Source: Stutzerimonas stutzeri
Lineage (GTDB): Bacteria; Pseudomonadota; Gammaproteobacteria; Pseudomonadales; Pseudomonadaceae
Assembly (NCBI RefSeq): GCF_002890895.1
Contig: NZ_POUL01000001.1
Location: 186,001 to 250,000 of the forward strand
DNA length: 64,000 nt
Reading direction: 5' to 3'
The notes below the pieces were generated by a model. That model was not told the origin of the DNA and did no database searches. It saw only the letters and a program-made list of their open reading frames with translations. Numbering within the stretch: the first letter of the stretch is position 1; the number at the start of each line of letters is the position of its first letter. Positions 1-64,000 of this stretch are shown here, piece by piece. Both the position numbers and the translations under genes were made by a program.

Positions 1-739
1 TGAGTGAAGAGCTGGCGGCGCTGGCCATGACCTTCTTGCCAGTCGCGACACCGCCGGTAAAGGACACCTTGGCGATGCGCGGATGCTCGGTGAGCAAGGC
101 GCCGATTTCGGCACCGGTGCCGGTCAGCACGTTGAACACACCGGCGGGCAAGCCGGCTTCGGTGAAGATTTCGGCGAGTTTCAACGCGCTCAGCGAAGTG
201 ACTTCGCTCGGCTTGAAGATCATCGCGTTGCCCGCGGCCAGTGCCGGAGCGGCCTTCCACAAGGCGATCTGGATCGGGTAGTTCCACGCGCCGATCCCTG
301 CTACCACGCCCAGCGGCTCACGGCGGGTATAGACGAAGCTGGTATCGCGCAACGGGATCTGCTCGCCTTCGATGGCTGGAGCCAGGCCTGCGTAGTACTC
401 GAGCACATCGGCGCCGGTGACGATATCGACGCTGCGGGTTTCCATCAGTGGCTTGCCGGTGTCGAGGGTTTCCAGCAACGCCAGCTCATCATTGCGCTCG
501 CGCAGCATGTCGACCGCCTTGCGCAGTACCCGCGAGCGCTCCATGCCGGTCAATGCGGCCCAGACCTTTTGGCCTTTCTCCGCGCTGACAACCGCTCGCT
601 CAAGGTCAGCACGCGATGCCTGGGCCACTTCGGCAAGCACTTCGCCGTTGGCCGGATTGATGCTCTCGAACACCTGTCCACCGCTGGCCTCGACATAGGT
701 GCCATCGATATAGAGTTGTTGCCGTGGATAACGGGCCAT
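1..739 (-). CDS. betB: Betaine aldehyde dehydrogenase, N-terminal part (cut by window edge)
   Basis: Encodes the first ~246 residues of an NAD(P)-dependent aldehyde dehydrogenase of about 490 residues; the rest lies beyond base 1. The N-terminus starts [13 protein letters not shown], as in BetB proteins. It carries the GAWNYP segment, the substrate-loop FKPSE motif and the SFTGG turn that precedes the active site in this family. The catalytic Cys is outside the window. BetB oxidises betaine aldehyde to glycine betaine in the cytoplasm, for osmoprotection and choline catabolism. It sits 97 nt downstream of the choline transporter gene betT on the same strand, which supports choline-derived substrate. 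The repressor gene betI, often adjacent to betB, is not between them. Confidence 0.93.
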
Positions 740-836
740 GATTTACCTCTTCGAATGTCCGAGTGGCAGCGGCCGGATAAGCCGCTGCCACGTTTCAGAT
801 GCCCACGACGAACCTGTGGGTTCGCCGTGATCGCGG

Positions 837-2903
837 TCAGGTGGCGCTTGTGGTGCCGGGTTCGGACGAGCCGTCCGCCAGGCTGCCTTTCTCGCGCTGC
901 AGATGCAGGAACTGCATGTGGTGTTCGTAGTGATCGAGGATGTCTTCGATCAGCTGACGCTTCGAGTAGCCCATCAGGTCGTAGCCCAGGCTGCCTTGAC
1001 GCAGGTGTACCTCAAGCCGGTAATAGTGCGCACTGCTGCTGGAGGTGCGCACCGCAAACGACGGCATGGAGCTGCGAACGGGCCAGATCTGGTAGGTGAA
1101 GTCCATCTCGCTGCCGAGATTCACGTTGAGGATCAGGTGCTCGTTGCCGGGCTCGCCTTCGACGATCTCCACCGGCACGCCCTTTTCACCGAGCGCCTTC
1201 TGGATTTCTTCCATGGCCGGACGGCATGTCTCCTTGAGGTAGCGGCGAATTTGCGACTGGCTCGGGAAGCTCATCGCCCGCGAGAGCCGCTGACTCCAGT
1301 TCATGTGGGCATGCTCGAGCGTCGCACGGCCGGACAGCTGGCCGGAGAGGCTCTTCTGGTAACTGTCCGCCATCACGCCTTCAACGTGCAGCGCCTTGAA
1401 CAGGCCGACCATCATGAACAAGAGCACAATGGAGAACGGCAGGCCCATGATCACCACGGTCCCTTGCAATGCGCTCAGCCCGCCGGCAATCAGCAGCGCC
1501 AGGGTCAGCACACCGATGATCGCGGCCCAGAGTATGCGCATCCAGACCGGCGCATCGCTGTTCGCATCCCGGAGAATCGAGGTGAAGTTGGACAGCACCA
1601 GCGAACCCGAGTCCCCCGAGGTCACAAAGAACACAATCGCGAGCACGGTGGCGACCGATGTCGTCAAACCAGCCCAGGGCAAGCTCTGCAGAAACAGGTA
1701 GATCGAGGAGCCAGGATTGCTGACAGCCTGCGCGCCAAATTCGACGGCACCGTTCATGACCAGGTCGATGGCGCTGTTACCCATGATCGACATCCACGCC
1801 ATCATGAAGGCCAGCGGCAGCAGCAACGTGCCAACCACGAATTCACGGATGGTACGGCCTCGCGAAATGCGCGCCAGGAACAGGCCTACGAACGGCCCCC
1901 ACGCGATCCACCAGGCCCAGAAGAATACCGTCCAGGCATTCAGCCAGTCGGTCGGCTGGTCGTAGGCATAGGTGTCGAACGACAGGCTGATGAAGTTGGA
2001 AAAGTAGTCGCCAATGTTCATCACCAGCGCGTTGAGCAAGAAGGTGGTCTTTCCTGCGAACAACACGAACAGCAGCAGCAATACCGCGAGCAGCATGTTG
2101 AATTCGGAAAGTCGGCGGATGCCCCGCTCCACCCCGGTCGCCGCCGATATCGCCGAAAACACGACAATCAGGACGACCAGCACCCCCTGAGTCAGCGTGC
2201 TTTCAGGCACCCCGAAAATGTAGTTCAGGCCGAAATTGAGCTGAATGATGCCAATGCCCAGGCTCGTGGCGATACCAAACACCGTGCCCAACACGGCGGC
2301 CGTGTCGACTGTATGCCCGATGGGTCCGTAAATGCCTTTGCCAAAGATGGGGTACAGCGACGAGCGGATCGAAAGAGGAAGCCCTTGGCGGAAGCTGAAG
2401 TAGGCCAGCGACATGCCCACAAGGGTATAGACGCCCCAACCAGACAGCCCCCAGTGCAGGAAGGTCAGCTCCATGGCGTGCCGGGCTGCCTGCGCGGTGC
2501 CGCCTACGCCTACCGGCGGCTCCAGATATTGGGTGATGGGCTCAGCGATACAGAAGAACAGCAAGTCGATGCCGATACCGGCGGAGAACAACATCGCCGC
2601 CCAGGTCACGACATTGAATTCCGGTTTCGAATGGTCAGGCCCGAGCCTGATCTTGCCGTAACGCGAGGTCGCAATGACGATTACGAACAGTAAGTACACC
2701 AGCACGGCCAGGAAGTAGAACCAGCCAAAGGTGTTCGAAATCCAGCCTAAAACGGTATTGATGACCGTCAGGGATGGCTCTGTGAAGAACATCGTCCAGA
2801 TCGCAAACACTACGATGGCTACCGCCGAACTGTAGAAAACGACCGGGTTGATGCGATCCCGTGTTGAGTCGGTGTGATTGGGTGAGAGCTCAGCCTCGTT
2901 CAT
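837..2903 (-). CDS. betT: BCCT-family choline transporter BetT
   Basis: A 688-residue secondary transporter of the betaine/choline/carnitine family. About 12 membrane segments span residues ~20-510. Family marks include MLFSAGIGIDLLFF near residue 105, the ERGIRRLSEFN segment, and the BCCT signature around FFWAWWIAWGPFVG. About 170 residues of hydrophilic C-terminal tail follow; long tails of this type are linked to osmotic activation in BetT proteins. Its likely role is proton-driven choline import feeding BetB and BetA. The ATG at 2903 has a CGGAG ribosome-binding site 9 nt upstream. betB follows after 97 nt, so the two are probably co-transcribed. Confidence 0.92.
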   Translation of the reverse strand: MNEAELSPNHTDSTRDRINPVVFYSSAVAIVVFAIWTMFFTEPSLTVINTVLGWISNTFGWFYFLAVLVYLLFVIVIATSRYGKIRLGPDHSKPEFNVVTWAAMLFSAGIGIDLLFFCIAEPITQYLEPPVGVGGTAQAARHAMELTFLHWGLSGWGVYTLVGMSLAYFSFRQGLPLSIRSSLYPIFGKGIYGPIGHTVDTAAVLGTVFGIATSLGIGIIQLNFGLNYIFGVPESTLTQGVLVVLIVVFSAISAATGVERGIRRLSEFNMLLAVLLLLFVLFAGKTTFLLNALVMNIGDYFSNFISLSFDTYAYDQPTDWLNAWTVFFWAWWIAWGPFVGLFLARISRGRTIREFVVGTLLLPLAFMMAWMSIMGNSAIDLVMNGAVEFGAQAVSNPGSSIYLFLQSLPWAGLTTSVATVLAIVFFVTSGDSGSLVLSNFTSILRDANSDAPVWMRILWAAIIGVLTLALLIAGGLSALQGTVVIMGLPFSIVLLFMMVGLFKALHVEGVMADSYQKSLSGQLSGRATLEHAHMNWSQRLSRAMSFPSQSQIRRYLKETCRPAMEEIQKALGEKGVPVEIVEGEPGNEHLILNVNLGSEMDFTYQIWPVRSSMPSFAVRTSSSSAHYYRLEVHLRQGSLGYDLMGYSKRQLIEDILDHYEHHMQFLHLQREKGSLADGSSEPGTTSAT

Positions 2904-3311
2904 CAGTTCTATCTCCGGAACTTGTTCTGGCTTTTAGGACATCGCGAAGCGACGAATGCGGCTGCCACGTTTCGCGACTGCCAAAGCGGCTGCACTGCTG
3001 CTGCCTTATGCGGGCGACGTCAGGGGCGACGCGCCAAAAACCGCCGTATAGCTCTGGCGAGCACGGCGCTGAAAAGGGGTAAAGCGTAGAGCCGTAAAAC
3101 AAACCTAGCCTATGTTCGAAAAAGGGCGCGCATCCTACACGATTTCTCCAAACGCCGCATTTCTCGGCGCCTCCGCGCGAGGGAAGTTCGACTCTTAAAG
3201 AACGCATCTGCGGGGTCTAGCGCTGATTGGATCGATGTTGAAGTCCGGGTGCATGACGCGAGCCGTTACCGCAACGCGTAAGATGGCAGGCTCCGCGTCT
3301 GGATGGTCAGC
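2904..3311. other. Intergenic region upstream of betT and trmO
   Basis: This 408-nt gap separates the divergent genes betT (minus) and trmO (plus), so it should hold promoters for both. Short open frames across it are not supported by codon pattern or recognisable products. I see no tRNA and no clear operator. Confidence 0.6.
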
Positions 3312-4010
3312 ATGTCCTACTCCGTTTCCCCAATCGGCTTCGTGCACTCCTGTTTCAAGGAGAAGTTCGCAATTCCGCGCCAGCCGCAGTTGGCACCGGC
3401 TGCTCGCGGCGTGCTGGAGCTGGTCGCACCCTTCGACCAGCCCCACGCGCTGGAGGGGCTGGAACAGGTGAGCCATGTCTGGCTACTGTTTCTTTTTCAT
3501 CAGGCGCTGGAGGCTGAACCCCGGCTACGGGTGCGACCGCCACGTCTGGGCGGCAATCGGATGGTTGGCGTTTTCGCCACACGCGCGACGCACCGGCCCA
3601 ACGGCATCGGGCAGTCGGTGGTAAAGCTCGACCGAATCGAGCCAGGACGCCTTCATCTATCAGGGATCGATCTGCTCGATGGGACGCCCGTACTGGACAT
3701 AAAGCCTTACGTCCCCTACGCCGACGTGGTCAGCGATGCGCGCAACGGCCTGGCCGCGGACGCGCCCCACCTCATCGCCGTGCACTGGACCGAATCCAGC
3801 CTGCAGCAAGCGCAGAGCGAAGCGGCAAGGCTGGGCGAACCTCTGCAAGCCCTGATCGAGCAATGCCTGGCGCAAGACCCGAGACCGGCCTACCAGACCC
3901 CGGCTCCGGAACGCCGTTACGGTACTCGTCTCTGGGACGTTGAAGTTCGCTGGCATTACCCCGACCCGTCGAGCATAACTGTATTGGAAGTGACACAAGC
4001 GGCCAGCTAG
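3312..4010 (+). CDS. trmO: tRNA (N6-threonylcarbamoyladenosine37-N6)-methyltransferase TrmO
   Basis: A 232-residue protein of the TrmO/TsaA (UPF0066) family, which uses SAM to methylate t6A37 in certain ANN-decoding tRNAs. The N-terminus SVSPIGFVHSCFKEKFAIPRQ and the later FATRATHRPNGIGQS segment are the family's hallmark SAM-binding elements. DIKPYVPYAD follows around residue 130. The C-terminal part ends with the RYGTRLWDVEVRW segment usual in proteobacterial versions. The in-frame ATG at 3312 is preferred to the one at 3303 because homologues begin close to the Ser-Pro-Ile-Gly motif; the ribosome-binding site is weak for both. Confidence 0.9.
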   Translation: MSYSVSPIGFVHSCFKEKFAIPRQPQLAPAARGVLELVAPFDQPHALEGLEQVSHVWLLFLFHQALEAEPRLRVRPPRLGGNRMVGVFATRATHRPNGIGQSVVKLDRIEPGRLHLSGIDLLDGTPVLDIKPYVPYADVVSDARNGLAADAPHLIAVHWTESSLQQAQSEAARLGEPLQALIEQCLAQDPRPAYQTPAPERRYGTRLWDVEVRWHYPDPSSITVLEVTQAAS

Positions 4011-4103
4011 GCTGAGTGGACCCGCGCAAAACCGCTCAGGAACGCCCTGCGTAGCGGCTCGAGCAGCCGCTCTCCAGCTCGGCGCACACGACAGGTGACC
4101 GTC

Positions 4104-4703
4104 ATGCCCACATTCGTCGGTATCTACATTTATCCCGACGTCGAGGTGCTCGACTTTACCGGGCCCTACGAGGTGTTCAGCACCGCGACGCGATTGGCGT
4201 TGCGCGACGGTCAGCCACCGCCCTTCTCGACCTCGACCATCGCTGCACGCAAGGGCCTGGTTCGCGCCAGGGCCGGGCTGGTGGTGCAACCCAACTACAA
4301 CTTTGCCAACCATCCGCCCATCGATCTGCTAATCATTCCGGGCGGCGTGGTTACGAGCGAACTGGAAAACCCCGAGGTGGTGCGATGGATCGAGAAAGCC
4401 GCCGCGCAAGCCGGCCTCACCGCCTCGGTATGCACCGGCGCCTTCATGCTGGCAAAAGCCAACGTGCTGTACGCGCACAAGGTGACCACGCACTGGGAAG
4501 ACGTCAGCGAGCTGAAAGCAATGTTTCCGTTGCTGAAGGTGGTCGAAGGCTGTCGCTGGGTGGACACCGGCCGCTACGTGACCTCGGCCGGCATCTCTGC
4601 CGGTATCGACATGAGCCTGCATCTGGTCGAGCGAATCGCTGGCCGAGAGCTGGCCGAAGCCACCGCCCGGCAGATGGATTTCGATTGGCGTAAAAACAAC
4701 TGA
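4104..4703 (+). CDS. DJ-1/PfpI family protein (isonitrile hydratase-like)
   Basis: A 199-residue cytoplasmic protein of the class I glutamine-amidotransferase-like superfamily. PDVEVLDFTGPYEVF near the N-terminus and LLIIPGG around residue 75 are typical. The nucleophile elbow is SVCTGAFML, with the Cys near residue 110. The SAGISAGIDMSLHLVER segment matches the subfamily that includes isonitrile hydratases and the amidase-like domains of GlxA/AraC regulators. There is no C-terminal HTH domain, so it is a stand-alone enzyme; the substrate cannot be read from the sequence. The ATG at 4104 has AGGTGA 5 nt upstream, better placed than the GTG at 4095. Confidence 0.85.
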   Translation: MPTFVGIYIYPDVEVLDFTGPYEVFSTATRLALRDGQPPPFSTSTIAARKGLVRARAGLVVQPNYNFANHPPIDLLIIPGGVVTSELENPEVVRWIEKAAAQAGLTASVCTGAFMLAKANVLYAHKVTTHWEDVSELKAMFPLLKVVEGCRWVDTGRYVTSAGISAGIDMSLHLVERIAGRELAEATARQMDFDWRKNN

Positions 4704-4739
4704 CCCACAGCGACGCCACATCGTCCACGGGTCTTTACA

Positions 4740-7277
4740 CTACTTGGGCGACGGCGTAAGCAGCAGCCGCTGGGTGCCGTAGACCTTGTCCAGATTCTCG
4801 GATTTGAACGGGAAGCTCATATAGCCGCCCTTCAACCAGGCCTCGATGCCGTCTGCGTAGTGGGGGCTGGCCGGGTTGCCGGACTGACCCGTACTGTTGA
4901 GGCCGATCATGGGCTCGTCACGGCCGAAGTCGACAATGATCCGCATTGCCGGAATCAGCCAGGTATCGAAATTGTCGCCCCAGCGGTAGGCCGATACGTT
5001 CAATGTGCTGTGATCACCACCAGCCGGGGCCGGGCCACGGTCCAGATAGCCGCTGATCGCGTTGATGCCGGCGCGCTGGCTGGTCGACATGTAGGGCGCC
5101 AGTTGCGTAGTGCCGGTCTTCCAGGTGTAGGTATGCAGCTGCCCCCATTGCCATGCATTCCGGTCAGTACCAAGGGCAGCTTCCATGCGAACGACCGAAG
5201 CGGCAAGCGAACGCGCCAGAATGGCAGGCTTGTCTTCTTTGCCCGGTGTACCGATGTCGTCCCAGAAAGGGCTGTCGTCGCGGCTGAGCAGATGATCTGC
5301 CTGCGCCGAATAGGAGGCGTTTGCGGTTTCGACCAGCGCCTTCCATGCAGCACTGCTGTCTGGCCCTAGCTCGTCGAGAAAAGTCTGGCGCGCCGTTTCC
5401 ATCAGGAACGCTTCATACAGCGCGGCGTCCGCCGAGCCGGCGGCCAGCCTGCCATCGAAGCGCAAAAGTGTCGAAAGCGCCTCACGTGCCCGGCGCCGAT
5501 CCGGCTCGCCCAGTGCGTCGATGGAGGCTTTCAGCGGCTCTGCCATTCCCGGTGCCTGCAGCATGGTCTGCAGCTTGGCAGCAAAGGTCGTGGTCTGATC
5601 GTATTGCATCGCGATCACGCTGCGAGTGTCCTGCTTGCCTTGCCCAAGCAGCTCGGCCATGCGCTCGGCACGATCCGGGTAGTACCAGGAATTGGAGAGC
5701 TGCATGCCATAGCCCTTGGGTACTGTGCGCTGATTGGCAGTACCCAGCCAGCCCTGCACCGGGTCCTGGTCGTAGGGATGCAGCATCGGATCGGCATAAC
5801 CATCCCAGTCATAACGCCCTTCCCAACCGGGCGACGGGACCAGGCCCAAGCCCTCGCGACGGTTGGGATAGCGCCCGGTGACCTGCCAGCCGGTACTTTG
5901 CTGGTCAGCAAACACAATGTTCAGCGCCATGGCACGGATGTCACGAGTCGCCTCGAACGCCTGATCAACGGATCGCGCACGGGTCAGGTCGAAAAATGCG
6001 TCCAGCGACTGATCCGCTTCGAACTGGTTGGTTTTCAGGGCCAGCCCGTAGCCACTGCTCAACTGCAGCGGCTGCAACGGGTGCTTGCGCTCGCCTAGAG
6101 CGCTGTTGAGCAGCGGGCCATTGCGCGTCTCGTAAATTGTTTCACGAACTGGACGTGCGCCCTTGATAAAGAAGGTCTCGTTTCGCTCGCGCGCCGGCAC
6201 CCACTTGCCATCGGCCAGATAGAGCAAGCGGCCGCCCTCACGCCGCACCTGCTCGAGAAACAGATCCTGGGTATCGCCCATGACCATGGTCATGCCCCAA
6301 CCCAGCTTGCCGTTGAAGCCGGCGACAACCGCAGGCACGCCGGCAATCGTCACGCCCGCAGCCTGAAATTTCGGCGAGCGGATCTGCACGAAGTTCCAGT
6401 ACGACGGCATCGACAGTGGCAGGTGAGTGTCGTTGGCCAGGATCGGTTTGCCGCTGCGCGTATTGCTGCCGGAAACGGCCCAGTTATTCGAAGCGGCAAC
6501 GCCCAGCATGTTGAGCGAGGCCACTTGAGTGGCAGCGCTATCGAGCGCTGCAAGCCCAGTGATAGTGCCACTGAGCTTCAAGCCTTTGAGCTTGTCGACT
6601 TCCTCGAATGGCAACGCCTCGTCTGGATAAGTGGGCAGCAGCCAGGCGACCTTATCTGCACCGACTTTCTGCGCCATGACCAGCGATTCGATTTCTTCCT
6701 GAAGATTGACCGCCAGGCCGAAGTTCAACAGACAGAACACCAGCGCCGAATCTTCAGCCTTCCAGTATTCGGGGGTATAGCCCGTGGCGGCCAGATCCAT
6801 CGGCAACTTGTCGCGATGGCGGAACAAGTAGGCGTTAACGCCCCTGGCATACACCTCGAAGAAGCGCTTCATCCGAGGCGAGCTATCCCGATACAGCACC
6901 GCTGCGCTCTGCCGAAGATTCACGGCACGCATGAAGCGGTCTACTTCAAGTACGCCGGGGCCGGCCATTTCAGCCAAGCGCCCTTCGGCCATAAGCCGCA
7001 TGCTGACCATCTGACTCAGGCGGTCGGTGGCATGCACATACCCCAACCCGAACAGCGCGTCGTGAAAGTTCGCCGTTTCGATCAACGGCATTCCCAACGT
7101 ATTGCGACGGATGCTCACACTCTTGTCCAGACCGGTAATCGCCTGGACGCCACTAGCAGGCGGCAAGCTGTCGCTATAGCGACTGTCCAGATAGGCCTGG
7201 CAGCCGCTGAGGGCTCCACCTACAAGTGCGGCGCCCAAGAACAGGCGAACCAGAGAAAACGGCAGACGCAATGGCAT
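4740..7277 (-). CDS. quiP: Penicillin-acylase family Ntn hydrolase, QuiP-like lipoprotein
   Basis: An 845-residue precursor of the N-terminal-nucleophile acylase family that includes acyl-homoserine-lactone acylases (PvdQ, QuiP) and penicillin G acylase. The N-terminus is a lipoprotein signal with lipobox LSGC near residue 25, so it is probably exported and lipid-anchored. The autocatalytic cleavage site is at [11 protein letters not shown], which makes the Ser at about position 263 the N-terminal nucleophile of the beta chain. Downstream NDTHL and [11 protein letters not shown] match family motifs. Length and overall pattern fit QuiP of P. aeruginosa, but substrate specificity (AHL or other N-acyl amide) is inference. 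The ATG at 7277 is preceded by AAGGAG with 6-nt spacing. It is the last gene of a minus-strand run from 8513. Confidence 0.82.
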
Positions 7278-7337
7278 CAACGGCTCCTTGCAGGCAGGGC
7301 AGTACGAGTATGAAAAGGATGTGATCAGCCGTCGCGG

Positions 7338-7802
7338 TCAGGCGGCTTGGTGATTCTTCGGCAGTGCTTCATCGAGCAACCAGCGGGCGGAGCGGCGCGC
7401 CTCGGCCTTGTGCTGCAGTTCGAGCGCGCTGAAGCGGGCTTCATGATGGCGACGCTCGGAGCGATCCAGTGCTTTCCAGGCGTCATGCGTCGGCACCTGC
7501 GCGGTCTCAGCGAAGAGCACCTGGAAAACTTGGCAGCGCGGATCCTGGCCTAGCGTGGAGTCGTAATTGTCCAGCAGCACCTTGATCCGGATCGCGCCTT
7601 CGATCAACGGCACCTGCTCGTCAAGCAAGCTACCGGCCAGTACGCGCAGATCCGCCGCAAGCGCTGCATGCTGCTGCGCCTGCATCTCCGCCAGCTGCTG
7701 CTCCCTACGCCACACCTTGCGCCATAGATGCAGGGCGTATCCCGCCAGGGCTGCAATCAGCAGCAGGCCAGCTATGAGCAACAGTGTGGTGATGGGTGTC
7801 AT
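7338..7802 (-). CDS. DUF2489-type membrane-anchored protein
   Basis: A 154-residue protein with one N-terminal membrane helix (TLLLIAGLLLIAALAGYAL) followed by a short basic stretch and a soluble, largely helical domain rich in Ala, Leu, Gln and Arg. The pattern resembles the DUF2489 family of gammaproteobacteria; no function is established. The ATG at 7802 was chosen because the frame upstream of it overlaps the SEC-C gene and lacks family-like sequence. It lies between the SEC-C gene (7-nt gap) and the acylase gene, probably in one operon. Confidence 0.75.
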   Translation of the reverse strand: MTPITTLLLIAGLLLIAALAGYALHLWRKVWRREQQLAEMQAQQHAALAADLRVLAGSLLDEQVPLIEGAIRIKVLLDNYDSTLGQDPRCQVFQVLFAETAQVPTHDAWKALDRSERRHHEARFSALELQHKAEARRSARWLLDEALPKNHQAA

Positions 7803-7809
7803 GCGCGGA

Positions 7810-8007
7810 TCAGGCTCCGTGGCACTTCTTGAACTTCTTTTCGCTACCGCAGGGGCAAGGATCGTTCCGACCAACATCCTTCAGCGGATTGCGCACCGGG
7901 TCGTGGCTGTGATTGCAATGCGGACCGTGAACATGACCATGATCGTGGTGTGCATGGTCGTGGTCGTGATTGCAATCGGGACCGTGCACGTGGGTTTCGT
8001 GGTTCAT
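7810..8007 (-). CDS. Small His-rich SEC-C motif protein
   Basis: A 65-residue protein. The first ~35 residues are extremely rich in His and Asp, with the pattern HVHGPxCNHxH occurring twice. The C-terminal ~23 residues are a SEC-C zinc-binding motif, [19 protein letters not shown], of the kind found at the end of SecA and in many small stand-alone proteins. Zinc or nickel binding is a reasonable expectation; its biological role is unknown. It sits 8 nt after the LEA2 lipoprotein gene and 7 nt before the DUF2489 gene. The same 11-residue His motif forms the tail of the unrelated protein at 25730-26017. Confidence 0.88.
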
Positions 8008-8015
8008 CGGTACTA

Positions 8016-8513
8016 CTACTCCGGGATAAAGTTGCCAGGGATTATCTCGCCATTGGTGGAGATGTGCACGCGCCGCCCGAGCATCAGGCCCGTTTTCAAC
8101 TCACCATCCAGACGATAGGCAATGGGACGGTCCGGCTTTTCCAGCAAGCGAACAATGTATTTCATGTGCCGCCAGAGATTGGTATGGATCGGCACCTCGT
8201 AATACTCGAAGCCATTTCCAGGCACGGTTGTCCAACCACTGGACTCACCGCTCGCCAGCTCGATGTCGTTGAGGTGCACTGTATAGACCAGGCCGCGAAC
8301 AGGAAGGCTTTGGTCATTGGGATTGTCGATGCGAAAGCGCAGCATGAACTCCTGCTCGAGCAGCCTGGCCTTGATGATTTCAACGTTTTTGAGTTGAACG
8401 CGAGGATCCCGGAAATCACTGCTGAACCAAGTTGAACAGCCTGCAAGGCCGGCCAGCAGACTCAACAACATCACCGTTCTGGATATTCTTCTTATGGGTG
8501 CGTGGCAAAGCAT
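8016..8513 (-). CDS. LEA type 2 family lipoprotein
   Basis: A 165-residue predicted outer- or inner-membrane lipoprotein. The signal peptide ends in lipobox LAGC near residue 26. The mature part has the beta-rich LEA-14/WHy-type pattern: [19 protein letters not shown], then [19 protein letters not shown]. The family is found in desiccation-response proteins and in bacterial lipoproteins of unknown role. The start at 8513 is supported by TTTGGAG with 7-nt spacing; a longer frame from 8564 lacks this. It heads the minus-strand group LEA2, SEC-C, DUF2489, acylase. Confidence 0.82.
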
Positions 8514-8693
8514 TCCGGTACTCCAAAGGACGGCCAAGTGTAGCAAGCAGCGGATCGCCCGCAATGGGTGTTGGACGAAATTAGCAGCGATACGCTACGT
8601 CTTTACTACCGTTCTTTTTGAGTCCGCCAGCCCATCGCGCCAGTTCAGCCTACGCACCACTCGCTCGCCAAGGCAGCACGCACATCCTTGTAC

Positions 8694-9431
<738 letters not shown>

Positions 9432-9444
9432 CTATGTTCCTTGG

Positions 9445-10443
9445 TCAAGCAATCAGCTCAGCGGCTCTGAGCGCAGTAATGGCGGCCTGCCAGCGTGGGT
9501 CCTGTTTATACTCAGACGAGTCGGCCGCGCGGCTGCGCATCTTGCCTAAGGCCGCGGATGGCCGCACTCCAAGCCGCTGCAGCGCCGACAGCGCCAGCTC
9601 CGCGGCGCCTCGATCGTTGCATACCAGCCCCATGTCGCAACCCGCTGACAGCGCTGCTTCGATCCGGCTCGCGGCATCACCGGCCACATGCGCCCCGGCC
9701 ATCGACAGGTCATCACTGAAGATCACACCGCGAAAACCCAACTCACCGCGCAGGACATCCTGTAACCAGCGCCGAGAAAACCCAGCGGGCCTGTCGTCGA
9801 CCTGCGGATAGATCACATGGGCCGGCATTACAGCGTCAAGCTTATCCGCCAACCTGTAGAACGGAACAAGATCCTGACCGCGAAGCTCATCCAGTCCGCG
9901 CTCGTCGACCGGTATCGCCACATGGGAATCTGCCTCGGCCCAGCCATGACCGGGAAAGTGCTTGCCAGTGGCGGCCATCCCGGCACTGTGCATGCCGTTG
10001 ATGAAAGCATCTGCAAGCGCACTGGCGCGTAGCGGATCTCCCTCGAAAGCACGCGAGCCCACCACCGCGCTGCGCTGATAATCAAGGTCCAGCACAGGCG
10101 CGAAACTGAAATCGAGTCCAACGGCGAGCACCTCGGTCGCCATGATCCAGCCACAGGCTTCTGCCAATTCAACGGCATTGGCATGCGAGGCAAACTCTCG
10201 CATCGCAGGCAGCCGGACGAAATCACGCCGCAGCCGCTGGACACGCCCGCCCTCCTGATCGACTGCGAGCAAGAGGTCAGGTCGCACCGCTCGAATGGCG
10301 CGGCAAAGAGCCTCGACCTGACGCGAATTTTCGATGTTGCGGGCAAATAAAATTAGCCCCCCGACTTCCGGCTGGCGTAGTAACTGGCGATCCTCGGCAG
10401 TGAGCCAGGTACCAGCGACGTCCAGCATCAAAGAGCCTTGCAT
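9445..10443 (-). CDS. nagZ: Beta-N-acetylhexosaminidase NagZ
   Basis: A 332-residue glycoside hydrolase family 3 enzyme, cytoplasmic, that removes GlcNAc from anhydro-muropeptides during peptidoglycan recycling and so influences AmpC induction. Motifs include VDQEGGRVQRLR, GKHFPGHGWAEADSH with the catalytic His loop of bacterial NagZ, and VIFSDDLSMAGAH with the nucleophile Asp. The ATG at 10443 begins MQGSLMLDVAGTWL, the usual NagZ N-terminus, whereas the frame upstream has no family sequence. It lies 16 nt downstream of the L,D-transpeptidase gene and 13 nt upstream of the phosphorylase gene; the link between wall recycling and the transpeptidase is sensible. Confidence 0.95.
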   Translation of the reverse strand: MQGSLMLDVAGTWLTAEDRQLLRQPEVGGLILFARNIENSRQVEALCRAIRAVRPDLLLAVDQEGGRVQRLRRDFVRLPAMREFASHANAVELAEACGWIMATEVLAVGLDFSFAPVLDLDYQRSAVVGSRAFEGDPLRASALADAFINGMHSAGMAATGKHFPGHGWAEADSHVAIPVDERGLDELRGQDLVPFYRLADKLDAVMPAHVIYPQVDDRPAGFSRRWLQDVLRGELGFRGVIFSDDLSMAGAHVAGDAASRIEAALSAGCDMGLVCNDRGAAELALSALQRLGVRPSAALGKMRSRAADSSEYKQDPRWQAAITALRAAELIA

Positions 10444-10459
10444 GTTAGTCAGCGAATCC

Positions 10460-10984
10460 TTAATTGATCGTTGCGCTCGACCATTCCGGACATGCCGCTT
10501 CGCCGATGTGCACGGCACAACCAGCGGGCACACGAGGAAACAGATCAAGCAGGTCGGCATTGCGCATTCTGATACAGCCGTGCGAGCGCGGTATGCCCAT
10601 TGGCTCAGAGTCAGGCGTGCCATGCAGATAGATATAGCGACGGAAGGTATCCACCGAGCCCATTCGGTTATAGCCAGGCTCGCAGCCGCTTAGCCAGAGA
10701 ATTCGGGTCAGAATCCAGTCACGGCCAGGAAACTGGTCATGCAGGTCGGCATTCCAAATCTCTCCGGTCCAGCGTCGTCCACGCAACACGGCGCCCAAAG
10801 GCAGGTCCTCACCAATACGCGCACGCACCCGGTGGCGACCCCGCGGCGTACAGCCCGAGCCATTACGCTCGCCTGCCCCATTAAGCGCAGTCGAAACTGG
10901 CAACCGGAGCCGCAAGCGGGAACCGGTAAAACCGTAAAGCATCTGGTCAGCGATCGAGACGTGAAGAAAATCGAGGTCAGTCAT
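10460..10984 (-). CDS. L,D-transpeptidase (YkuD) family protein
   Basis: A 174-residue protein with the YkuD catalytic motif: YLHGTPDSEPMGIPRSHGCIRM around residues 117-140, containing the His and the catalytic Cys. No signal peptide or membrane segment is visible at the N-terminus (MTDLDFLHVSIADQML), so its localisation is unclear: either it acts on cytoplasmic recycling products or it is exported by another route. Its place between psrA (39 nt upstream) and nagZ (16 nt downstream) fits a peptidoglycan role. Confidence 0.88.
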   Translation of the reverse strand: MTDLDFLHVSIADQMLYGFTGSRLRLRLPVSTALNGAGERNGSGCTPRGRHRVRARIGEDLPLGAVLRGRRWTGEIWNADLHDQFPGRDWILTRILWLSGCEPGYNRMGSVDTFRRYIYLHGTPDSEPMGIPRSHGCIRMRNADLLDLFPRVPAGCAVHIGEAACPEWSSATIN

Positions 10985-11023
10985 GGGCGGCTAGCTTAGC
11001 TGATCGCGCCCCGAGGATGCACC

Positions 11024-11731
11024 CTAGCCCTTGGCTGGCATCGCCAGCGCGTTACGCCGGGCAATCGGATGGGCCTGAGCCAGCCCAGGATCAGCCACAC
11101 CGGAATCGGCCCGCATGCCGGCCGCGAGGAACGGCACCATCATGCGCATGACCTGCTCGATTGAGGTTCTAGCGCCAAAGTCGTTCTCGGCAATCGCCCG
11201 TAGAGCCTTGATGCCGGACATGCTGAATGCCGCAGCGCCAAGCATGAAGTGCACACGCCAGAACAACTCAATGGGTGGGATCGACGGAGCGGCCTCGTGG
11301 ACTCGATGCATATAGCGGCGGAACACCTTGCCGTACATGTCTTCGAGATAACGACGCAGATGGCCCTGGCTCTGACTGAACGAAAGCCCCAGCAGGCGCA
11401 TGAAAATGGACAGGTCGTCGCCACTGCGTGGCGTCACCGCCAGTGCCTGCTCAACTAGAATCTCAAGCAGCTCCTCGAGACTTTCTTTTCTGTCGGACTG
11501 GGCCTCACGCCTGTCGAGCTCACGTTCGAGGCTCAAGCAGAACGGACCCAGAAAACGTGAAAAAACCGCTTGAATAAGGGCTTTTTTCGAGCCGAAGTGA
11601 TAATTCACCGCGGCCAGGTTGACGCCGGCTTTGCTGGTGATCAGACGCAGCGACGTCTCGGCGAACCCCTTCTCAGCGAATAGCTGCTCCGCCGCATCCA
11701 GAATACGCTCGACTGTTTCAGACTGCGCCAT
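11024..11731 (-). CDS. psrA: TetR-family transcriptional regulator PsrA
   Basis: A 235-residue TetR regulator. The N-terminal HTH reads ILDAAEQLFAEKGFAETSLR and continues with AGVNLAAVNYHFGSKKALI. The C-terminal ligand domain extends to residue ~210. Position (next to lexA, upstream of nagZ) and sequence match PsrA of pseudomonads, which senses long-chain fatty acids, represses fadBA-type beta-oxidation genes and activates rpoS. The start at 11731 (MAQSE) was chosen over 11773, which would run through the operator. Two consensus PsrA sites lie directly upstream, indicating autorepression. Confidence 0.93.
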   Translation of the reverse strand: MAQSETVERILDAAEQLFAEKGFAETSLRLITSKAGVNLAAVNYHFGSKKALIQAVFSRFLGPFCLSLERELDRREAQSDRKESLEELLEILVEQALAVTPRSGDDLSIFMRLLGLSFSQSQGHLRRYLEDMYGKVFRRYMHRVHEAAPSIPPIELFWRVHFMLGAAAFSMSGIKALRAIAENDFGARTSIEQVMRMMVPFLAAGMRADSGVADPGLAQAHPIARRNALAMPAKG

Positions 11732-11744
11732 GCTTCTCCCCCGA

Positions 11745-11771
11745 CAAACATCTGTTTGAAACTTACGTTTC
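11745..11771. promoter_or_regulatory. Tandem PsrA operators upstream of psrA
   Basis: Two inverted repeats fit the published PsrA consensus (G/C)AAAC-N2-4-GTTT(G/C): CAAAC-ATCT-GTTTG at 11745-11758 and GAAAC-TTAC-GTTTC at 11758-11771. They share the G at 11758. They begin 13 nt before the psrA start codon, so PsrA bound here would block its own transcription or early elongation. Binding itself is inferred from the consensus. Confidence 0.85.
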
Positions 11772-11865
11772 AACCTACCTCAAGTCAACCGACATAGCGC
11801 CAAATAACTCTGGCGACCGGTTCAAAGCGCATTCAAAGATAGCCTGCGGCTGCTTCAAACAACCA

Positions 11866-11893
11866 TTGCCAAGCATCCAGCACTGTATATAAT
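11866..11893 (+). promoter_or_regulatory. Sigma70-type promoter of lexA
   Basis: TTGCCA at 11866-11871 and TATAAT at 11888-11893 are separated by 16 nt. The -10 element lies inside the first SOS box (11883-11898), so LexA binding would exclude RNA polymerase. Confidence 0.7.
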
Positions 11894-11917
11894 CCCAGTC
11901 ACTGTATAAAAGAACAG
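11883..11917 (+). promoter_or_regulatory. Two tandem SOS (LexA) boxes of lexA-sulA
   Basis: CTGTATATAATCCCAG at 11883-11898 and CTGTATAAAAGAACAG at 11902-11917 both fit CTG-N10-CAG. Their CTG starts are 19 nt apart. They lie between the -10 element and the lexA start, the usual autoregulatory arrangement; sulA is controlled with lexA because it follows in the same operon. Confidence 0.92.
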
Positions 11918-11927
11918 AGACCCTTTG

Positions 11928-12536
11928 ATGATCAAGCTGACCCCACGCCAGTCGGAAATTCTCGCCTTCATCAAGCGCTGCCTTGAGGACAACGGCTATC
12001 CGCCGACGCGTGCCGAGATCGCTCAGGAGCTGGGTTTCAAGTCGCCCAATGCCGCAGAGGAGCACCTTAAGGCCTTGGCTCGCAAAGGAGCCATTGAGAT
12101 GACGCCCGGCGCCTCCCGCGGGATACGTATTCCAGGGTTCGAACCGGTTACCGAGGAAAACGGACTGCCCGTAATCGGCCGGGTGGCCGCTGGGGCGCCA
12201 ATTCTCGCACAGCAGCATGTCGAAGAATCTTGCCAGATCAATCCTTCATTTTTCCAGCCGAAGGCTGATTACCTGCTGCGTGTACACGGTATGAGCATGA
12301 AGGATGTCGGCATCTTCGATGGTGATCTGTTGGCGGTCCATACCACGCGTGAAGCGCGTAACGGACAGATTGTCGTGGCCAGAATCGAGGACGAAGTAAC
12401 CGTTAAGCGTTTCAAGCGCGAAGGCAGCAAGGTCTGGCTGCTCGCTGAAAACCCCGAGTTTGCGCCTATTGAAGTTGATCTCGAGCAGCAAGAGCTTGTT
12501 ATCGAAGGTTTGAGCGTCGGCGTAATACGCCGCTAA
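11928..12536 (+). CDS. lexA: LexA repressor
   Basis: A 202-residue SOS repressor. The N-terminal winged helix begins with [17 protein letters not shown]. The self-cleavage site is Ala-Gly within RVAAGAPI (~residues 84-91). The catalytic Ser lies in GMSMKD (~residue 125) and the Lys in [10 protein letters not shown] (~residue 162). RecA filaments promote cleavage after DNA damage. An ATG at 11925 directly precedes; 11928 gives the N-terminus M-x-KLTPRQ seen in other Pseudomonas LexA proteins. sulA starts 10 nt downstream. Confidence 0.97.
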
Positions 12537-12546
12537 GGAGAGGTTC

Positions 12547-13026
12547 ATGCAGTACCATCCCCAACCCACCGCAGGCAAACCACCGCAGCTTTCCTTGTTC
12601 GAAGGGCTGATCGCGCATCGCCTGACGCCCTTCGGCGAGGTAGCGCGCGCCCCGCAGCCCGCGGATGACTGCCTTAGCGAAATGACCCTTACCGGTAGCG
12701 GGGATCACTGCCGCCAGTTGCTGGCTCCAATGCTGCGCGAGCTCAGTGAGGCGGCTGATACGCGCTGGCTCACACTGATTGCTCCACCGGTATCACTTTC
12801 ACAGAATTGGCTGCGAGAAAACGGCCTGAATCGTGACCGTATCCTGTTGCTGCAGGCGCGTGAAAGTCAGACTGCGCTTGAGCTGGCGTGCAAGGCATTG
12901 GTGTCAGGCTGCAGCCACACGGTGATTACCTGGTTCCCACGCCTCGACAAGGCGTCCCGGCTGAAACTTCGGGTGGCGGCCGCTCAGGGTAATGCGCAAA
13001 GTTTGAACATACGTCTGGGTAGCTGA
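12547..13026 (+). CDS. sulA: SulA-like SOS cell-division inhibitor
   Basis: A 159-residue protein of the SulA/RecA-like ATPase-lacking family, which blocks FtsZ polymerisation after DNA damage. WLTLIAPPVSLSQNWLRENGLNRDRILLL and the later VITWFP are typical of Pseudomonas SulA. It starts 10 nt after lexA with AAGGAGAGG as ribosome-binding site, so it is controlled by the two LexA boxes ahead of lexA. The lexA-sulA pairing is conserved in Pseudomonas. Confidence 0.93.
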   Translation: MQYHPQPTAGKPPQLSLFEGLIAHRLTPFGEVARAPQPADDCLSEMTLTGSGDHCRQLLAPMLRELSEAADTRWLTLIAPPVSLSQNWLRENGLNRDRILLLQARESQTALELACKALVSGCSHTVITWFPRLDKASRLKLRVAAAQGNAQSLNIRLGS

Positions 13027-13100
13027 TACGTCCCAGCCATTCGGCATAAGGATGTGCCGAAAGCCCCCGCAGCCATAAAGCTGTCCAAGCATTCCACCTC

Positions 13101-13337
13101 TCAATGCAATACCCGCGAGCCCTCTTCCTCCCGCTCGAAATCACCTTCTGACACCCGCCCCGCCATTTGCACGCCAATGTTGAACATTGCCTTGGCGATT
13201 TCGACGTGCTGACCCTGCAGGAACGCCTTGGCATCGTCAGAAAAATCCAGCGTGACCAGTACGCCTTCGTCCTCGGCGCGACGCAGCACAATGCTGCCGT
13301 CGGGTAGCTCGACGATTTCCAGAAAAGACGTTGGCAT
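13101..13337 (-). CDS. Small conserved protein of unknown function
   Basis: A 78-residue protein starting MPTSFLEIVELPDGSIVLRR, rich in Glu and Asp, with no membrane segment. The beginning looks like a small beta-rich domain; the end (EGDFEREEEGSRVLH) is acidic. A small hypothetical gene occupies this slot next to sulA in P. aeruginosa too. Start at 13337 chosen as the Met nearest the conserved-looking sequence; another ATG lies at 13343. No function is proposed. Confidence 0.75.
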   Translation of the reverse strand: MPTSFLEIVELPDGSIVLRRAEDEGVLVTLDFSDDAKAFLQGQHVEIAKAMFNIGVQMAGRVSEGDFEREEEGSRVLH

Positions 13338-13515
13338 GATCATGCTCCCGTTCAAACGGCGCATTGTAACAGCCACCCAGCCTGCAGGCAGCTTTTGGGT
13401 TTCGCTGCCGAGACACATTGCTGAATTTGCAGACACTCTCGCCCAGGCAGAAAGCAGATGTGCAGCAACGCGGCCAGCCATTAGGATGGCGGTCTACCGT
13501 GGACCGGACCGCTGG

Positions 13516-14355
13516 ATGACCATCAAAACCTTGCTATTGACGGCCCTGGCCATGCTTGCATTCGCTGGCAACTCACTGCTTTGTCGCGCGGCACTTCGCG
13601 ACAGCCAGATCGATCCGGCCAGTTTTACTGCACTGCGTTTATTTGCCGGAGCAGTGGTGTTGTGGCTTTTGCTGTGCCTGAGAAGACGATCTTCGTCGAC
13701 CTCCGGTAGCTGGCGAGGCGCCTTTGCACTCTTCGCCTACGCAGCCTCCTTTTCCTATGCCTACCTCAACCTTGACGCGGGCGCCGGCGCGCTGCTGCTG
13801 TTCGGGGCTGTGCAGTTGAGCATGATCGCCTGGGGGATGCTTCACGGTGAGCGATTGCATTGGGGGCAGAGTGTCGGAATGCTTATGGCAGGCGGCGGCG
13901 TAGTAGCGCTTCTGCTGCCCGGCACGAGCACACCGCCGCTATCGGCGTCTCTGCTGATGGTGCTGGCGGGCGCTGCGTGGGGCGCCTATTCGATATTAGG
14001 CAAAGGTACGCCTGATGCACTGGCTGTTACTGCGGGTAACTTCGTTCGGACCCTGCCAATTGCCATCCTGTTATGCCTACTGGCGCTGAATAGCCTGAAA
14101 TGGGACAGCACAGGAGTGATCTATGCGCTGCTGTCTGGCGGTTTGACCTCCGGCATCGGCTACGCTATCTGGTACGCAGCGCTCCCAGGCCTGGCGGCCA
14201 TCCAGGCGGCCACCGTACAGCTGAGCGTGCCACTTCTTACAGCCCTGGCGGGAAGCCTGTTGCTAGGGGAGCCCTTGACCGGAAAATTGCTGGTCGCCGG
14301 CTTTGCGATTCTAGGCGGCATTGCTCTAGTCCTAAGGTTCAAGCAGCGCACCTGA
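13516..14355 (+). CDS. EamA/DMT-family transporter
   Basis: A 279-residue membrane protein with about 10 predicted helices, made of two EamA repeats (~residues 5-130 and 145-275). The first helix reads LLLTALAMLAFAGNSLLCRAAL, with the FAGN-type motif of drug/metabolite exporters. AAWGAYSILGKG opens the second repeat. Substrate unknown. The ATG at 13516 puts the first helix right at the N-terminus, as in homologues; 13486 is an alternative giving 10 more residues. It diverges from the small gene at 13101-13337. Confidence 0.82.
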   Translation: MTIKTLLLTALAMLAFAGNSLLCRAALRDSQIDPASFTALRLFAGAVVLWLLLCLRRRSSSTSGSWRGAFALFAYAASFSYAYLNLDAGAGALLLFGAVQLSMIAWGMLHGERLHWGQSVGMLMAGGGVVALLLPGTSTPPLSASLLMVLAGAAWGAYSILGKGTPDALAVTAGNFVRTLPIAILLCLLALNSLKWDSTGVIYALLSGGLTSGIGYAIWYAALPGLAAIQAATVQLSVPLLTALAGSLLLGEPLTGKLLVAGFAILGGIALVLRFKQRT

Positions 14356-14356
14356 T

Positions 14357-14380
14357 GCAACGGCAGCCCCCTGCCGTTGC
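14357..14380. terminator. Hairpin between convergent genes
   Basis: A perfect 10-bp stem GCAACGGCAG / CTGCCGTTGC with loop CCCC starts 2 nt after the EamA transporter gene and lies 12 nt before the end of the convergent gene at 14393. It has no long T-run, so its efficiency is uncertain. Confidence 0.65.
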
Positions 14381-14392
14381 ACGCTTATTCGC

Positions 14393-14911
14393 TTACCACT
14401 CGGTCAGTGACTCGCGAAAGCGTAAGGCCAGCTCTTTCAAACTGCGCCGCCAAACCTCCAGCTCTTCCCGTGCCAGCGCCGGCACCTGTTCATCGACACT
14501 AACTGCCTCGATCAACGGCATGGTGGGATCGGTCTTGGCTTTGGTTGGCGTACGAGGCGGCTCGAAGAGTACCGAGTAAGCTTTAAGCAGCTGTGCTAAC
14601 CAGGTTTCGGAATGCTCGGCCAGCTCTATCAGCTCAGCGAGCTCCGGGCTTGATGAAGCGCCTTGCACTGAGGGCACCAGCAACAGCTCCGGACGCGGCG
14701 CACTGGCTTCGGGCAGGCGATAGTAGCCGGCGATCTCATGACACAGGCCCAACAACGCGCCGTACAGATGAAAAAGGCTAGCCTCGCGCTCGGCCTGAAT
14801 CAGACCTGGCGCATTCATCGCGCCTTTCTCTTCGGCCCGCCGCCAGTTTTCGAGGGCCAGTCCGGCGAAGTAGATTTTCTGATTGGTGCGGGTGTACAGC
14901 TCATGAGCCAT
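14393..14911 (-). CDS. Conserved hypothetical protein (DUF6586-like)
   Basis: A 172-residue soluble, helical protein starting MAHELYTRTNQKIYFAGLALENW. No catalytic motif, signal peptide or membrane segment is visible. A hypothetical gene of similar size precedes topA in P. aeruginosa, so this is likely its orthologue. Start set at 14911 because the ten residues before it in the longer frame look non-conserved. It lies 75 nt downstream of topA on the same strand. Confidence 0.75.
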   Translation of the reverse strand: MAHELYTRTNQKIYFAGLALENWRRAEEKGAMNAPGLIQAEREASLFHLYGALLGLCHEIAGYYRLPEASAPRPELLLVPSVQGASSSPELAELIELAEHSETWLAQLLKAYSVLFEPPRTPTKAKTDPTMPLIEAVSVDEQVPALAREELEVWRRSLKELALRFRESLTEW

Positions 14912-14942
14912 GGCGACGGTCTCCCGAGAGTTGAAACGCAAT

Positions 14943-14975
14943 GAGTCGAAGCCTGCAGGAAGCCGGCTTCGACTC
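14943..14975 (-). terminator. Hairpin downstream of topA
   Basis: An 11-bp perfect stem GAGTCGAAGCC / GGCTTCGACTC with an 11-nt loop lies just after the topA stop. There is no T-run on the minus strand, so it may attenuate or stabilise RNA rather than fully terminate. Confidence 0.5.
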
Positions 14976-14986
14976 GCGGCTGTCAG

Positions 14987-17599
14987 TTACTTGCCGGTGC
15001 TCTTGTCCTCTACCTTCCACTTGCCGCCATCAAAGAATGCCTTCCAGCCGGTCGGCTTTCCATTGACCTCGGTTTGAACGTATTGCTCCTTGGTCTTGCG
15101 GCTAAAGCGGATCACCGCCGCGCGCCCTTCCGAATCCTTCTGAGGCGCACTCAGCAGAAAGTGATACTTAGGGTCGATCTCATCCTTGTGGGGGATCAGC
15201 TCCAGCACCAGGGGTGCACGGGTCTCACGGTTCTTGGGGAACTGGCTGGCGGCCAGGAACAAACCGGAGGCGCCGTCACGCAACACATAGGTGTCGTCGA
15301 CCTTTTCACATTTAAGCTCAGGCATCTTCACGGCATCCATCTTCGGTGGAGCCGCCTCACCGCTTCTGAGCAATTTACGCGTGTTCTTGCAGTCGGCATT
15401 GGTGCAGCCGAAGAATTTACCGAAGCGGCCTGTCTTGAGCTGCATTTCACTGCCGCACTTGTCGCATTCCAGGCTCGGTCCCTCATAGCCCTTGATGCGG
15501 TACTGACCCTCTTCGATTTCGTAACCGGTGCAATCGGGGTTGTTGCCACAGATATGCAGCTTATGGGTTTCGTCGAGCAGATAGGCATCCATCGCCGTGC
15601 TGCAGATCGGGCAACGATGTTTGCCCAACAGCACTCGGGATTCGGACTCACCTTCGTCATCAGCGGCAATCTCATCGCCAGGGATGAGGTTGACCGTGGA
15701 CTTGCAGCGCTCTTTCGGCGGCAGGCTGTAGCCGGAGCAACCAAGGAAGACACCGGTGGACGCGGTGCGGATCATCATCGGCCGACCGCAAACCTTGCAC
15801 GGAATGTCAGTCAGCGTCGGCTGATTGGCACGCATGCCGTTCTCGCTGGCCTCGGCCACCTCGAGCTTTTTCTTGAAATCGCCGTAGAACTCGTCGAGAA
15901 CGTGCTTCCACTCGCGCTCGCCCTGGGCAACGTCGTCGAGGTTTTCCTCCATGCCAGCGGTAAAACCGTAATCCATCAGGTTATTGAAGCTTTCTGACAG
16001 GCGCTCGGTAACGATGTCGCCCATCTTCTCGGAATAGAACCGGCGGTTGTGCAGCGAGACGTAGCCACGATCCTGGATCGTCGAGATGATCGCCGCATAG
16101 GTCGATGGACGGCCGATGCCACGCTTTTCCATCTCCTTGACCAGACTCGCTTCCGAATAGCGCGCCGGCGGCTTGGTGAAGTGCTGGCTCGGGTCGAGCT
16201 TGATCAGCTTCATCCCGTCGCCCTTGTTCATGTCCGGCAATACGTCGTCTTCGCCACTTTTGCTTTGCTGCGGCATGACCTTGGTGTAACCGTCAAATTT
16301 GAGAATGCGGCCCTTGGCGCGCAGCTCGAAATTGCCGGCAGTGACCGTCACGCTCGTCGACAGATACTGTGCAGGCGGCATCTGGCACGCCACGAATTGA
16401 CGCCAGATAAGGTCATAGAGGCGCTCGGCGTCTCGTTCCATTCCCGTCAGCTGCGCCGGGCGCAGATTGACGTCCGACGGACGAATCGCCTCGTGAGCCT
16501 CCTGGGCACCCTCCTTGCTGGAGTAGAAGTTGGGCTTTTCAGGCAGATACTTGCCGCCAAACTCGTCTTCGATGAACCCCCGAACCATCGTCAGCGCATC
16601 TGCCGACAGATTGGTCGAGTCGGTACGCATGTAGGTGATGTAGCCAGCCTCGTAGAGACGCTGCGCCATCATCATGGTTTTCTTCACGCCGAACCCTAAA
16701 CGGTTGCTCGCCGCCTGCTGCAACGTCGAGGTGATGAACGGCGCAGACGGCTTGCTGCTGGTCGGCTTGTCCTCACGCTTGGTGACGCTGTAGCTGGAAT
16801 CCTTGAGCTGCTCGAGCGCCGCCATGGCATGCGCTTCGTTAAGGGGTTTGAAGGCTTCGCCGTTCTCGCGAGAGACCTCGAAGCGAACCTTGGCATTGCC
16901 GCTCGTACCAAGGTCGGCGTGTACTTCCCAATATTCTTCCGGCACGAATGCCCGGATCTCGCGCTCACGCTCCACTACCAGCTTCACAGCAACTGATTGA
17001 ACACGGCCAGCGGAAAGCCCTCGGGCGATCTTGGACCAGAGCAGCGGTGAAACCATGTAGCCCACGACTCGGTCGAGGAACCGTCGCGCTTGCTGTGCAT
17101 TGACACGATTGATGTCGAGGTCGCCCGGCTTGGAGAACGCCTCTTGAATCGCCTTCTTGGTGATCTCGTTGAACACCACGCGCTTGTAGCGGCCATCATC
17201 GCCACCTATGGATTCGCGCAGATGCCAGGCGATGGCCTCCCCCTCTCTGTCCAAGTCGGTCGCGAGATAGATGGTATCGGCTTCCTTGGCCAGGCGACGA
17301 AGCTCATCGATGACCTTCTCTTTGCCGGGCAGGATTTCGTACTTCGCCTTCCAGCCGTGCTCGGGATCGATGCCCATGCGGGTAAACAGCTGACGCTTGG
17401 CCTTCTCCTTCGGCGAAAGCGCTGGAGCTTCGGCCGCTGCAGCCTTGCCGCGCTTGACCGGCTCCTTGTTGGCAGAGCCGCTGGTGGGAAGGTCGCGGAT
17501 GTGGCCGATACTCGACTTCACCACGTATTGGTTGCCCAAATACTTGTTGATTGTCTTGGCCTTGGCCGGTGATTCCACGATGACCAGCGATTTACCCAT
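14987..17599 (-). CDS. topA: DNA topoisomerase I
   Basis: An 870-residue type IA topoisomerase that relaxes negative supercoils. The TOPRIM domain begins [21 protein letters not shown], with the acidic [13 protein letters not shown] motif near residue 115. The active-site Tyr is in [12 protein letters not shown] (~residue 323). The C-terminal part holds three Cys4 zinc fingers (CKVC..., CPIC..., CDKCGSEM...) between ~600 and ~740, followed by further DNA-binding repeats. Length and order match the P. aeruginosa enzyme. A sigma70-like promoter is visible ~250 nt upstream. Confidence 0.97.
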
Positions 17600-17908
17600 G
17601 GAGAGGAGAGTTCCTGAATCGAGAGGTGAACTGAGATTGTTGAACCGGCGGCAGCCCGACGTCGAAACGTCACCCGGCTTGCCAGCCTAGAAGCGAAGCA
17701 GCGTAACCAGCCTGCGAGAGCAATCATTTGCTCCGGAAAACGTCCGCACCCATGGCCTAAATCCATTGGCAGCCTGGCTGCCCGGCTGGGTCTTATCGTC
17801 CTAAACCGAGGGAGAATGATCTTCACCCGGTCTGAAAGCACCGCTATATATAGTGGCGATAGAGCTGAGGTCAAGCGCAGGGGTTAAGCCAGCTCGTGCA
17901 TACAGTGC
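17600..17908 (-). other. topA leader / intergenic region
   Basis: The 309 nt between the DUF1653 gene and topA contain no supported gene. They carry the candidate topA promoter (17845-17874) and imply an unusually long untranslated leader of about 240 nt. Confidence 0.5.
17845..17874 (-). promoter_or_regulatory. Candidate sigma70 promoter of topA
   Basis: On the minus strand TTGACC (17874-17869) is followed after 16-18 nt by TATATATA (17852-17845). It lies about 245 nt before the topA start. No competing promoter was obvious nearer the gene, but the search was by eye. Confidence 0.45.
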
Positions 17909-18136
17909 CTAAAAACGAGTGGGCTCGGCTTCGATCAGGGCAAAACGGGGAAGCGTTTCGCCGTCGACCTCTACCGTCTCGGTAAACATCGAGAGCGGAC
18001 GAACCCACAGCCCGAAATCGCCGTATAGCGCCTGATAGAAGACCACTGACTCTTCCGTTTCGGAATGCCGAGCAACTGCGTATACGCGATACTCGGGGCC
18101 TTTGTAATGGCGGTAACGGCCTGGCGTGACTTGCAT
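17909..18136 (-). CDS. DUF1653 domain protein
   Basis: A 75-residue protein of the DUF1653 family: PGRYRHYKGPEYRVYAVARHSE, then VVFYQALYGDFGLWVRPLSMF. Members are single small domains of unknown function, probably beta-rich. The ATG at 18136 (MQVTPGRYRHYKG) is the start consistent with the family; a longer frame begins at 18160. A small hypothetical gene stands at the same place between topA and fadA in P. aeruginosa. Confidence 0.85.
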   Translation of the reverse strand: MQVTPGRYRHYKGPEYRVYAVARHSETEESVVFYQALYGDFGLWVRPLSMFTETVEVDGETLPRFALIEAEPTRF

Positions 18137-18161
18137 CTCGACTGCCTCTGAAAAAAACACT

Positions 18162-18198
18162 CATCAAAAATGAAAACCGGGGCACAAGGCCCCGGTTT
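18162..18198 (-). terminator. Rho-independent terminator of fadBA
   Basis: On the minus strand a 10-bp stem (AAACCGGGGC / GCCCCGGTTT, loop of 5) is followed by TTTTCATTTTTGA. It sits 18 nt after the fadA stop codon. Confidence 0.85.
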
Positions 18199-18215
18199 CC
18201 GTGCCGCCAAATAGC

Positions 18216-19397
<1,182 letters not shown>

Positions 19398-19408
19398 CTA
19401 TTCCTCGA

Positions 19409-22011
<2,603 letters not shown>

Positions 22012-24045
22012 ATGTCTGCACCCATTGCCCGCGTCGATATAGGCCAGGATCCATACAAGTGGCTGGAGAACCGCGACGCACCCGAGGTGCTCGATTACCT
22101 GAAAGCGGAAAATGCCTATCTGGAAGAACAGCTGGCTGACCAAGACCAACTGCGTGAATCGTTGTTTCTCGAGATCAAAGGCCGTATCCGGGAGACCGAC
22201 CTTTCGCTGCCCTCCCCCTGGGGACCCTGGCTCTATTACCAGCGCACCACGGCTGGCGATGAATATCCGCGCCACTACCGCTGCGCGCGCCCGGCGGACG
22301 GCTCATTCGCCGTGGATGAAGCTAGCGAGCAACTCTTGCTCGACCCCAACGAGCTGGCAGCGGGAGGCTTCCTGTCGCTGGGCGCGTTCAGTGTCAGCCA
22401 GGACCACAGCAAGCTGGCTTACAGCCTCGACACGCAAGGCGACGAGATCTACCAGCTGTTCGTCAAGGACCTGCAAACAGGCGAGGTGACCGCGCTCCCC
22501 TTCGAAGATTGCGACGGCAGCATGACCTGGGCCAACGATAATCAAACCCTGTTCTTCGGCGAACTCGACGACACCCACCGCCCCCACAAGATCTACCGTC
22601 ATAGGCTGGGCGACAGCGAGCGCACCGAGGTGTATCACGACCCGGACGGGCGTTATTTCGTGCATTGCTACCGAGCCAGCTCAGAGCGCCAGCTGGTCAT
22701 CCTTTCCAACAGCAAGACCACCAGCGAAGCCTGGGCGCTCTCAGCGGATGAACCCGAAGGAAACTGGGTTTGCCTGGCACCACGCCAGGATGATCACGAG
22801 TACTACCCTGACCACGGCCTGCTGGACGGGCAATGGAGCTGGCTGATCCGCAGCAACCAGGCCGGTATCAATTTCGCCCTGTATCAGGCACCGGAGCGCA
22901 CCCCGCAACGCGAGCACTGGCATGAGTTGATCGGCCACAGCGACTCGGTGATGCTGGAAGACGTCAGCCTGAACGCCAATGCGGTCACGCTGAGCTTGCG
23001 CGAGGCGGGACTTCCCATCATCGAAGTTCGACCGTCGGCTGCCGCGCCCTACCGTGTGCAACTGCCGGATGCCGCCTACAGCCTACACATACACAACACG
23101 CTCGAATTCGACAGCCCGGTTATCCGGCTGCGCTACGAAGCGCTGAACCGCCCGGCTCAGATCCGTCAACTGAGCCTGGCCGACGGCCAGCAGCAGGTGC
23201 TCAAGGAGACGCCGGTCGAGGGTCCGTTCGATGCCGATGCCTACGAGAGCCGACGCATCTGGGCCACTGCGGCCGATGGCACTCAGGTGCCTATCAGCCT
23301 GGTTGGACGCCGTGAGCATTTCGGTAAGCCAGCCCCTCTGTATCTCTATGGCTACGGTGCTTACGGTCACAGCCTGGACCCCTGGTTTTCCCATGCCCGG
23401 CTATCGCTGCTCGATCGCGGATTCGTCTTCGCCATTGCGCATGTACGCGGCGGCGGCGATCTTGGCGAGGCCTGGTACCGCGGAGGCAAACTGGAACATA
23501 AGCCAAACACATTCAGCGATTTCGTTGCCTGCGCTGAAAAACTCGTTGCAGATGGTTATACCGAACCGGCTCGACTCGCCGTCAGCGGCGGCAGCGCCGG
23601 GGGCCTGCTGATTGGCGCCGTAGTCAATCTGCGGCCGGACCTTTTCGGTGCGGCCATCGCCGAGGTGCCCTTCGTCGACGTGTTGAACACCATGCTTAAC
23701 GCCGACCTGCCGCTGACGGTGACCGAGTACGACGAGTGGGGAGACCCGAATCAGCCTGAGGTGCATGCACGCATCAAGGCCTACGCGCCCTACGAGAACG
23801 TGCGCAGCCAGCCCTACCCGGCCATTCTCGCGGTAGCCGGGTATAACGACAGCCGCGTGCAATACTGGGAAGCGGCCAAGTGGGTCGCCAAGCTGCGCGC
23901 GCACAAGACCGACGACAACCTGCTGCTGCTGAAAACAGAGTTTGGCGCTGGGCATGGAGGCATGAGCGGGCGCTATCAGGCGCTGAAGGACGTCGCGCTG
24001 GAATACGCCTTCGTCCTTAAGGTATTCAACATGGCGCCTCGCTAG
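22012..24045 (+). CDS. ptrB: Prolyl oligopeptidase-family serine peptidase (oligopeptidase B)
   Basis: A 677-residue S9 peptidase. The N-terminal DPYKWLENRDAPEVLDYLKAEN and the propeller domain (~residues 80-400) precede an alpha/beta-hydrolase domain. VRGGGDLGEAWYRGGK is the typical S9A segment. The nucleophile Ser lies in VSGGSAGGLLIGA (~530), the Asp in GYNDSRVQYWEAAKW (~615) and the His in GAGHGGMSGR (~650). Oligopeptidase B cleaves after basic residues in peptides of about 30 residues or fewer; no signal peptide suggests cytoplasm. The ATG at 22012 has AGGAG 6 nt upstream, better than an upstream extension to 21892. Confidence 0.92.
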   Translation: MSAPIARVDIGQDPYKWLENRDAPEVLDYLKAENAYLEEQLADQDQLRESLFLEIKGRIRETDLSLPSPWGPWLYYQRTTAGDEYPRHYRCARPADGSFAVDEASEQLLLDPNELAAGGFLSLGAFSVSQDHSKLAYSLDTQGDEIYQLFVKDLQTGEVTALPFEDCDGSMTWANDNQTLFFGELDDTHRPHKIYRHRLGDSERTEVYHDPDGRYFVHCYRASSERQLVILSNSKTTSEAWALSADEPEGNWVCLAPRQDDHEYYPDHGLLDGQWSWLIRSNQAGINFALYQAPERTPQREHWHELIGHSDSVMLEDVSLNANAVTLSLREAGLPIIEVRPSAAAPYRVQLPDAAYSLHIHNTLEFDSPVIRLRYEALNRPAQIRQLSLADGQQQVLKETPVEGPFDADAYESRRIWATAADGTQVPISLVGRREHFGKPAPLYLYGYGAYGHSLDPWFSHARLSLLDRGFVFAIAHVRGGGDLGEAWYRGGKLEHKPNTFSDFVACAEKLVADGYTEPARLAVSGGSAGGLLIGAVVNLRPDLFGAAIAEVPFVDVLNTMLNADLPLTVTEYDEWGDPNQPEVHARIKAYAPYENVRSQPYPAILAVAGYNDSRVQYWEAAKWVAKLRAHKTDDNLLLLKTEFGAGHGGMSGRYQALKDVALEYAFVLKVFNMAPR

Positions 24046-24071
24046 AAAATCGAGGCCCCAAGCGTGCCGCC

Positions 24072-24092
24072 GGCCCCCTTGCCTGTGGGGCC
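24072..24092 (+). terminator. Weak hairpin after oligopeptidase B
   Basis: GGCCCC / GGGGCC with a 9-nt loop lies 26 nt after the stop codon. The T-run is missing, so it is a weak candidate. Confidence 0.3.
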
Positions 24093-24171
24093 CAGGTTTG
24101 CCGACCCACGGTGGGAACAGTGCCAGAGCGACGGGGTCACTTATCACACCATCAATTCGGAGTGATTACCC

Positions 24172-24534
24172 ATGTTCAGTACATCCTCAAACCATGCCTC
24201 ACAGAACGTGCACGGCTGGGAGCGCGCAGCATCGATCATCGGCGGCCTGTACTTCCTCGGTAAAGGCCTTGGGCGTGGCGGCGTAGGCGGAGTTCTACAG
24301 GTGGCGGTCGGCGGAATGGCCCTGGCGCGAGGCATCTCCGGCCAGTGCGAAGCCAAGCGCATGCTCGACGACGTGAACGAACAGGCCAGAATGGCCGAGG
24401 GAAACTCGCGAAGCATGCCGCTCGAACGCAGTGAGGCCGATGACGTGCGCCTGAGAACCAATGCCCAGGCGGCCACCGGCACCGCGACAGTGACCGGCAA
24501 CGACTCGCTCGAGAACCCGCGCGCGGGCGTCTGA
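24172..24534 (+). CDS. Small inner-membrane protein, DUF2892-like
   Basis: A 120-residue protein. NVHGWERAASIIGGLYFLGKGLGRGGVGGVLQVAVGGMALARG (residues ~13-55) contains two short hydrophobic, Gly-rich helices like those of DUF2892/YgaP-type membrane proteins. A hydrophilic tail of ~60 residues follows. Function unknown. The ATG at 24172 has GGAG 9 nt upstream. It stands alone between the oligopeptidase gene and the convergent astE-like gene. Confidence 0.72.
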   Translation: MFSTSSNHASQNVHGWERAASIIGGLYFLGKGLGRGGVGGVLQVAVGGMALARGISGQCEAKRMLDDVNEQARMAEGNSRSMPLERSEADDVRLRTNAQAATGTATVTGNDSLENPRAGV

Positions 24535-24726
24535 CCAGGCTACAGCTGCGCGAGCGGTAACCGCTCCAAATCCGCTCGCGTGGAAAGGTTTGCCCGCAAC
24601 ACAAAAGAAGAATCGGCCCCGCGGCACGGTGTAGACGCAACGTACTATCGCGAAAAGACTCTAGCTTGCCTACGGCAACGCCTGTTTTTGGCGATGGCCT
24701 ATCAGCGGTTCGAAACTGCTTACTGC

Positions 24727-25719
24727 TCAGTCACGGGGAACGACGATCAGCCCGGCACGCCCGCCGATCGCGACGTCCGCAATCGGGAACAAGATCCGCG
24801 CATGCTGCTCTTCTACCACCCAGCGCGTGCCGTTCTCGTCCTCCGCCAGCAAGGTGCCAGGCACAAGCGGAGTGAAGTTCTGTATATCCTCGGGGAGGCG
24901 AAGAGCGAACTGATCGCTTTGTTTGATGATTTCGCGCGCCAGCCGAAATTTCAGTAAAGGCGGCCGCTGAGGCTCATGAACTTCGGGATCTACCGCTTCG
25001 ATCCAGCTACGCGCAGCCTGCAAGAATTGGTGGAGACATTGTGGCCATACGCTTCCCGGGGCTTCGGCCATTTCCAGCGTAAAGGCCTCGGCTCCATGCC
25101 GAGTCGCCGTGTGAGCACTGAAGGTTCCGGAAGGCTTCTCCTGCAACAGCACCGCATCAACCGCAGCGTGCTGAAGACGTGTCAGGCTTTGCGGAGCGAC
25201 TTCGCGTCCTTCTACCCAAGGACAGACAGCAAACTGCGGCAGCACGGATTCACGCATCGCCGAGTGCAGGTCGTAATGCCAGCGCTGCCGGCCAGGTTCT
25301 TGGAAATACGCGGCAACCCACGCCTCCAGCTGCGCAGCGCGGCGCGTCTCGTCGCTTGGCTCGCTTGCCGCGTGCTTGCCACAGAACAGCCGGTTCAGAT
25401 CCTGCCCCAAACGACGCACGCCCTGCCTCATGGCGGGCGGATTGCAGAACAACAGCAACAGCCGCGCACGCGGGCGAATCTCGTTACAGGCGACCGCCTT
25501 GATCAAGCGGTCCAGCAGTTCAATCGGAATGACTTCACAGCCATGCACGCCCGCCGACAGCACCAGATCGAGCCCCGAATCCAGGTCGCTCGCGGGGGTG
25601 ACCTCCAAGGCTCCCTCGCCCAACCATCGCAGCCGAGCACCGTCGGCGGTGAACTGCTCGCTTTTAGGCGGCACCTTACCGGCAATCGTCAGCTCCAACA
25701 TCCGACCCAGCGTCGGCAT
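24727..25719 (-). CDS. astE: Succinylglutamate desuccinylase-like protein (AstE)
   Basis: A 330-residue zinc carboxypeptidase-fold enzyme related to AstE, which releases glutamate and succinate in the last step of the arginine succinyltransferase pathway. Zn ligands appear in SAGVHGCEVIPIELL (His and Glu) and in HYDLHSAMRES (second His). The proton donor Glu is in AEAFTLEMAEAP. Canonical AstE has HGNET where this one has HGCEV, and the Cys next to the ligand Glu is unusual. It lies 10 nt after the His-tailed small gene and ends a three-gene group headed by aruC. The ATG at 25719 aligns with the N-terminus of P. aeruginosa AruE. Confidence 0.85.
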   Translation of the reverse strand: MPTLGRMLELTIAGKVPPKSEQFTADGARLRWLGEGALEVTPASDLDSGLDLVLSAGVHGCEVIPIELLDRLIKAVACNEIRPRARLLLLFCNPPAMRQGVRRLGQDLNRLFCGKHAASEPSDETRRAAQLEAWVAAYFQEPGRQRWHYDLHSAMRESVLPQFAVCPWVEGREVAPQSLTRLQHAAVDAVLLQEKPSGTFSAHTATRHGAEAFTLEMAEAPGSVWPQCLHQFLQAARSWIEAVDPEVHEPQRPPLLKFRLAREIIKQSDQFALRLPEDIQNFTPLVPGTLLAEDENGTRWVVEEQHARILFPIADVAIGGRAGLIVVPRD

Positions 25720-25729
25720 TTCGGAGCAG

Positions 25730-26017
25730 TCAGTGGTCGTGGTTACAGTCCGGACCATGAACGTGATCATCCTCGCTGGCTTCAACCGGCTCCATCTCAA
25801 GTTCAAGGCTAACCAGATTGGTAGCCAATGGACGTAGCAGCAGGTTGGCGTATTCAGTGTCGCCGTCTTCTACATCGACACCGATCATCAGCTGGTTGTT
25901 GCCGACTTGCTGAATCCAGACCTCCCGCCCCTGCCACATCACAGCAAAACGGGTGCAAGACGTCTCCAACTGGGTGCCGTCTACGTCTTCAAGGATCAAT
26001 TGCAGGCTATCGCTCAT
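25730..26017 (-). CDS. Small protein with His-rich metal-binding tail
   Basis: A 95-residue protein beginning MSDSLQLILEDVDGTQLET, apparently a small beta-rich domain, followed by an acidic linker and the tail [11 protein letters not shown] (last 11 residues). The tail is a probable divalent-metal-binding site and is identical to a motif in the unrelated SEC-C protein at 7810-8007. No known family function is recognised. The gene is embedded between aruC (74 nt upstream) and astE (10 nt downstream), so it is probably co-expressed with them. Confidence 0.8.
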   Translation of the reverse strand: MSDSLQLILEDVDGTQLETSCTRFAVMWQGREVWIQQVGNNQLMIGVDVEDGDTEYANLLLRPLATNLVSLELEMEPVEASEDDHVHGPDCNHDH

Positions 26018-26091
26018 CGTCAGAATCTCGGTAGGGGAAAGAGGCAGGGCAGATGACTGCCCTGCTAGTTTTAAAGACGCCATGCCTCGCC

Positions 26092-27384
<1,293 letters not shown>

Positions 27385-27430
27385 TTAAACGCAGGCCCGC
27401 CAGCAATGGGCGGACCGGCGAAAATTCTCT

Positions 27431-28126
27431 TCAGGACACGATCGAATGCTGCTGGTCGAGCTCAATGGCCCGCTCCAAGGTTTCGAGCAAGGCTTTGCGT
27501 GCCTTGAGCTTGGTGTTCTTGTGCGCAGTCATGTTGATCTTCTTCAACTGGGCCGCCGCCGCTTTGGCCGCATCCATCAGCTCACTGGCCGGGACTATCT
27601 TGTCGAGGAATCCCGCCTCGACTGCAGCTTGTGGATTGAAGATCTCACCATTGATTACCGATCGCTGAAAAGCAGGCTTGGTCAAACGGTCCCGAGCCAG
27701 CTCGATACCCGAATGGTGCATGGTCATACCGATCTGCACTTCATTGAGACCGATATTGAACGCGCCGTCGACACCGATGCGGTAATCGGACGACAGCAGC
27801 AGGAAGGCGCCTTTGGCAATCGCATGGCCCGGACAGGCCGCAACGATCGGGAAAGGATGAGCGAGCATTCGCAGCGTGAACTTAGAGCCCGTGGTCACCA
27901 GCGAAATGGCGTTTTCCGGCCCCGAGGTCATGACCTTGAGATCATAGCCACCGGAGAGAATGCCCGGCTGCCCAGTAAGGATCACCACGGCGCGGTCCTG
28001 CTCGGCGCGGTCGAAAGCCGCGTTGAGCGCGTCGAACATCGCCGGAGACAGTGCATTGACCTTGCCGTTATTCAGCGTCAGCGTGGCGATGCCGTCTTCG
28101 ATTTCGTAGGAAACCAGATCACTCAT
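27431..28126 (-). CDS. Crotonase-superfamily protein lacking a canonical catalytic Glu
   Basis: A 231-residue protein with the enoyl-CoA hydratase fold: IATLTLNNGKVNALSP, GILSGGYDLKVM (first oxyanion-hole segment) and VAACPGHAIAKGAFLLLSSDYRIG. In active hydratases the latter segment reads GGGxEL, with a catalytic Glu; here it is AKGAFL. The second Glu region (LNEVQIGM) does keep a Glu. It is therefore probably not a standard hydratase and may be an isomerase, hydrolase or binding protein. It stands alone on the minus strand with its own terminator. Start at 28126 has AAGGAA upstream. Confidence 0.82.
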   Translation of the reverse strand: MSDLVSYEIEDGIATLTLNNGKVNALSPAMFDALNAAFDRAEQDRAVVILTGQPGILSGGYDLKVMTSGPENAISLVTTGSKFTLRMLAHPFPIVAACPGHAIAKGAFLLLSSDYRIGVDGAFNIGLNEVQIGMTMHHSGIELARDRLTKPAFQRSVINGEIFNPQAAVEAGFLDKIVPASELMDAAKAAAAQLKKINMTAHKNTKLKARKALLETLERAIELDQQHSIVS

Positions 28127-28256
28127 GACGAATATTCCTTGTTAAAAGTCCACAGACGTTACCCAGCAGAACCCGAGAGGTAAAGCATCGTGACTGACCG
28201 ACAAGTCATGGTTTGCGACCGGCGCTCGGCTGGCGACGGAAGGAAAGAGAAGAGCC

Positions 28257-29561
28257 CTAGCCGTCGACCGTCTCCGGCTCGAGCTCAAGGACTGCAAGCA
28301 GTTCGGGATGCAGAATGGTCTGCAATTGCGGATCGGCAATGAACAGGCCATAGGACCCATCCGGAATTCCGCTACTGATCCTGTAGGGCGTTCCATCGGC
28401 ATCGACTGTCAGCTGGGACAAGTCCAGATAACGCGGCTCACAAGGCATCTTGTTAGCGCCGCGTAACACGATCACCTTGGGTCTGAGGTGCAAGTGGGCG
28501 TGCTTCTCCAGCACCAACCCCACCTCGCCAGTGTGCAGTTCCACCAACGTACCGACTGGGAACACGCCGAGCCAGCGAATGAATTCATGTACCAATGCTT
28601 CGTCGAACTGCTGGCCGGCACTGCTGCGCAACACGTCATAGGCCGCCTGGATCGGGCGCGCATTGTCATAAGCACGATGACTAGTAATCGCATCGAAGGC
28701 GTCAACGATGGTGATTACTCGGGTCGTGAACGGGATCTGGTAATGATCGAGCCCTTGCGGATACCCCTTTCCATCCAGCCGCTCATGATGGCCGTGCGCC
28801 GCCTGAATCGCAGCGGCAGGAATGTCTTCCTGAGTGCACAGGGCCTGAAAACCAAACGTTGGGTGCAGCTTGATGTGCTTGAACTCCTCCTCGGTCAGCT
28901 TGCCAGGCTTATTCAGGATCGCCGGATCGATCTTCATCTTGCCCACGTCATGCAACAGACCGGCAATACCCAATAGCTCGATCTTATCGTCGGCTAACCC
29001 AAGGTGCGTTCCAAATCCCATTGCCAGGATGGAGACAGAAAGGCAGTGCAGGCTCGTATAAAGATCCTGAGATTTCAGGCGCGTCAACCACAGCATGGCG
29101 CTTTCATTACGAAGCATGCTTTCGAGGTTTCGCTTCACCAAGGCTTGACAGGCCTTGGTATCGATCGCCCGCCCCTGCTGAACATCCAGTAGTACCTGAT
29201 CCAGAACCAGGGTGCTGCTCAGATAGGCTTCTCGTGCCTCCTGCACCTCAAGGGAGAGCGGGATGCGCGTCATCTTGCGCGTCACGCGCAGGGGCGTCGC
29301 CGAAGGTACGATCATTTGCCCCTGATCGACCGGCACACGGCGAGTGTCGTCTACGAACACATAATCGCAGCGCTCGCGCACCGCTTGAATATGCTCAAGC
29401 TTAAGCAGGGGGAAGCCTTGAAAGAGAAAGTCTGTCTGCCGCCACGGTCGATCCAACTCGCAGATATACATCCCGAGTTCCAAGTGGCTGACGTGCAGAC
29501 GACGCTTGGTGGCAATTTCTACCACCTCGGGCCGTTTACGCTTTGTTTTGAATAACTTCAT
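28257..29561 (-). CDS. HD-GYP domain protein (putative cyclic-di-GMP phosphodiesterase)
   Basis: A 434-residue cytoplasmic protein. The N-terminal ~130 residues contain the region often found before HD-GYP domains (DUF3391-like: RLHVSHLELGMYICELDRPW). The HD-GYP domain runs from ~145 to ~320, with the HD dyad in LLHDVGKMKIDPAIL and the GYP signature in HHERLDGKGYPQGL. All metal-binding motifs are intact, so c-di-GMP hydrolysis is likely. A C-terminal ~100-residue extension has no recognised domain. The ATG at 29561 follows an AGGAAAGG sequence. Confidence 0.9.
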   Translation of the reverse strand: MKLFKTKRKRPEVVEIATKRRLHVSHLELGMYICELDRPWRQTDFLFQGFPLLKLEHIQAVRERCDYVFVDDTRRVPVDQGQMIVPSATPLRVTRKMTRIPLSLEVQEAREAYLSSTLVLDQVLLDVQQGRAIDTKACQALVKRNLESMLRNESAMLWLTRLKSQDLYTSLHCLSVSILAMGFGTHLGLADDKIELLGIAGLLHDVGKMKIDPAILNKPGKLTEEEFKHIKLHPTFGFQALCTQEDIPAAAIQAAHGHHERLDGKGYPQGLDHYQIPFTTRVITIVDAFDAITSHRAYDNARPIQAAYDVLRSSAGQQFDEALVHEFIRWLGVFPVGTLVELHTGEVGLVLEKHAHLHLRPKVIVLRGANKMPCEPRYLDLSQLTVDADGTPYRISSGIPDGSYGLFIADPQLQTILHPELLAVLELEPETVDG

Positions 29562-29786
29562 CAAAGCCTTTCCTGGCTCTCAATATTCATTACGCTTGAT
29601 TGCGCACGGGCACAGCAATTCTTTGAGCTTCGAACCCTAGAGCAACGATAGGTTCATTGCCACGCTCGCCTATCCGGATTCCCAACAACCCCTTAAGCGC
29701 ATGAAAAAACTAAAAAACTTTTTGCCATCCGCAGGCTCTTCGGCTACATTAGCGCGCCTCGAAGGACAACGCGTCTTTTGAGACCC

Positions 29787-29876
29787 GGTGAGGTGTCCGA
29801 GCGGTTGAAGGAGCACGCCTGGAAAGTGTGTATACGAGAAATCGTATCGTGGGTTCGAATCCCACCCTCACCGCCA
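29787..29876 (+). tRNA. tRNA-Ser (anticodon GGA)
   Basis: A class II tRNA with acceptor stem GGTGAGG / CCTCACC, long variable arm, anticodon loop CTGGAAA (anticodon GGA at 29821-29823, reading UCC/UCU), T-loop GGTTCGAATCC and encoded CCA at 29874-29876. The large open frame running through this gene is an artefact. Confidence 0.96.
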
Positions 29877-29880
29877 GATC

Positions 29881-29920
29881 AAACGACAAAGCCCCGTCTA
29901 TCGGGGCTTTGTCGTTTCTG
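29881..29920 (+). terminator. Terminator of the tRNA-Ser gene
   Basis: A perfect 16-bp inverted repeat, AAACGACAAAGCCCCG / CGGGGCTTTGTCGTTT, with a 5-nt loop starts 5 nt after the tRNA. The stem ends in TTT, giving a typical intrinsic terminator. Confidence 0.9.
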
Positions 29921-30459
29921 CAGCATGCAATTCCAAAAGGGTGTTGCTCGTTGCGCTCGTACGCTAAGGCGATGCACCGCCAAGGATTCAGGCATTAGGG
30001 CAGCGCTGCATCGCCCCGCTACCTTGTTGTTTCGATTCCACCCGAATTGCCGCCAGCGAAAATTTAGACGTTTCCAAACGATCCATCAGGCCATTGGATC
30101 CGGCAATGCGGCACTCAGAAATGCCAAGCGGCTAGTGACAAGCCATGAAGCAAAGGCTCCATCCCTAGCAAACACATTTCTTGGGGCCTTCACTGAAGAT
30201 AAGACCAGCCGCACCCCGGTTCGAAACCAAAGCGCTCTAGCGGAAGGCTTACCCGGCGATAAAATCAGATCGCCAGCACGCCTACAAGCGGAGCGACATT
30301 TGGTAGAGCAGGCCTCGGTGCATCGCCCCTTACATTTGCGTGGCCCACATATTGCTTTCCTTACGCCGAAGCTTGAGTAAAAACCTCCAAGCTCGAGATC
30401 GGTCTGGAACAGCGCTGCTGATCCGCCAGAACAACCAGAATAATTAAAAGGCCGCCATC
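29921..30459. other. Gene-free region after tRNA-Ser
   Basis: About 540 nt that look less GC-rich than the flanks and have no supported gene. The open frame across it begins inside the tRNA and shows no family pattern. A short repeat GCATCGCCCC occurs near 30010 and 30320. No integrase or att-like duplication of the tRNA 3' end is visible. Confidence 0.5.
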
Positions 30460-30555
30460 ATGTTCAAACACAAAAAGGTCAGACAGGCTACGATGATCCT
30501 GTTCGCCACCGCCGTGATTCTGATCTTGCCGAACCTCACTCGGCTGATTAGTTGA
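30460..30555 (+). CDS. 31-residue putative small membrane protein
   Basis: An ATG at 30460, preceded by AAAAGG with ~8-nt spacing, opens a 31-codon frame ending in TGA. The product has a basic start (MFKHKKVRQ) and one hydrophobic helix (ATMILFATAVILILPNL), the shape of many single-pass small membrane proteins. It lies 22 nt before the rhodanese gene, so it may be co-transcribed. The call rests on start signal and composition only. Confidence 0.5.
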   Translation: MFKHKKVRQATMILFATAVILILPNLTRLIS

Positions 30556-30577
30556 CACCGCCAGAATGAGGCCTCCG

Positions 30578-30946
30578 ATGAAAGTCCTGTCCCACCTGCT
30601 TACTTTAATCATTGCAACGGTTGCGACCGCTGCCGCCAGTGCCGCTCAAGTCGATCAGTCAGCCGCGCTGGACGCGTTGCAGCGCCCTAGCAGCGTCTTG
30701 ATCGACGTGCGCACCGAACAAGAGTTCGCAGAAGGCGCGTTGCCTGACGCTACGCGTATCGAGACGGAAGATCTTGCGGAGCGCATCGCCGCTGTAGCCC
30801 CTGACAAGGATGCTCCCGTGGTGCTCTACTGCCGCAGCGGCCGCCGGGCCTCAGCCGCGCAGGATCTGCTACAGGAGCTGGGTTATACCCAGGTTTTCAA
30901 TGCTGGCGGTTACCAGGAGCTGAAAGAACTCGCACCGCTTCGCTGA
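30578..30946 (+). CDS. Periplasmic rhodanese-like protein
   Basis: A 122-residue protein with a signal peptide (MKVLSHLLTLIIATVATAAASAA) and a single rhodanese domain. VLIDVRTEQEFAEGALPDA is the family's first motif; the active-site loop is YCRSGRRAS with Cys near residue 85. It probably handles sulfane sulfur or binds a thiol partner in the periplasm (related to PspE-type proteins). The ATG at 30578 is preceded by TGAGG with 6-nt spacing, better than the ATG at 30566. Confidence 0.87.
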   Translation: MKVLSHLLTLIIATVATAAASAAQVDQSAALDALQRPSSVLIDVRTEQEFAEGALPDATRIETEDLAERIAAVAPDKDAPVVLYCRSGRRASAAQDLLQELGYTQVFNAGGYQELKELAPLR

Positions 30947-31076
30947 TCGCACACGCCCTCACCACCGGCCTTCCTCGCTTCACCGGCCTCTCTAGTGGGA
31001 ACTAATGCGCTGCAGTGGCTACTGAAACAGGAGCCACTGCTTAAGCGCTTGGTCGCGCATGTCGGGAGGAAATGAC

Positions 31077-32201
31077 TTGATAAATTGGGATGTGATGTTG
31101 GACGAAGAGCTTTGGATCAACATCGCCATAATTGCTGGCATCACGATTGCCAGCTATCTCATCCTGCAGACCGTCCTGCGGATCATCACCAACCGTCTTC
31201 GCAAGCTGGCGAAGGGCTCCAGGAGCGGCTTCGTTGGCATCGCCGCGGAGATGCTGAGCCGCACCAGCCACCTGTTGCTGATCGCCCTGTCACTGCTGAT
31301 CGCGCTGAAGGCCGTTCAACTGCCGGAGCGATGGGAAGCGGCGATGTCGCACGGCTGGTTTATCGCGCTGGCGTTCCAGATAGCACTGTGGATGGACACC
31401 GCCGTCCGCCTCTGGATGGAGAGCCTGACTCACGACGGCAAGACGCGTAATCCGGTCACCACAACAATCATCGGGATCATGGTACGCATCGTTGTCTGGA
31501 CGATGATGCTGCTGTCGATCCTCGCCAATCTCGGTGTAGATATCACAGCCATGGTGGCCAGCCTGGGGGTTGGCGGTATTGCCATCGCCCTGGCAGTGCA
31601 GACTCTGCTCAGCGATATCTTCGCTTCGCTTTCGATCGGGATCGACAAGCCTTTCGAGATCGGCGATTTCGTCGTGTTTGGTGAGGTGGCGGGCAATATC
31701 GAACATATCGGCCTGAAGACCACCCGCATTCGCAGCCTGAGCGGCGAGCAGGTAGTGTGCGCCAACGCAGATCTACTCAAGCAGATCCTGCACAACTACA
31801 AGCGTATGAACACACGCCGCATCGTGTTCAAGTTTGGGATCACCTACAACACACCGTCCGACAAGGTGCGCGAAGTCTCGGCGCTGGTGAAGCGGATCGT
31901 TGATGGCGTGGAAAACGCCAACTTCGACCGAGCGCATTTCCTGGCCTTCGATGATAGCCAGCTGACCTTTGAAGTCGTGTACATCATGCAGGTCTCGGAC
32001 TACAACGCCTACATGGACGCCCAGCAAGAGATCAACCTGCAGCTGCTCGATGGCATACGCGAGATGGGCTTGCAGTTCGCCTTCCCGACCCGCAGTGTCG
32101 AGTTCGTCGGCGGAAAATTTCCCGAGCTGACCGTAGCAGGTGTGCCGAAAGACAAACCAGCAGCCAACCATGAGACGCAAAACGCGATGACCAACGGGTG
32201 A
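31077..32201 (+). CDS. MscS-family mechanosensitive channel
   Basis: A 374-residue membrane protein. Four or so N-terminal helices are followed by the MscS core: pore helix VASLGVGGIAIALAVQTLLSDIFASLSI (~165-190), then the beta domain GDFVVFGEVAGNIEHIGLKTTRIRSLSGEQV. The C-terminal domain continues to ~350. It should open under membrane tension in hypo-osmotic shock. A GGAGGA ribosome-binding site at 31065-31070 stands 6 nt before TTG 31077, so translation most likely begins there rather than at ATG 31059, which lies upstream of that site. The ATG at 31072 is out of frame. Confidence 0.9.
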   Translation: MINWDVMLDEELWINIAIIAGITIASYLILQTVLRIITNRLRKLAKGSRSGFVGIAAEMLSRTSHLLLIALSLLIALKAVQLPERWEAAMSHGWFIALAFQIALWMDTAVRLWMESLTHDGKTRNPVTTTIIGIMVRIVVWTMMLLSILANLGVDITAMVASLGVGGIAIALAVQTLLSDIFASLSIGIDKPFEIGDFVVFGEVAGNIEHIGLKTTRIRSLSGEQVVCANADLLKQILHNYKRMNTRRIVFKFGITYNTPSDKVREVSALVKRIVDGVENANFDRAHFLAFDDSQLTFEVVYIMQVSDYNAYMDAQQEINLQLLDGIREMGLQFAFPTRSVEFVGGKFPELTVAGVPKDKPAANHETQNAMTNG

Positions 32202-32213
32202 GCTTAGGTTCGG

Positions 32214-32243
32214 GTGACCCCCGGCCCGATGGCCGGGAGTCAC
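32214..32243. terminator. Bidirectional terminator-like hairpin
   Basis: GTGACCCCCGGCC / GGCCGGGAGTCAC forms a 13-bp stem with one mismatch and a CGAT loop, between the convergent mscS-type gene and acsA. Confidence 0.65.
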
Positions 32244-32249
32244 TGCCTA

Positions 32250-34208
32250 TCAACTCATAGCGCGCATCTGGTTGTGCGTTTCAATCAACTGCGGTACCAC
32301 GCCTGGATCAGCAAGGGTCGAGATATCACCCAACGCATCGTGTTCGTCAGTGGCGATCTTGCGCAGGATGCGACGCATGATCTTGCCTGAACGCGTCTTG
32401 GGTAAGCCCGGCGCCCATTGGATTACATCCGGCACAGCAATTGGCCCGATTTCCTTGCGTACCCACTGCTGCAACTCCTGGCGCAATTGATCGGAGGGCT
32501 CCTCGCCCGCCACCAACGTCACGTACACGTAAATCCCCTGCCCCTTGAGCGGATGCGGTACGCCAACCACCGCCGCTTCGGCCACTTTGCGGTGCGCGAC
32601 CATCGCACTTTCGATTTCCGCGGTGCCCATGCGATGCCCGGACACGTTCAGCACATCATCGACTCGCCCGGTGATCCAGTAGTAACCGTCCTCATCACGC
32701 CGAGCACCGTCACCCGTGAAATACATGCCGCGGAAGGTCTTGAAATAGGTGTCGACGAAGCGATCGTGATCTCGATAAATGCTGCGCATCTGCCCAGGCC
32801 AGGAATCGAGGATAACTAGATTGCCTTCGGTAGCCCCTTCGAGAAGGTTGCCGAGATTGTCTACCAACCCGGGCACCACGCCGAAGAAAGGCCGCGTCGC
32901 CGACCCGGGCTTCAGTGCAGTCGCGCCAGGCAAGGGGCTGATCAGGATGCCGCCCGTCTCGGTTTGCCACCAGGTATCGACGATCGGGCAACGCGATTTG
33001 CCGACCGTCTTGTAATACCAATGCCAGGCCTCCGGATTGATCGGTTCGCCCACGGTGCCGAGCAAACGCAGACTCGAACCATCGGCGCCCTCCATCGCCG
33101 CGGGCCCTTCGGCCATCATCGAACGAATCGCAGTCGGCGCGGTGTAGAGGATATTCACCTGATGCTTGTCGATGATCCTGGCGATCCGCGTGACATCCGG
33201 ATAGTTGGGCACGCCCTCATAGATCAGGGTGGTAGCGCCATTGGCCAGTGGGCCATAAATAATATAGCTGTGCCCGGTGATCCAACCGACGTCGGCGGTA
33301 CACCAGTAGACCTCGCCGGGCCGGTAGTCAAACACCCGCTCGTGGGTCAGTGCCGCATATAGCAGATAACCGCCGGAGGTATGCAGCACGCCCTTCGGCT
33401 TGCCGGTAGAGCCGGACGTATAAAGGATGAACAGCGGTTCTTCCGCCCCCATCTCCTTTGGCGCACATACATCCCCAGCCACGCGCATCAGATCCTCGTA
33501 CCAGATGTCGCGATGCGGGTGCCAGCGGATGTCGCCACCGGTGCGCCGCACCACGATGATTTTCTGCACGCAGCGCGTTTGCGGGTTGGTCAAGGCCTCG
33601 TCCACATTGGCCTTCAGCGGCACGTGTTTGCCGCCGCGCAGCCCTTCATCAGCCGTGATCACCACCTTGGACTTGCCATCGATGATCCGTCCGGCCAAGG
33701 CTTCCGGCGAGAAACCACCGAAGACCACCGAATGGATAGCGCCGATGCGCGCGCATGCCAGCATTGCAACCGCCACCTCTGGAACCATCGGCATGTAGAT
33801 CGTGACCACGTCGCCCCGATGCACATCCTGCCCACGTAGCGCGTTGGCAAACTTGCTGACTTCGTGATGCAGCTCGCGGTAGGTGATTTCACGATGATCT
33901 GCCGGGTCGTCACCCTCCCAGATGATCGCAATGTCATCACCCCGGGTGTCGAGATGCCGGTCCAGGCAGTTGGCTGATACGTTCAGCGTGCCATCGGCAA
34001 ACCACTTGATGTCGACATGATGGTCATCGAAGGAGGTCTGTTTAACTCGGGTGAACGGCTTGATCCAATCGAGGCGCTCGGCCTGCTCGCGCCAGAAGCC
34101 GTCAGGGTTGACTACTGACTGTTGATACATGGCTTTGTAAGTGGCTTCGTCGGTCAGCGACTGAGCCGCCGCCTCTGGACTTACCGGATACAGGGACGCA
34201 GCACTCAT
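32250..34208 (-). CDS. acsA: Acetyl-CoA synthetase
   Basis: A 652-residue AMP-forming acetate-CoA ligase. Adenylation motifs: [22 protein letters not shown] (~residue 260), [10 protein letters not shown] (~410) and the hinge [20 protein letters not shown] (~525). The regulatory Lys that is acetylated in this family lies in [12 protein letters not shown] (~610). It activates acetate to acetyl-CoA for growth on acetate and recycling of overflow acetate. The N-terminus ([14 protein letters not shown]) matches the conserved family start. Confidence 0.96.
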
Positions 34209-34545
34209 GGCGAATACCTCATTCGTCGGTCTTGTTATCGTCTCGAATAACCCTGTCTCACAGGCGAACCCTACGAATCACACCAAGCGCCTGGCAGACG
34301 TCACATTTATCCATGTGGGGCTACCGCGCCCCTGCAAGCCTTGAACCTGCAGAAACGCACTGCTGTGATAGAGCATAGACGCTTCAGTCGAAGCGCACGC
34401 AGCCGCTCCTCTCGGCTGGATGTCTCTACGCACAAACCCAGCCAACGTAACGTCACAACCATCCAGCCCCAGCGATTCGCTCATTGCCTGCAGGATGATG
34501 CGCGGTCATCCTTCGAAGATTAATCGGCCTGGCATAGGTGTTGAT
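34209..34545. other. Divergent intergenic region acsA / CoA transferase
   Basis: 337 nt separating acsA (minus) from the CoA transferase gene (plus). It should hold both promoters. No gene, tRNA or strong hairpin is seen. Confidence 0.5.
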
Positions 34546-35748
34546 ATGCACGAACAGAGTGAGAACAGCTTGCCCCTGCATGGCCTCAAGGTCATCGAGA
34601 TGGGCCAGCTGATTGCAGGCCCCTTCGCCAGCAAGATGCTTGGCGAGTTCGGCGCCGAGGTGATCAAGATCGAGCCACCGGGCGTTGGTGATCCGCTGCG
34701 TAAATGGCGCAAGCTCAAGGACGGCACCTCGCTCTGGTGGCACGTACAGTCGCGCAACAAACAGTCCTTGACTCTGGATCTGAAAGCCGCCGAAGGCCAG
34801 GACATCGTCCGTCAGCTAGTCGCCGAAGCCGATGTAGTGGTGGAGAACTTTCGGCCCGGTACGCTCGAAGAATGGGGTCTGGGGTGGGATGAACTATCCA
34901 GGCTCAACCCACGCCTGATCATGCTGCGCATCTCCGGCTACGGCCAGACCGGCCCCTACCGCGACCTGCCCGGCTTTGGCGTGATTGGTGAGGCTATGGG
35001 CGGCCTGCGCCACCTGTCCGGCTATCCAGGCCAACCGCCCGTGCGCGTGGGGGTGAGCATTGGTGACTCATTGTCATCGCTATATGGCGTGATCGGCGTG
35101 TTGCTCGCACTGCAGGAGCGCAACCGCAGCGGCAAAGGCCAGGAAATAGACGTGGCGCTCTACGAGTCGGTATTCGGCATGATGGAAAGCCTGGTGCCGG
35201 AATACGATGCCTTTGGCTACATTCGCGAGCCCGCCGGCAGCGCCCTGCCCGGCATCACGCCCTCGAACTCCTACCCGTGCAACGACGGCGCCTATGTGCT
35301 GATCGCCGGTAACGGCGACAGCATCTACAAGCGTTTGATGAACCTAATTGGCCGTCAGGATCTGGCCGACGATCCGCGCTTCGCCCATAACGACGGCCGC
35401 GCTCAGCAGGCCGAACTCATCGACGCGGCCATCGGCGAATGGACGATAAAACACAAACGTAACGAAGTGATCGAGGCGTTGAAAGCGGCACGCGTTCCGG
35501 CCGGCTACCCGTACACCGCCGCAGACATTGTCCAGGACCCGCATTACCTCGCGCGCAGAATGATCGAGCAAGTCCAAACCTCAGTCGGCCCGCTCAAGGT
35601 CCCTGGCGTACTCCCCAAACTCAGCCGCACCCCCGGACGCATCGGCACAGGTGGCCCGCAGCTAGGTGAACATACCGAAGACGTATTAGCTGGGCTTGGG
35701 CTAAGTGATGAACAGGTTCGAGGGCTGCGCGAACGAGGCATCACCTAA
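34546..35748 (+). CDS. CaiB/BaiF family III CoA transferase
   Basis: A 400-residue family III CoA transferase. N-terminal LKVIEMGQLIAGPFASKMLGEFGAEVIKIEPP is the CoA-binding start. The catalytic Asp lies in ENFRPGTLEEWGLGWDEL or nearby. GQTGPYRDLPGFGVIGEAMGGL is typical. It moves CoA between carboxylic acids; the substrate cannot be deduced from context. The start at 34546 gives the family N-terminus; the longer frame upstream has no family sequence. Confidence 0.88.
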   Translation: MHEQSENSLPLHGLKVIEMGQLIAGPFASKMLGEFGAEVIKIEPPGVGDPLRKWRKLKDGTSLWWHVQSRNKQSLTLDLKAAEGQDIVRQLVAEADVVVENFRPGTLEEWGLGWDELSRLNPRLIMLRISGYGQTGPYRDLPGFGVIGEAMGGLRHLSGYPGQPPVRVGVSIGDSLSSLYGVIGVLLALQERNRSGKGQEIDVALYESVFGMMESLVPEYDAFGYIREPAGSALPGITPSNSYPCNDGAYVLIAGNGDSIYKRLMNLIGRQDLADDPRFAHNDGRAQQAELIDAAIGEWTIKHKRNEVIEALKAARVPAGYPYTAADIVQDPHYLARRMIEQVQTSVGPLKVPGVLPKLSRTPGRIGTGGPQLGEHTEDVLAGLGLSDEQVRGLRERGIT

Positions 35749-36053
35749 CACGCGGACCTTCGTAGGGTGGATGACGTTTTTTCATCCACTGTGACAGCGT
35801 TAAATGTTTGATGGAGAAGCGTCACCCACTCAACGAGGCGGCAGCTATCCGCTGCGTGACATGACTTCGTCATGGCCAAAACCCGCTACATGCAATGCGC
35901 GGGATCAGCTGTACGCGTGATAAGCCGCCAGCAAACCGAAATAGCTTCACGCCGAAGCGGCATCTCTCTATGACACCAGAGGAAGGCAACGCTCTTACAA
36001 CCTATGGGAAGCTAGGCCCGCGGTGGTGGCAGCTTACAGCCAGGCCAATATGC
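35749..36053. other. Intergenic region with palindromic repeat
   Basis: 305 nt between the CoA transferase gene and wbpM. It contains the GTAGGGTGG-type repeat (35763-35837) and a small hairpin CATGAC-TTC-GTCATG (35860-35874). No gene is supported. Confidence 0.5.
35763..35837. repeat. GTAGGGTGG-type extragenic palindromic element
   Basis: Left arm GTAGGGTGGATGACG followed by T6 and CATCCAC forms a local hairpin (GTGGATGA 35767-35774 / TCATCCAC 35782-35789). About 40 nt on, GATGGAGAAGCGTCACCCACT is a decayed inverted copy of the left arm. Such elements are common between genes in pseudomonads. Being just after the CoA transferase stop, it may also help terminate transcription. Confidence 0.65.
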
Positions 36054-38066
36054 CTACTCAGTCGGACCTACCCTGCGCTGCTGATAAATCAAGTCAACAA
36101 TTTCACCCTCAGGCACATAGCCGCTCACCACCTCGCGCAGCAGTACCCGAACCTGCGGATAATCATCCTGCTCTACGGCCTTGAGCAGCTTGGCCAGCAC
36201 ACCGCGCAGCACATCCCAGGTGAAATACTCCTCATCGGCCCGCATGATCATCGGGTGCTCGGTCGGGCTCACGTTATCGCCGATAAGCAGTTCTTCATAC
36301 AGCTTCTCGCCTGGACGCAAACCGGTGAACTCGATCGCGATGTCCCCGTGCGCGCATTTTTCCGAACGTACACTAAGGCCGGACAGATGAATCAATTTTT
36401 CAGCCAATTCAGCGATCATCACTGGCTGCCCCATGTCCAGCACGAACACATCGCCACCCTGCCCCATGGAGCCCGCTTGAATAACAAGCTGCGCCGCCTC
36501 AGGAATGGTCATGAAGTAACGGGTGATCTTGGGGTGGGTCACCGTCACCGGCCCGCCGCCGCGAATTTGTTGATAGAACCGAGGGATCACTGACCCTGAA
36601 GAACCCAGCACATTGCCGAAGCGAACCATGGTGAACCGTGTCTTATTGACGTGATGCACCGCGCCGTCCGCATTGAACAGTACCGGCGCCGTCTCGCGGC
36701 TCAGCGCCTGTAGGATCATCTCAGCTACCCGCTTGGTACTGCCCATTACGTTGGTAGGTCGCACCGCCTTGTCAGTGGAGATCAGCACGAAGTTGGCCAC
36801 ACCCGTCTGCACGGCGGCCTGGGCCGTGTTCAAGGTGCCCAGCACGTTGTTCAAAACGCCTTCGGCGACGTTGTGCTCCACCATCGGCACATGCTTATAG
36901 GCCGCCGCGTGATAAATCGTCTCCACTTGCCAGGTGCGCATCACGTCCAGCAGGCGCTCTGGATTTCGAATTGAACCCAAAATCGGAACCAGCCTGATCG
37001 GCAGCGAAGCGCGCTCAATCGTTCGTTCCAGTTCGATATGAATGCTGTAGAGATTGAACTCACTATGCTCGAACAACAGCAACATCTTCGGCTTGTTGGA
37101 AAGAATCTGCCGGCATAGCTCCGAACCTATCGAGCCGCCCGCGCCAGTCACCATAACAACCTTGCCGAGAATGCACTTTTCGAACAACGCTTGCTGCGGC
37201 GGCACGGCATCGCGACCCAGCAGGTCGGCGATATCCACCTCCTGGATGTCCTCGACCTTCACCCGTCCACTTGCCAAATCCATGAAATTAGGGACACTGC
37301 GAACGTGAAGCGGATAGTGCTCAAGCGTCTCCAATATCTCCCGGCGCCGCGCACGGGATGCTGACGGAATGGCCAGCAAAATCTCGTCACTGCCAGTCTC
37401 GTCGATCATCTGTTGAATGTGCTTTGGCGAATACACCCTAATACCTGCGATGACTCGATTGGCCAGGTTGGGATCGTCATCAATGAACGCGACGGGCCTC
37501 ATTACCCGACCGAGGCGCAACGCCGCTGCCAACTGATTGCCAGCTGTCCCGGCACCATAGATGGCAATTCTGGTCAGCCCTGTATCACGACGATTCAAAC
37601 CCAGCGTTTGCCCGGCGGCGAACCAGTCGCCCAAGAAGTACTGGCGCATCAGGAGCCGCAACCCCCCAATCAAAACCAAACTCAGCCACCAATAGTTAAA
37701 CACCATCGAGCGGGGAATCAGCTTGGGCGCGTCGGTTCGCCAATAGATCGCCAGCGCCAGAAGCAAAGCCGATAGCGTGACGGCCTTGGCTATGGCCACT
37801 AATGCGTCATTGCCAAAATAGCGCATCACCGCGCGGTACATCCCCAAACGGATAAAAAACGGCAATGACAACAATGGCGCAATGCCAAACAACCATGCGT
37901 GCCGCCCTAGCGGCTCGACGAAATCGGGTTCACCGAGCCGGACGAAAAACGCCAGCCATAGCGATAGCCAGACCAACAGCACATCTGTGGCAACCTGAAC
38001 CAAACGCTTCTGCCGCCTAGGCAAACGCACCAAATGTGCACGCAGCTTTTCAGCCAACCTCAACAT
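36054..38066 (-). CDS. wbpM: UDP-GlcNAc C6-dehydratase of the WbpM family
   Basis: A 670-residue inner-membrane protein. Four N-terminal helices (residues ~20-130) and a CoA-binding-like domain (YGAGTAGNQLAAALR, ~170) precede the SDR catalytic domain starting GKVVMVTGAGGSIGSELCRQIL (~300). The atypical triad of this family is visible in STDKAVRPTNVMGSTKRVAEM, with Met and Lys four apart instead of Tyr-x3-Lys. WbpM converts UDP-GlcNAc to UDP-4-keto-6-deoxy-GlcNAc, precursor of QuiNAc/FucNAc in O-antigen. It closes the O-antigen locus, as in P. aeruginosa. The 357 nt upstream suggest its own promoter. Confidence 0.94.
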   Translation of the reverse strand: MLRLAEKLRAHLVRLPRRQKRLVQVATDVLLVWLSLWLAFFVRLGEPDFVEPLGRHAWLFGIAPLLSLPFFIRLGMYRAVMRYFGNDALVAIAKAVTLSALLLALAIYWRTDAPKLIPRSMVFNYWWLSLVLIGGLRLLMRQYFLGDWFAAGQTLGLNRRDTGLTRIAIYGAGTAGNQLAAALRLGRVMRPVAFIDDDPNLANRVIAGIRVYSPKHIQQMIDETGSDEILLAIPSASRARRREILETLEHYPLHVRSVPNFMDLASGRVKVEDIQEVDIADLLGRDAVPPQQALFEKCILGKVVMVTGAGGSIGSELCRQILSNKPKMLLLFEHSEFNLYSIHIELERTIERASLPIRLVPILGSIRNPERLLDVMRTWQVETIYHAAAYKHVPMVEHNVAEGVLNNVLGTLNTAQAAVQTGVANFVLISTDKAVRPTNVMGSTKRVAEMILQALSRETAPVLFNADGAVHHVNKTRFTMVRFGNVLGSSGSVIPRFYQQIRGGGPVTVTHPKITRYFMTIPEAAQLVIQAGSMGQGGDVFVLDMGQPVMIAELAEKLIHLSGLSVRSEKCAHGDIAIEFTGLRPGEKLYEELLIGDNVSPTEHPMIMRADEEYFTWDVLRGVLAKLLKAVEQDDYPQVRVLLREVVSGYVPEGEIVDLIYQQRRVGPTE

Positions 38067-38423
38067 ATTTATGCCTCAGATAGCGGCCTGAAGCCGCCCG
38101 GTACCAAGCAACGAAAACCAATAAAGATTCATTGACAGAATCCAGACAACAGACTGGCGAGTGATATCCGGCTGCAACGCTGAAAATAGAGCAATTGTCC
38201 CGACTTAGCCGAAGCTACTACCAGTTGGCGAACAGATCTTAGGTGCTAAGGGCGGCCATCTACAAAAGCTTGTCAATCTATAGAAGTCCTATGGGCGGAA
38301 AGCCCTCGCTACGATCGCAAATCGTGCGCCCTGGATTTTGAAAAATCGAGCCGAAAGCATAGTCCACGACGAATGCGCCGGAAGGGCTGCAGACTCGCCG
38401 CTAACGACTTTCGGTTTACTACC
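38067..38423. other. Intergenic region between wbpM and the sugar transferase
   Basis: 357 nt with no supported gene and visibly lower GC than flanking genes. Likely carries a wbpM promoter. Overlapping open frames on the plus strand are antisense to the sugar transferase and lack family patterns. Confidence 0.45.
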
Positions 38424-38972
38424 TTACCGAACTCGATCACCCGCGCCGTTGCCTGCCACGGTCATAAAGATGTACTTGAAATATGCCAACAGCGTAAGGC
38501 TGCGGATCATCCGCTGGTCAGTCTCAGCCAGCAACGCCGGTGTGGACATATCTATGTCGCTCACCTGCGCCAGCCCGGTGATCCCCGGGCGAACTTCGAA
38601 AACTCCACGTTTGGCACGTTCGCCGGTCAATTCAAGCTGATTGAACAACCCTGGCCGCGGCCCGACCAGGCTCATCTCGCCTTTCATCACGTTCCACAGC
38701 TGGGGCAACTCATCCAGCTTGGTCCTGCGAAGAAAATGGCCGAAACGGGTAATAGACGTGCGGCTCGCCAGATGCGTAGCAACCGAGGCGGTATCGACCC
38801 TCATGGTCCTGAACTTAACCAGCGTAAAGGGTTGCTGATAACGACCGACACGCACCTGCCGGAAAATAGGAGAGCCGGTGTCGAACAGGCCAATTATCGT
38901 CAACGCCAGCAACACCGGAAAACCCACCACCAAACCCAGCAGCGAAAGGATCAAATCAAAAGTACGAATCAA
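38424..38972 (-). CDS. Initiating sugar-1-phosphate transferase (PglC/WcaJ type)
   Basis: A 182-residue monotopic phosphoglycosyl transferase of the bacterial sugar transferase family, which starts glycan synthesis on undecaprenyl phosphate. One N-terminal hydrophobic hairpin ([23 protein letters not shown]) is followed by [34 protein letters not shown] and [11 protein letters not shown], the family's core motifs. A TTG start at 38972 is the only in-frame option: AGGTGA overlapping the previous stop codon is its ribosome-binding site, indicating coupling to the epimerase gene. It probably uses a WbpM-derived UDP-sugar. Confidence 0.9.
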
Positions 38973-38976
38973 ACGT

Positions 38977-39936
38977 TCACCTGGTTGCTAAGCTATTGGA
39001 AGACTCGAAGCAGTACTTGAGCCCTTCATCCACTGGGTAAGGAGGCGTCCAGTCCAGCATTTCGCGCGTCTTGCTGATATCCACCTGCAACGAGCCGAGC
39101 AGCCTTTGGGCCATCGCCTTTTTGCCTAGCAACGTTGCGCCGAGCTGAAGCATGCCTGCCGGCACCGGAACCAACCGTGCTGGCTTACCCATGGCCTCAG
39201 CCACGCCCTTTAGTAACTCGGTAGTGGAAAGATCTTGGCCATCGCTTACGAGAAACATCTGATTGGCCGCGGCTGGATGGTTGAGGCAGCGGGTGATCAG
39301 ATCGACAAGATTACCGATTCCCACTAGGGAGCGCTTGTTGTGGATGGCACCGAGCGGGAGCGGAAGCCCCTTCTCCACCAACTTGATCATGCTCGCAAAA
39401 TTCCCCTTCACTCCGGGGCCATAAATTAATGGCGGGCGGACGATCACCACTTCCATACCGGTTCTAGCTGCTAGCGCCAATAGACCGACTTCCGCCTCCA
39501 ACTTTGATATTCCGTAGGGATCAATGGGGCCAGGAATATCGTCGGCGCGAAACGGAGTACCCGGACGGGTCTGTTCACCCGATACCTTGATAGAGCTGAT
39601 AAACACGAAGCGCCGCACACCAGCTTGGGCGGCTTGGCGCGCTAAGCCTAGCGTCGCGAAAACGTTGACTTGGCGAAAGGCACTTAACGGGTCACGGCTA
39701 TACTCATCCATCACATGAACACGTGCGGCTGTATGGACCACAACGTCGATGTTCTGTAATGGCGAATCCCATTCAGAGGCGCCGTTCAGGTCTCCGACAA
39801 CACGGTATTCGACCGCCTGGACCGGTGCAGATACCGCACGTCTCGTCGTAGCGACCACTTCGTGTCCTTGTTGCTTCAGCACCGGTACCAATGCCGAACC
39901 CAAAAAGCCTGACGCACCGGTCACCAGTACGCGCAT
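38977..39936 (-). CDS. Extended SDR epimerase/reductase (WbpV/WbjF-like)
   Basis: A 319-residue NAD(P)-dependent sugar epimerase/reductase. Rossmann motif TGASGFLGSALVP, HTAARVHVM, SSIKVSGE and the YxxxK dyad in DPYGISKLEAE. Relatives in O-antigen loci reduce the 4-keto group of the WbpM product to make UDP-QuiNAc or UDP-FucNAc. It lies directly ahead of the initiating transferase, so the pair probably makes and loads the first sugar. It has a large untranslated gap upstream (583 nt). Confidence 0.88.
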   Translation of the reverse strand: MRVLVTGASGFLGSALVPVLKQQGHEVVATTRRAVSAPVQAVEYRVVGDLNGASEWDSPLQNIDVVVHTAARVHVMDEYSRDPLSAFRQVNVFATLGLARQAAQAGVRRFVFISSIKVSGEQTRPGTPFRADDIPGPIDPYGISKLEAEVGLLALAARTGMEVVIVRPPLIYGPGVKGNFASMIKLVEKGLPLPLGAIHNKRSLVGIGNLVDLITRCLNHPAAANQMFLVSDGQDLSTTELLKGVAEAMGKPARLVPVPAGMLQLGATLLGKKAMAQRLLGSLQVDISKTREMLDWTPPYPVDEGLKYCFESSNSLATR

Positions 39937-40519
39937 GACACCCCCATTACACGAGTTCGCGATAAGGTCGATATAGGACCTTTTGAACTATGTTCTGCCC
40001 AACCGGCAGAATGGTGAAGGGATTGGCGATGAGTTTCACGAAGGGCAGGCCAGAGGCTGCTGCGTCCCCCCGATAAGATGACAGAGATTAACTTCACTCG
40101 TTAAAATCCTTAATTTGATACAAGTCTAGAGCTGGTATCACAAGACTCAGCGACCACTACAACTGCTCGCCTTATCGCTCATCATTTCGCTGATTGTCTG
40201 CTACGCCATATCTTGGAATAGCAATATCCAGTGTTTGCTATGCTGCTCAGATGCGTATCTAAACGCTCTCGCCAAAGCCTGTTCGGACTTTTCTATCACC
40301 GGGGCAATGCAGCTTTGTCGAATAAACGCCAGTGCATGCGATACCTGCTCTACATCAACCGTAACTGTAAACGCCACCAAACCGCCAGTCGGAGCCTGGC
40401 TTAGATTTCCCGACCTGGCGAGCCAGCCGCTTGATGGCTGGCACAAAAGCGCGCTGTGCCTTAATTCGCGGAGCGCCCTAATTACCCGATGTTCCAGACA
40501 ATCGCAAAACCGGGGCGAT
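39937..40519. other. Orphan gap inside the O-antigen locus
   Basis: 583 nt between the flippase and epimerase genes. An open frame on the minus strand (40201-40572) overlaps the flippase gene end and encodes a C-terminal stretch with plausible helical sequence (VEQVSHALAFIRQSCIAP), but no start signal or family is evident. It may be the remnant of a lost gene. Confidence 0.4.
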
Positions 40520-41944
40520 TTAGATTGTCGTTCTGGCAATCGCAAGCAAACGCCGAGTGACCCAGAGCCCACCCGCAGAACACAGAATGCTCAAAACCGC
40601 CAGCAGCACCATTTTGCTGTAAGCGTCCATAGCTGAGCAGGCAAAGATCAGGCACGAAGCCATGATGCTTGCCGCCAGTGCCCACCAATGCTGGCTTGTC
40701 GGAAGTCGCAGTTTCTCCAACATAGAGGCCAGGCCTATTGAGTCGACGAGGATCCGAAGCGTCCAGGCCCAGGCGGCCCCTTCAATACCGAAGCTCTGGA
40801 TGCTGACATACAGCAGCGGCAAAAACAAAACGAGTTCCACGAGATGCATCTTTGCCATCCAGGCTGCATGACCACGCCCCAAAAGGTACGTCTGGAAAAT
40901 TTGGGCTAGGCAGTTGAACATCACCCCGATCGCCAGAATTCTTAGCGTCGGTGCTGCCCCACGGCTGAACTCGGGTGAAACCCACCAACCTAGAAGTTCT
41001 GGTGCAAACAGAATGATCAGAGCAACAACCGGAGTGACAGACGCTAGTACGATGGCACTACCTAAGATTAACAGTTGGTTACTTATGCCAACAAACTTGG
41101 TACATCGAGCCATGTACGGAAACAGCACACTGCTCAAGGCTGAAGGGAGAATGAATAGCTTGGTGACGAACTCATAAGGAGTGGTATAAAGTGCGAGAGA
41201 GGACGCAAAGGAACTCGACGCTAGAAAAAATCTGTCCATGTACAACATCAAGGCACTTGCCAGGTTTGACACCGTTATCCAGCCACCAAAGGTCAGCATA
41301 TTGCGCAACTCTACCCTGCGTCTTGATTGGCTCACGTTTCCTTTTGGAAGATAAGTTCGGCAGCTCCATGCCATGACTAGCATTCCAACGAATCGCGCAC
41401 AAAGCATGATTGCTATAATGTAGTCAATTCTAGGCGCCGACCCTAGAACAAAAACTGGTGCGATAAAGGTGACGAGCCCAAAGCCGAGACGCACCGTAGA
41501 TACCACCGAAAATCGATGAAGCCCTTCCAGTATCCCGCGAAGACCGCCACTAATGATCACGAGCGGAATGCTCGCGGCCAGTAGCAGCACGCTTAGGTCG
41601 AACTCGTCTTTACCTAGACCAAAGCGCTGGTAATCGAACTGGCGTGTCACTACTAGAGTGAGTAGCCCCATGACTACGCCGAAAAGCGCCATCAGGCACA
41701 AGCCTGAACGAACCACGGAGCGGAGCCTCGGCATTCGTCCCTGCAAGGCTGCAACACGTTTGGTGAGCGCTCTAGAAATTCCAAGATCGAAGAGGCTGGC
41801 ATAGCCAATGACTGCCCATATCAGAGTCAGCACGCCAAAGCGTTGAAGACCCAAATCATTGATAATATATGGAACGGTTAGCAAGCCTACTAAAAGAGGG
41901 ATTGCCAGCGAGGCGAGGCTTAGAAAGCTGTTGCGAAAGATCAT
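40520..41944 (-). CDS. Wzx-like polysaccharide flippase
   Basis: A 474-residue protein with about 12-14 predicted membrane helices, of the MATE/PST type (MIFRNSFLSLASLAIPLLVGLLTVPYIINDLGLQRFGVLTLIWAVIGYASLFDLGISRALTK is the typical flippase start, with LGIxRAL). It should flip undecaprenyl-linked O-units to the periplasm. The ATG at 41944 overlaps the TGA of the preceding gene (ATGA), so the two are coupled. No ABC-type exporter is in the window, in line with a Wzx/Wzy route. Confidence 0.85.
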   Translation of the reverse strand: MIFRNSFLSLASLAIPLLVGLLTVPYIINDLGLQRFGVLTLIWAVIGYASLFDLGISRALTKRVAALQGRMPRLRSVVRSGLCLMALFGVVMGLLTLVVTRQFDYQRFGLGKDEFDLSVLLLAASIPLVIISGGLRGILEGLHRFSVVSTVRLGFGLVTFIAPVFVLGSAPRIDYIIAIMLCARFVGMLVMAWSCRTYLPKGNVSQSRRRVELRNMLTFGGWITVSNLASALMLYMDRFFLASSSFASSLALYTTPYEFVTKLFILPSALSSVLFPYMARCTKFVGISNQLLILGSAIVLASVTPVVALIILFAPELLGWWVSPEFSRGAAPTLRILAIGVMFNCLAQIFQTYLLGRGHAAWMAKMHLVELVLFLPLLYVSIQSFGIEGAAWAWTLRILVDSIGLASMLEKLRLPTSQHWWALAASIMASCLIFACSAMDAYSKMVLLAVLSILCSAGGLWVTRRLLAIARTTI

Positions 41945-43599
41945 CGTGTGTCTTTGTTCGCTGAGGCATTGCGCGAATACCAGACAACCCAACTGATGAG
42001 ACTGAGTGCCAGTCCTAATAGAAGAAACCCTGGCGCCGGGTATGTCAGCATGTCAAGGCGCTGGTACAGTCTTGGAGCATCGACCAGGCAGACCGGGTCG
42101 CTGAATGAATAGGTTCGACTGTCGGCGGTTTTGAATGAACAACCGGTGAACAAGGTCAGTTGCAGCCACCCTATGCCAAGCCCGAAACACACCATATAAA
42201 TGAGCCAAATTCGCCAGATAGCCCGAGAGAACGAAATGCGCGCTTGGATGAAGTGCCAGCCGCCAGCCAACAAAAGACTCATTGGCGCTATCAGTGTGTG
42301 CAGATACCAGCCTGGGGCGCCCGCCCCGACCCCAGTCACCGCGATACGCACTAACAGATAGTAGATAAGCCCGCCGGTTACGGTGGCGACGATCAACAGA
42401 GCCAGTATGGCCAAGTCACGGCTTCTGCCCTTGAGCACGTCCACGGAACATCCGACCAGAGCGACAAACCAAAGCACCGCAGGTAGAACGAACAGGACCG
42501 GCGGGTAAGCACTTGAGGCAGTGCCGCCCCATACAAATGTCATACCGATGCCAAGCACACCCTTGATCACCTCAATAGGGTGCTGGAAGGCTCCGAACCA
42601 AAAAGAGGCACTTGGCGCTTGGCTTCCAGATAACTCAACAAGTCCGCTCAAAGAGCGACGTTGTTCAAGATTGGTCAAATAACCTTCTCCGGTAAACACG
42701 AAGTAGATCGCAATGACTAACAGAGCACCTGACCAGCTTCGTATGCGTTGTTTCCAGCCAGGCGCCAGAGCTCCCATCCACAACAGCCATCCGAAAATCG
42801 CAGCCGATATTGGTAGGAATGTCACTTTGGTCAGTCCGCCCAGCCCGAGCAGCACGCCCAGCCCGAGATACCAGTAAAGGCGTAGCGGGGTGATAAGAAA
42901 TTGGACCAACAGCGCCCACACCATAGAAAGCAATAGCAGCACCAGGGAATCATTACCCAAACGTGCAAACTCCGGAAAAAAGCCTGGAAATAAAAGAGGC
43001 CATGCCAGCGCAATCCTGGCATACACACCATTAAGTTCCGGGCGTATGACGTTGATGGCTCTGGCCGTGGACCATAGCGAAATCACCAAGCCGGTAAAGG
43101 CCAGCGACCAAGACATCAGGCGCAGAATGAATAACTGGGCAGCCCACGAGAGATCGGCGGTCATCGATACCAAAGGCGCGAGCAACCGGTAATAAAGTGC
43201 AGGATGCTGAGCCTGCCAGTTACTGGCCGTGCCCGGAGAAAAAAACCGTTTGTGGGCGTTTTGCCCATGCGCAAGAGCTTTTGAAGCGTCGCCCTGGGAA
43301 AACCATGAACGGTAGGTAACGCCACCATTTTCATCAAATGGTAGCGTTGTGCTGTAAGGCATTGGCGCCAAGCGTTTGTAGGATTCAACCCCCTTTGCCA
43401 ATCTGCCTTGTTGTAAAGAGGGCGCCTCTCCTGTATCAGCTAGCTGCTGGGCGTAAGAGTAGTGTGCCACCTCATCGTAACCCTCCCAAGGGGGAAGGAA
43501 ACAGATGAAGGCGACACCAAGTAGATACGTTACGATCCAGATGACCGTGGTCAAGCAAAGATTATCCCCCACGCCCCAGTATCTATTCTCAGTGGTCAA
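41941..43599 (-). CDS. DUF2142-like polytopic membrane protein (GT-C type or polymerase)
   Basis: A 552-residue protein with about 12 helices. The first periplasmic loop starts PPWEGYDEVAHYSYAQQLADTGEAP, which resembles the DUF2142/GT-C pattern (acidic DE motif just after helix 1). A second loop contains HPALYYRLLAPL. It could be a polyprenyl-phosphate-sugar-dependent glycosyltransferase or the O-antigen polymerase. The TTG start at 43599 is supported by AAGGAAG 6 nt upstream, and lies inside the end of the previous gene (11-nt overlap). Its stop overlaps the flippase start. Confidence 0.75.
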   Translation of the reverse strand: MTTENRYWGVGDNLCLTTVIWIVTYLLGVAFICFLPPWEGYDEVAHYSYAQQLADTGEAPSLQQGRLAKGVESYKRLAPMPYSTTLPFDENGGVTYRSWFSQGDASKALAHGQNAHKRFFSPGTASNWQAQHPALYYRLLAPLVSMTADLSWAAQLFILRLMSWSLAFTGLVISLWSTARAINVIRPELNGVYARIALAWPLLFPGFFPEFARLGNDSLVLLLLSMVWALLVQFLITPLRLYWYLGLGVLLGLGGLTKVTFLPISAAIFGWLLWMGALAPGWKQRIRSWSGALLVIAIYFVFTGEGYLTNLEQRRSLSGLVELSGSQAPSASFWFGAFQHPIEVIKGVLGIGMTFVWGGTASSAYPPVLFVLPAVLWFVALVGCSVDVLKGRSRDLAILALLIVATVTGGLIYYLLVRIAVTGVGAGAPGWYLHTLIAPMSLLLAGGWHFIQARISFSRAIWRIWLIYMVCFGLGIGWLQLTLFTGCSFKTADSRTYSFSDPVCLVDAPRLYQRLDMLTYPAPGFLLLGLALSLISWVVWYSRNASANKDTR

Positions 43600-46504
43600 G
43601 TATTACTTCCTTGTAAGCCTCACCATTCTTCACGATTTTGCGGTACTTGATCGACTTCACAGAAAAACCAGCCTGACCGAACAAGGATATTGTTTCGAAC
43701 TGCAGTGTCGGTGTTTTACCTGGCGACACGACAAGAGGGAAAACGACCTTGTTCTCATAGGGTGGCAAAGAAACGGGCATTGGCGTGTTTGTCCCGATCG
43801 GTTTGATAAAGTAGCGCGCCACCTTGCCGAACATGGGAACTTTCGCGAGGCGATTTTCAATCGAATATGTCACTTCAACTACGTACACCTGATCCTGATC
43901 GAACTGATTGACTGCCAGCGGCTCCAAGTCCATTGAGTGGGAGTCTTTCACTAAAGCCAGTTCACCGTCCCAAGACGTTTTGGGTGCTATCCATGGGCCG
44001 AATTTCGACTGGCAGAGCTGGTCTGGACTGTCAACCCAATTGCTGGTTTTCGAGAGATCGCTTTTTCGGCGCCAGATCAAACTGTAATCGGTCTTTCGGA
44101 CAACCTCATAGTTGGCAAGAATTTCTTCGTAAAATTTCCAGGTCGACGTCTGGATCCAGCGCTCATACGCCGTGTAAGACGGACGCAATGTATGAACAAA
44201 GGTCGGCTTGGAAATTTTAAAAGCACTCAGGTAATCAGCCCTTCTCTTTTGTCCAAGTGCATGAATGATGTAATCAACGCCCCCCTGGTTAACCGAATTC
44301 GACTCCAATTCAAAAAAGCCGGTGTAGGTAGACCAGAGAGTTGGGCGCTCATCGTAACGGCATGACTCTGGAGACCAGGTTTCAAAATACCTACCTGCGC
44401 CAGCTTTCTGGCCGTACTCTGATTTTGGCGGGAAAGGCCTGCTGTTCTTTCTATTGGAATCAGAGGTAACTTCATCTTGCTCATGTATACCTGGATACTT
44501 CGACCCTAGTTCATTGAAGTACAGCCATTCAGCCGCCAGTTTCGGTACTTTTTTGATGGCCGTGCTTTTTTTCAGCATGAACTCATCTGACGAAAACTCG
44601 ATGGCCGACTTAACTATGAATTGCTGAGGGAAACCGTGTACGTAAGGTTCCAGTGGAGGCCCATCAACACATGCGATGTTGCTGTAGATGGAGGTGACGT
44701 GGCGTTCGAAAGCTTCATTCGGAAACTGAACAACGCGGTATTTGCTGACGTTAGCCAATTGCTTGGCTTCGCCAACCATCAAGCAGCTGCTCTTATCAAC
44801 CTGCAGGCTGGCAATACCGTTCACCCAGATACCTGTCCTTTTTGAGTAGAACGGGGTCGAAGATTCCCTCCGGGCGGTCAATTTAGGATTTTCATACCGA
44901 TAGTGAAAGCTCTTATCTTTCCCCGAATACGTGGACAGCAAGTGCGAAGGCGAAACCTGCTCGACTTTCTCCGGCTTTCCGTTCACCTCAATCTTTGTTC
45001 CATCGCTGATCAAGTCGACCAGCACCGCTGGAGGGTTATGGAAGATTAGGTAGGTCTGACGTTTATGCAGAAGCGCTTCAGTCTGTCCGACCTGAGCGCC
45101 CAGTAAGGTTTTCGGAGGAATAACGGTGGACGCAATGGAGAACAGGTTTCTGTACTCTCCGCCCACAGGGATAACGCCTGAGTAGCGTTTCTCCATAGCT
45201 ACGCTACTGTAGTCCTGATTGAAACTGAAGGCGGAAGGGACAAAGCCTTTCAGGCTATACGGTGAAAATATTACAAAAAACAGCATACCGCAGAGCGACA
45301 GGATTCTAAAGCGAGAGACGTTCTCCGAAGACAGCCGACGTTCGATTAAGGTCCACGAAAACACAATAATGATCGCACAAGCGACGCGAGTGACTGCTTC
45401 CGAATAATGACTGGAAATCATGCCTAAATTGGAAATGAGCGCCACACAGCCATAGGCCAGTCCGAGCATCCAGATTCTGCATTCATTTTTTTTGATCTTG
45501 TCTTCTGATCTAAAAAATGAAAAGAGTACTAGAACAATAGCAATGAATATAAGAATGTAGTTTAAGAATGGACGACGGGTTCCCGGCACAAAAAACAGAG
45601 ACGCAAAATCCTTTGGAAAGATATTTGGGTACGCACCGAAGTACCAGAACTGGTCGGCCGGCAAGTCAGTCAAATAGAAACTGATAGCCTGGCCTGGTTG
45701 GCCAAAGGTAATGACATAGATGATTGCCACATACACTGGCGGGGTGATCACGCAAAACAGCACTGTGTCACGTACACGGATATACCACTTGGGTTGCCCT
45801 GGGTGAACCAGTATCAGGGCACTCGCGGTCGCCAGAGAGAGCGCCATCCCCTGCTCCGTCGCAATAATCATTGCCACGGAGCAGAAAGCGATCAGAGGAA
45901 GAACAATTTGCGAAAAAGTCCGATCGCTGGATAGTTTCTTCTTTCGGTTAATGTAAAAGAGGTAACCTAGACAAAGTGCAGGTACAAATGTTCTGACAGC
46001 AAGAGAAGAATAGGCGTCGCCGAAAGGGTCGGTGAGCCAGAATATACCTGCCAGCTTTGTGGCGATAATAAAAAAGGCAGAAAGCCCCAGCGCCACAACG
46101 GGGCGTCTCAAGCCACCAAAAATGGCCAGTACAGCAGCGAAAGCGCATAGACCGTTAATGAGATAGCGTGAAATTTCAGAAGCAAATAGCGTCTTTCCAA
46201 ACAATGCATATATTGGATAGTGAAAATAGGAAATCACCAGCCCGTGAAAAACCTGAAAGTCTCTTCCCGGAAGCTCGCCTGCTGCGATACGACGCAGGGG
46301 ATTGATGTGCTGGAACGCGCCATCAATAGGGATGCTTGTGAAGAAGGTCGACTTTTTCAGCGTGTAAATGACCAACAAGATCAAAAGCAAGAGAAAAATG
46401 GAAAAACATAGAGCCTTCTCTATTGTGTGTAGATTTTTTAATTGATGACTATCAGATTTCATAAAGCGTACAAATAAAGATCCTGATGAATTTGTATAAG
46501 CCAC
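43589..46504 (-). CDS. Large (971-residue) membrane protein with periplasmic domain
   Basis: The N-terminal ~430 residues hold about 10-12 helices. The loop after helix 1 reads IPIDGAFQHINPLRRIAAGELPGRDFQVFHGL, a GT-C-like arrangement with an acidic residue after helix 1. The C-terminal ~520 residues are hydrophilic and probably periplasmic. No family is firmly recognised. It is probably a glycosyltransferase or polymerase acting on lipid-linked sugar. Base composition looks markedly AT-richer than in the flanking core genes, suggesting acquisition. GTG at 46504 is the first start; ATG at 46462 is an alternative, and neither has a clear ribosome-binding site. Confidence 0.7.
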   Translation of the reverse strand: MAYTNSSGSLFVRFMKSDSHQLKNLHTIEKALCFSIFLLLLILLVIYTLKKSTFFTSIPIDGAFQHINPLRRIAAGELPGRDFQVFHGLVISYFHYPIYALFGKTLFASEISRYLINGLCAFAAVLAIFGGLRRPVVALGLSAFFIIATKLAGIFWLTDPFGDAYSSLAVRTFVPALCLGYLFYINRKKKLSSDRTFSQIVLPLIAFCSVAMIIATEQGMALSLATASALILVHPGQPKWYIRVRDTVLFCVITPPVYVAIIYVITFGQPGQAISFYLTDLPADQFWYFGAYPNIFPKDFASLFFVPGTRRPFLNYILIFIAIVLVLFSFFRSEDKIKKNECRIWMLGLAYGCVALISNLGMISSHYSEAVTRVACAIIIVFSWTLIERRLSSENVSRFRILSLCGMLFFVIFSPYSLKGFVPSAFSFNQDYSSVAMEKRYSGVIPVGGEYRNLFSIASTVIPPKTLLGAQVGQTEALLHKRQTYLIFHNPPAVLVDLISDGTKIEVNGKPEKVEQVSPSHLLSTYSGKDKSFHYRYENPKLTARRESSTPFYSKRTGIWVNGIASLQVDKSSCLMVGEAKQLANVSKYRVVQFPNEAFERHVTSIYSNIACVDGPPLEPYVHGFPQQFIVKSAIEFSSDEFMLKKSTAIKKVPKLAAEWLYFNELGSKYPGIHEQDEVTSDSNRKNSRPFPPKSEYGQKAGAGRYFETWSPESCRYDERPTLWSTYTGFFELESNSVNQGGVDYIIHALGQKRRADYLSAFKISKPTFVHTLRPSYTAYERWIQTSTWKFYEEILANYEVVRKTDYSLIWRRKSDLSKTSNWVDSPDQLCQSKFGPWIAPKTSWDGELALVKDSHSMDLEPLAVNQFDQDQVYVVEVTYSIENRLAKVPMFGKVARYFIKPIGTNTPMPVSLPPYENKVVFPLVVSPGKTPTLQFETISLFGQAGFSVKSIKYRKIVKNGEAYKEVILDH

Positions 46505-46548
46505 TGCACATTTGAATTAACAAGGAATTTCAAGCGTACGCTTCTACC

Positions 46549-47367
46549 CTAATATTTTTCAGGATTATAGGAGCCAATACACGCCTTGATCAGCGTCATG
46601 AAAACTTCGATGTTTCCACGAAAAGCACTAATTTTTGTTGGGACCTCACCCCTCGGGTAGCGCCGAACAGTTGGTAGTTCGATGCATTTGAAGCCCAGGC
46701 GCGGTGCACGATAGGAAAGATAGGCCAGCAATTCATAGTTCGAAAAGACGTCACGGAAAATTGAGACCTTAGGATCGATCAACATCTTGCGGCTGTAGGC
46801 ACGGAATCCTTGGGTGGTATCGGTCCAAGCGAAGCCGGAAGCTATGCTCAGAATCGGAGCATGGATGTAACGGATAGCGAAATCCCTGGATTTCGGCGTA
46901 TTTTCAGCCATTCCCCCAGCTACGAATCGAGAAGCCTGAACAAAGTCCGCGCCTCGCTTGAGTGCTTCGATGAACGCCAGGATCGCATCCGGGTCATCCT
47001 TGTCGTTGCCGTCGATGGTAACGACACCTTCATAGCCCTGATCGAGTACAAAGGCATATGCACATCGTAGTTGAGCGCTGAGCTTCCCCGATGCGGTCTT
47101 GAGCACCAGGCCGCGAACACCTATACGCTGCAGTTCGTCGAACTCCAGCGAACCGTCCGTACTGCCACCGTCCGCAATAATGATGTCAGCAATGTCAGAG
47201 ACATGGACCGCCGCCATTCTCGCCAGAAGATTTTTGATTCTGTTACCTTCGTTGATAACTGGAATCACCACGCACCAAGGGTGTTGCCGACCCAGCCACA
47301 TTGATGTTTCGAAGGACGGGACTTGCCAGGATTCACGCAAAGCGGGTGCAATATCAGGGGACATCAT
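46549..47367 (-). CDS. Family 2 glycosyltransferase, dolichol-phosphate-sugar synthase-like
   Basis: A 272-residue cytoplasmic GT2. CVVIPVINEGNRIKNLLARM and DGGSTDGS open the fold; TIDGNDKDDPDAI carries the acidic metal-binding motif; TDTTQGFRAYSRKML resembles the acceptor-side motif of DPM1-type enzymes. It lacks C-terminal helices. It probably transfers a sugar onto polyprenyl phosphate. It follows the SMR gene by 11 nt, using GAAGG before the ATG at 47367, which supports coupling. Confidence 0.82.
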   Translation of the reverse strand: MMSPDIAPALRESWQVPSFETSMWLGRQHPWCVVIPVINEGNRIKNLLARMAAVHVSDIADIIIADGGSTDGSLEFDELQRIGVRGLVLKTASGKLSAQLRCAYAFVLDQGYEGVVTIDGNDKDDPDAILAFIEALKRGADFVQASRFVAGGMAENTPKSRDFAIRYIHAPILSIASGFAWTDTTQGFRAYSRKMLIDPKVSIFRDVFSNYELLAYLSYRAPRLGFKCIELPTVRRYPRGEVPTKISAFRGNIEVFMTLIKACIGSYNPEKY

Positions 47368-47378
47368 TGTGTATACCT

Positions 47379-47735
47379 TCAAGCTACGCGAGCTGTAATC
47401 AGTACAACGCCAGCAATTACCAATAAGATCCCAGCCCCTGTTGTCCAGTGGAAGGGTTCACGAAAAATCAAAATCGAGGACATGGCTACAGCTGCAACCG
47501 CCCCTGCAGTCAAAACAGGGTGAGCGACATACAGGGGAAGCCGCGCCAGGGCTGCGGCGTAAAACAGGAATGCCGCGCCATATAGACCTAGCCCCAGCCA
47601 GAACGGCCAGTTGCTCAAGGCCGCCATCGGATCGCTAAGGGATGGAAACTCACGCGGAGCCATCATGGCCATCTTGATCAAAACGCTAGCCGAGGCATTG
47701 GAAAGAATACCAATAATTAAAATGAACCATTTCAT
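47379..47735 (-). CDS. SMR/EamA-type four-helix membrane protein (ArnE/GtrA-like role)
   Basis: A 118-residue protein with four helices, of the small multidrug resistance/ArnE-ArnF/EamA-half type: LIIGILSNASASVLIKMAM, then LYGAAFLFYAAALARLPLYVAHPVLTAGAV. In glycan loci, such half-size transporters flip single lipid-linked sugars (ArnE/F, for Ara4N). ATG overlaps the TGA of the isomerase gene (ATGA), so it is translationally coupled. Its place between a sugar-modifying enzyme and a DPM-like GT2 fits a flippase for a polyprenyl-phosphate-sugar. Confidence 0.8.
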   Translation of the reverse strand: MKWFILIIGILSNASASVLIKMAMMAPREFPSLSDPMAALSNWPFWLGLGLYGAAFLFYAAALARLPLYVAHPVLTAGAVAAVAMSSILIFREPFHWTTGAGILLVIAGVVLITARVA

Positions 47736-48568
47736 TGTTCTGCTCCAGCGCGTTGAAAACGGTAATGGTGCGTCGCCACTCTCAGAGCCCGTTCAATCGA
47801 GACATGGTGCAGTTCGTTTTTGGTCCCCAGCATCTCGATCGATACCACCGGGTCTACTAAAAAGCGCTTGATCGCGGTAACCATGCGCCCATGATCAGTC
47901 CCGCCATCACCCAGTGTCACCAAGTCTGGTTCGCTGGCGTGAACGTGACCGATCAATGCTACGCAATTCTTCAGCACAGTCATAGGGTCCTCGCCATTGA
48001 TCTGCAAGGCGCCCGTGTCGAATTGCATTTTGATCGCCGGGTGCGCAACCTGTCTCACGACCTCAGCGGTTTGCGCGCTGTTGGTCATGAAGTTGGCGCC
48101 GTAGCAGGTCGGGTTAGGTTCTAGGCAAATGATCACTCCATATGACTGCGCAATACCTCCCAGTTCTCTGAAAAAGGGCACCGCCATGTCCAGCGCCTGC
48201 TGGTCGTCCAGCCCGGTTCTGTCACGATTCTTAGGAGAACCAAACACCAGGCGAGTTGCGCCCAGGCCTCCACCAATGCGGCATACGGCGCTCAGGTGTT
48301 TGAGCATGGCGGCTCGGGAATCTTGCGAACCGAAAAGATTCAATCCCGAGGTGCCAAACAGCAGCGCCTGCATACCAGTGATGGCAATGCCGCGCTCTGC
48401 CCACCAGTCTTTCACGTAGGTGATTTCCTGAACCGAAGCACTGGCAGGGTCGGGGAAGTATTTGCCGGGGGCGATATCTATCGCATCGACACCGAAACGC
48501 TTCAAGAGTCGAAAGACGATCTCATCCTCTGCCGTGTCCCAGGCGATATTGGAGATAGCTAGCCTCAT
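47732..48568 (-). CDS. Sugar phosphate isomerase/epimerase family TIM-barrel protein
   Basis: A 278-residue protein of the xylose-isomerase-like TIM-barrel superfamily (AP endonuclease family 2 fold). Candidate metal ligands are the Glu in CLEPNP, Asp in MQFDTGAL, His in HVHASEPDL and Glu in VSIEMLG. The fold isomerises or epimerises sugars, often 3-keto sugars. Coupled by ATGA overlaps to the SDR upstream and SMR downstream. With the FAD oxidoreductase and SDR it may remodel a sugar before lipid loading. Confidence 0.8.
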   Translation of the reverse strand: MRLAISNIAWDTAEDEIVFRLLKRFGVDAIDIAPGKYFPDPASASVQEITYVKDWWAERGIAITGMQALLFGTSGLNLFGSQDSRAAMLKHLSAVCRIGGGLGATRLVFGSPKNRDRTGLDDQQALDMAVPFFRELGGIAQSYGVIICLEPNPTCYGANFMTNSAQTAEVVRQVAHPAIKMQFDTGALQINGEDPMTVLKNCVALIGHVHASEPDLVTLGDGGTDHGRMVTAIKRFLVDPVVSIEMLGTKNELHHVSIERALRVATHHYRFQRAGAEQ

Positions 48569-49359
48569 GCTTTGGCACCTGCGGCAGCTTTCACGGTTGG
48601 GGTGTCTGACTGCGCGTAGCTTCTGACCGCCAGAACGGTTTCACGGGCACTGTATTGATAAGCGCTCGATGCACCGAACAGCGCGGCATGCTTGGTTCGC
48701 ATGTCATAGGTTGCCGCGGTATTGGCAAGACTGTTATCAAACGCTTTGCCGAAGCCCAGCGCGGAAATATCGGCCACGCTGATGGGTTCAGCGGTCAAGT
48801 GAATCAGCTTGAGGTTGGCTTTCAGGGCTGTTTCGATGTCGAACCAAAGGTTGACCATCGGATAGAACTGGAACACCCCTCGGCTGTCGATAGCGTGCAG
48901 GTTGTTATTGTTCAGGAAGTCGAAAATCACGTTCTTGCGCAATCCTGGGCCGACCAGGCCGGGCAGGCGAACGATCAGATATTCGGAGAAATGACCTTCG
49001 ACAAACTTTTCCAGGCGGCGGCGATTGAGGCCATACGCGTGCAGGTCAGTCTCGTCGACGGGCGTGTCTTCGTCCACATCCAGCGCGGTTTTGAATACAT
49101 CCACAGTGCTGATCAGAACGAACGTCTGGCATTTGATGGTTGCCAAGTGCGCGATCAGTTCATCGATTTTCCTTTGATCGGCTTCGGGATCACGATTGGC
49201 AATCCACTTTTGCGCAGGGGCGCCGGCGCAAACAACCGTGCTAAAAGACTGGCCGTCAATGTCGCAAATATTGGTCGAGCGGTAGAGCGACTCGAACTGA
49301 GTTTGTTTTAGGAGTGTCCCCCCAACGAAGCCAGTGAATCCGATAAGCGCGTTGTTCAT
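48565..49359 (-). CDS. SDR-fold sugar reductase/epimerase-like protein
   Basis: A 264-residue Rossmann protein of the extended SDR type but shorter. IGFTGFVGG is the nucleotide-binding motif; VLISTVDVF holds the catalytic Ser/Thr strand; the expected YxxxK reads YGLNR, with Arg replacing Lys. This makes it an atypical SDR, perhaps with altered chemistry. Start at 49359 has GGAG 5 nt upstream. It follows the FAD oxidoreductase by 17 nt and overlaps the isomerase gene (ATGA). Confidence 0.75.
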   Translation of the reverse strand: MNNALIGFTGFVGGTLLKQTQFESLYRSTNICDIDGQSFSTVVCAGAPAQKWIANRDPEADQRKIDELIAHLATIKCQTFVLISTVDVFKTALDVDEDTPVDETDLHAYGLNRRRLEKFVEGHFSEYLIVRLPGLVGPGLRKNVIFDFLNNNNLHAIDSRGVFQFYPMVNLWFDIETALKANLKLIHLTAEPISVADISALGFGKAFDNSLANTAATYDMRTKHAALFGASSAYQYSARETVLAVRSYAQSDTPTVKAAAGAKA

Positions 49360-49376
49360 TATATCTCCGGGGTGTT

Positions 49377-50516
49377 CTAGAAGGGAGCAGGAGACAGGGG
49401 TTCTGCATCGAGCGTTTCAAGCACATCGTAAATATTGTCTATTTTCCCGCCAAGCACCGAGTAACAGCCTGGCAAATTGCTATGTCGTTCCAACAGGATA
49501 GGGCGCCCGTCGTCACCTTCATTTTTCACCAGCACGGTTTTTACTTCGAACAGCGAATCGACATGCTTGGCCTCAAGTACTGCCGGCATGTATCGCCCGA
49601 CATCACGGACCATGCGATCGACCCGACTCTGGTGCTGGTACTGTTTGAGCCTTTCATACGGATCGATCCCCCGCACATCCTTCCAATTCAAATGCGGTGT
49701 GTAGCGAACATGTGACAACGTATGCAAGCCGCGAGCCGGAAACGGCATTATCGAAAAGAACGGCCCGTCCATGACAGTGACGCCCAGCTCTCTAAGGGAG
49801 TCGGGCATGTGCATCAATGCCATCTCAGTAATTTCCTGTTTGAGACCGGAGCATACGCCGGAGAAATCGCCATCGAACTGATTGAGTCCACTATATGTAC
49901 AGTTGAAGACATAACGGCACAAGATCAGTTCTTCCTTCCCGTTCTCGGACTTAGTCACGACCTGCAGTGGATGCTGTGCGCCTCGCGAGATTTTCATCAC
50001 TCGCTTGTTGAGGTGGATTTCTACATAGTGCTGTTTGAGCTCATGCTCGATGTACCCCGCCAGCCTGGTCGAATCAAAGGCGTATTCTTGGACTAAGAAG
50101 ACGTCTTCGATCAGTCGAGGCTCAAATAGCGCTCGCAAGGCAGAGGGAGCTGGCTGAGTTTGTGCACCGATTTCCCGACAGAATCGTTCAAACTGTTTGG
50201 CGGTTACCTTCGAGTTGCTACGTGCAATCGCGTAGAGCTTGGTAAAGTCCTGGCGAACAACTTGTGGCCAGTCTTGGAGGAACTTGGGTAAGTTGATCCT
50301 GCTTCGGTAGGCCGTGGTAAAGCTGCGCGGATAGTGATAACCGTTATGGACGCGAGCCTGATTGTTATAAGACGCGCGCTGCATTAAGGCCGCTTCGCGC
50401 TCGACTAGCACTATCCGTTTGAAGCCGCGTTGTTTGGCCAAATAAATGGCAATCGCCGCCCCATAGAAACCACCACCAATGACTACCGCATCCTGGCTGG
50501 ATTCAAGATCCGACAT
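49377..50516 (-). CDS. FAD-dependent oxidoreductase (DAO family)
   Basis: A 379-residue flavoprotein. The dinucleotide motif is AVVIGGGFYGAAIAIYLA, followed by IVLVERE. The C-terminal FAD-contact segment is LPGCYSVLGGKIDNIYDVLE. DAO-type enzymes oxidise amines, 2-hydroxy acids or sugar acids. In this context a role in oxidising the sugar or its precursor is likely, but the substrate is unknown. The ATG overlaps the TAA of the GtrB-like gene by one base (TAATG), so they are coupled. Confidence 0.8.
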   Translation of the reverse strand: MSDLESSQDAVVIGGGFYGAAIAIYLAKQRGFKRIVLVEREAALMQRASYNNQARVHNGYHYPRSFTTAYRSRINLPKFLQDWPQVVRQDFTKLYAIARSNSKVTAKQFERFCREIGAQTQPAPSALRALFEPRLIEDVFLVQEYAFDSTRLAGYIEHELKQHYVEIHLNKRVMKISRGAQHPLQVVTKSENGKEELILCRYVFNCTYSGLNQFDGDFSGVCSGLKQEITEMALMHMPDSLRELGVTVMDGPFFSIMPFPARGLHTLSHVRYTPHLNWKDVRGIDPYERLKQYQHQSRVDRMVRDVGRYMPAVLEAKHVDSLFEVKTVLVKNEGDDGRPILLERHSNLPGCYSVLGGKIDNIYDVLETLDAEPLSPAPF

Positions 50517-51523
50517 TAGGAGGCCCTGTGGGTGGAAACGGTTATGGGAGCGTCTGCAACATGTTCAATGTTGAGTTTTTCGCGGCGAGTCATGCGAGCA
50601 CTCGTAAACTCCTGACCAACATGATAGAGCGGTCCTTCATTGGACAGACTGGCCATGTTCAGGATGTATTCACCCAGCACGAGAAGCACGAGCGATATCA
50701 GGAAGAACATACCTGACTGTTGCAGCGAAAAACTGATCCAGCCGGGTGCAACGTCGGCTTTAAGAACACCGATGGCGACAACGTAGATGGAATAGATCAG
50801 ATTGGCGATGGCCCCAAACATCGAGAGCGTTGTGACCAGACGCATCGGTGCACGCGTGGTGGAAACGAGCAGGCGCATGCCGCGATCAATGCTTTCTCCC
50901 AGGCGCTTAGGACGTGTGGCTTTTGGTGTTGCGCTGTACGTGAGGTAAGAGCGGGCAAAACCACCGGTTGCCGGCAAGTGGCGATAGGTGATCGCCGGTT
51001 GCGGGTGCTGAAGAATGAAGTTGATCACTCTCTTACTCAGCATCCGGTACTGCGGTGCTTCCTTGGCTAGGTGGACGCCGTTGAACCAGCTATACAACCC
51101 ATGGAATAACGCATAAGCGCTTCGGTATGCCAGGCTTTGCGGTGGTTTCTGGTCGTTGTTGGCAAATACTACGTCGGAGCCTCTAACAGCTTTATCGAGC
51201 ATTTCTGGCAGGAAATTGAGGTCGTCCACCAAAGGATCAATGACCACGACAAAATCGCCTAAAGCATTTTCCAGCCCAACCCACGAAGCGGTATCGGTAT
51301 CGACTTCCTTGGTGAGCGCATAGACTTGTAAATTAGCAAAACCATCTTCGCCTGTTAGACATTTCATCACGGAGATACTGTCGTCTTCTGACGCATTGTC
51401 AACTATAATCAGCTCGTAGTCGCTCACGAGACTGGTAATTATAGCCGCCGCATCAGACAGCACATTCTCGATAATATTAGATTGGTTTCTAACAACAAAA
51501 ACTACAGATAAAAATGGCACCAT
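50516..51523 (-). CDS. GT2 glycosyltransferase with C-terminal membrane helices (GtrB-like)
   Basis: A 335-residue protein: GT2 domain (~1-215) opening LSVVFVVRNQSNIIENVL with VDNASEDDS, then two helices (LVTTLSMFGAIANLIYSIYVVAIGVL and FFLISLVLLVLGEYILNMASL) near 230-310. This is the layout of polyprenyl-phosphate glycosyltransferases such as GtrB and ArnC. The classical DxD looks degenerate (VIDPLVDD). The start at 51523 has AAGAAGGG 5 nt upstream. It heads the coupled gene series down to 46549. Confidence 0.8.
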   Translation of the reverse strand: MVPFLSVVFVVRNQSNIIENVLSDAAAIITSLVSDYELIIVDNASEDDSISVMKCLTGEDGFANLQVYALTKEVDTDTASWVGLENALGDFVVVIDPLVDDLNFLPEMLDKAVRGSDVVFANNDQKPPQSLAYRSAYALFHGLYSWFNGVHLAKEAPQYRMLSKRVINFILQHPQPAITYRHLPATGGFARSYLTYSATPKATRPKRLGESIDRGMRLLVSTTRAPMRLVTTLSMFGAIANLIYSIYVVAIGVLKADVAPGWISFSLQQSGMFFLISLVLLVLGEYILNMASLSNEGPLYHVGQEFTSARMTRREKLNIEHVADAPITVSTHRAS

Positions 51524-51636
51524 AAAGCCCTTCTTAACAGTTGAAATACGGTAGCTGCCAAGCTTAATCGCCCGCACTTAGATGCCACTAGCTCATCGTA
51601 TACAATAGGAATTGTCTAACTGCTACATTCACGAAC

Positions 51637-52740
51637 CTATATTTTTTTTATTAAAGTTGCCAGCATAAGCCCCACATTCCCAAAGAAGCTCTGCCGATAT
51701 ACACGAGCACGCACAACCCCTGAAATTCTTTGATACAGTCTTTTGTTCCGAGCAGTCTTAAAGTGTTTCAACGTCATCTGACTCTCTCCTGCAAGACGGT
51801 GATACATAGTTTCAAGGGCATGTATATTCTGGGAATTCCATTCGTAGAAACGTCCTTTTACGGCCATGCTTAAACGCTGGCATCGCGCGCGCCAGCTGGA
51901 ATTACTGCCAACCAGATTCCCATCGTGCTGACGGTAAAGAACTCTGGGAACTGGGTCGTAGTAGATTATCCCACTTGCACCCGAAATCAGCTGATATGCC
52001 CACCAATCGTGAGAGGGAATATCAAGGTTATTGCCGGCCTCCTGTATAAGATGACATGCAGCCTTATTAAAAACCATCGTATTGCCGCCACCGATATTTT
52101 GAACTAAAGCATTGGAGAAGCTCGGTGGCAAACGAAACCTTGGAGAGTATCCAATCGGCGCGCCTGACTCATCTATCAGCTTGGTGCGACTGCAATAAAG
52201 TGCAGGAATATGCCTGGGGACTGCCTGTAACCAGGCTAGTGCTGCGTGTAGTTTATTTTCGGACCATATATCGTCCTGATCTGCCCAAGCAAAGAACTCT
52301 GCGTTTATATCTGTGCGGCATGTCAGAGAAAGGAAATTTTTAACGAAGCCTCTCTGTGGTCCTTGAACAATTTTAACTCGCTCTTGGCCCCAGCTATCGA
52401 TGTAAGCCTGCAAAATATTCAATGTGCTATCTTGAGACCCGTCATCAGAAACAACCAGACTCCAGTTACGATGCGTTTGCCGCTCAAACGAGTCGATTTG
52501 CTCGGCCAAGAAACGTTCGCCATTGTAGCTACACATCAGTATTGCAACATGCGGGCTACTGCGAGTTGAGTGCGGATACTTTTGATCTTGAGCGGCAGTA
52601 GAAGAGAAAACAGGAGTATATACGGGCACGGAGACTTTCCCCCCAAGCTGGGCAGACGCATCAATACAATAATGTAATTCAGACGAATAATAGTTACCGT
52701 CCGGCGCAACGGGCTGCGCATTTTCGCGTAAAAAGATCAC
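51637..52740 (-). CDS. Rhamnosyltransferase-like family 2 glycosyltransferase
   Basis: A 367-residue GT2. AILMCSYNGERFLAEQIDSFERQTH, VVSDDGSQDST and WADQDDIWSENKL are typical of alpha-1,3-rhamnosyltransferase-like enzymes. A long N-terminal extension of ~65 residues precedes the GT domain, probably because the GTG start at 52740 (with GAGGG upstream) borders a decayed MBL-fold fragment. It would add a sugar, perhaps rhamnose, to the O-unit. No rml genes are in the window. The gap to the next gene is 113 nt. Confidence 0.8.
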   Translation of the reverse strand: MIFLRENAQPVAPDGNYYSSELHYCIDASAQLGGKVSVPVYTPVFSSTAAQDQKYPHSTRSSPHVAILMCSYNGERFLAEQIDSFERQTHRNWSLVVSDDGSQDSTLNILQAYIDSWGQERVKIVQGPQRGFVKNFLSLTCRTDINAEFFAWADQDDIWSENKLHAALAWLQAVPRHIPALYCSRTKLIDESGAPIGYSPRFRLPPSFSNALVQNIGGGNTMVFNKAACHLIQEAGNNLDIPSHDWWAYQLISGASGIIYYDPVPRVLYRQHDGNLVGSNSSWRARCQRLSMAVKGRFYEWNSQNIHALETMYHRLAGESQMTLKHFKTARNKRLYQRISGVVRARVYRQSFFGNVGLMLATLIKKI

Positions 52741-52756
52741 GAATTAACCCTCTGTT

Positions 52757-52894
52757 CATAGTAGCAGCACCTGCAACCTGGCTGGCATTACCAGCAATCA
52801 CGAATCCCGGGCGAGCATTACACGCGAGACGCTGGATCATCGGAGTATGGTCTCCGCCATGGTTATCGACTGATATTACTAGGTTGAATTTCAT
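52757..52894 (-). pseudogene. Decayed partial copy of the adjacent MBL-fold gene
   Basis: The minus-strand reading (around FNLVISVDNHGGDHTPMIQRL, then ARPGFVIAGN) matches the active gene's ITVDSHCAHMRMVQHLARTARPAIVIAGN region with the same spacing; the nucleotides also align. It has no usable neighbours on either side and lies between the GT2 gene and the main MBL pseudogene. It is read as a leftover of a duplication or of an older gene. Confidence 0.65.
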
Positions 52895-53016
52895 TTCTTC
52901 TAATCCTCTGCATAATGCAAGCTGCGTAGGCGGGTTACAGCATGACCTCGGAGGACAGAGCCGGTGGTGGCTGGAACTTTCCGTTATTTTTTGTCTGCGT
53001 CTTCCGCCACGTGACA

Positions 53017-54483
53017 TCATGGAATAGCGATCTCGGCTGTTTCACCTGCCTGCTCGATAATGAGCATGAGTTTTTTGCTAAAGCCTGTTTAGCCTTCGCC
53101 TCACCGTGAACGATGCGAATGTGGGATGGCCTATTTCGCATCCCGGTTACAAATCGCACCAACCCATCCTGTTCCGCATGGGCGGAACAACCTCCGATGC
53201 TCTCAATGCCGGCCTCTATGTCTAGCCTCTCACCGTCGATATCGACGTAGCCGCCCGCAGGCCCATAAGCCTGAATTGCGCGCCCTGGCGTGCCTGCTGC
53301 CTGGTAACCGACCAACAACACGTTGTGCCTTGCATTGCTCAGCATGGCTTTCAGGTATTTGACGATACGGCCACTGGAGCACATGCCATTACCGGCAATC
53401 ACAATGGCCGGACGAGCGGTACGCGCAAGATGCTGGACCATGCGCATATGGGCGCAGTGGCTATCGACAGTTATTAGTTGCTCGAAGCACAGTGGACCGC
53501 GGCCGGATTGTACACGCTTGAGCGCCTCCTGATTCCAGAAGGGCTGGAGTTCTCGATAAGCTGCAGTAAAGCGGCTGGCCAATGGCGAGTCGAGGATGAT
53601 GGGGAGTTCGGGCCAGTTCACTGTATTTGTCGCATCACCAGGGCTATTCGCGAGCAAGCTCGCTCCTACAACAGAACGCTGTTTGGTCTTGCTGGTGAAT
53701 GATCGCTTCAAGCTCGTAGAGCAATTCCTGGGTGCGGCCGATGCTGAAGGCTGGGATTAGAACCGTACCTTGGTCCTTCAACGCTTTTTCTATTACAGCT
53801 TCGAGGCGCTGCCGGCGAGTGCGGCGATCTTCGTGCTGGCGATCACCGTACGTAGTTTCGATGACACGAATGTCCGCACCGTACGGAGACTTGGGTGCTG
53901 GTAATAACGGAGCGTGTGGTGCACCGAGGTCACCGGAGAACACAACCCGCTTCTTTTCGCCAGTCTTTGGATAAGCGAGGTCGAATTCGACATAGGCAGA
54001 GCCGAGGATATGCCCTGCTCGCTGCAAGCGAATACGGCATACGAGATCGTCCGCGTCGCGCAAGGTGAACCAAGTGTTGTAAGGCAGCGCGATGATGCGT
54101 TGCTCAACTAGCGCTATATAGCGCTCGACCTGTTTCTGGTCGCGGCTGACCCCAAGTTTGAAAGCATCTTCAAGAACGATGGGCAGTAGCTTGGCTGAGG
54201 GTTCGCTGCAAAGGATCGGACCGTCGAAACCAGCGGCAAGCAAGTAAGGTATGCGGCCGACGTGGTCATTGTGCACATGCGTTGCGATTAGTGCCCGGAC
54301 ACTATCCAGCGGGAATTCGATATCAAGGCTGCCCTGCCCCGATTTTCCATCTTTGGAAATATCGGCCCCTTGGAATAAGCCGCAGTCGATCAAGTAGCTG
54401 TGTGCGGGATCTGCATACAATTCATGGCATGAGCCGGTCACGCCGTTGACGGCGCCATGATGGACGATCTGTGGATACGACAT
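53017..54483 (-). pseudogene. MBL-fold/beta-CASP RNA exonuclease-like gene, disrupted
   Basis: The N-terminal frame (54483-53644) has GAVNGVTGSCHELY, the zinc motif THVHNDHVGRIPYL and RAGHILGSAYVEF. The C-terminal frame (to ~53017) has LPIILDSPLASRFT, IAGNGMCSSGRIVKYLK and GGCSAHAEQDGL, the beta-CASP motifs. The family comprises RNA-processing hydrolases related to CPSF-73. The frames separate at a REP-like palindrome (53647-53669). A second frameshift lies in a T6 tract (53071-53076): adding one base restores a C-terminus that ends at a TGA at 53019-53017. Two lesions suggest a dead gene, though a sequencing error at the T-run is possible. Confidence 0.8.
53647..53669. repeat. REP-like palindromic element in coding sequence
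   Basis: A 23-base sequence identical to 57245-57267, with the palindromic core GCGAGCAAGCTCGC and trailing TCCTAC, typical of Pseudomonas REP sequences. It interrupts the MBL-fold gene and coincides with the frame break. Confidence 0.8.
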
Positions 54484-54669
54484 CGGTTAGTTCCCTTAAC
54501 CTAGCGATGTGAGCGGCTTCGCAAAAGCGGCGCATTTTGCCATGCGCTTAACCTCACACCAAGTGCGGGCTAGAAAAATGTTACGGCGCTTGGGAACTTT
54601 TCGAATTTAGGCCTGCACTAGGCTCTAGTTAGCGAAACTCGCTGCCACCTGCCGGCAGCGGCGATGTGC

Positions 54670-54954
54670 TCACTCGTCTTCGTTCACTCGATCACGCAAC
54701 TCTTTCCCTGGCTTGAAATGCGGGACGAATTTGCCATCGAGCGGGACGGATTGGCCGGTTTTGGGGTTACGACCGACGCGGGGCGCGCGGTAATGGAGGG
54801 AAAAACTGCCGAAGCCGCGGATTTCGATGCGGTCACCGGTGGCCAATGCCTGAGCCATCTGCTCGAGCATGGTTTTGATTGCCAGCTCCACATCCTTGGA
54901 CGAAAGCAGCCCTTGCTGGGTGACGATACGCTCGATCAACTCCGACTTGGTCAT
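54670..54954 (-). CDS. ihfB: Integration host factor subunit beta
   Basis: A 94-residue DNA-bending protein. The sequence [23 protein letters not shown] and the DNA-intercalating arm [15 protein letters not shown] are nearly identical to P. aeruginosa IhfB. With IhfA it forms IHF. The ATG at 54954 has GAAGGG 6 nt upstream. rpsA, its usual upstream neighbour, is not present; deaD is upstream instead. As in P. aeruginosa, it borders the O-antigen locus. Confidence 0.97.
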
Positions 54955-55142
54955 GGTTTTCCCTTCGTTTTCAAGCGGCTAGATCATTTGGGTTGCGCTC
55001 GTTTGTAGCATGTTGTTTAGAGTTTGAACAGCCCGACCAAGGGAACCGATTCACGCTTGTGTTGCACTCCTACACTAAAGCGTGCTGAGTGGGAGAAGCG
55101 TTCCGGTGCGATAACCGCCTCCGCTTCGACGACTTTGAGGGC

Positions 55143-55168
55143 AAAAAAAAGGTGGACCGAAGTCCACC
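55143..55168 (-). terminator. Rho-independent terminator of deaD
   Basis: On the minus strand GGTGGAC-TTCG-GTCCACC forms a 7-bp stem with a stable UUCG tetraloop, followed by eight T. It lies 54 nt after the deaD stop and isolates ihfB. Confidence 0.95.
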
Positions 55169-55221
55169 CTTTTCTATTTCTGATGAGGACCAGCCTCATC
55201 GCGTGCCGCTACATCCAGGCA

Positions 55222-56883
55222 TCAATCTTCGCGATAGCGACGCAGCTTGAGTTGCTTGCCACCGACGCGGGTGTCCTTGAGCTTGCCCAGCAGGCGCTCG
55301 AGACCTTCTTCCGGCAGTTCGACCAGGCTGAAGCTATCACGTACCTGGATGCGACCGATGTCTTCACGGGCCAGGCCGCCTTCGTTGAGGATGGCGCCGA
55401 GCAGGTTGCGGGCAGCGATGCCGTCACGGGCACCCAGCGCGGTGCGGCAACGAGCACGGCCTTCGGCCAACGGGATCGGCGCACGACGCTCACGGTCACC
55501 GCTACGCTCAGGACGATCCGAACGCTCACGCGGGCTGCTGGTCGGAACGAGCGGCTGCTCTTTCTCGACTTCAGCCAGGGTAAGCGCCTGGCCATTGGTT
55601 GCCTTGCGCAACAGAGCTGCGGCCAGGGCGCGCGGGCTGCAACCGATATCGGCAACCAGCTTGTCGAGCAGTTCGCCGTGGCTGGCTTCTGCATCGGCTA
55701 CCAGTGGCGCGAGACTGTTGGTCAGTTTCTTGATGCGCGCGTCCAGCACTTGCTGAGCATTCGGCAGACGGGCTTCAGCCACCTTCTGGTTGGTGACGCG
55801 CTCGATGACCTGCAGCATGCGACGCTCACGCGGAGTGACCAGCAGCAAGGCACGGCCTTCACGACCGGCACGACCAGTACGGCCGATACGGTGTACGTAG
55901 GATTCCGGGTCGTAAGGCATGTCGACGTTGAATACGTGGGTGATACGCGAGACGTCGAGGCCACGGGCAGCGACGTCTGTCGCCACAACGATGTCCAGAC
56001 GGCCATCCTTGAGCGACTCGATCACGCGCTCGCGCTGGTTCTGGGCGATGTCACCGTTCAGCGCGGCGGCTTTGTAGCCCTTGGCTTCCAGCGCGGCGGC
56101 CAGATCCAGCGTGGCCTGCTTGGTGCGCACGAAGGCGATCAGTGCGTCGAAGTCTTCAACTTCGAGCAGGCGCAGCACGGCAGCAATCTTCTGATCAGCA
56201 TGGACCATCAGGTGCGCCTGCTCGATGGCGGTCACGGTCTGAGTCTTGGTAGCCACCTTGATGTGCTGCGGCTCGCGCAGGTGCTTCTCGGCGATTGCGC
56301 GAATCGAATGCGGCAGGGTCGCGGAGAACAGCACAGTCTGACGGCTTTCCGGCATGGCTTCGAAGATGACTTCGAGGTCGTCCATGAAGCCAAGCTTGAG
56401 CATTTCGTCAGCTTCGTCGAGAACGAGGTACTGGATGGTCGACAGCAGCGTGCCGTTACGGCTCAGGTGGTCGACCAGACGACCCGGGGTGGCGACGATG
56501 ATCTGCGCGCCCTGGCGGATGGCCTTGAGCTGCGGCCCCATCGGAGCGCCACCGTAAACGGCGACGACGCCAACGCCTGGCATCTGCTTGGAGTACGTTT
56601 CGAACGCAGTGGCAACCTGCAGGGCCAGTTCACGAGTTGGTGCGAGAATCAGCGCTTGTGGCTCACGCTTGGCCGGATCGATCTTGGAGAGGATAGGCAG
56701 CGCGAAGGCTGCGGTTTTACCGGTACCGGTCTGGGCCTGGCCGATCATGTCGTGGCCGCCGAGAATTACCGGGATAGCCTGGCTCTGAATGGCCGAAGGC
56801 TCTTCGTAACCTACTGCAATGACAGCAGCGAGTACGGAGGGATGAATACCGAGTGCGGCAAAGCCGCCGATTTCCTGGGTCAT
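55222..56883 (-). CDS. deaD: DEAD-box RNA helicase DeaD/CsdA
   Basis: A 553-residue helicase: Q-motif around GFAALGIHPSVLAAV, Walker A AQTGTGKTAAF (~45), DEADEML (~155), SAT, and HRIGRTGRAGREG (~325). A C-terminal RNA-recognition (DbpA-like) domain spans ~480-550. It should remodel RNA and assist ribosome assembly, especially in the cold. The ATG at 56883 follows AGGA; the 24 codons upstream in the frame look non-conserved. The 458 nt upstream may form a regulatory leader. Confidence 0.93.
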   Translation of the reverse strand: MTQEIGGFAALGIHPSVLAAVIAVGYEEPSAIQSQAIPVILGGHDMIGQAQTGTGKTAAFALPILSKIDPAKREPQALILAPTRELALQVATAFETYSKQMPGVGVVAVYGGAPMGPQLKAIRQGAQIIVATPGRLVDHLSRNGTLLSTIQYLVLDEADEMLKLGFMDDLEVIFEAMPESRQTVLFSATLPHSIRAIAEKHLREPQHIKVATKTQTVTAIEQAHLMVHADQKIAAVLRLLEVEDFDALIAFVRTKQATLDLAAALEAKGYKAAALNGDIAQNQRERVIESLKDGRLDIVVATDVAARGLDVSRITHVFNVDMPYDPESYVHRIGRTGRAGREGRALLLVTPRERRMLQVIERVTNQKVAEARLPNAQQVLDARIKKLTNSLAPLVADAEASHGELLDKLVADIGCSPRALAAALLRKATNGQALTLAEVEKEQPLVPTSSPRERSDRPERSGDRERRAPIPLAEGRARCRTALGARDGIAARNLLGAILNEGGLAREDIGRIQVRDSFSLVELPEEGLERLLGKLKDTRVGGKQLKLRRYRED

Positions 56884-57341
56884 GGGTCTTTTCCTGATGC
56901 TCCGCAAAGACCCATGTTCCGAAGCTGCGCATGCCATGCAAAACCCGAAGGTCACCCTGGCAGCCTGGTCGGCGGGGTTTGCGAAAACGTAATGAATGAT
57001 GAATCGTCTAGGACAGCCGCGAGAAGCGGAAAGCAGCCGAAGCAGCGCTTCGTGTGTTGCAGTACCTGAACGCAGGCTGGGTTTCAGCCGGCGCGTACTA
57101 TACCGGAATTCTGTGAAGCTGTGCGTGTAATTTGTCTTTGGAGTTAGGTTCCGGTGAGCGGATTTCGCGCGCGTAACACGCTAGCGTATGCGCTTAAAGT
57201 CCTCTTATTAGAGCGCGCGGCTAGTGAACGGGCTCGAGCTAGTCTTCGCGAGCAAGCTCGCTCCTACCAGAGCACCGTGCTGAACTGTTGTTTACGTGAG
57301 CCATACATGGGCATGGCATCGGTTGGTAACTCATCGCGCGC
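56884..57341 (-). other. deaD leader / intergenic region with REP
   Basis: 458 nt between the spermidine-synthase-like gene and deaD. It contains a REP-like element (57245-57267) and no supported gene. A long leader ahead of a cold-shock helicase is plausible but not shown. Confidence 0.5.
57245..57267. repeat. REP-like palindromic element, intergenic copy
   Basis: Identical over 23 bases to 53647-53669. Core GCGAGCAAGCTCGC, here between genes, as usual for REP sequences. Confidence 0.8.
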
Positions 57342-58091
57342 TCAGCTCGCCGGCCTAAGTGCGCCGATCAGTGAATCCAGCGTGTAGCCCAGCCGCGGCG
57401 CCAGCGCTGCGGCGCGCTCACGCAGGCCAGCCTCGTCGAGCGTCTGTTCCAGATCGGCGGGCACGAACAGGATGACGTTGCCCTCCTTCACCGGGCATTC
57501 CCAATAGTGGCGATGAAACAAGCCACGAAGCAACGCCGCACCCAGCGGCTTGTCCTCGTCGGTACCCCACTGGTTGATGATCAGCCAGCCATCTGGGCTC
57601 AGCTTTTGCTGGCAGCTCTGGAGAAAACGCCACGCCAGGTGCGCGGCCGCCGGGCCTACGTCTGTATAAAGGTCGACAAATATCAGGTCCGCGGCTTCGG
57701 CCGAATCCAGCAACTCCACTGCATCGCCAATGCGGATATAAAGCCGCGAATCGTTCTGCAGGCCCATATAACGCATCGCCAGCTCAGGCACGTCCGGCCG
57801 CAGTTCGATGGCCTCGACGTCTTCCAGCGGCAGGAATTCGAGGCATGCCTGGGTCAGGGTGCCAGCGCCTAGCCCGAGAAAAAGCGCGGTTTCCGGAGCA
57901 GCGTGCAGCAAGCCGCCCATCAACATGGCGCGCGTATAGTCGTACTCCAACCAGCTCGGATCTTGGATAAACACGCAGCTCTGCTCGACCGCCGCGCCGA
58001 ACTCTAGAAATCGGTACTCGCCCACTTCCAGCACACGGATCAGGCCGAACGCGTCATGCACTTCAGCCAGCAACACTTCCTGCTTGTCCAC
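57342..58091 (-). CDS. Spermidine synthase-like methyltransferase-fold protein
   Basis: A 249-residue protein of the spermidine/spermine synthase superfamily. [33 protein letters not shown] is the nucleotide-binding/first-motif region; [17 protein letters not shown] contains the conserved Asp region. It starts with GTG at 58091, preceded by GGGAG 9 nt upstream. Homologues next to the class II DAHP synthase gene in pseudomonads are annotated as spermidine synthases; true aminopropyltransferase activity is uncertain. It diverges from the DAHP synthase gene. Confidence 0.8.
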
Positions 58092-58209
58092 CTGCGCTCA
58101 CTCCCAAACCGGTCGGCGCATCTTACCAGCCCGATTAGCAAGGGCTATCAGCGCTGAGCTGTCGCATCAGGTAAAATTTGGGCACTTTTTGCGGACGGAA
58201 TCAATTTCC

Positions 58210-59559
58210 ATGAGCCACGCCTGGAGCCCCACCAGCTGGAGAACCAAACCTATCCAGCAGCAGCCCGAATACCCGGACGCCGCGCATCTGCAGCGCGTCG
58301 AGAGGACGCTGGCGAGTTTGCCGCCACTGGTGTTCGCTGGCGAGGCACGGGAGCTGCGCCGGCAATTCGCTGAGGTCACCCAAGGCCGCGCGTTTCTGCT
58401 GCAGGGTGGTGATTGCGCGGAAAGCTTCGCCGAATTCTCCGCACCAAAAATCCGCGACACCTTCAAAGTGCTGCTGCAGATGGCAATCGTGATGACCTTC
58501 GCCGCTGGATGTCCTGTAGTAAAGGTCGGGCGCATGGCCGGCCAGTTCGCCAAACCGCGTTCCTCCGGCGACGAAACTATCGACGGCGTGACCCTCCCGG
58601 CGTACCGCGGCGACATCGTCAACGGTATCGGCTTCGATGAGAAAAGCCGCGTGCCGGACCCGGAGCGCCTGCTACAGGCATACCACCAATCCACGTCCAG
58701 CCTGAACCTGCTGCGCGCCTTCGCCCAAGGCGGTTTCGCCGACCTGCACCAAGTGCATCAGTGGAATCTCGATTTCATCGCCAACTCCCAGATGGCCGAG
58801 AAGTATCACCGCCTGGGCGCACGGATTGATCAGGCGCTGAGGTTCATGCGCGCCTGTGGAATGGACAATGCGCCCCAGTTGCGCGAAACCAGCTTCTTCA
58901 CTGCTCATGAGGCATTACTGCTGAACTACGAGCAGGCGTTCGTGCGCCAGGACAGCCTCAGCGGTGGTTGGTACGACTGCTCTGCGCACATGCTCTGGAT
59001 TGGCGACCGCACGCGGCAGCTGGACGGCGCCCATGTGGAGTTCCTCCGCGGCGTGGGCAACCCCATCGGGGTGAAGGTGGGGCCAAGCATGGCCAGCGAA
59101 GAACTGATCCGCCTGATCGATATCCTCAATCCGGAGAATGATCCCGGCCGCCTGAACCTTATCGTGCGGATGGGTGCAGACAAGGTTCAGGAAGGCTTGC
59201 CTCGCCTGATTCAGACTGTGCAGCAAGAAGGTCGTCAGGTGCTGTGGAGCTCCGACCCGATGCATGGCAACACCATGAAGGCCTCCAGCGGCTACAAGAC
59301 CCGGGACTTTGCACGAGTGCTGGCCGAGGTGAGGCAGTTCTTCGACGTGCACCGCGCCGAAGGCAGCTACCCCGGCGGGATTCATATTGAAATGACTGGG
59401 CAGAACGTCACGGAGTGCATCGGCGGCTCACGCCCGATTACCGAGGACGGGCTCTCCGACCGCTACCACACCCATTGCGACCCCAGGCTGAACGCCGATC
59501 AGTCGCTGGAAATGGCGTTCATGATCGCTGAGACGCTGAAGCAGGTCCGGCCTAGCTGA
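58210..59559 (+). CDS. Class II 3-deoxy-D-arabino-heptulosonate 7-phosphate synthase
   Basis: A 449-residue class II DAHP synthase, catalysing the first shikimate-pathway step from PEP and erythrose 4-phosphate. Motifs: [39 protein letters not shown] and [15 protein letters not shown], including the Cys and Glu/Asp metal ligands. The starts [11 protein letters not shown] matches class II enzymes of pseudomonads. The ATG at 58210 is preferred to extension to 58084, which overlaps the divergent gene. Allosteric control by aromatic amino acids cannot be read here. Confidence 0.94.
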
Positions 59560-59712
59560 TATCACCTGCGATGGTGTGCGCCCGGCTCGTTTGGCGAGCT
59601 GGGCGCAGTCCTCACGTCAAAGGACCGCGCGAGTCGCTGGAGTCAGGTGTACGAGACTGCAGCGGAGCGCTATCCGACCGTTCCCAAGCCCCCACTGCCG
59701 TGGTCGGCTGAA

Positions 59713-59733
59713 GCGGTGCACCGCCCACCCTAC
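59713..59733 (-). repeat. GTAGGGTGG-type palindromic element
   Basis: GCGGTGCACCGC (59713-59724) is a perfect palindrome, followed directly by CCACCCTAC (59725-59733), the reverse complement of GTAGGGTGG that starts the element at 35763. This second copy lies between the DAHP synthase gene and ttcA. Confidence 0.55.
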
Positions 59734-59776
59734 AAGCGTTCGCTTGGGACTTATGGCTTGAAGCCCGCGGCTGCCG

Positions 59777-60601
59777 TTACAAGCTCATCACATCGAGGAA
59801 GCGTGGCGTGGCGTCGTTGTCGATGCGCAGGCTGGTGAAATCGAACAGATTACGATCGGCCAGTTGCGAGGGCACCACGTTCTGCAAGGCGCGGAACATG
59901 ATCTCGACGCGGCCCGGCGACTTGCGCTCCCACTCCTGCAGCATCTCCTTGACCACCTGGCGCTGCAGGTTTTCCTGCGAGCCGCATAGGTTGCACGGGA
60001 TGATCGGGAACTCTTTCATCTGGGAATAGGCTTCGATATCCGCCTCGCTGCAATAGGCCAACGGGCGAATGACCACGTTGCGGCCATCATCGGAAAGTAG
60101 CTTGGGTGGCATGGCTTTTAGCGTGCCGCCATAGAACATGTTGAGGAAGAACGTCTCGAGGATGTCGTCACGGTGGTGACCGAGCGCCATCTTGGTCGCA
60201 CCGATCTCGTCAGCAAAGGTGTAGAGCGTGCCGCGACGCAGGCGCGAACACAGCGAGCAGGTGGTCTTGCCTTCCGGGATCTTCTCCTTGACCACCGAAT
60301 AGGTGTCTTTCTCGACGATGTGGTACTCAACGCCGATGGACTTCAGGTATTCGGGCAGCACGTGCTCGGGGAAGCCGGGTTGCTTCTGGTCCATGTTGAC
60401 GGCCACGATCTCGAACTTGATCGGCGCGACCTTTTGCAGGTACAGCAGCACGTCGAGCATGGTGTAGCTGTCCTTGCCGCCGGACAGGCAGACCATCACC
60501 TTGTCGCCTTCCTCGATCATGTTGAAATCAGTGACCGCCTCGCCGGCAAGGCGACGCAGACGCTTCTGCAGTTTGTTCTGGTTGACCGAGAGGTTGCCCA
60601 T
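59777..60601 (-). CDS. ttcA: tRNA 2-thiocytidine(32) synthetase TtcA
   Basis: A 274-residue cytoplasmic enzyme that thiolates C32 in certain tRNAs. The PP-loop [12 protein letters not shown] (~40) binds ATP. The [Fe-S] cysteines are in [12 protein letters not shown] (CxxC) and PCNLCGSQ. The [20 protein letters not shown] segment is typical of TtcA. The ATG at 60601 gives [17 protein letters not shown], the family N-terminus. It diverges from the DnaJ-related gene. Confidence 0.95.
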
Positions 60602-60714
60602 TTCAGGAGTCCGGTGAGATGCGAAAGGCGCGCATTTTACGCGCAAAAAGCACCGGTACCCCACCCCATCCATCCAGCCGTTTGCAACGCTGGCCTTGTG
60701 CTAGGCTTTGCGTC

Positions 60715-61344
60715 ATGAACGATGATCTCGATCCCGAAATGGACTTGGCCGAGCAGATACTCGTGCTGCTGCGCGAACAGCCGGAAGGCTGCAGCGAATA
60801 TGAGTTGATCCAACAGCTCAAGGCCCGCCATAGCACGCATATCCCCAACCTTCCGCTGCTCGACAAGCTCGTGCTGTTCCGTACCCATTTCCTGGTGTTC
60901 AACGCGCTATATCGCTTGCGCAATCAGCTCTGGGGCGAGACGAGCCATACCGTGCAGATCTCACCGCTGTGCGTCCAGCTTCAACCTTACGTACCCGGGG
61001 TCAGCGGCATTGTCGAAAACGATCCGCTGCGCGATTACTACCTCGACATGACCAACCTTCGCGATACCGATGAAGCTGAAGTGGAGCGCTTGCTGGCGAG
61101 CTTCTGGTCGCGCATGCGCGGCGATCATCTGGGTGAGTGCAACGAAAGCTGGGACCCAGATCAGAAGCGCGCTGCTCTGGAGCTGTTCGAACTGGACCAG
61201 GAGGCTGCGCCATTGAGCTTGCACACCATCAAGCGGCGCTATCGCCAGCTGGTCAGCATCCATCATCCGGACCGGGGCGGCAGTACGACACGCCTGCAGT
61301 CAATCAATTTGGCGATGGAAATACTGCAACGCTATTACCGATAG
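60715..61344 (+). CDS. DnaJ-related protein with C-terminal J domain
   Basis: A 209-residue protein. The N-terminal ~145 residues match the DNAJ-related winged-helix-like domain (LREQPEGCSEYELIQQLK, then LVLFRTHFLVFNALYRL). The C-terminal J domain contains the HPD tripeptide in VSIHHPDRGG (~residue 183), which would stimulate an Hsp70 (DnaK). It is a co-chaperone-like protein of unknown client. The start at 60715 fits the family; the longer frame upstream is not conserved. Confidence 0.88.
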   Translation: MNDDLDPEMDLAEQILVLLREQPEGCSEYELIQQLKARHSTHIPNLPLLDKLVLFRTHFLVFNALYRLRNQLWGETSHTVQISPLCVQLQPYVPGVSGIVENDPLRDYYLDMTNLRDTDEAEVERLLASFWSRMRGDHLGECNESWDPDQKRAALELFELDQEAAPLSLHTIKRRYRQLVSIHHPDRGGSTTRLQSINLAMEILQRYYR

Positions 61345-61482
61345 GCTCATAGCTCCCAAATGCTCTAATCCGGCCCGGCGCGCCGTACCGTCCTCTTCCT
61401 ATACTGCGACTTAAGGTCGCACGCCCGTCCAACTGACGGCACGCCAGGCGAAGCGACCCTCCAAAACCGAGGAGACGCTGGC

Positions 61483-62082
61483 ATGATCAATCACGTTTGG
61501 GGACTGTTTGCTCACCCTGGCCAGGAATGGCAGGAAATTACCGGAGAAGAACGCGCCGTTGGCCGACTGCACCTTGGAGAAGTGGCGGTACTGGCAGCGA
61601 TTCCAGCCATCTCGGCGTTCATCGGCACAACGCAGGTTGGCTGGAGCATCGGCGGAGGCGAAGCAGTCAAACTCACTGAAAGCAGTGCACTGCAACTGAC
61701 CATCCTCTCTTACCTGGCGATGCTGGCGGGGGTCGCGGTCATGGGCGGCTTCATCCATTGGATGTCGCGCACCTACGACGCCAGCCCGACGCTCGTTCAA
61801 TGCATCGTGTTCGCCGCATACACCGCCACGCCGCTGTTCGTCGGTGGCCTGGCCGCGCTCTACCCGCATATCTGGCTGGGCATGATCGTGGGTACGGCTG
61901 CGATCTGCTATACGACCTACCTGCTCTATGTCGGCTTGCCGACCTTCATGAACATCCACGCCGATGAGGGCTTCCTGTTCTCCAGCTCAGTGTTGGCTGT
62001 CGGACTGGTCGTCCTGGTCGCGATTCTGGCGCTCTCGGTGATCATGTGGGGCATGGGGGTTGGCCCGATCTACGTACGCTAA
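61483..62082 (+). CDS. Yip1-family inner-membrane protein (first tandem copy)
   Basis: A 199-residue protein with five or so helices of the Yip1/DUF1282 family: MINHVWGLFAHPGQEWQEI is the usual start, with helices around IPAISAFIGTTQVGWSI, GVAVMGGFIHWMSRTYD and PLFVGGLAALYPH. Function unknown. Ribosome-binding site GAGGAGA. It is followed by a strong terminator and by a paralogue. Confidence 0.85.
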   Translation: MINHVWGLFAHPGQEWQEITGEERAVGRLHLGEVAVLAAIPAISAFIGTTQVGWSIGGGEAVKLTESSALQLTILSYLAMLAGVAVMGGFIHWMSRTYDASPTLVQCIVFAAYTATPLFVGGLAALYPHIWLGMIVGTAAICYTTYLLYVGLPTFMNIHADEGFLFSSSVLAVGLVVLVAILALSVIMWGMGVGPIYVR

Positions 62083-62092
62083 CGTCACCAGG

Positions 62093-62136
62093 AAACGGGC
62101 CGACGCGATGGCCTCCGCGTCGGCCCGTTTTTTTTG
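62093..62136 (+). terminator. Strong intrinsic terminator after the first Yip1 gene
   Basis: A perfect 15-bp stem AAACGGGCCGACGCG / CGCGTCGGCCCGTTT with an 8-nt loop is followed by eight T (62128-62135). It starts 10 nt after the stop. Confidence 0.97.
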
Positions 62137-62221
62137 CCTGCGACAGAATGGCGTTGAATCCCTGCCGCGCTCGAGCGTCTAAACCAGCAAGACCCGCTCA
62201 AGCGTCAGCATCGGAGGCCTC

Positions 62222-62887
62222 ATGACCCCAGAATTCATCAGCTTGTTCACCCGGCCCGACCGCGCCTGGGAAACCATCCGCCAGAAGGAGGATGCTCACT
62301 CGCTGCACTACCTGATGCACCTGCTCCTGCTGGCCCTGGTTCCGGCCGTGTGCCTTTTCATCGGCGTCACCATCGTTGGCTGGAGTCTGGTAGATGAGGA
62401 GCGCGTTCGGCTCGATACCGCAAGCGCCTTACAGCTCTGCCTGTTGCTGTATCTCGCTATCGTTATCGGAACCGTGATCATGGGCTTCTTCGTACGCTGG
62501 ATGGCACGTGCGTTTGATGTTCGTCCTAACCTCAACCAGTGCATCGGCTTCATTGCCTATGTCATCACGCCGTTCTTGCTCGCCGGTTTGACCGGGTTGT
62601 ATCCGAATCGCTGGTTTGCCGCCATCGTGCTGCTTATCGCCGGCATCTATTCGACCTACCTGCTGTTTACCGGACTGCCTGCATTCATGCGTCAACGCAG
62701 CTCACAGAGCTTCCTCTATGCCGCTTCAATCTGGGGGGTAGCGTTGCTGACACTAGTAACGGTGATGGTTACCACGATCCTGTACTGGAATCTCTCCCTA
62801 GCGCCCACATATGAACGAACTGTGCAGCAAGACCAGGCCTACGGAACTCAGGATGATCTCCCAGAGCGTGTTCCCCCTAAGCTGTGA
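62222..62887 (+). CDS. Yip1-family inner-membrane protein (second tandem copy)
   Basis: A 221-residue paralogue of the protein at 61483-62082, sharing start (FTRPDRAWETIRQKED), the VGWSL turn, GFFVRWMARAFD and LLAGLTGLYPN in the same order. It has a longer hydrophilic C-terminus. Ribosome-binding site CGGAGG. Despite adjacency, a terminator separates the two genes, so they are probably regulated separately. Confidence 0.85.
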   Translation: MTPEFISLFTRPDRAWETIRQKEDAHSLHYLMHLLLLALVPAVCLFIGVTIVGWSLVDEERVRLDTASALQLCLLLYLAIVIGTVIMGFFVRWMARAFDVRPNLNQCIGFIAYVITPFLLAGLTGLYPNRWFAAIVLLIAGIYSTYLLFTGLPAFMRQRSSQSFLYAASIWGVALLTLVTVMVTTILYWNLSLAPTYERTVQQDQAYGTQDDLPERVPPKL

Positions 62888-62941
62888 GTGGTTGTCAGCC
62901 AAGCGGAATGCGGCATAATTCAGGGCTTCCTCGGAGGCCCT

Positions 62942-63436
62942 ATGCCCGATCAGCTACACGCGCGAGTCGAAGCCTGTTACCAACAGGCCGAAGCTTTTTT
63001 CAACAAGCGCTTCGAGCGGCCACAAGTCAGTTTCAAACTGCGTGGACAGAAAGCCGGCGTTGCGCACCTGAACACCAACTTGCTGCGATTCAATCCCCAG
63101 CTGTATCAGGAAAATAGCGAGCACTTCCTCAAGCAGACCGTGGCTCACGAAGTGGCCCACCTGATCGCTCATCAAATGTTCGGCGGCCGGATTCGTCCAC
63201 ATGGCGAAGAGTGGCAATTGATCATGCGCGGCGTGTACGAACTCACGCCTGATCGCTGCCATAGCTACGCAATCACCCGTCGGCAGACCAGCGCTTATAT
63301 CTACCGCTGCGCCTGTCCCGAGCGGGACTTTCCATTTACAGCGCAGCGCCATGCCCTGGTACGCAAAGGGCGCCGCTACTTCTGCCGCAGCTGCCGCGCC
63401 ACCCTGGCTTTCAGCGGCGAACTGCGAACCGACTGA
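62942..63436 (+). CDS. SprT-like zinc-binding protein
   Basis: A 164-residue SprT-family protein. The metallopeptidase-type motif TVAHEVAHLIAHQMFGG holds HExxH-like HEVAH, with a later His in RPHGEEWQ. A C-terminal zinc ribbon has CACPERDF and FCRSCRATL. Bacterial SprT function is unsettled; related eukaryotic Spartan cleaves DNA-protein crosslinks. Start at 62942 (MPDQLHARVEACYQQ) fits the family. Confidence 0.9.
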   Translation: MPDQLHARVEACYQQAEAFFNKRFERPQVSFKLRGQKAGVAHLNTNLLRFNPQLYQENSEHFLKQTVAHEVAHLIAHQMFGGRIRPHGEEWQLIMRGVYELTPDRCHSYAITRRQTSAYIYRCACPERDFPFTAQRHALVRKGRRYFCRSCRATLAFSGELRTD

Positions 63437-63448
63437 GCGACCGGCGCG

Positions 63449-64000
63449 CTACAGGCGCCTGGCGCGCCAGGCGGCAATCAGAAACAGCGTAGCCAGCACC
63501 GCCATCAGCGGCAGCCATCCCGCATGTTCCCAGACATAGCCCGCCGCATAACCCACCACACTCGAGCCCAGATAATAGGCACACAGGTAGAGCGCCGAGG
63601 CCTGCGCCTTGGCGCCCTTGGCATGTACGCCAACCTGTCCGCTGGCCACGGCGTGCGCGGCAAAGAAGCCGAGCGTGAACAGCGCCAGCCCGACCACAAT
63701 CGCGAACAGCCAGGGTGTCGAACACAACCCCACGCCCAGCAGCATCAGCCCAACACCGCCTTGCAGCACCGTTCTCGCACCCAGGCGTGGCACCAGCCGC
63801 CCGGCCCAACCGGCACTGAATATTCCGGCCAGGTAAACGGTGAACAGCAGACCGATAACGGCCGACGAAAGCCCGAACGGTGCCCCGGCCAGACGGAAAC
63901 CAATGTAGTTGAACAAGGCGACGAAGCCGCCCATCAGCAGAAAAGCCTGAAGGAAGAGATTACGCAGGGTCGGATTGCTCAGGTGCTCGGCAAAATTGCT
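63449..64000 (-). CDS. MFS transporter, C-terminal part (cut by window edge)
   Basis: The last ~183 residues of a major facilitator transporter; its start lies beyond base 64000. It shows about five helices: MGGFVALFNYIGFRLAGAPFGLSS, LLFTVYLAGIFSAGWAGRLVPRLG and onward. The cytoplasmic loop LGARTVLQGG and the helix AVASGQVGVHAKGAKAQASALYLCAYYLGSS are typical of the YnfM/AraJ-like subgroup. Substrate unknown. It converges with the SprT gene (12-nt gap). Confidence 0.85.
   Translation of the reverse strand, partial: SNFAEHLSNPTLRNLFLQAFLLMGGFVALFNYIGFRLAGAPFGLSSAVIGLLFTVYLAGIFSAGWAGRLVPRLGARTVLQGGVGLMLLGVGLCSTPWLFAIVVGLALFTLGFFAAHAVASGQVGVHAKGAKAQASALYLCAYYLGSSVVGYAAGYVWEHAGWLPLMAVLATLFLIAAWRARRL

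Follow-up and report, generated by a model that had tools for sequence, protein, structure and literature searches.

Two GT-C-like membrane proteins beside a portable sugar-donor cassette at the O-antigen site of Stutzerimonas stutzeri

In the window, meaning the whole 64,000-nucleotide stretch of Stutzerimonas stutzeri DNA that was analysed, two large membrane proteins of 971 and 552 residues are encoded next to a set of sugar-donor genes, and the best reading of both, judging from their predicted structures, is that they are probably acceptor transferases dependent on polyprenyl-phosphate sugars and not Wzy polymerases, enzymes that would detach a sugar from its lipid carrier on the far side of the inner membrane and join it to a surface glycan. 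The 971-aa protein takes up the exchangeable slot in a mobile cassette of sugar-making genes that was also encountered in many other bacteria; the individual parts are of known kinds, and no match for their combination was found in the literature listings searched. An initial annotation made from the DNA letters had proposed the two proteins as acceptor transferases of the adjacent cassette or as the polymerase, and taken as a whole its observation is partly confirmed and its interpretation partly supported by the present analysis. The features concerned, all on the minus strand, are as follows.

36054..39936, minus: end of the O-antigen locus, conserved in the genus (comparison with genus loci)
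36054-38066, minus: WbpM-like dehydratase, in this conserved end
38424-38972, minus: Bac_transf phosphoglycosyltransferase (PGT), in this conserved end
38977-39936, minus: SDR epimerase at the locus end, conserved in the genus
40520..41992, minus: Wzx/MATE-like flippase, last gene of the ten-gene block (Polysacc_synt, 72.5 bits)
41941..43599, minus: 552-aa GT-C-like glycosyltransferase with D42/E43 in the first outer loop (ORF, model, alignment; start uncertain)
43589..46504, minus: 971-aa protein, GT-C-like glycosyltransferase domain plus C-terminal part (ORF, family alignment, model)
46549..47382, minus: GT2b, 277-aa DPM-synthase-like GT2, probable polyprenyl-phosphate sugar synthase (Glycos_transf_2)
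47379..47735, minus: 118-aa four-helix SMR-family protein, probable lipid-linked-sugar flippase (Multi_Drug_Res)
47732..48568, minus: TIM-barrel sugar epimerase/isomerase, D-tagatose 3-epimerase-like (AP_endonuc_2; 4q7i, E 1.4e-6)
48565..49359, minus: 264-aa short-chain dehydrogenase/epimerase-like protein, SDR (Epimerase, below cut-off)
49377..50516, minus: 379-aa FAD-dependent oxidoreductase, DAO family (DAO, 68.8 bits)
50516..51577, minus: GT2a, 353-aa GtrB/ArnC-like GT2, probable polyprenyl-phosphate sugar synthase (sequence matches)
51637..52740, minus: GT2c, cytoplasmic-type TuaG/EpsE-like GT2, in the ten-gene block (models below cut-off)

Fold and conservation of the two membrane proteins

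Both open reading frames are real, and neither product matches any Pfam family above the cut-off, nor do the two show any relationship to each other by sequence (hhalign probability 5). The label "DUF2142-like", previously given to the 552-aa protein, was not borne out: a Pfam scan to E 1, using a library that we take to include the DUF2142 model, listed PMT_2 alone, at a score short of its cut-off (21.4 vs 26.1 bits, E 3.2e-4). For the 971-aa protein NCBIfam returned only KefB, weakly (E 0.0089). Sequence comparison gave no ArnT model and no ArnT PDB chain for either protein, so the ArnT likeness described below is one of fold only.

The model of the 552-aa protein (pLDDT 71.6, pTM 0.79) resembles ALG12, AglB, Pmt4 and ArnT. 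In the VIA fold comparison ALG12 came top (Z 20.0, 331 aligned, 3.9 A) and ArnT reached Z 18.6, the best 50 rows listed were all GT-C enzymes or GT-C-like subunits, and among 1000 chains Z 8 was reached by 58 and Z 5 by only 68; Foldseek placed ArnT first at E 1.1e-3, with no match reaching E 0.001. The predicted structure has the multi-helix arrangement and the first outer loop after helix 1 of the GT-C_A fold, an arrangement that is suggested more weakly for the 971-aa protein, the model of which is poor (pLDDT 51.9, pTM 0.48). For the latter ArnT again ranked first (Z 16.0, 355 aligned, 5.0 A) and ranks 1-39 were all GT-C enzymes or GT-C-like subunits, but the aligner's own note gives about 14 as the best Z of largely helical models that lack a clear match, so Z 16 alone is not strong here. 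Its Foldseek list, with no match at E 0.001, has transporters and receptors mixed in, and FtsW is found among its fold matches (Z 7.7). Among the matches listed for both models there is no Wzy/WaaL-like (GT-C_B) fold, such a listing alone being no test. This structure comparison, which the initial annotation had named as a check, therefore supports GT-C acceptor transferases, more weakly in the case of the 971-aa protein.

The GT-C-like domain of the 971-aa protein occupies approximately residues 22-435, with D61 in the first outer loop, and is followed by about 535 residues that lie outside the membrane part, are soluble in the low-confidence model and are presumably periplasmic; residues 844-961 bear a weak likeness to beta-sandwich domains (Z 5.4-5.7). 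Over residues 18-435 the same low-confidence model has 11 helices of at least 17 residues and three of 13-15, while a hydropathy scan gives 9-10 hydrophobic helices, so that the earlier estimate of some 12 helices and some 520 further residues was about right. The acidic motif noticed after helix 1 is conserved in the first outer loop of both families: D61 is D in 6/7 aligned members (N in L085) and in the distant member G293, and D42, E43, H46 and Y47 are identical in 5/5 aligned members of the 552-aa family. The proposed coupling of the two genes stood in part, the AAGGAAG ahead of a TTG and the 11-nt overlap with the upstream gene being present in the window sequence; however, L025 and L038 have an ATG just past the upstream stop and a second TTG candidate lies further on in the window, which makes the overlap a non-conserved feature and leaves the start of the 552-aa gene uncertain.

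The cassette and its exchangeable slot

The donor-making genes were assigned from matches of varying strength. GT2b matches DPM (dolichol-phosphate mannose) synthase 5mlz (E 1.4e-6), with AglJ and dolichyl-phosphate hexose transferase models below cut-off, and GT2a matches the structures sll0501 (E 4.9e-16), which we take to be a GtrB-type enzyme, and ArnC (E 3.8e-9), with PgfS/ArnC models below cut-off. The SMR protein scored 23.9 bits against Multi_Drug_Res (cut-off 23.7), and its NCBIfam matches were all below cut-off, with BcrB, a drug-efflux SMR, best at 30.1 bits and ArnF/ArnE at 25.4/21.0. E, D, H and E positions, presumably the metal ligands, are conserved in the TIM-barrel epimerase, as is YG..R in the SDR. 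Polyprenyl-phosphate sugar synthase, flippase and GT-C, as assigned by gene families and fold only, are found together.

A scan with GT2b alone, from which 80 loci were kept (GT2b is therefore present in 80/80), revealed a portable core of two GT2 synthases, FAD oxidoreductase, SDR, D-tagatose-3-epimerase-like protein and SMR-type flippase. The epimerase was found in 77 loci, the SDR and the FAD enzyme in 75 each, GT2a in 73 and the SMR gene in 69; all six core genes occur in 63/80 loci, in the window's order in 53 of those 63. Large membrane proteins, 85 in total, are encoded in the core or at most 400 bp away in 69/80 loci, with none within these limits in 11/80, and are mostly dissimilar, the 67 non-redundant ones forming 18 blastp groups. 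Such a gene follows GT2b in 41/72 loci with room for it and lies between the FAD and SDR genes in 18/74, compared with 27/389 among ORFs more than 3 kb away. Most of the 69 slot proteins scanned had no match; one matched GtrII (PF14264), and two each matched MFS and Acyl_transf_3, so GT-C does not describe all of the slot proteins.

The 971-aa family lies directly after GT2b in 5/8 family loci (the window, L007, L038, L085 and G293), in keeping with its proposed role as cassette transferase; in L030 and, at a contig start, in L028 it immediately precedes the SMR gene. In L021 the slot is filled by a homologue of the 552-aa protein. The ten-gene block, including GT2c and the Wzx-like gene, is found in the window, L007, L025 and L038; in L025 the genes for both membrane proteins adjoin GT2a and GT2c, not GT2b. 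L085 has the GT2b/GT-C pair with no other core gene in the examined sequence.

Proposed scheme and rival explanations

We assign a probability of roughly 70% to the whole scheme in which GT2 enzymes load a sugar, the oxidoreductase, epimerase and SDR reshape it, the SMR protein flips it and both GT-C proteins transfer it. Its computational basis is fold resemblance, gene order, conservation and the exchangeable slot, from which we infer donor, acceptor, flipping and order of steps. GT2b and GT2a would load sugar onto polyprenyl phosphate, and, either before this step or after it, the FAD oxidoreductase, TIM-barrel epimerase and SDR would alter the sugar's stereochemistry through oxidation, epimerisation and reduction. 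The 118-aa SMR protein would flip the lipid-sugar, and the 971-aa GT-C would transfer it with D61 as the likely base, while its C-terminal part probably holds the acceptor. The least certain step is a second transfer by the 552-aa GT-C, with a donor from GT2a or GT2c perhaps flipped by the Wzx-like protein. The acceptor is probably an Und-PP-linked O-unit or lipid A-core, given the position of the block at the site used for O-antigen genes in the genus.

A rival reading, in which one of these proteins (the 552-aa one most likely) would be the Wzy polymerase acting on Und-PP-linked repeats, seems to us very improbable. The 552-aa gene adjoins the Wzx-like gene in a locus that ends in PGT/WbpM, and at the same site sister Stutzerimonas mostly have Wzx with a Wzy candidate, or an ABC exporter, 7/10 full-length sister loci pairing a Wzx-like gene (by reading) with a second protein of 8-10 segments. 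No other window ORF has a Wzy membrane profile: the complete ones of at least 200 aa with at least five hydrophobic segments are only the 971-aa, 552-aa and Wzx-like proteins and, encoded elsewhere in the window, BCCT, EamA and Yip1 proteins. The previous statement that the locus has no conventional Wzy or Wzz accordingly holds. Three sister candidates match Wzy families (L115 PF14296; L117 and L121 PF04932) whereas neither of our proteins matches either, which counts against the suggestion of a polymerase, if weakly, since Pfam misses the other 4/7 sister candidates too and a miss here says little. Further against it, the 552-aa model matches GT-C enzymes of the ArnT/PMT/STT3 kind in fold, and in L021 a 552-aa homologue lies inside the sugar-donor core. 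Across the whole genome PF14296 has no match and Wzy_C two, one in a core-LPS-like locus and read as WaaL, the other in a cluster that resembles an exopolysaccharide locus and also encodes a 760-aa Wzc-type protein; the four Wzz matches are of 737-770 aa, with no short Wzz (<500 aa), which all 7/7 Wzx/Wzy-type sisters possess.

With neither a short Wzz nor a Wzy found, chain growth by GT-C enzymes is a bold reading and an unlikely one: the 971-aa protein, or both, would be a processive periplasmic polymerase adding one sugar per step from polyprenyl-phosphate donors, much as Emb enzymes build arabinan, and would take the place of Wzy/Wzz. The Wzz-type genes that sisters carry between the MBL and DEAD-box helicase genes are also absent from this genus O-antigen locus, GT2c is the only cytoplasmic-type GT left besides the PGT, and a large C-terminal part on a GT-C recalls Emb and AftD in outline. 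Yet Emb rows reach only Z 7.6-8.5 against the 971-aa model, the L007 block is without PGT or WbpM in the examined sequence, and short Wzz is missing (by reading) from 17/41 genus genomes, so its absence is not special; a semi-rough, single-unit O-antigen would be the simpler outcome. Assembly of an O-antigen with no Wzy, Wzz or ABC exporter, the cassette's GT-C enzymes extending its chain in the periplasm from polyprenyl-monophosphate sugars, is doubtful to a similar degree; if true, a portable ten-gene block would replace both the polymerase and the sugar set. It is likewise rather unlikely that a protein such as pilin or flagellin, and not LPS, serves as acceptor and is O-glycosylated in the manner of PMT or oligosaccharyltransferases. 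The protein glycosyltransferases Pmt4, STT3/AglB and PglB are among the closest folds, and the L007 block forms an island beside a gyrB-like gene (by reading), lacking PGT/WbpM in the examined sequence. Against this, the window block lies between genus O-antigen flanks, the LPS-modifying ArnT has a score within the range of these enzymes (552-aa) or the top score (971-aa), and no acceptor-protein gene happened to be noticed beside the block.

Relation to known systems

Phage resistance, host recognition and serotype are all driven by variation of surface sugars. With a conserved core that makes the donor and a transferase that is exchangeable and mostly unclassified, distant bacteria would have a general means of such change, and the slot proteins would supply GT-C families not yet assigned. 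The Stutzerimonas locus also offers a clean test of O-chain building without Wzy/Wzz. The Arn pathway (ArnC, ArnE/ArnF and ArnT; L-Ara4N on lipid A/core) shares with the favoured scheme an Und-P GT2 synthase, an SMR-type flippase and a GT-C, ArnC and ArnE/F having turned up as sequence matches and the 971-aa model having its best fold match in ArnT. It differs in that the cassette has the FAD, SDR and epimerase trio in place of the sugar enzymes of Arn, a pair of GT2 synthases, a C-terminal extra of about 535 residues and GT-C-like genes swapped between loci.

O-antigen glucosylation by gtr systems involves, as summarised in PMC11127046, three components, GtrA, GtrB and a serotype-specific GtrC. 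The conserved synthase, SMR-type flippase and highly variable transferase are common to both, and one slot protein matches GtrII (PF14264), whereas donor-modifying genes and a second GT2 are part of the cassette itself, and for its 118-aa protein Pfam gave Multi_Drug_Res but no GtrA model. According to the same source, the Citrobacter GT136 pentofuranose system also combines a polyprenyl-phosphate donor, a flippase, an auxiliary epimerase and a GT-C, the latter with an extra carbohydrate-binding domain, but has a PRPP-dependent synthase together with a MATE flippase instead of the GtrB/ArnC-like and DPM-like GT2s and SMR found here (PMC11127046). Its authors, in 2024, were there unaware of other epimerases in O-chain side-chain systems, so a donor-modifying route of this kind was known to them in O-chain side chains only from their own pentose system (PMC11127046).

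No PRPP-dependent polyprenyl phosphoribose synthase was found among the window cassette proteins scanned, the synthases being GT2. The FAD enzyme of the cassette belongs to the DAO family, whereas DprE1 presumably belongs to another, and unlike DprE1/DprE2 the cassette has a separate TIM-barrel epimerase and no phosphoribosyltransferase among the scanned proteins. The mycobacterial DprE1/DprE2-Rv3789-AftA/Emb system is nevertheless similar in having an oxidoreductase pair, an SMR flippase and GT-C enzymes with carbohydrate-binding domains, and its donor is epimerised on the lipid, as given in PMC11127046.

Gene neighbourhood of the two membrane proteins

The two large membrane proteins, which the initial annotation had proposed to be either GT-C transferases or the polymerase, are most likely GT-C transferases dependent on polyprenyl-phosphate sugars, the 971-residue protein most probably acting as the acceptor transferase of the cassette and the 552-residue protein, in all likelihood, as a second transferase of the same ten-gene block; a Wzy role is unlikely for either. 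Their reading frames lie where they had been placed:

41941-43599, minus strand, 552-residue membrane protein
43589-46504, minus strand, 971-residue membrane protein

Gene placement gives the best support for assigning both proteins to a lipid-sugar system. The 971-residue family is present in eight loci, and in five of these (the window, L007, L038, L085 and the locus of the sampled genome G293) its gene immediately follows GT2b, one of three GT2 genes, with an identity to the window protein of 67% in L007 and 43% in L038. It stands just before the SMR gene in L030 and L028 (the latter at a contig start) and adjoins GT2a and GT2c in L025. In L085 the GT2b/GT-C pair occurs without any other core gene in the roughly 10 kb upstream and 4 kb downstream examined. 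The ten-gene block GT2c-GT2a-FAD-SDR-isomerase-SMR-GT2b-971-552-Wzx is intact in the window, in L007, where it is flanked by genes read as glyS-like and gyrB-like, and in L038, where the genes coming after it encode an epimerase, a GDP-mannose dehydratase and another SDR. Two adjacent lipid-sugar blocks converge in L025 (Pseudomonas viridiflava, 4964-20680), one being GT2c-GT2a-971-552-Wzx and the other a complete second core with a 542-residue membrane protein. In L021, a 552-residue homologue (30% identical) lies between the FAD and SDR genes.

Searches with the 971-residue protein matched its own genome alone among 58 relatives, its own genome and G293 among 369 genomes of the class and, with a profile, its own genome alone among 390 genomes of the order; G791, with the 43% homologue (L038), entered only with a later genus sample, and carriers in Pseudomonas were absent from the samples or were missed by the searches. 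Viral contigs yielded no match to this protein. A search for GT2b elsewhere in its own genome gave a single weak match.

The enzymes encoded alongside are of known kinds. GT2a matches sll0501 (E 4.9e-16) and ArnC structures; GT2b and the isomerase, each at E 1.4e-6, match DPM synthase and D-tagatose 3-epimerase respectively. At E 0.001 the FAD protein has no relative among solved structures, and for the SDR there is one marginal relative (E 0.058). The SMR protein narrowly exceeds the Multi_Drug_Res cut-off; the NCBIfam models all score below theirs, the drug-efflux model BcrB being best and ArnF second. Judging from these families and the company they keep, the SMR protein would flip a lipid-linked sugar, and the FAD protein, SDR and isomerase would carry out oxidation, epimerisation and reduction. 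For the combination of such a donor-editing trio with an exchangeable transferase, no description was found among the titles and abstract openings listed in a literature search of a collection with few subscription papers. SDRs usually carry YxxxK; in its place, the family of the cassette SDR (window 48565-49359 and orthologues) has YG..R, conserved in 95% or more of the 77 sequences aligned.

Fold and sequence of the two proteins

The model of the 552-residue protein, built from a family of 5 sequences, is fair (pLDDT 71.6, pTM 0.79). Foldseek ranked ArnT first (E 1.1e-3, probability 1.00), and comparison with VIA gave ALG12 at Z 20.0 (331 residues aligned, 3.9 A), with AglB, Pmt4 and ArnT at 19.3, 19.2 and 18.6; the 50 rows listed consist entirely of GT-C enzymes and GT-C-like subunits of GPI transamidase. 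The model of the 971-residue protein, built from 7 sequences, is poor (pLDDT 51.9, pTM 0.48), its quality being highest in the membrane part. ArnT heads the VIA list (Z 16.0, 355 residues aligned, 5.0 A), ranks 1-39 being GT-C enzymes or GT-C-like subunits and FtsW coming next at Z 7.7; helical models without a clear match can score about Z 14, and more weight is given here to which proteins make up the list than to Z. In Foldseek, transporters and receptors were intermixed among the matches to this model. Residues 844-961 aligned at Z 5.4-5.7 (VIA) with beta-sandwich domains of four entries, namely xylanase carbohydrate-binding parts (4xun, 4qaw), one beta-glucuronidase and one toxin pore, a likeness of the predicted model that is suggestive at most. 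Wzy and WaaL chains are absent among the VIA rows, an absence that is no measure of fold difference.

By sequence, the 971-residue protein has no Pfam match down to E 1 and only two PDB matches, both to ribosomal proteins (E 0.36 and 0.97). The 552-residue protein has no PDB match, and PMT_2, below its cut-off, is its sole Pfam match to E 1; its gene is also the sole match in a PMT_2 search of its own genome. No kinship between the two families was detected by hhalign. The acidic residues noticed after helix 1 (D61 in the 971-residue protein, D42/E43 in the 552-residue protein) proved to be kept in the alignments of both families, with the exception of N at D61 in L085. The coupling proposed from an 11-nt overlap stands in part: the reading frames do overlap and AAGGAAG precedes the TTG, but L025 and L038 have an ATG just past the upstream stop.

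The cassette core and its exchangeable position

A collection of genomes from 84,980 species was scanned with GT2b aligned to its G293 orthologue, giving 237 relatives in 306 stretches, of which the best 80 loci were kept; since these are the best-scoring of the 237, the core frequencies apply to close relatives of GT2b. By phmmer, the isomerase was found in 77 of these 80, the SDR and FAD genes in 75 each, GT2a in 73 and SMR in 69. The complete six-gene core is present in 63/80, some contigs being short, and 53 of the 63 have the window's gene order on one strand. Proteobacteria predominate in the locus titles, with a few Anaerolineae, Roseilinea, Planctomycetota, Isosphaeraceae and Cyclobacteriaceae. 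The loci with these last five titles, L062 (Anaerolineae), L073 (Planctomycetota), L075 (Roseilinea), L080 (Cyclobacteriaceae) and L083 (Isosphaeraceae), contain core genes, which points to transfer over a wide range or to contigs binned wrongly; an SMR match is absent in all five, and an SDR match in L083. In L058, the SDR, isomerase, SMR and GT2b genes of a second core precede one complete core.

Proteins of at least 380 residues with at least 5 hydrophobic segments, encoded in the core or no more than 400 bp from it, were counted as occupying the slot. There are 85 of them, spread over 69 of the 80 loci (best of 237); removing redundancy leaves 67, which blastp sorts into 18 groups (27, 14, 4 and 4 members, four pairs and ten singletons). 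A large membrane gene comes next after GT2b in 41 of the 72 loci with room and occupies the FAD-SDR gap in 18 of 74, against a background of 27/389 ORFs more than 3 kb away; by a different rule, 29 proteins lie in any core gap. A family scan of 69 proteins (the 67 and the two from the window), which counts matches without naming members, returned PMT_2 twice, GtrII once, MFS twice and acyltransferase twice, and many slot proteins show GT-C-like first loops by eye. From the position counts and these family matches, large membrane proteins are over-represented in the slot, yet GT-C identity is not universal. A further slot position is the isomerase-SMR gap, which holds a large membrane gene in L030, L049 and, at a contig start, L028.

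The O-antigen site and a possible polymerase

As had been noted, the locus encodes no Wzy or Wzz, and a PF14296 search of the whole genome gave no match. Two Wzy_C matches elsewhere in this genome were considered as the missing Wzy and rejected on their neighbours (read, not family-scanned): the C22 match has neighbours read as MsbA and as genes of core LPS, and the C10 match adjoins a 760-residue Wzc-type protein. With low probability, the proteins under study may themselves have a chain-building role as GT-C enzymes, which, if true, would be an exciting outcome.

A WbpM match is present in 41/41 genomes of the genus (weak in G008), and 2/41 have a match to the FAD gene of the cassette with an E value no higher than 1e-60. 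L038 (S. nosocomialis) and G791, of the same genus, show a matching layout; beside WbpM in G791 (L125) a WbpL-like ORF was read, and no glycan cluster could be recognised over 19.5 kb. From 12 other Stutzerimonas genomes the region upstream of WbpM was taken, two being dropped where contig ends cut it; L125 and L126 (the weak sole WbpM match of G008) were left out of the tally. A Wzx-like gene, identified by reading, accompanies a second protein of 8-10 segments in 7/10, an ABC-2 exporter is found in 2/10, and one is unclear. A Pfam Wzy model matched three of the seven second proteins, the remaining four being named from position and shape, and Pfam therefore overlooks many Wzy. A Wzz match shorter than 500 residues was found in 7/7 Wzx-type genomes, 0/2 ABC genomes and 0/2 block carriers, and, from a reading of the table, is absent in 17/41 genomes of the genus.

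GC content is 48-55% across 38-54 kb of the window and 55-62% elsewhere in it; the sole tRNA gene found in the window is tRNA-Ser (GGA), at 29787-29876 on the plus strand. Two features mark the edge of the O-antigen site:

52935-54483, minus strand, MBL/beta-CASP gene flanking the site, broken into two reading frames (52938-53711 and 53647-54483)
54483-55222, site of a pair of Wzz-like two-segment genes, the pair being absent here

L115, L116, L118, L119 and L121 have two Wzz-like genes at the matching site, flanked by the MBL gene and, where the sequence extends that far, a 577-residue DEAD-box helicase; tblastn of the two L118 copies against the window gave no significant match. The MBL/beta-CASP gene is a single ORF of 495-585 residues in six loci from the other genomes of the genus, and L117 has only a 230-residue piece.
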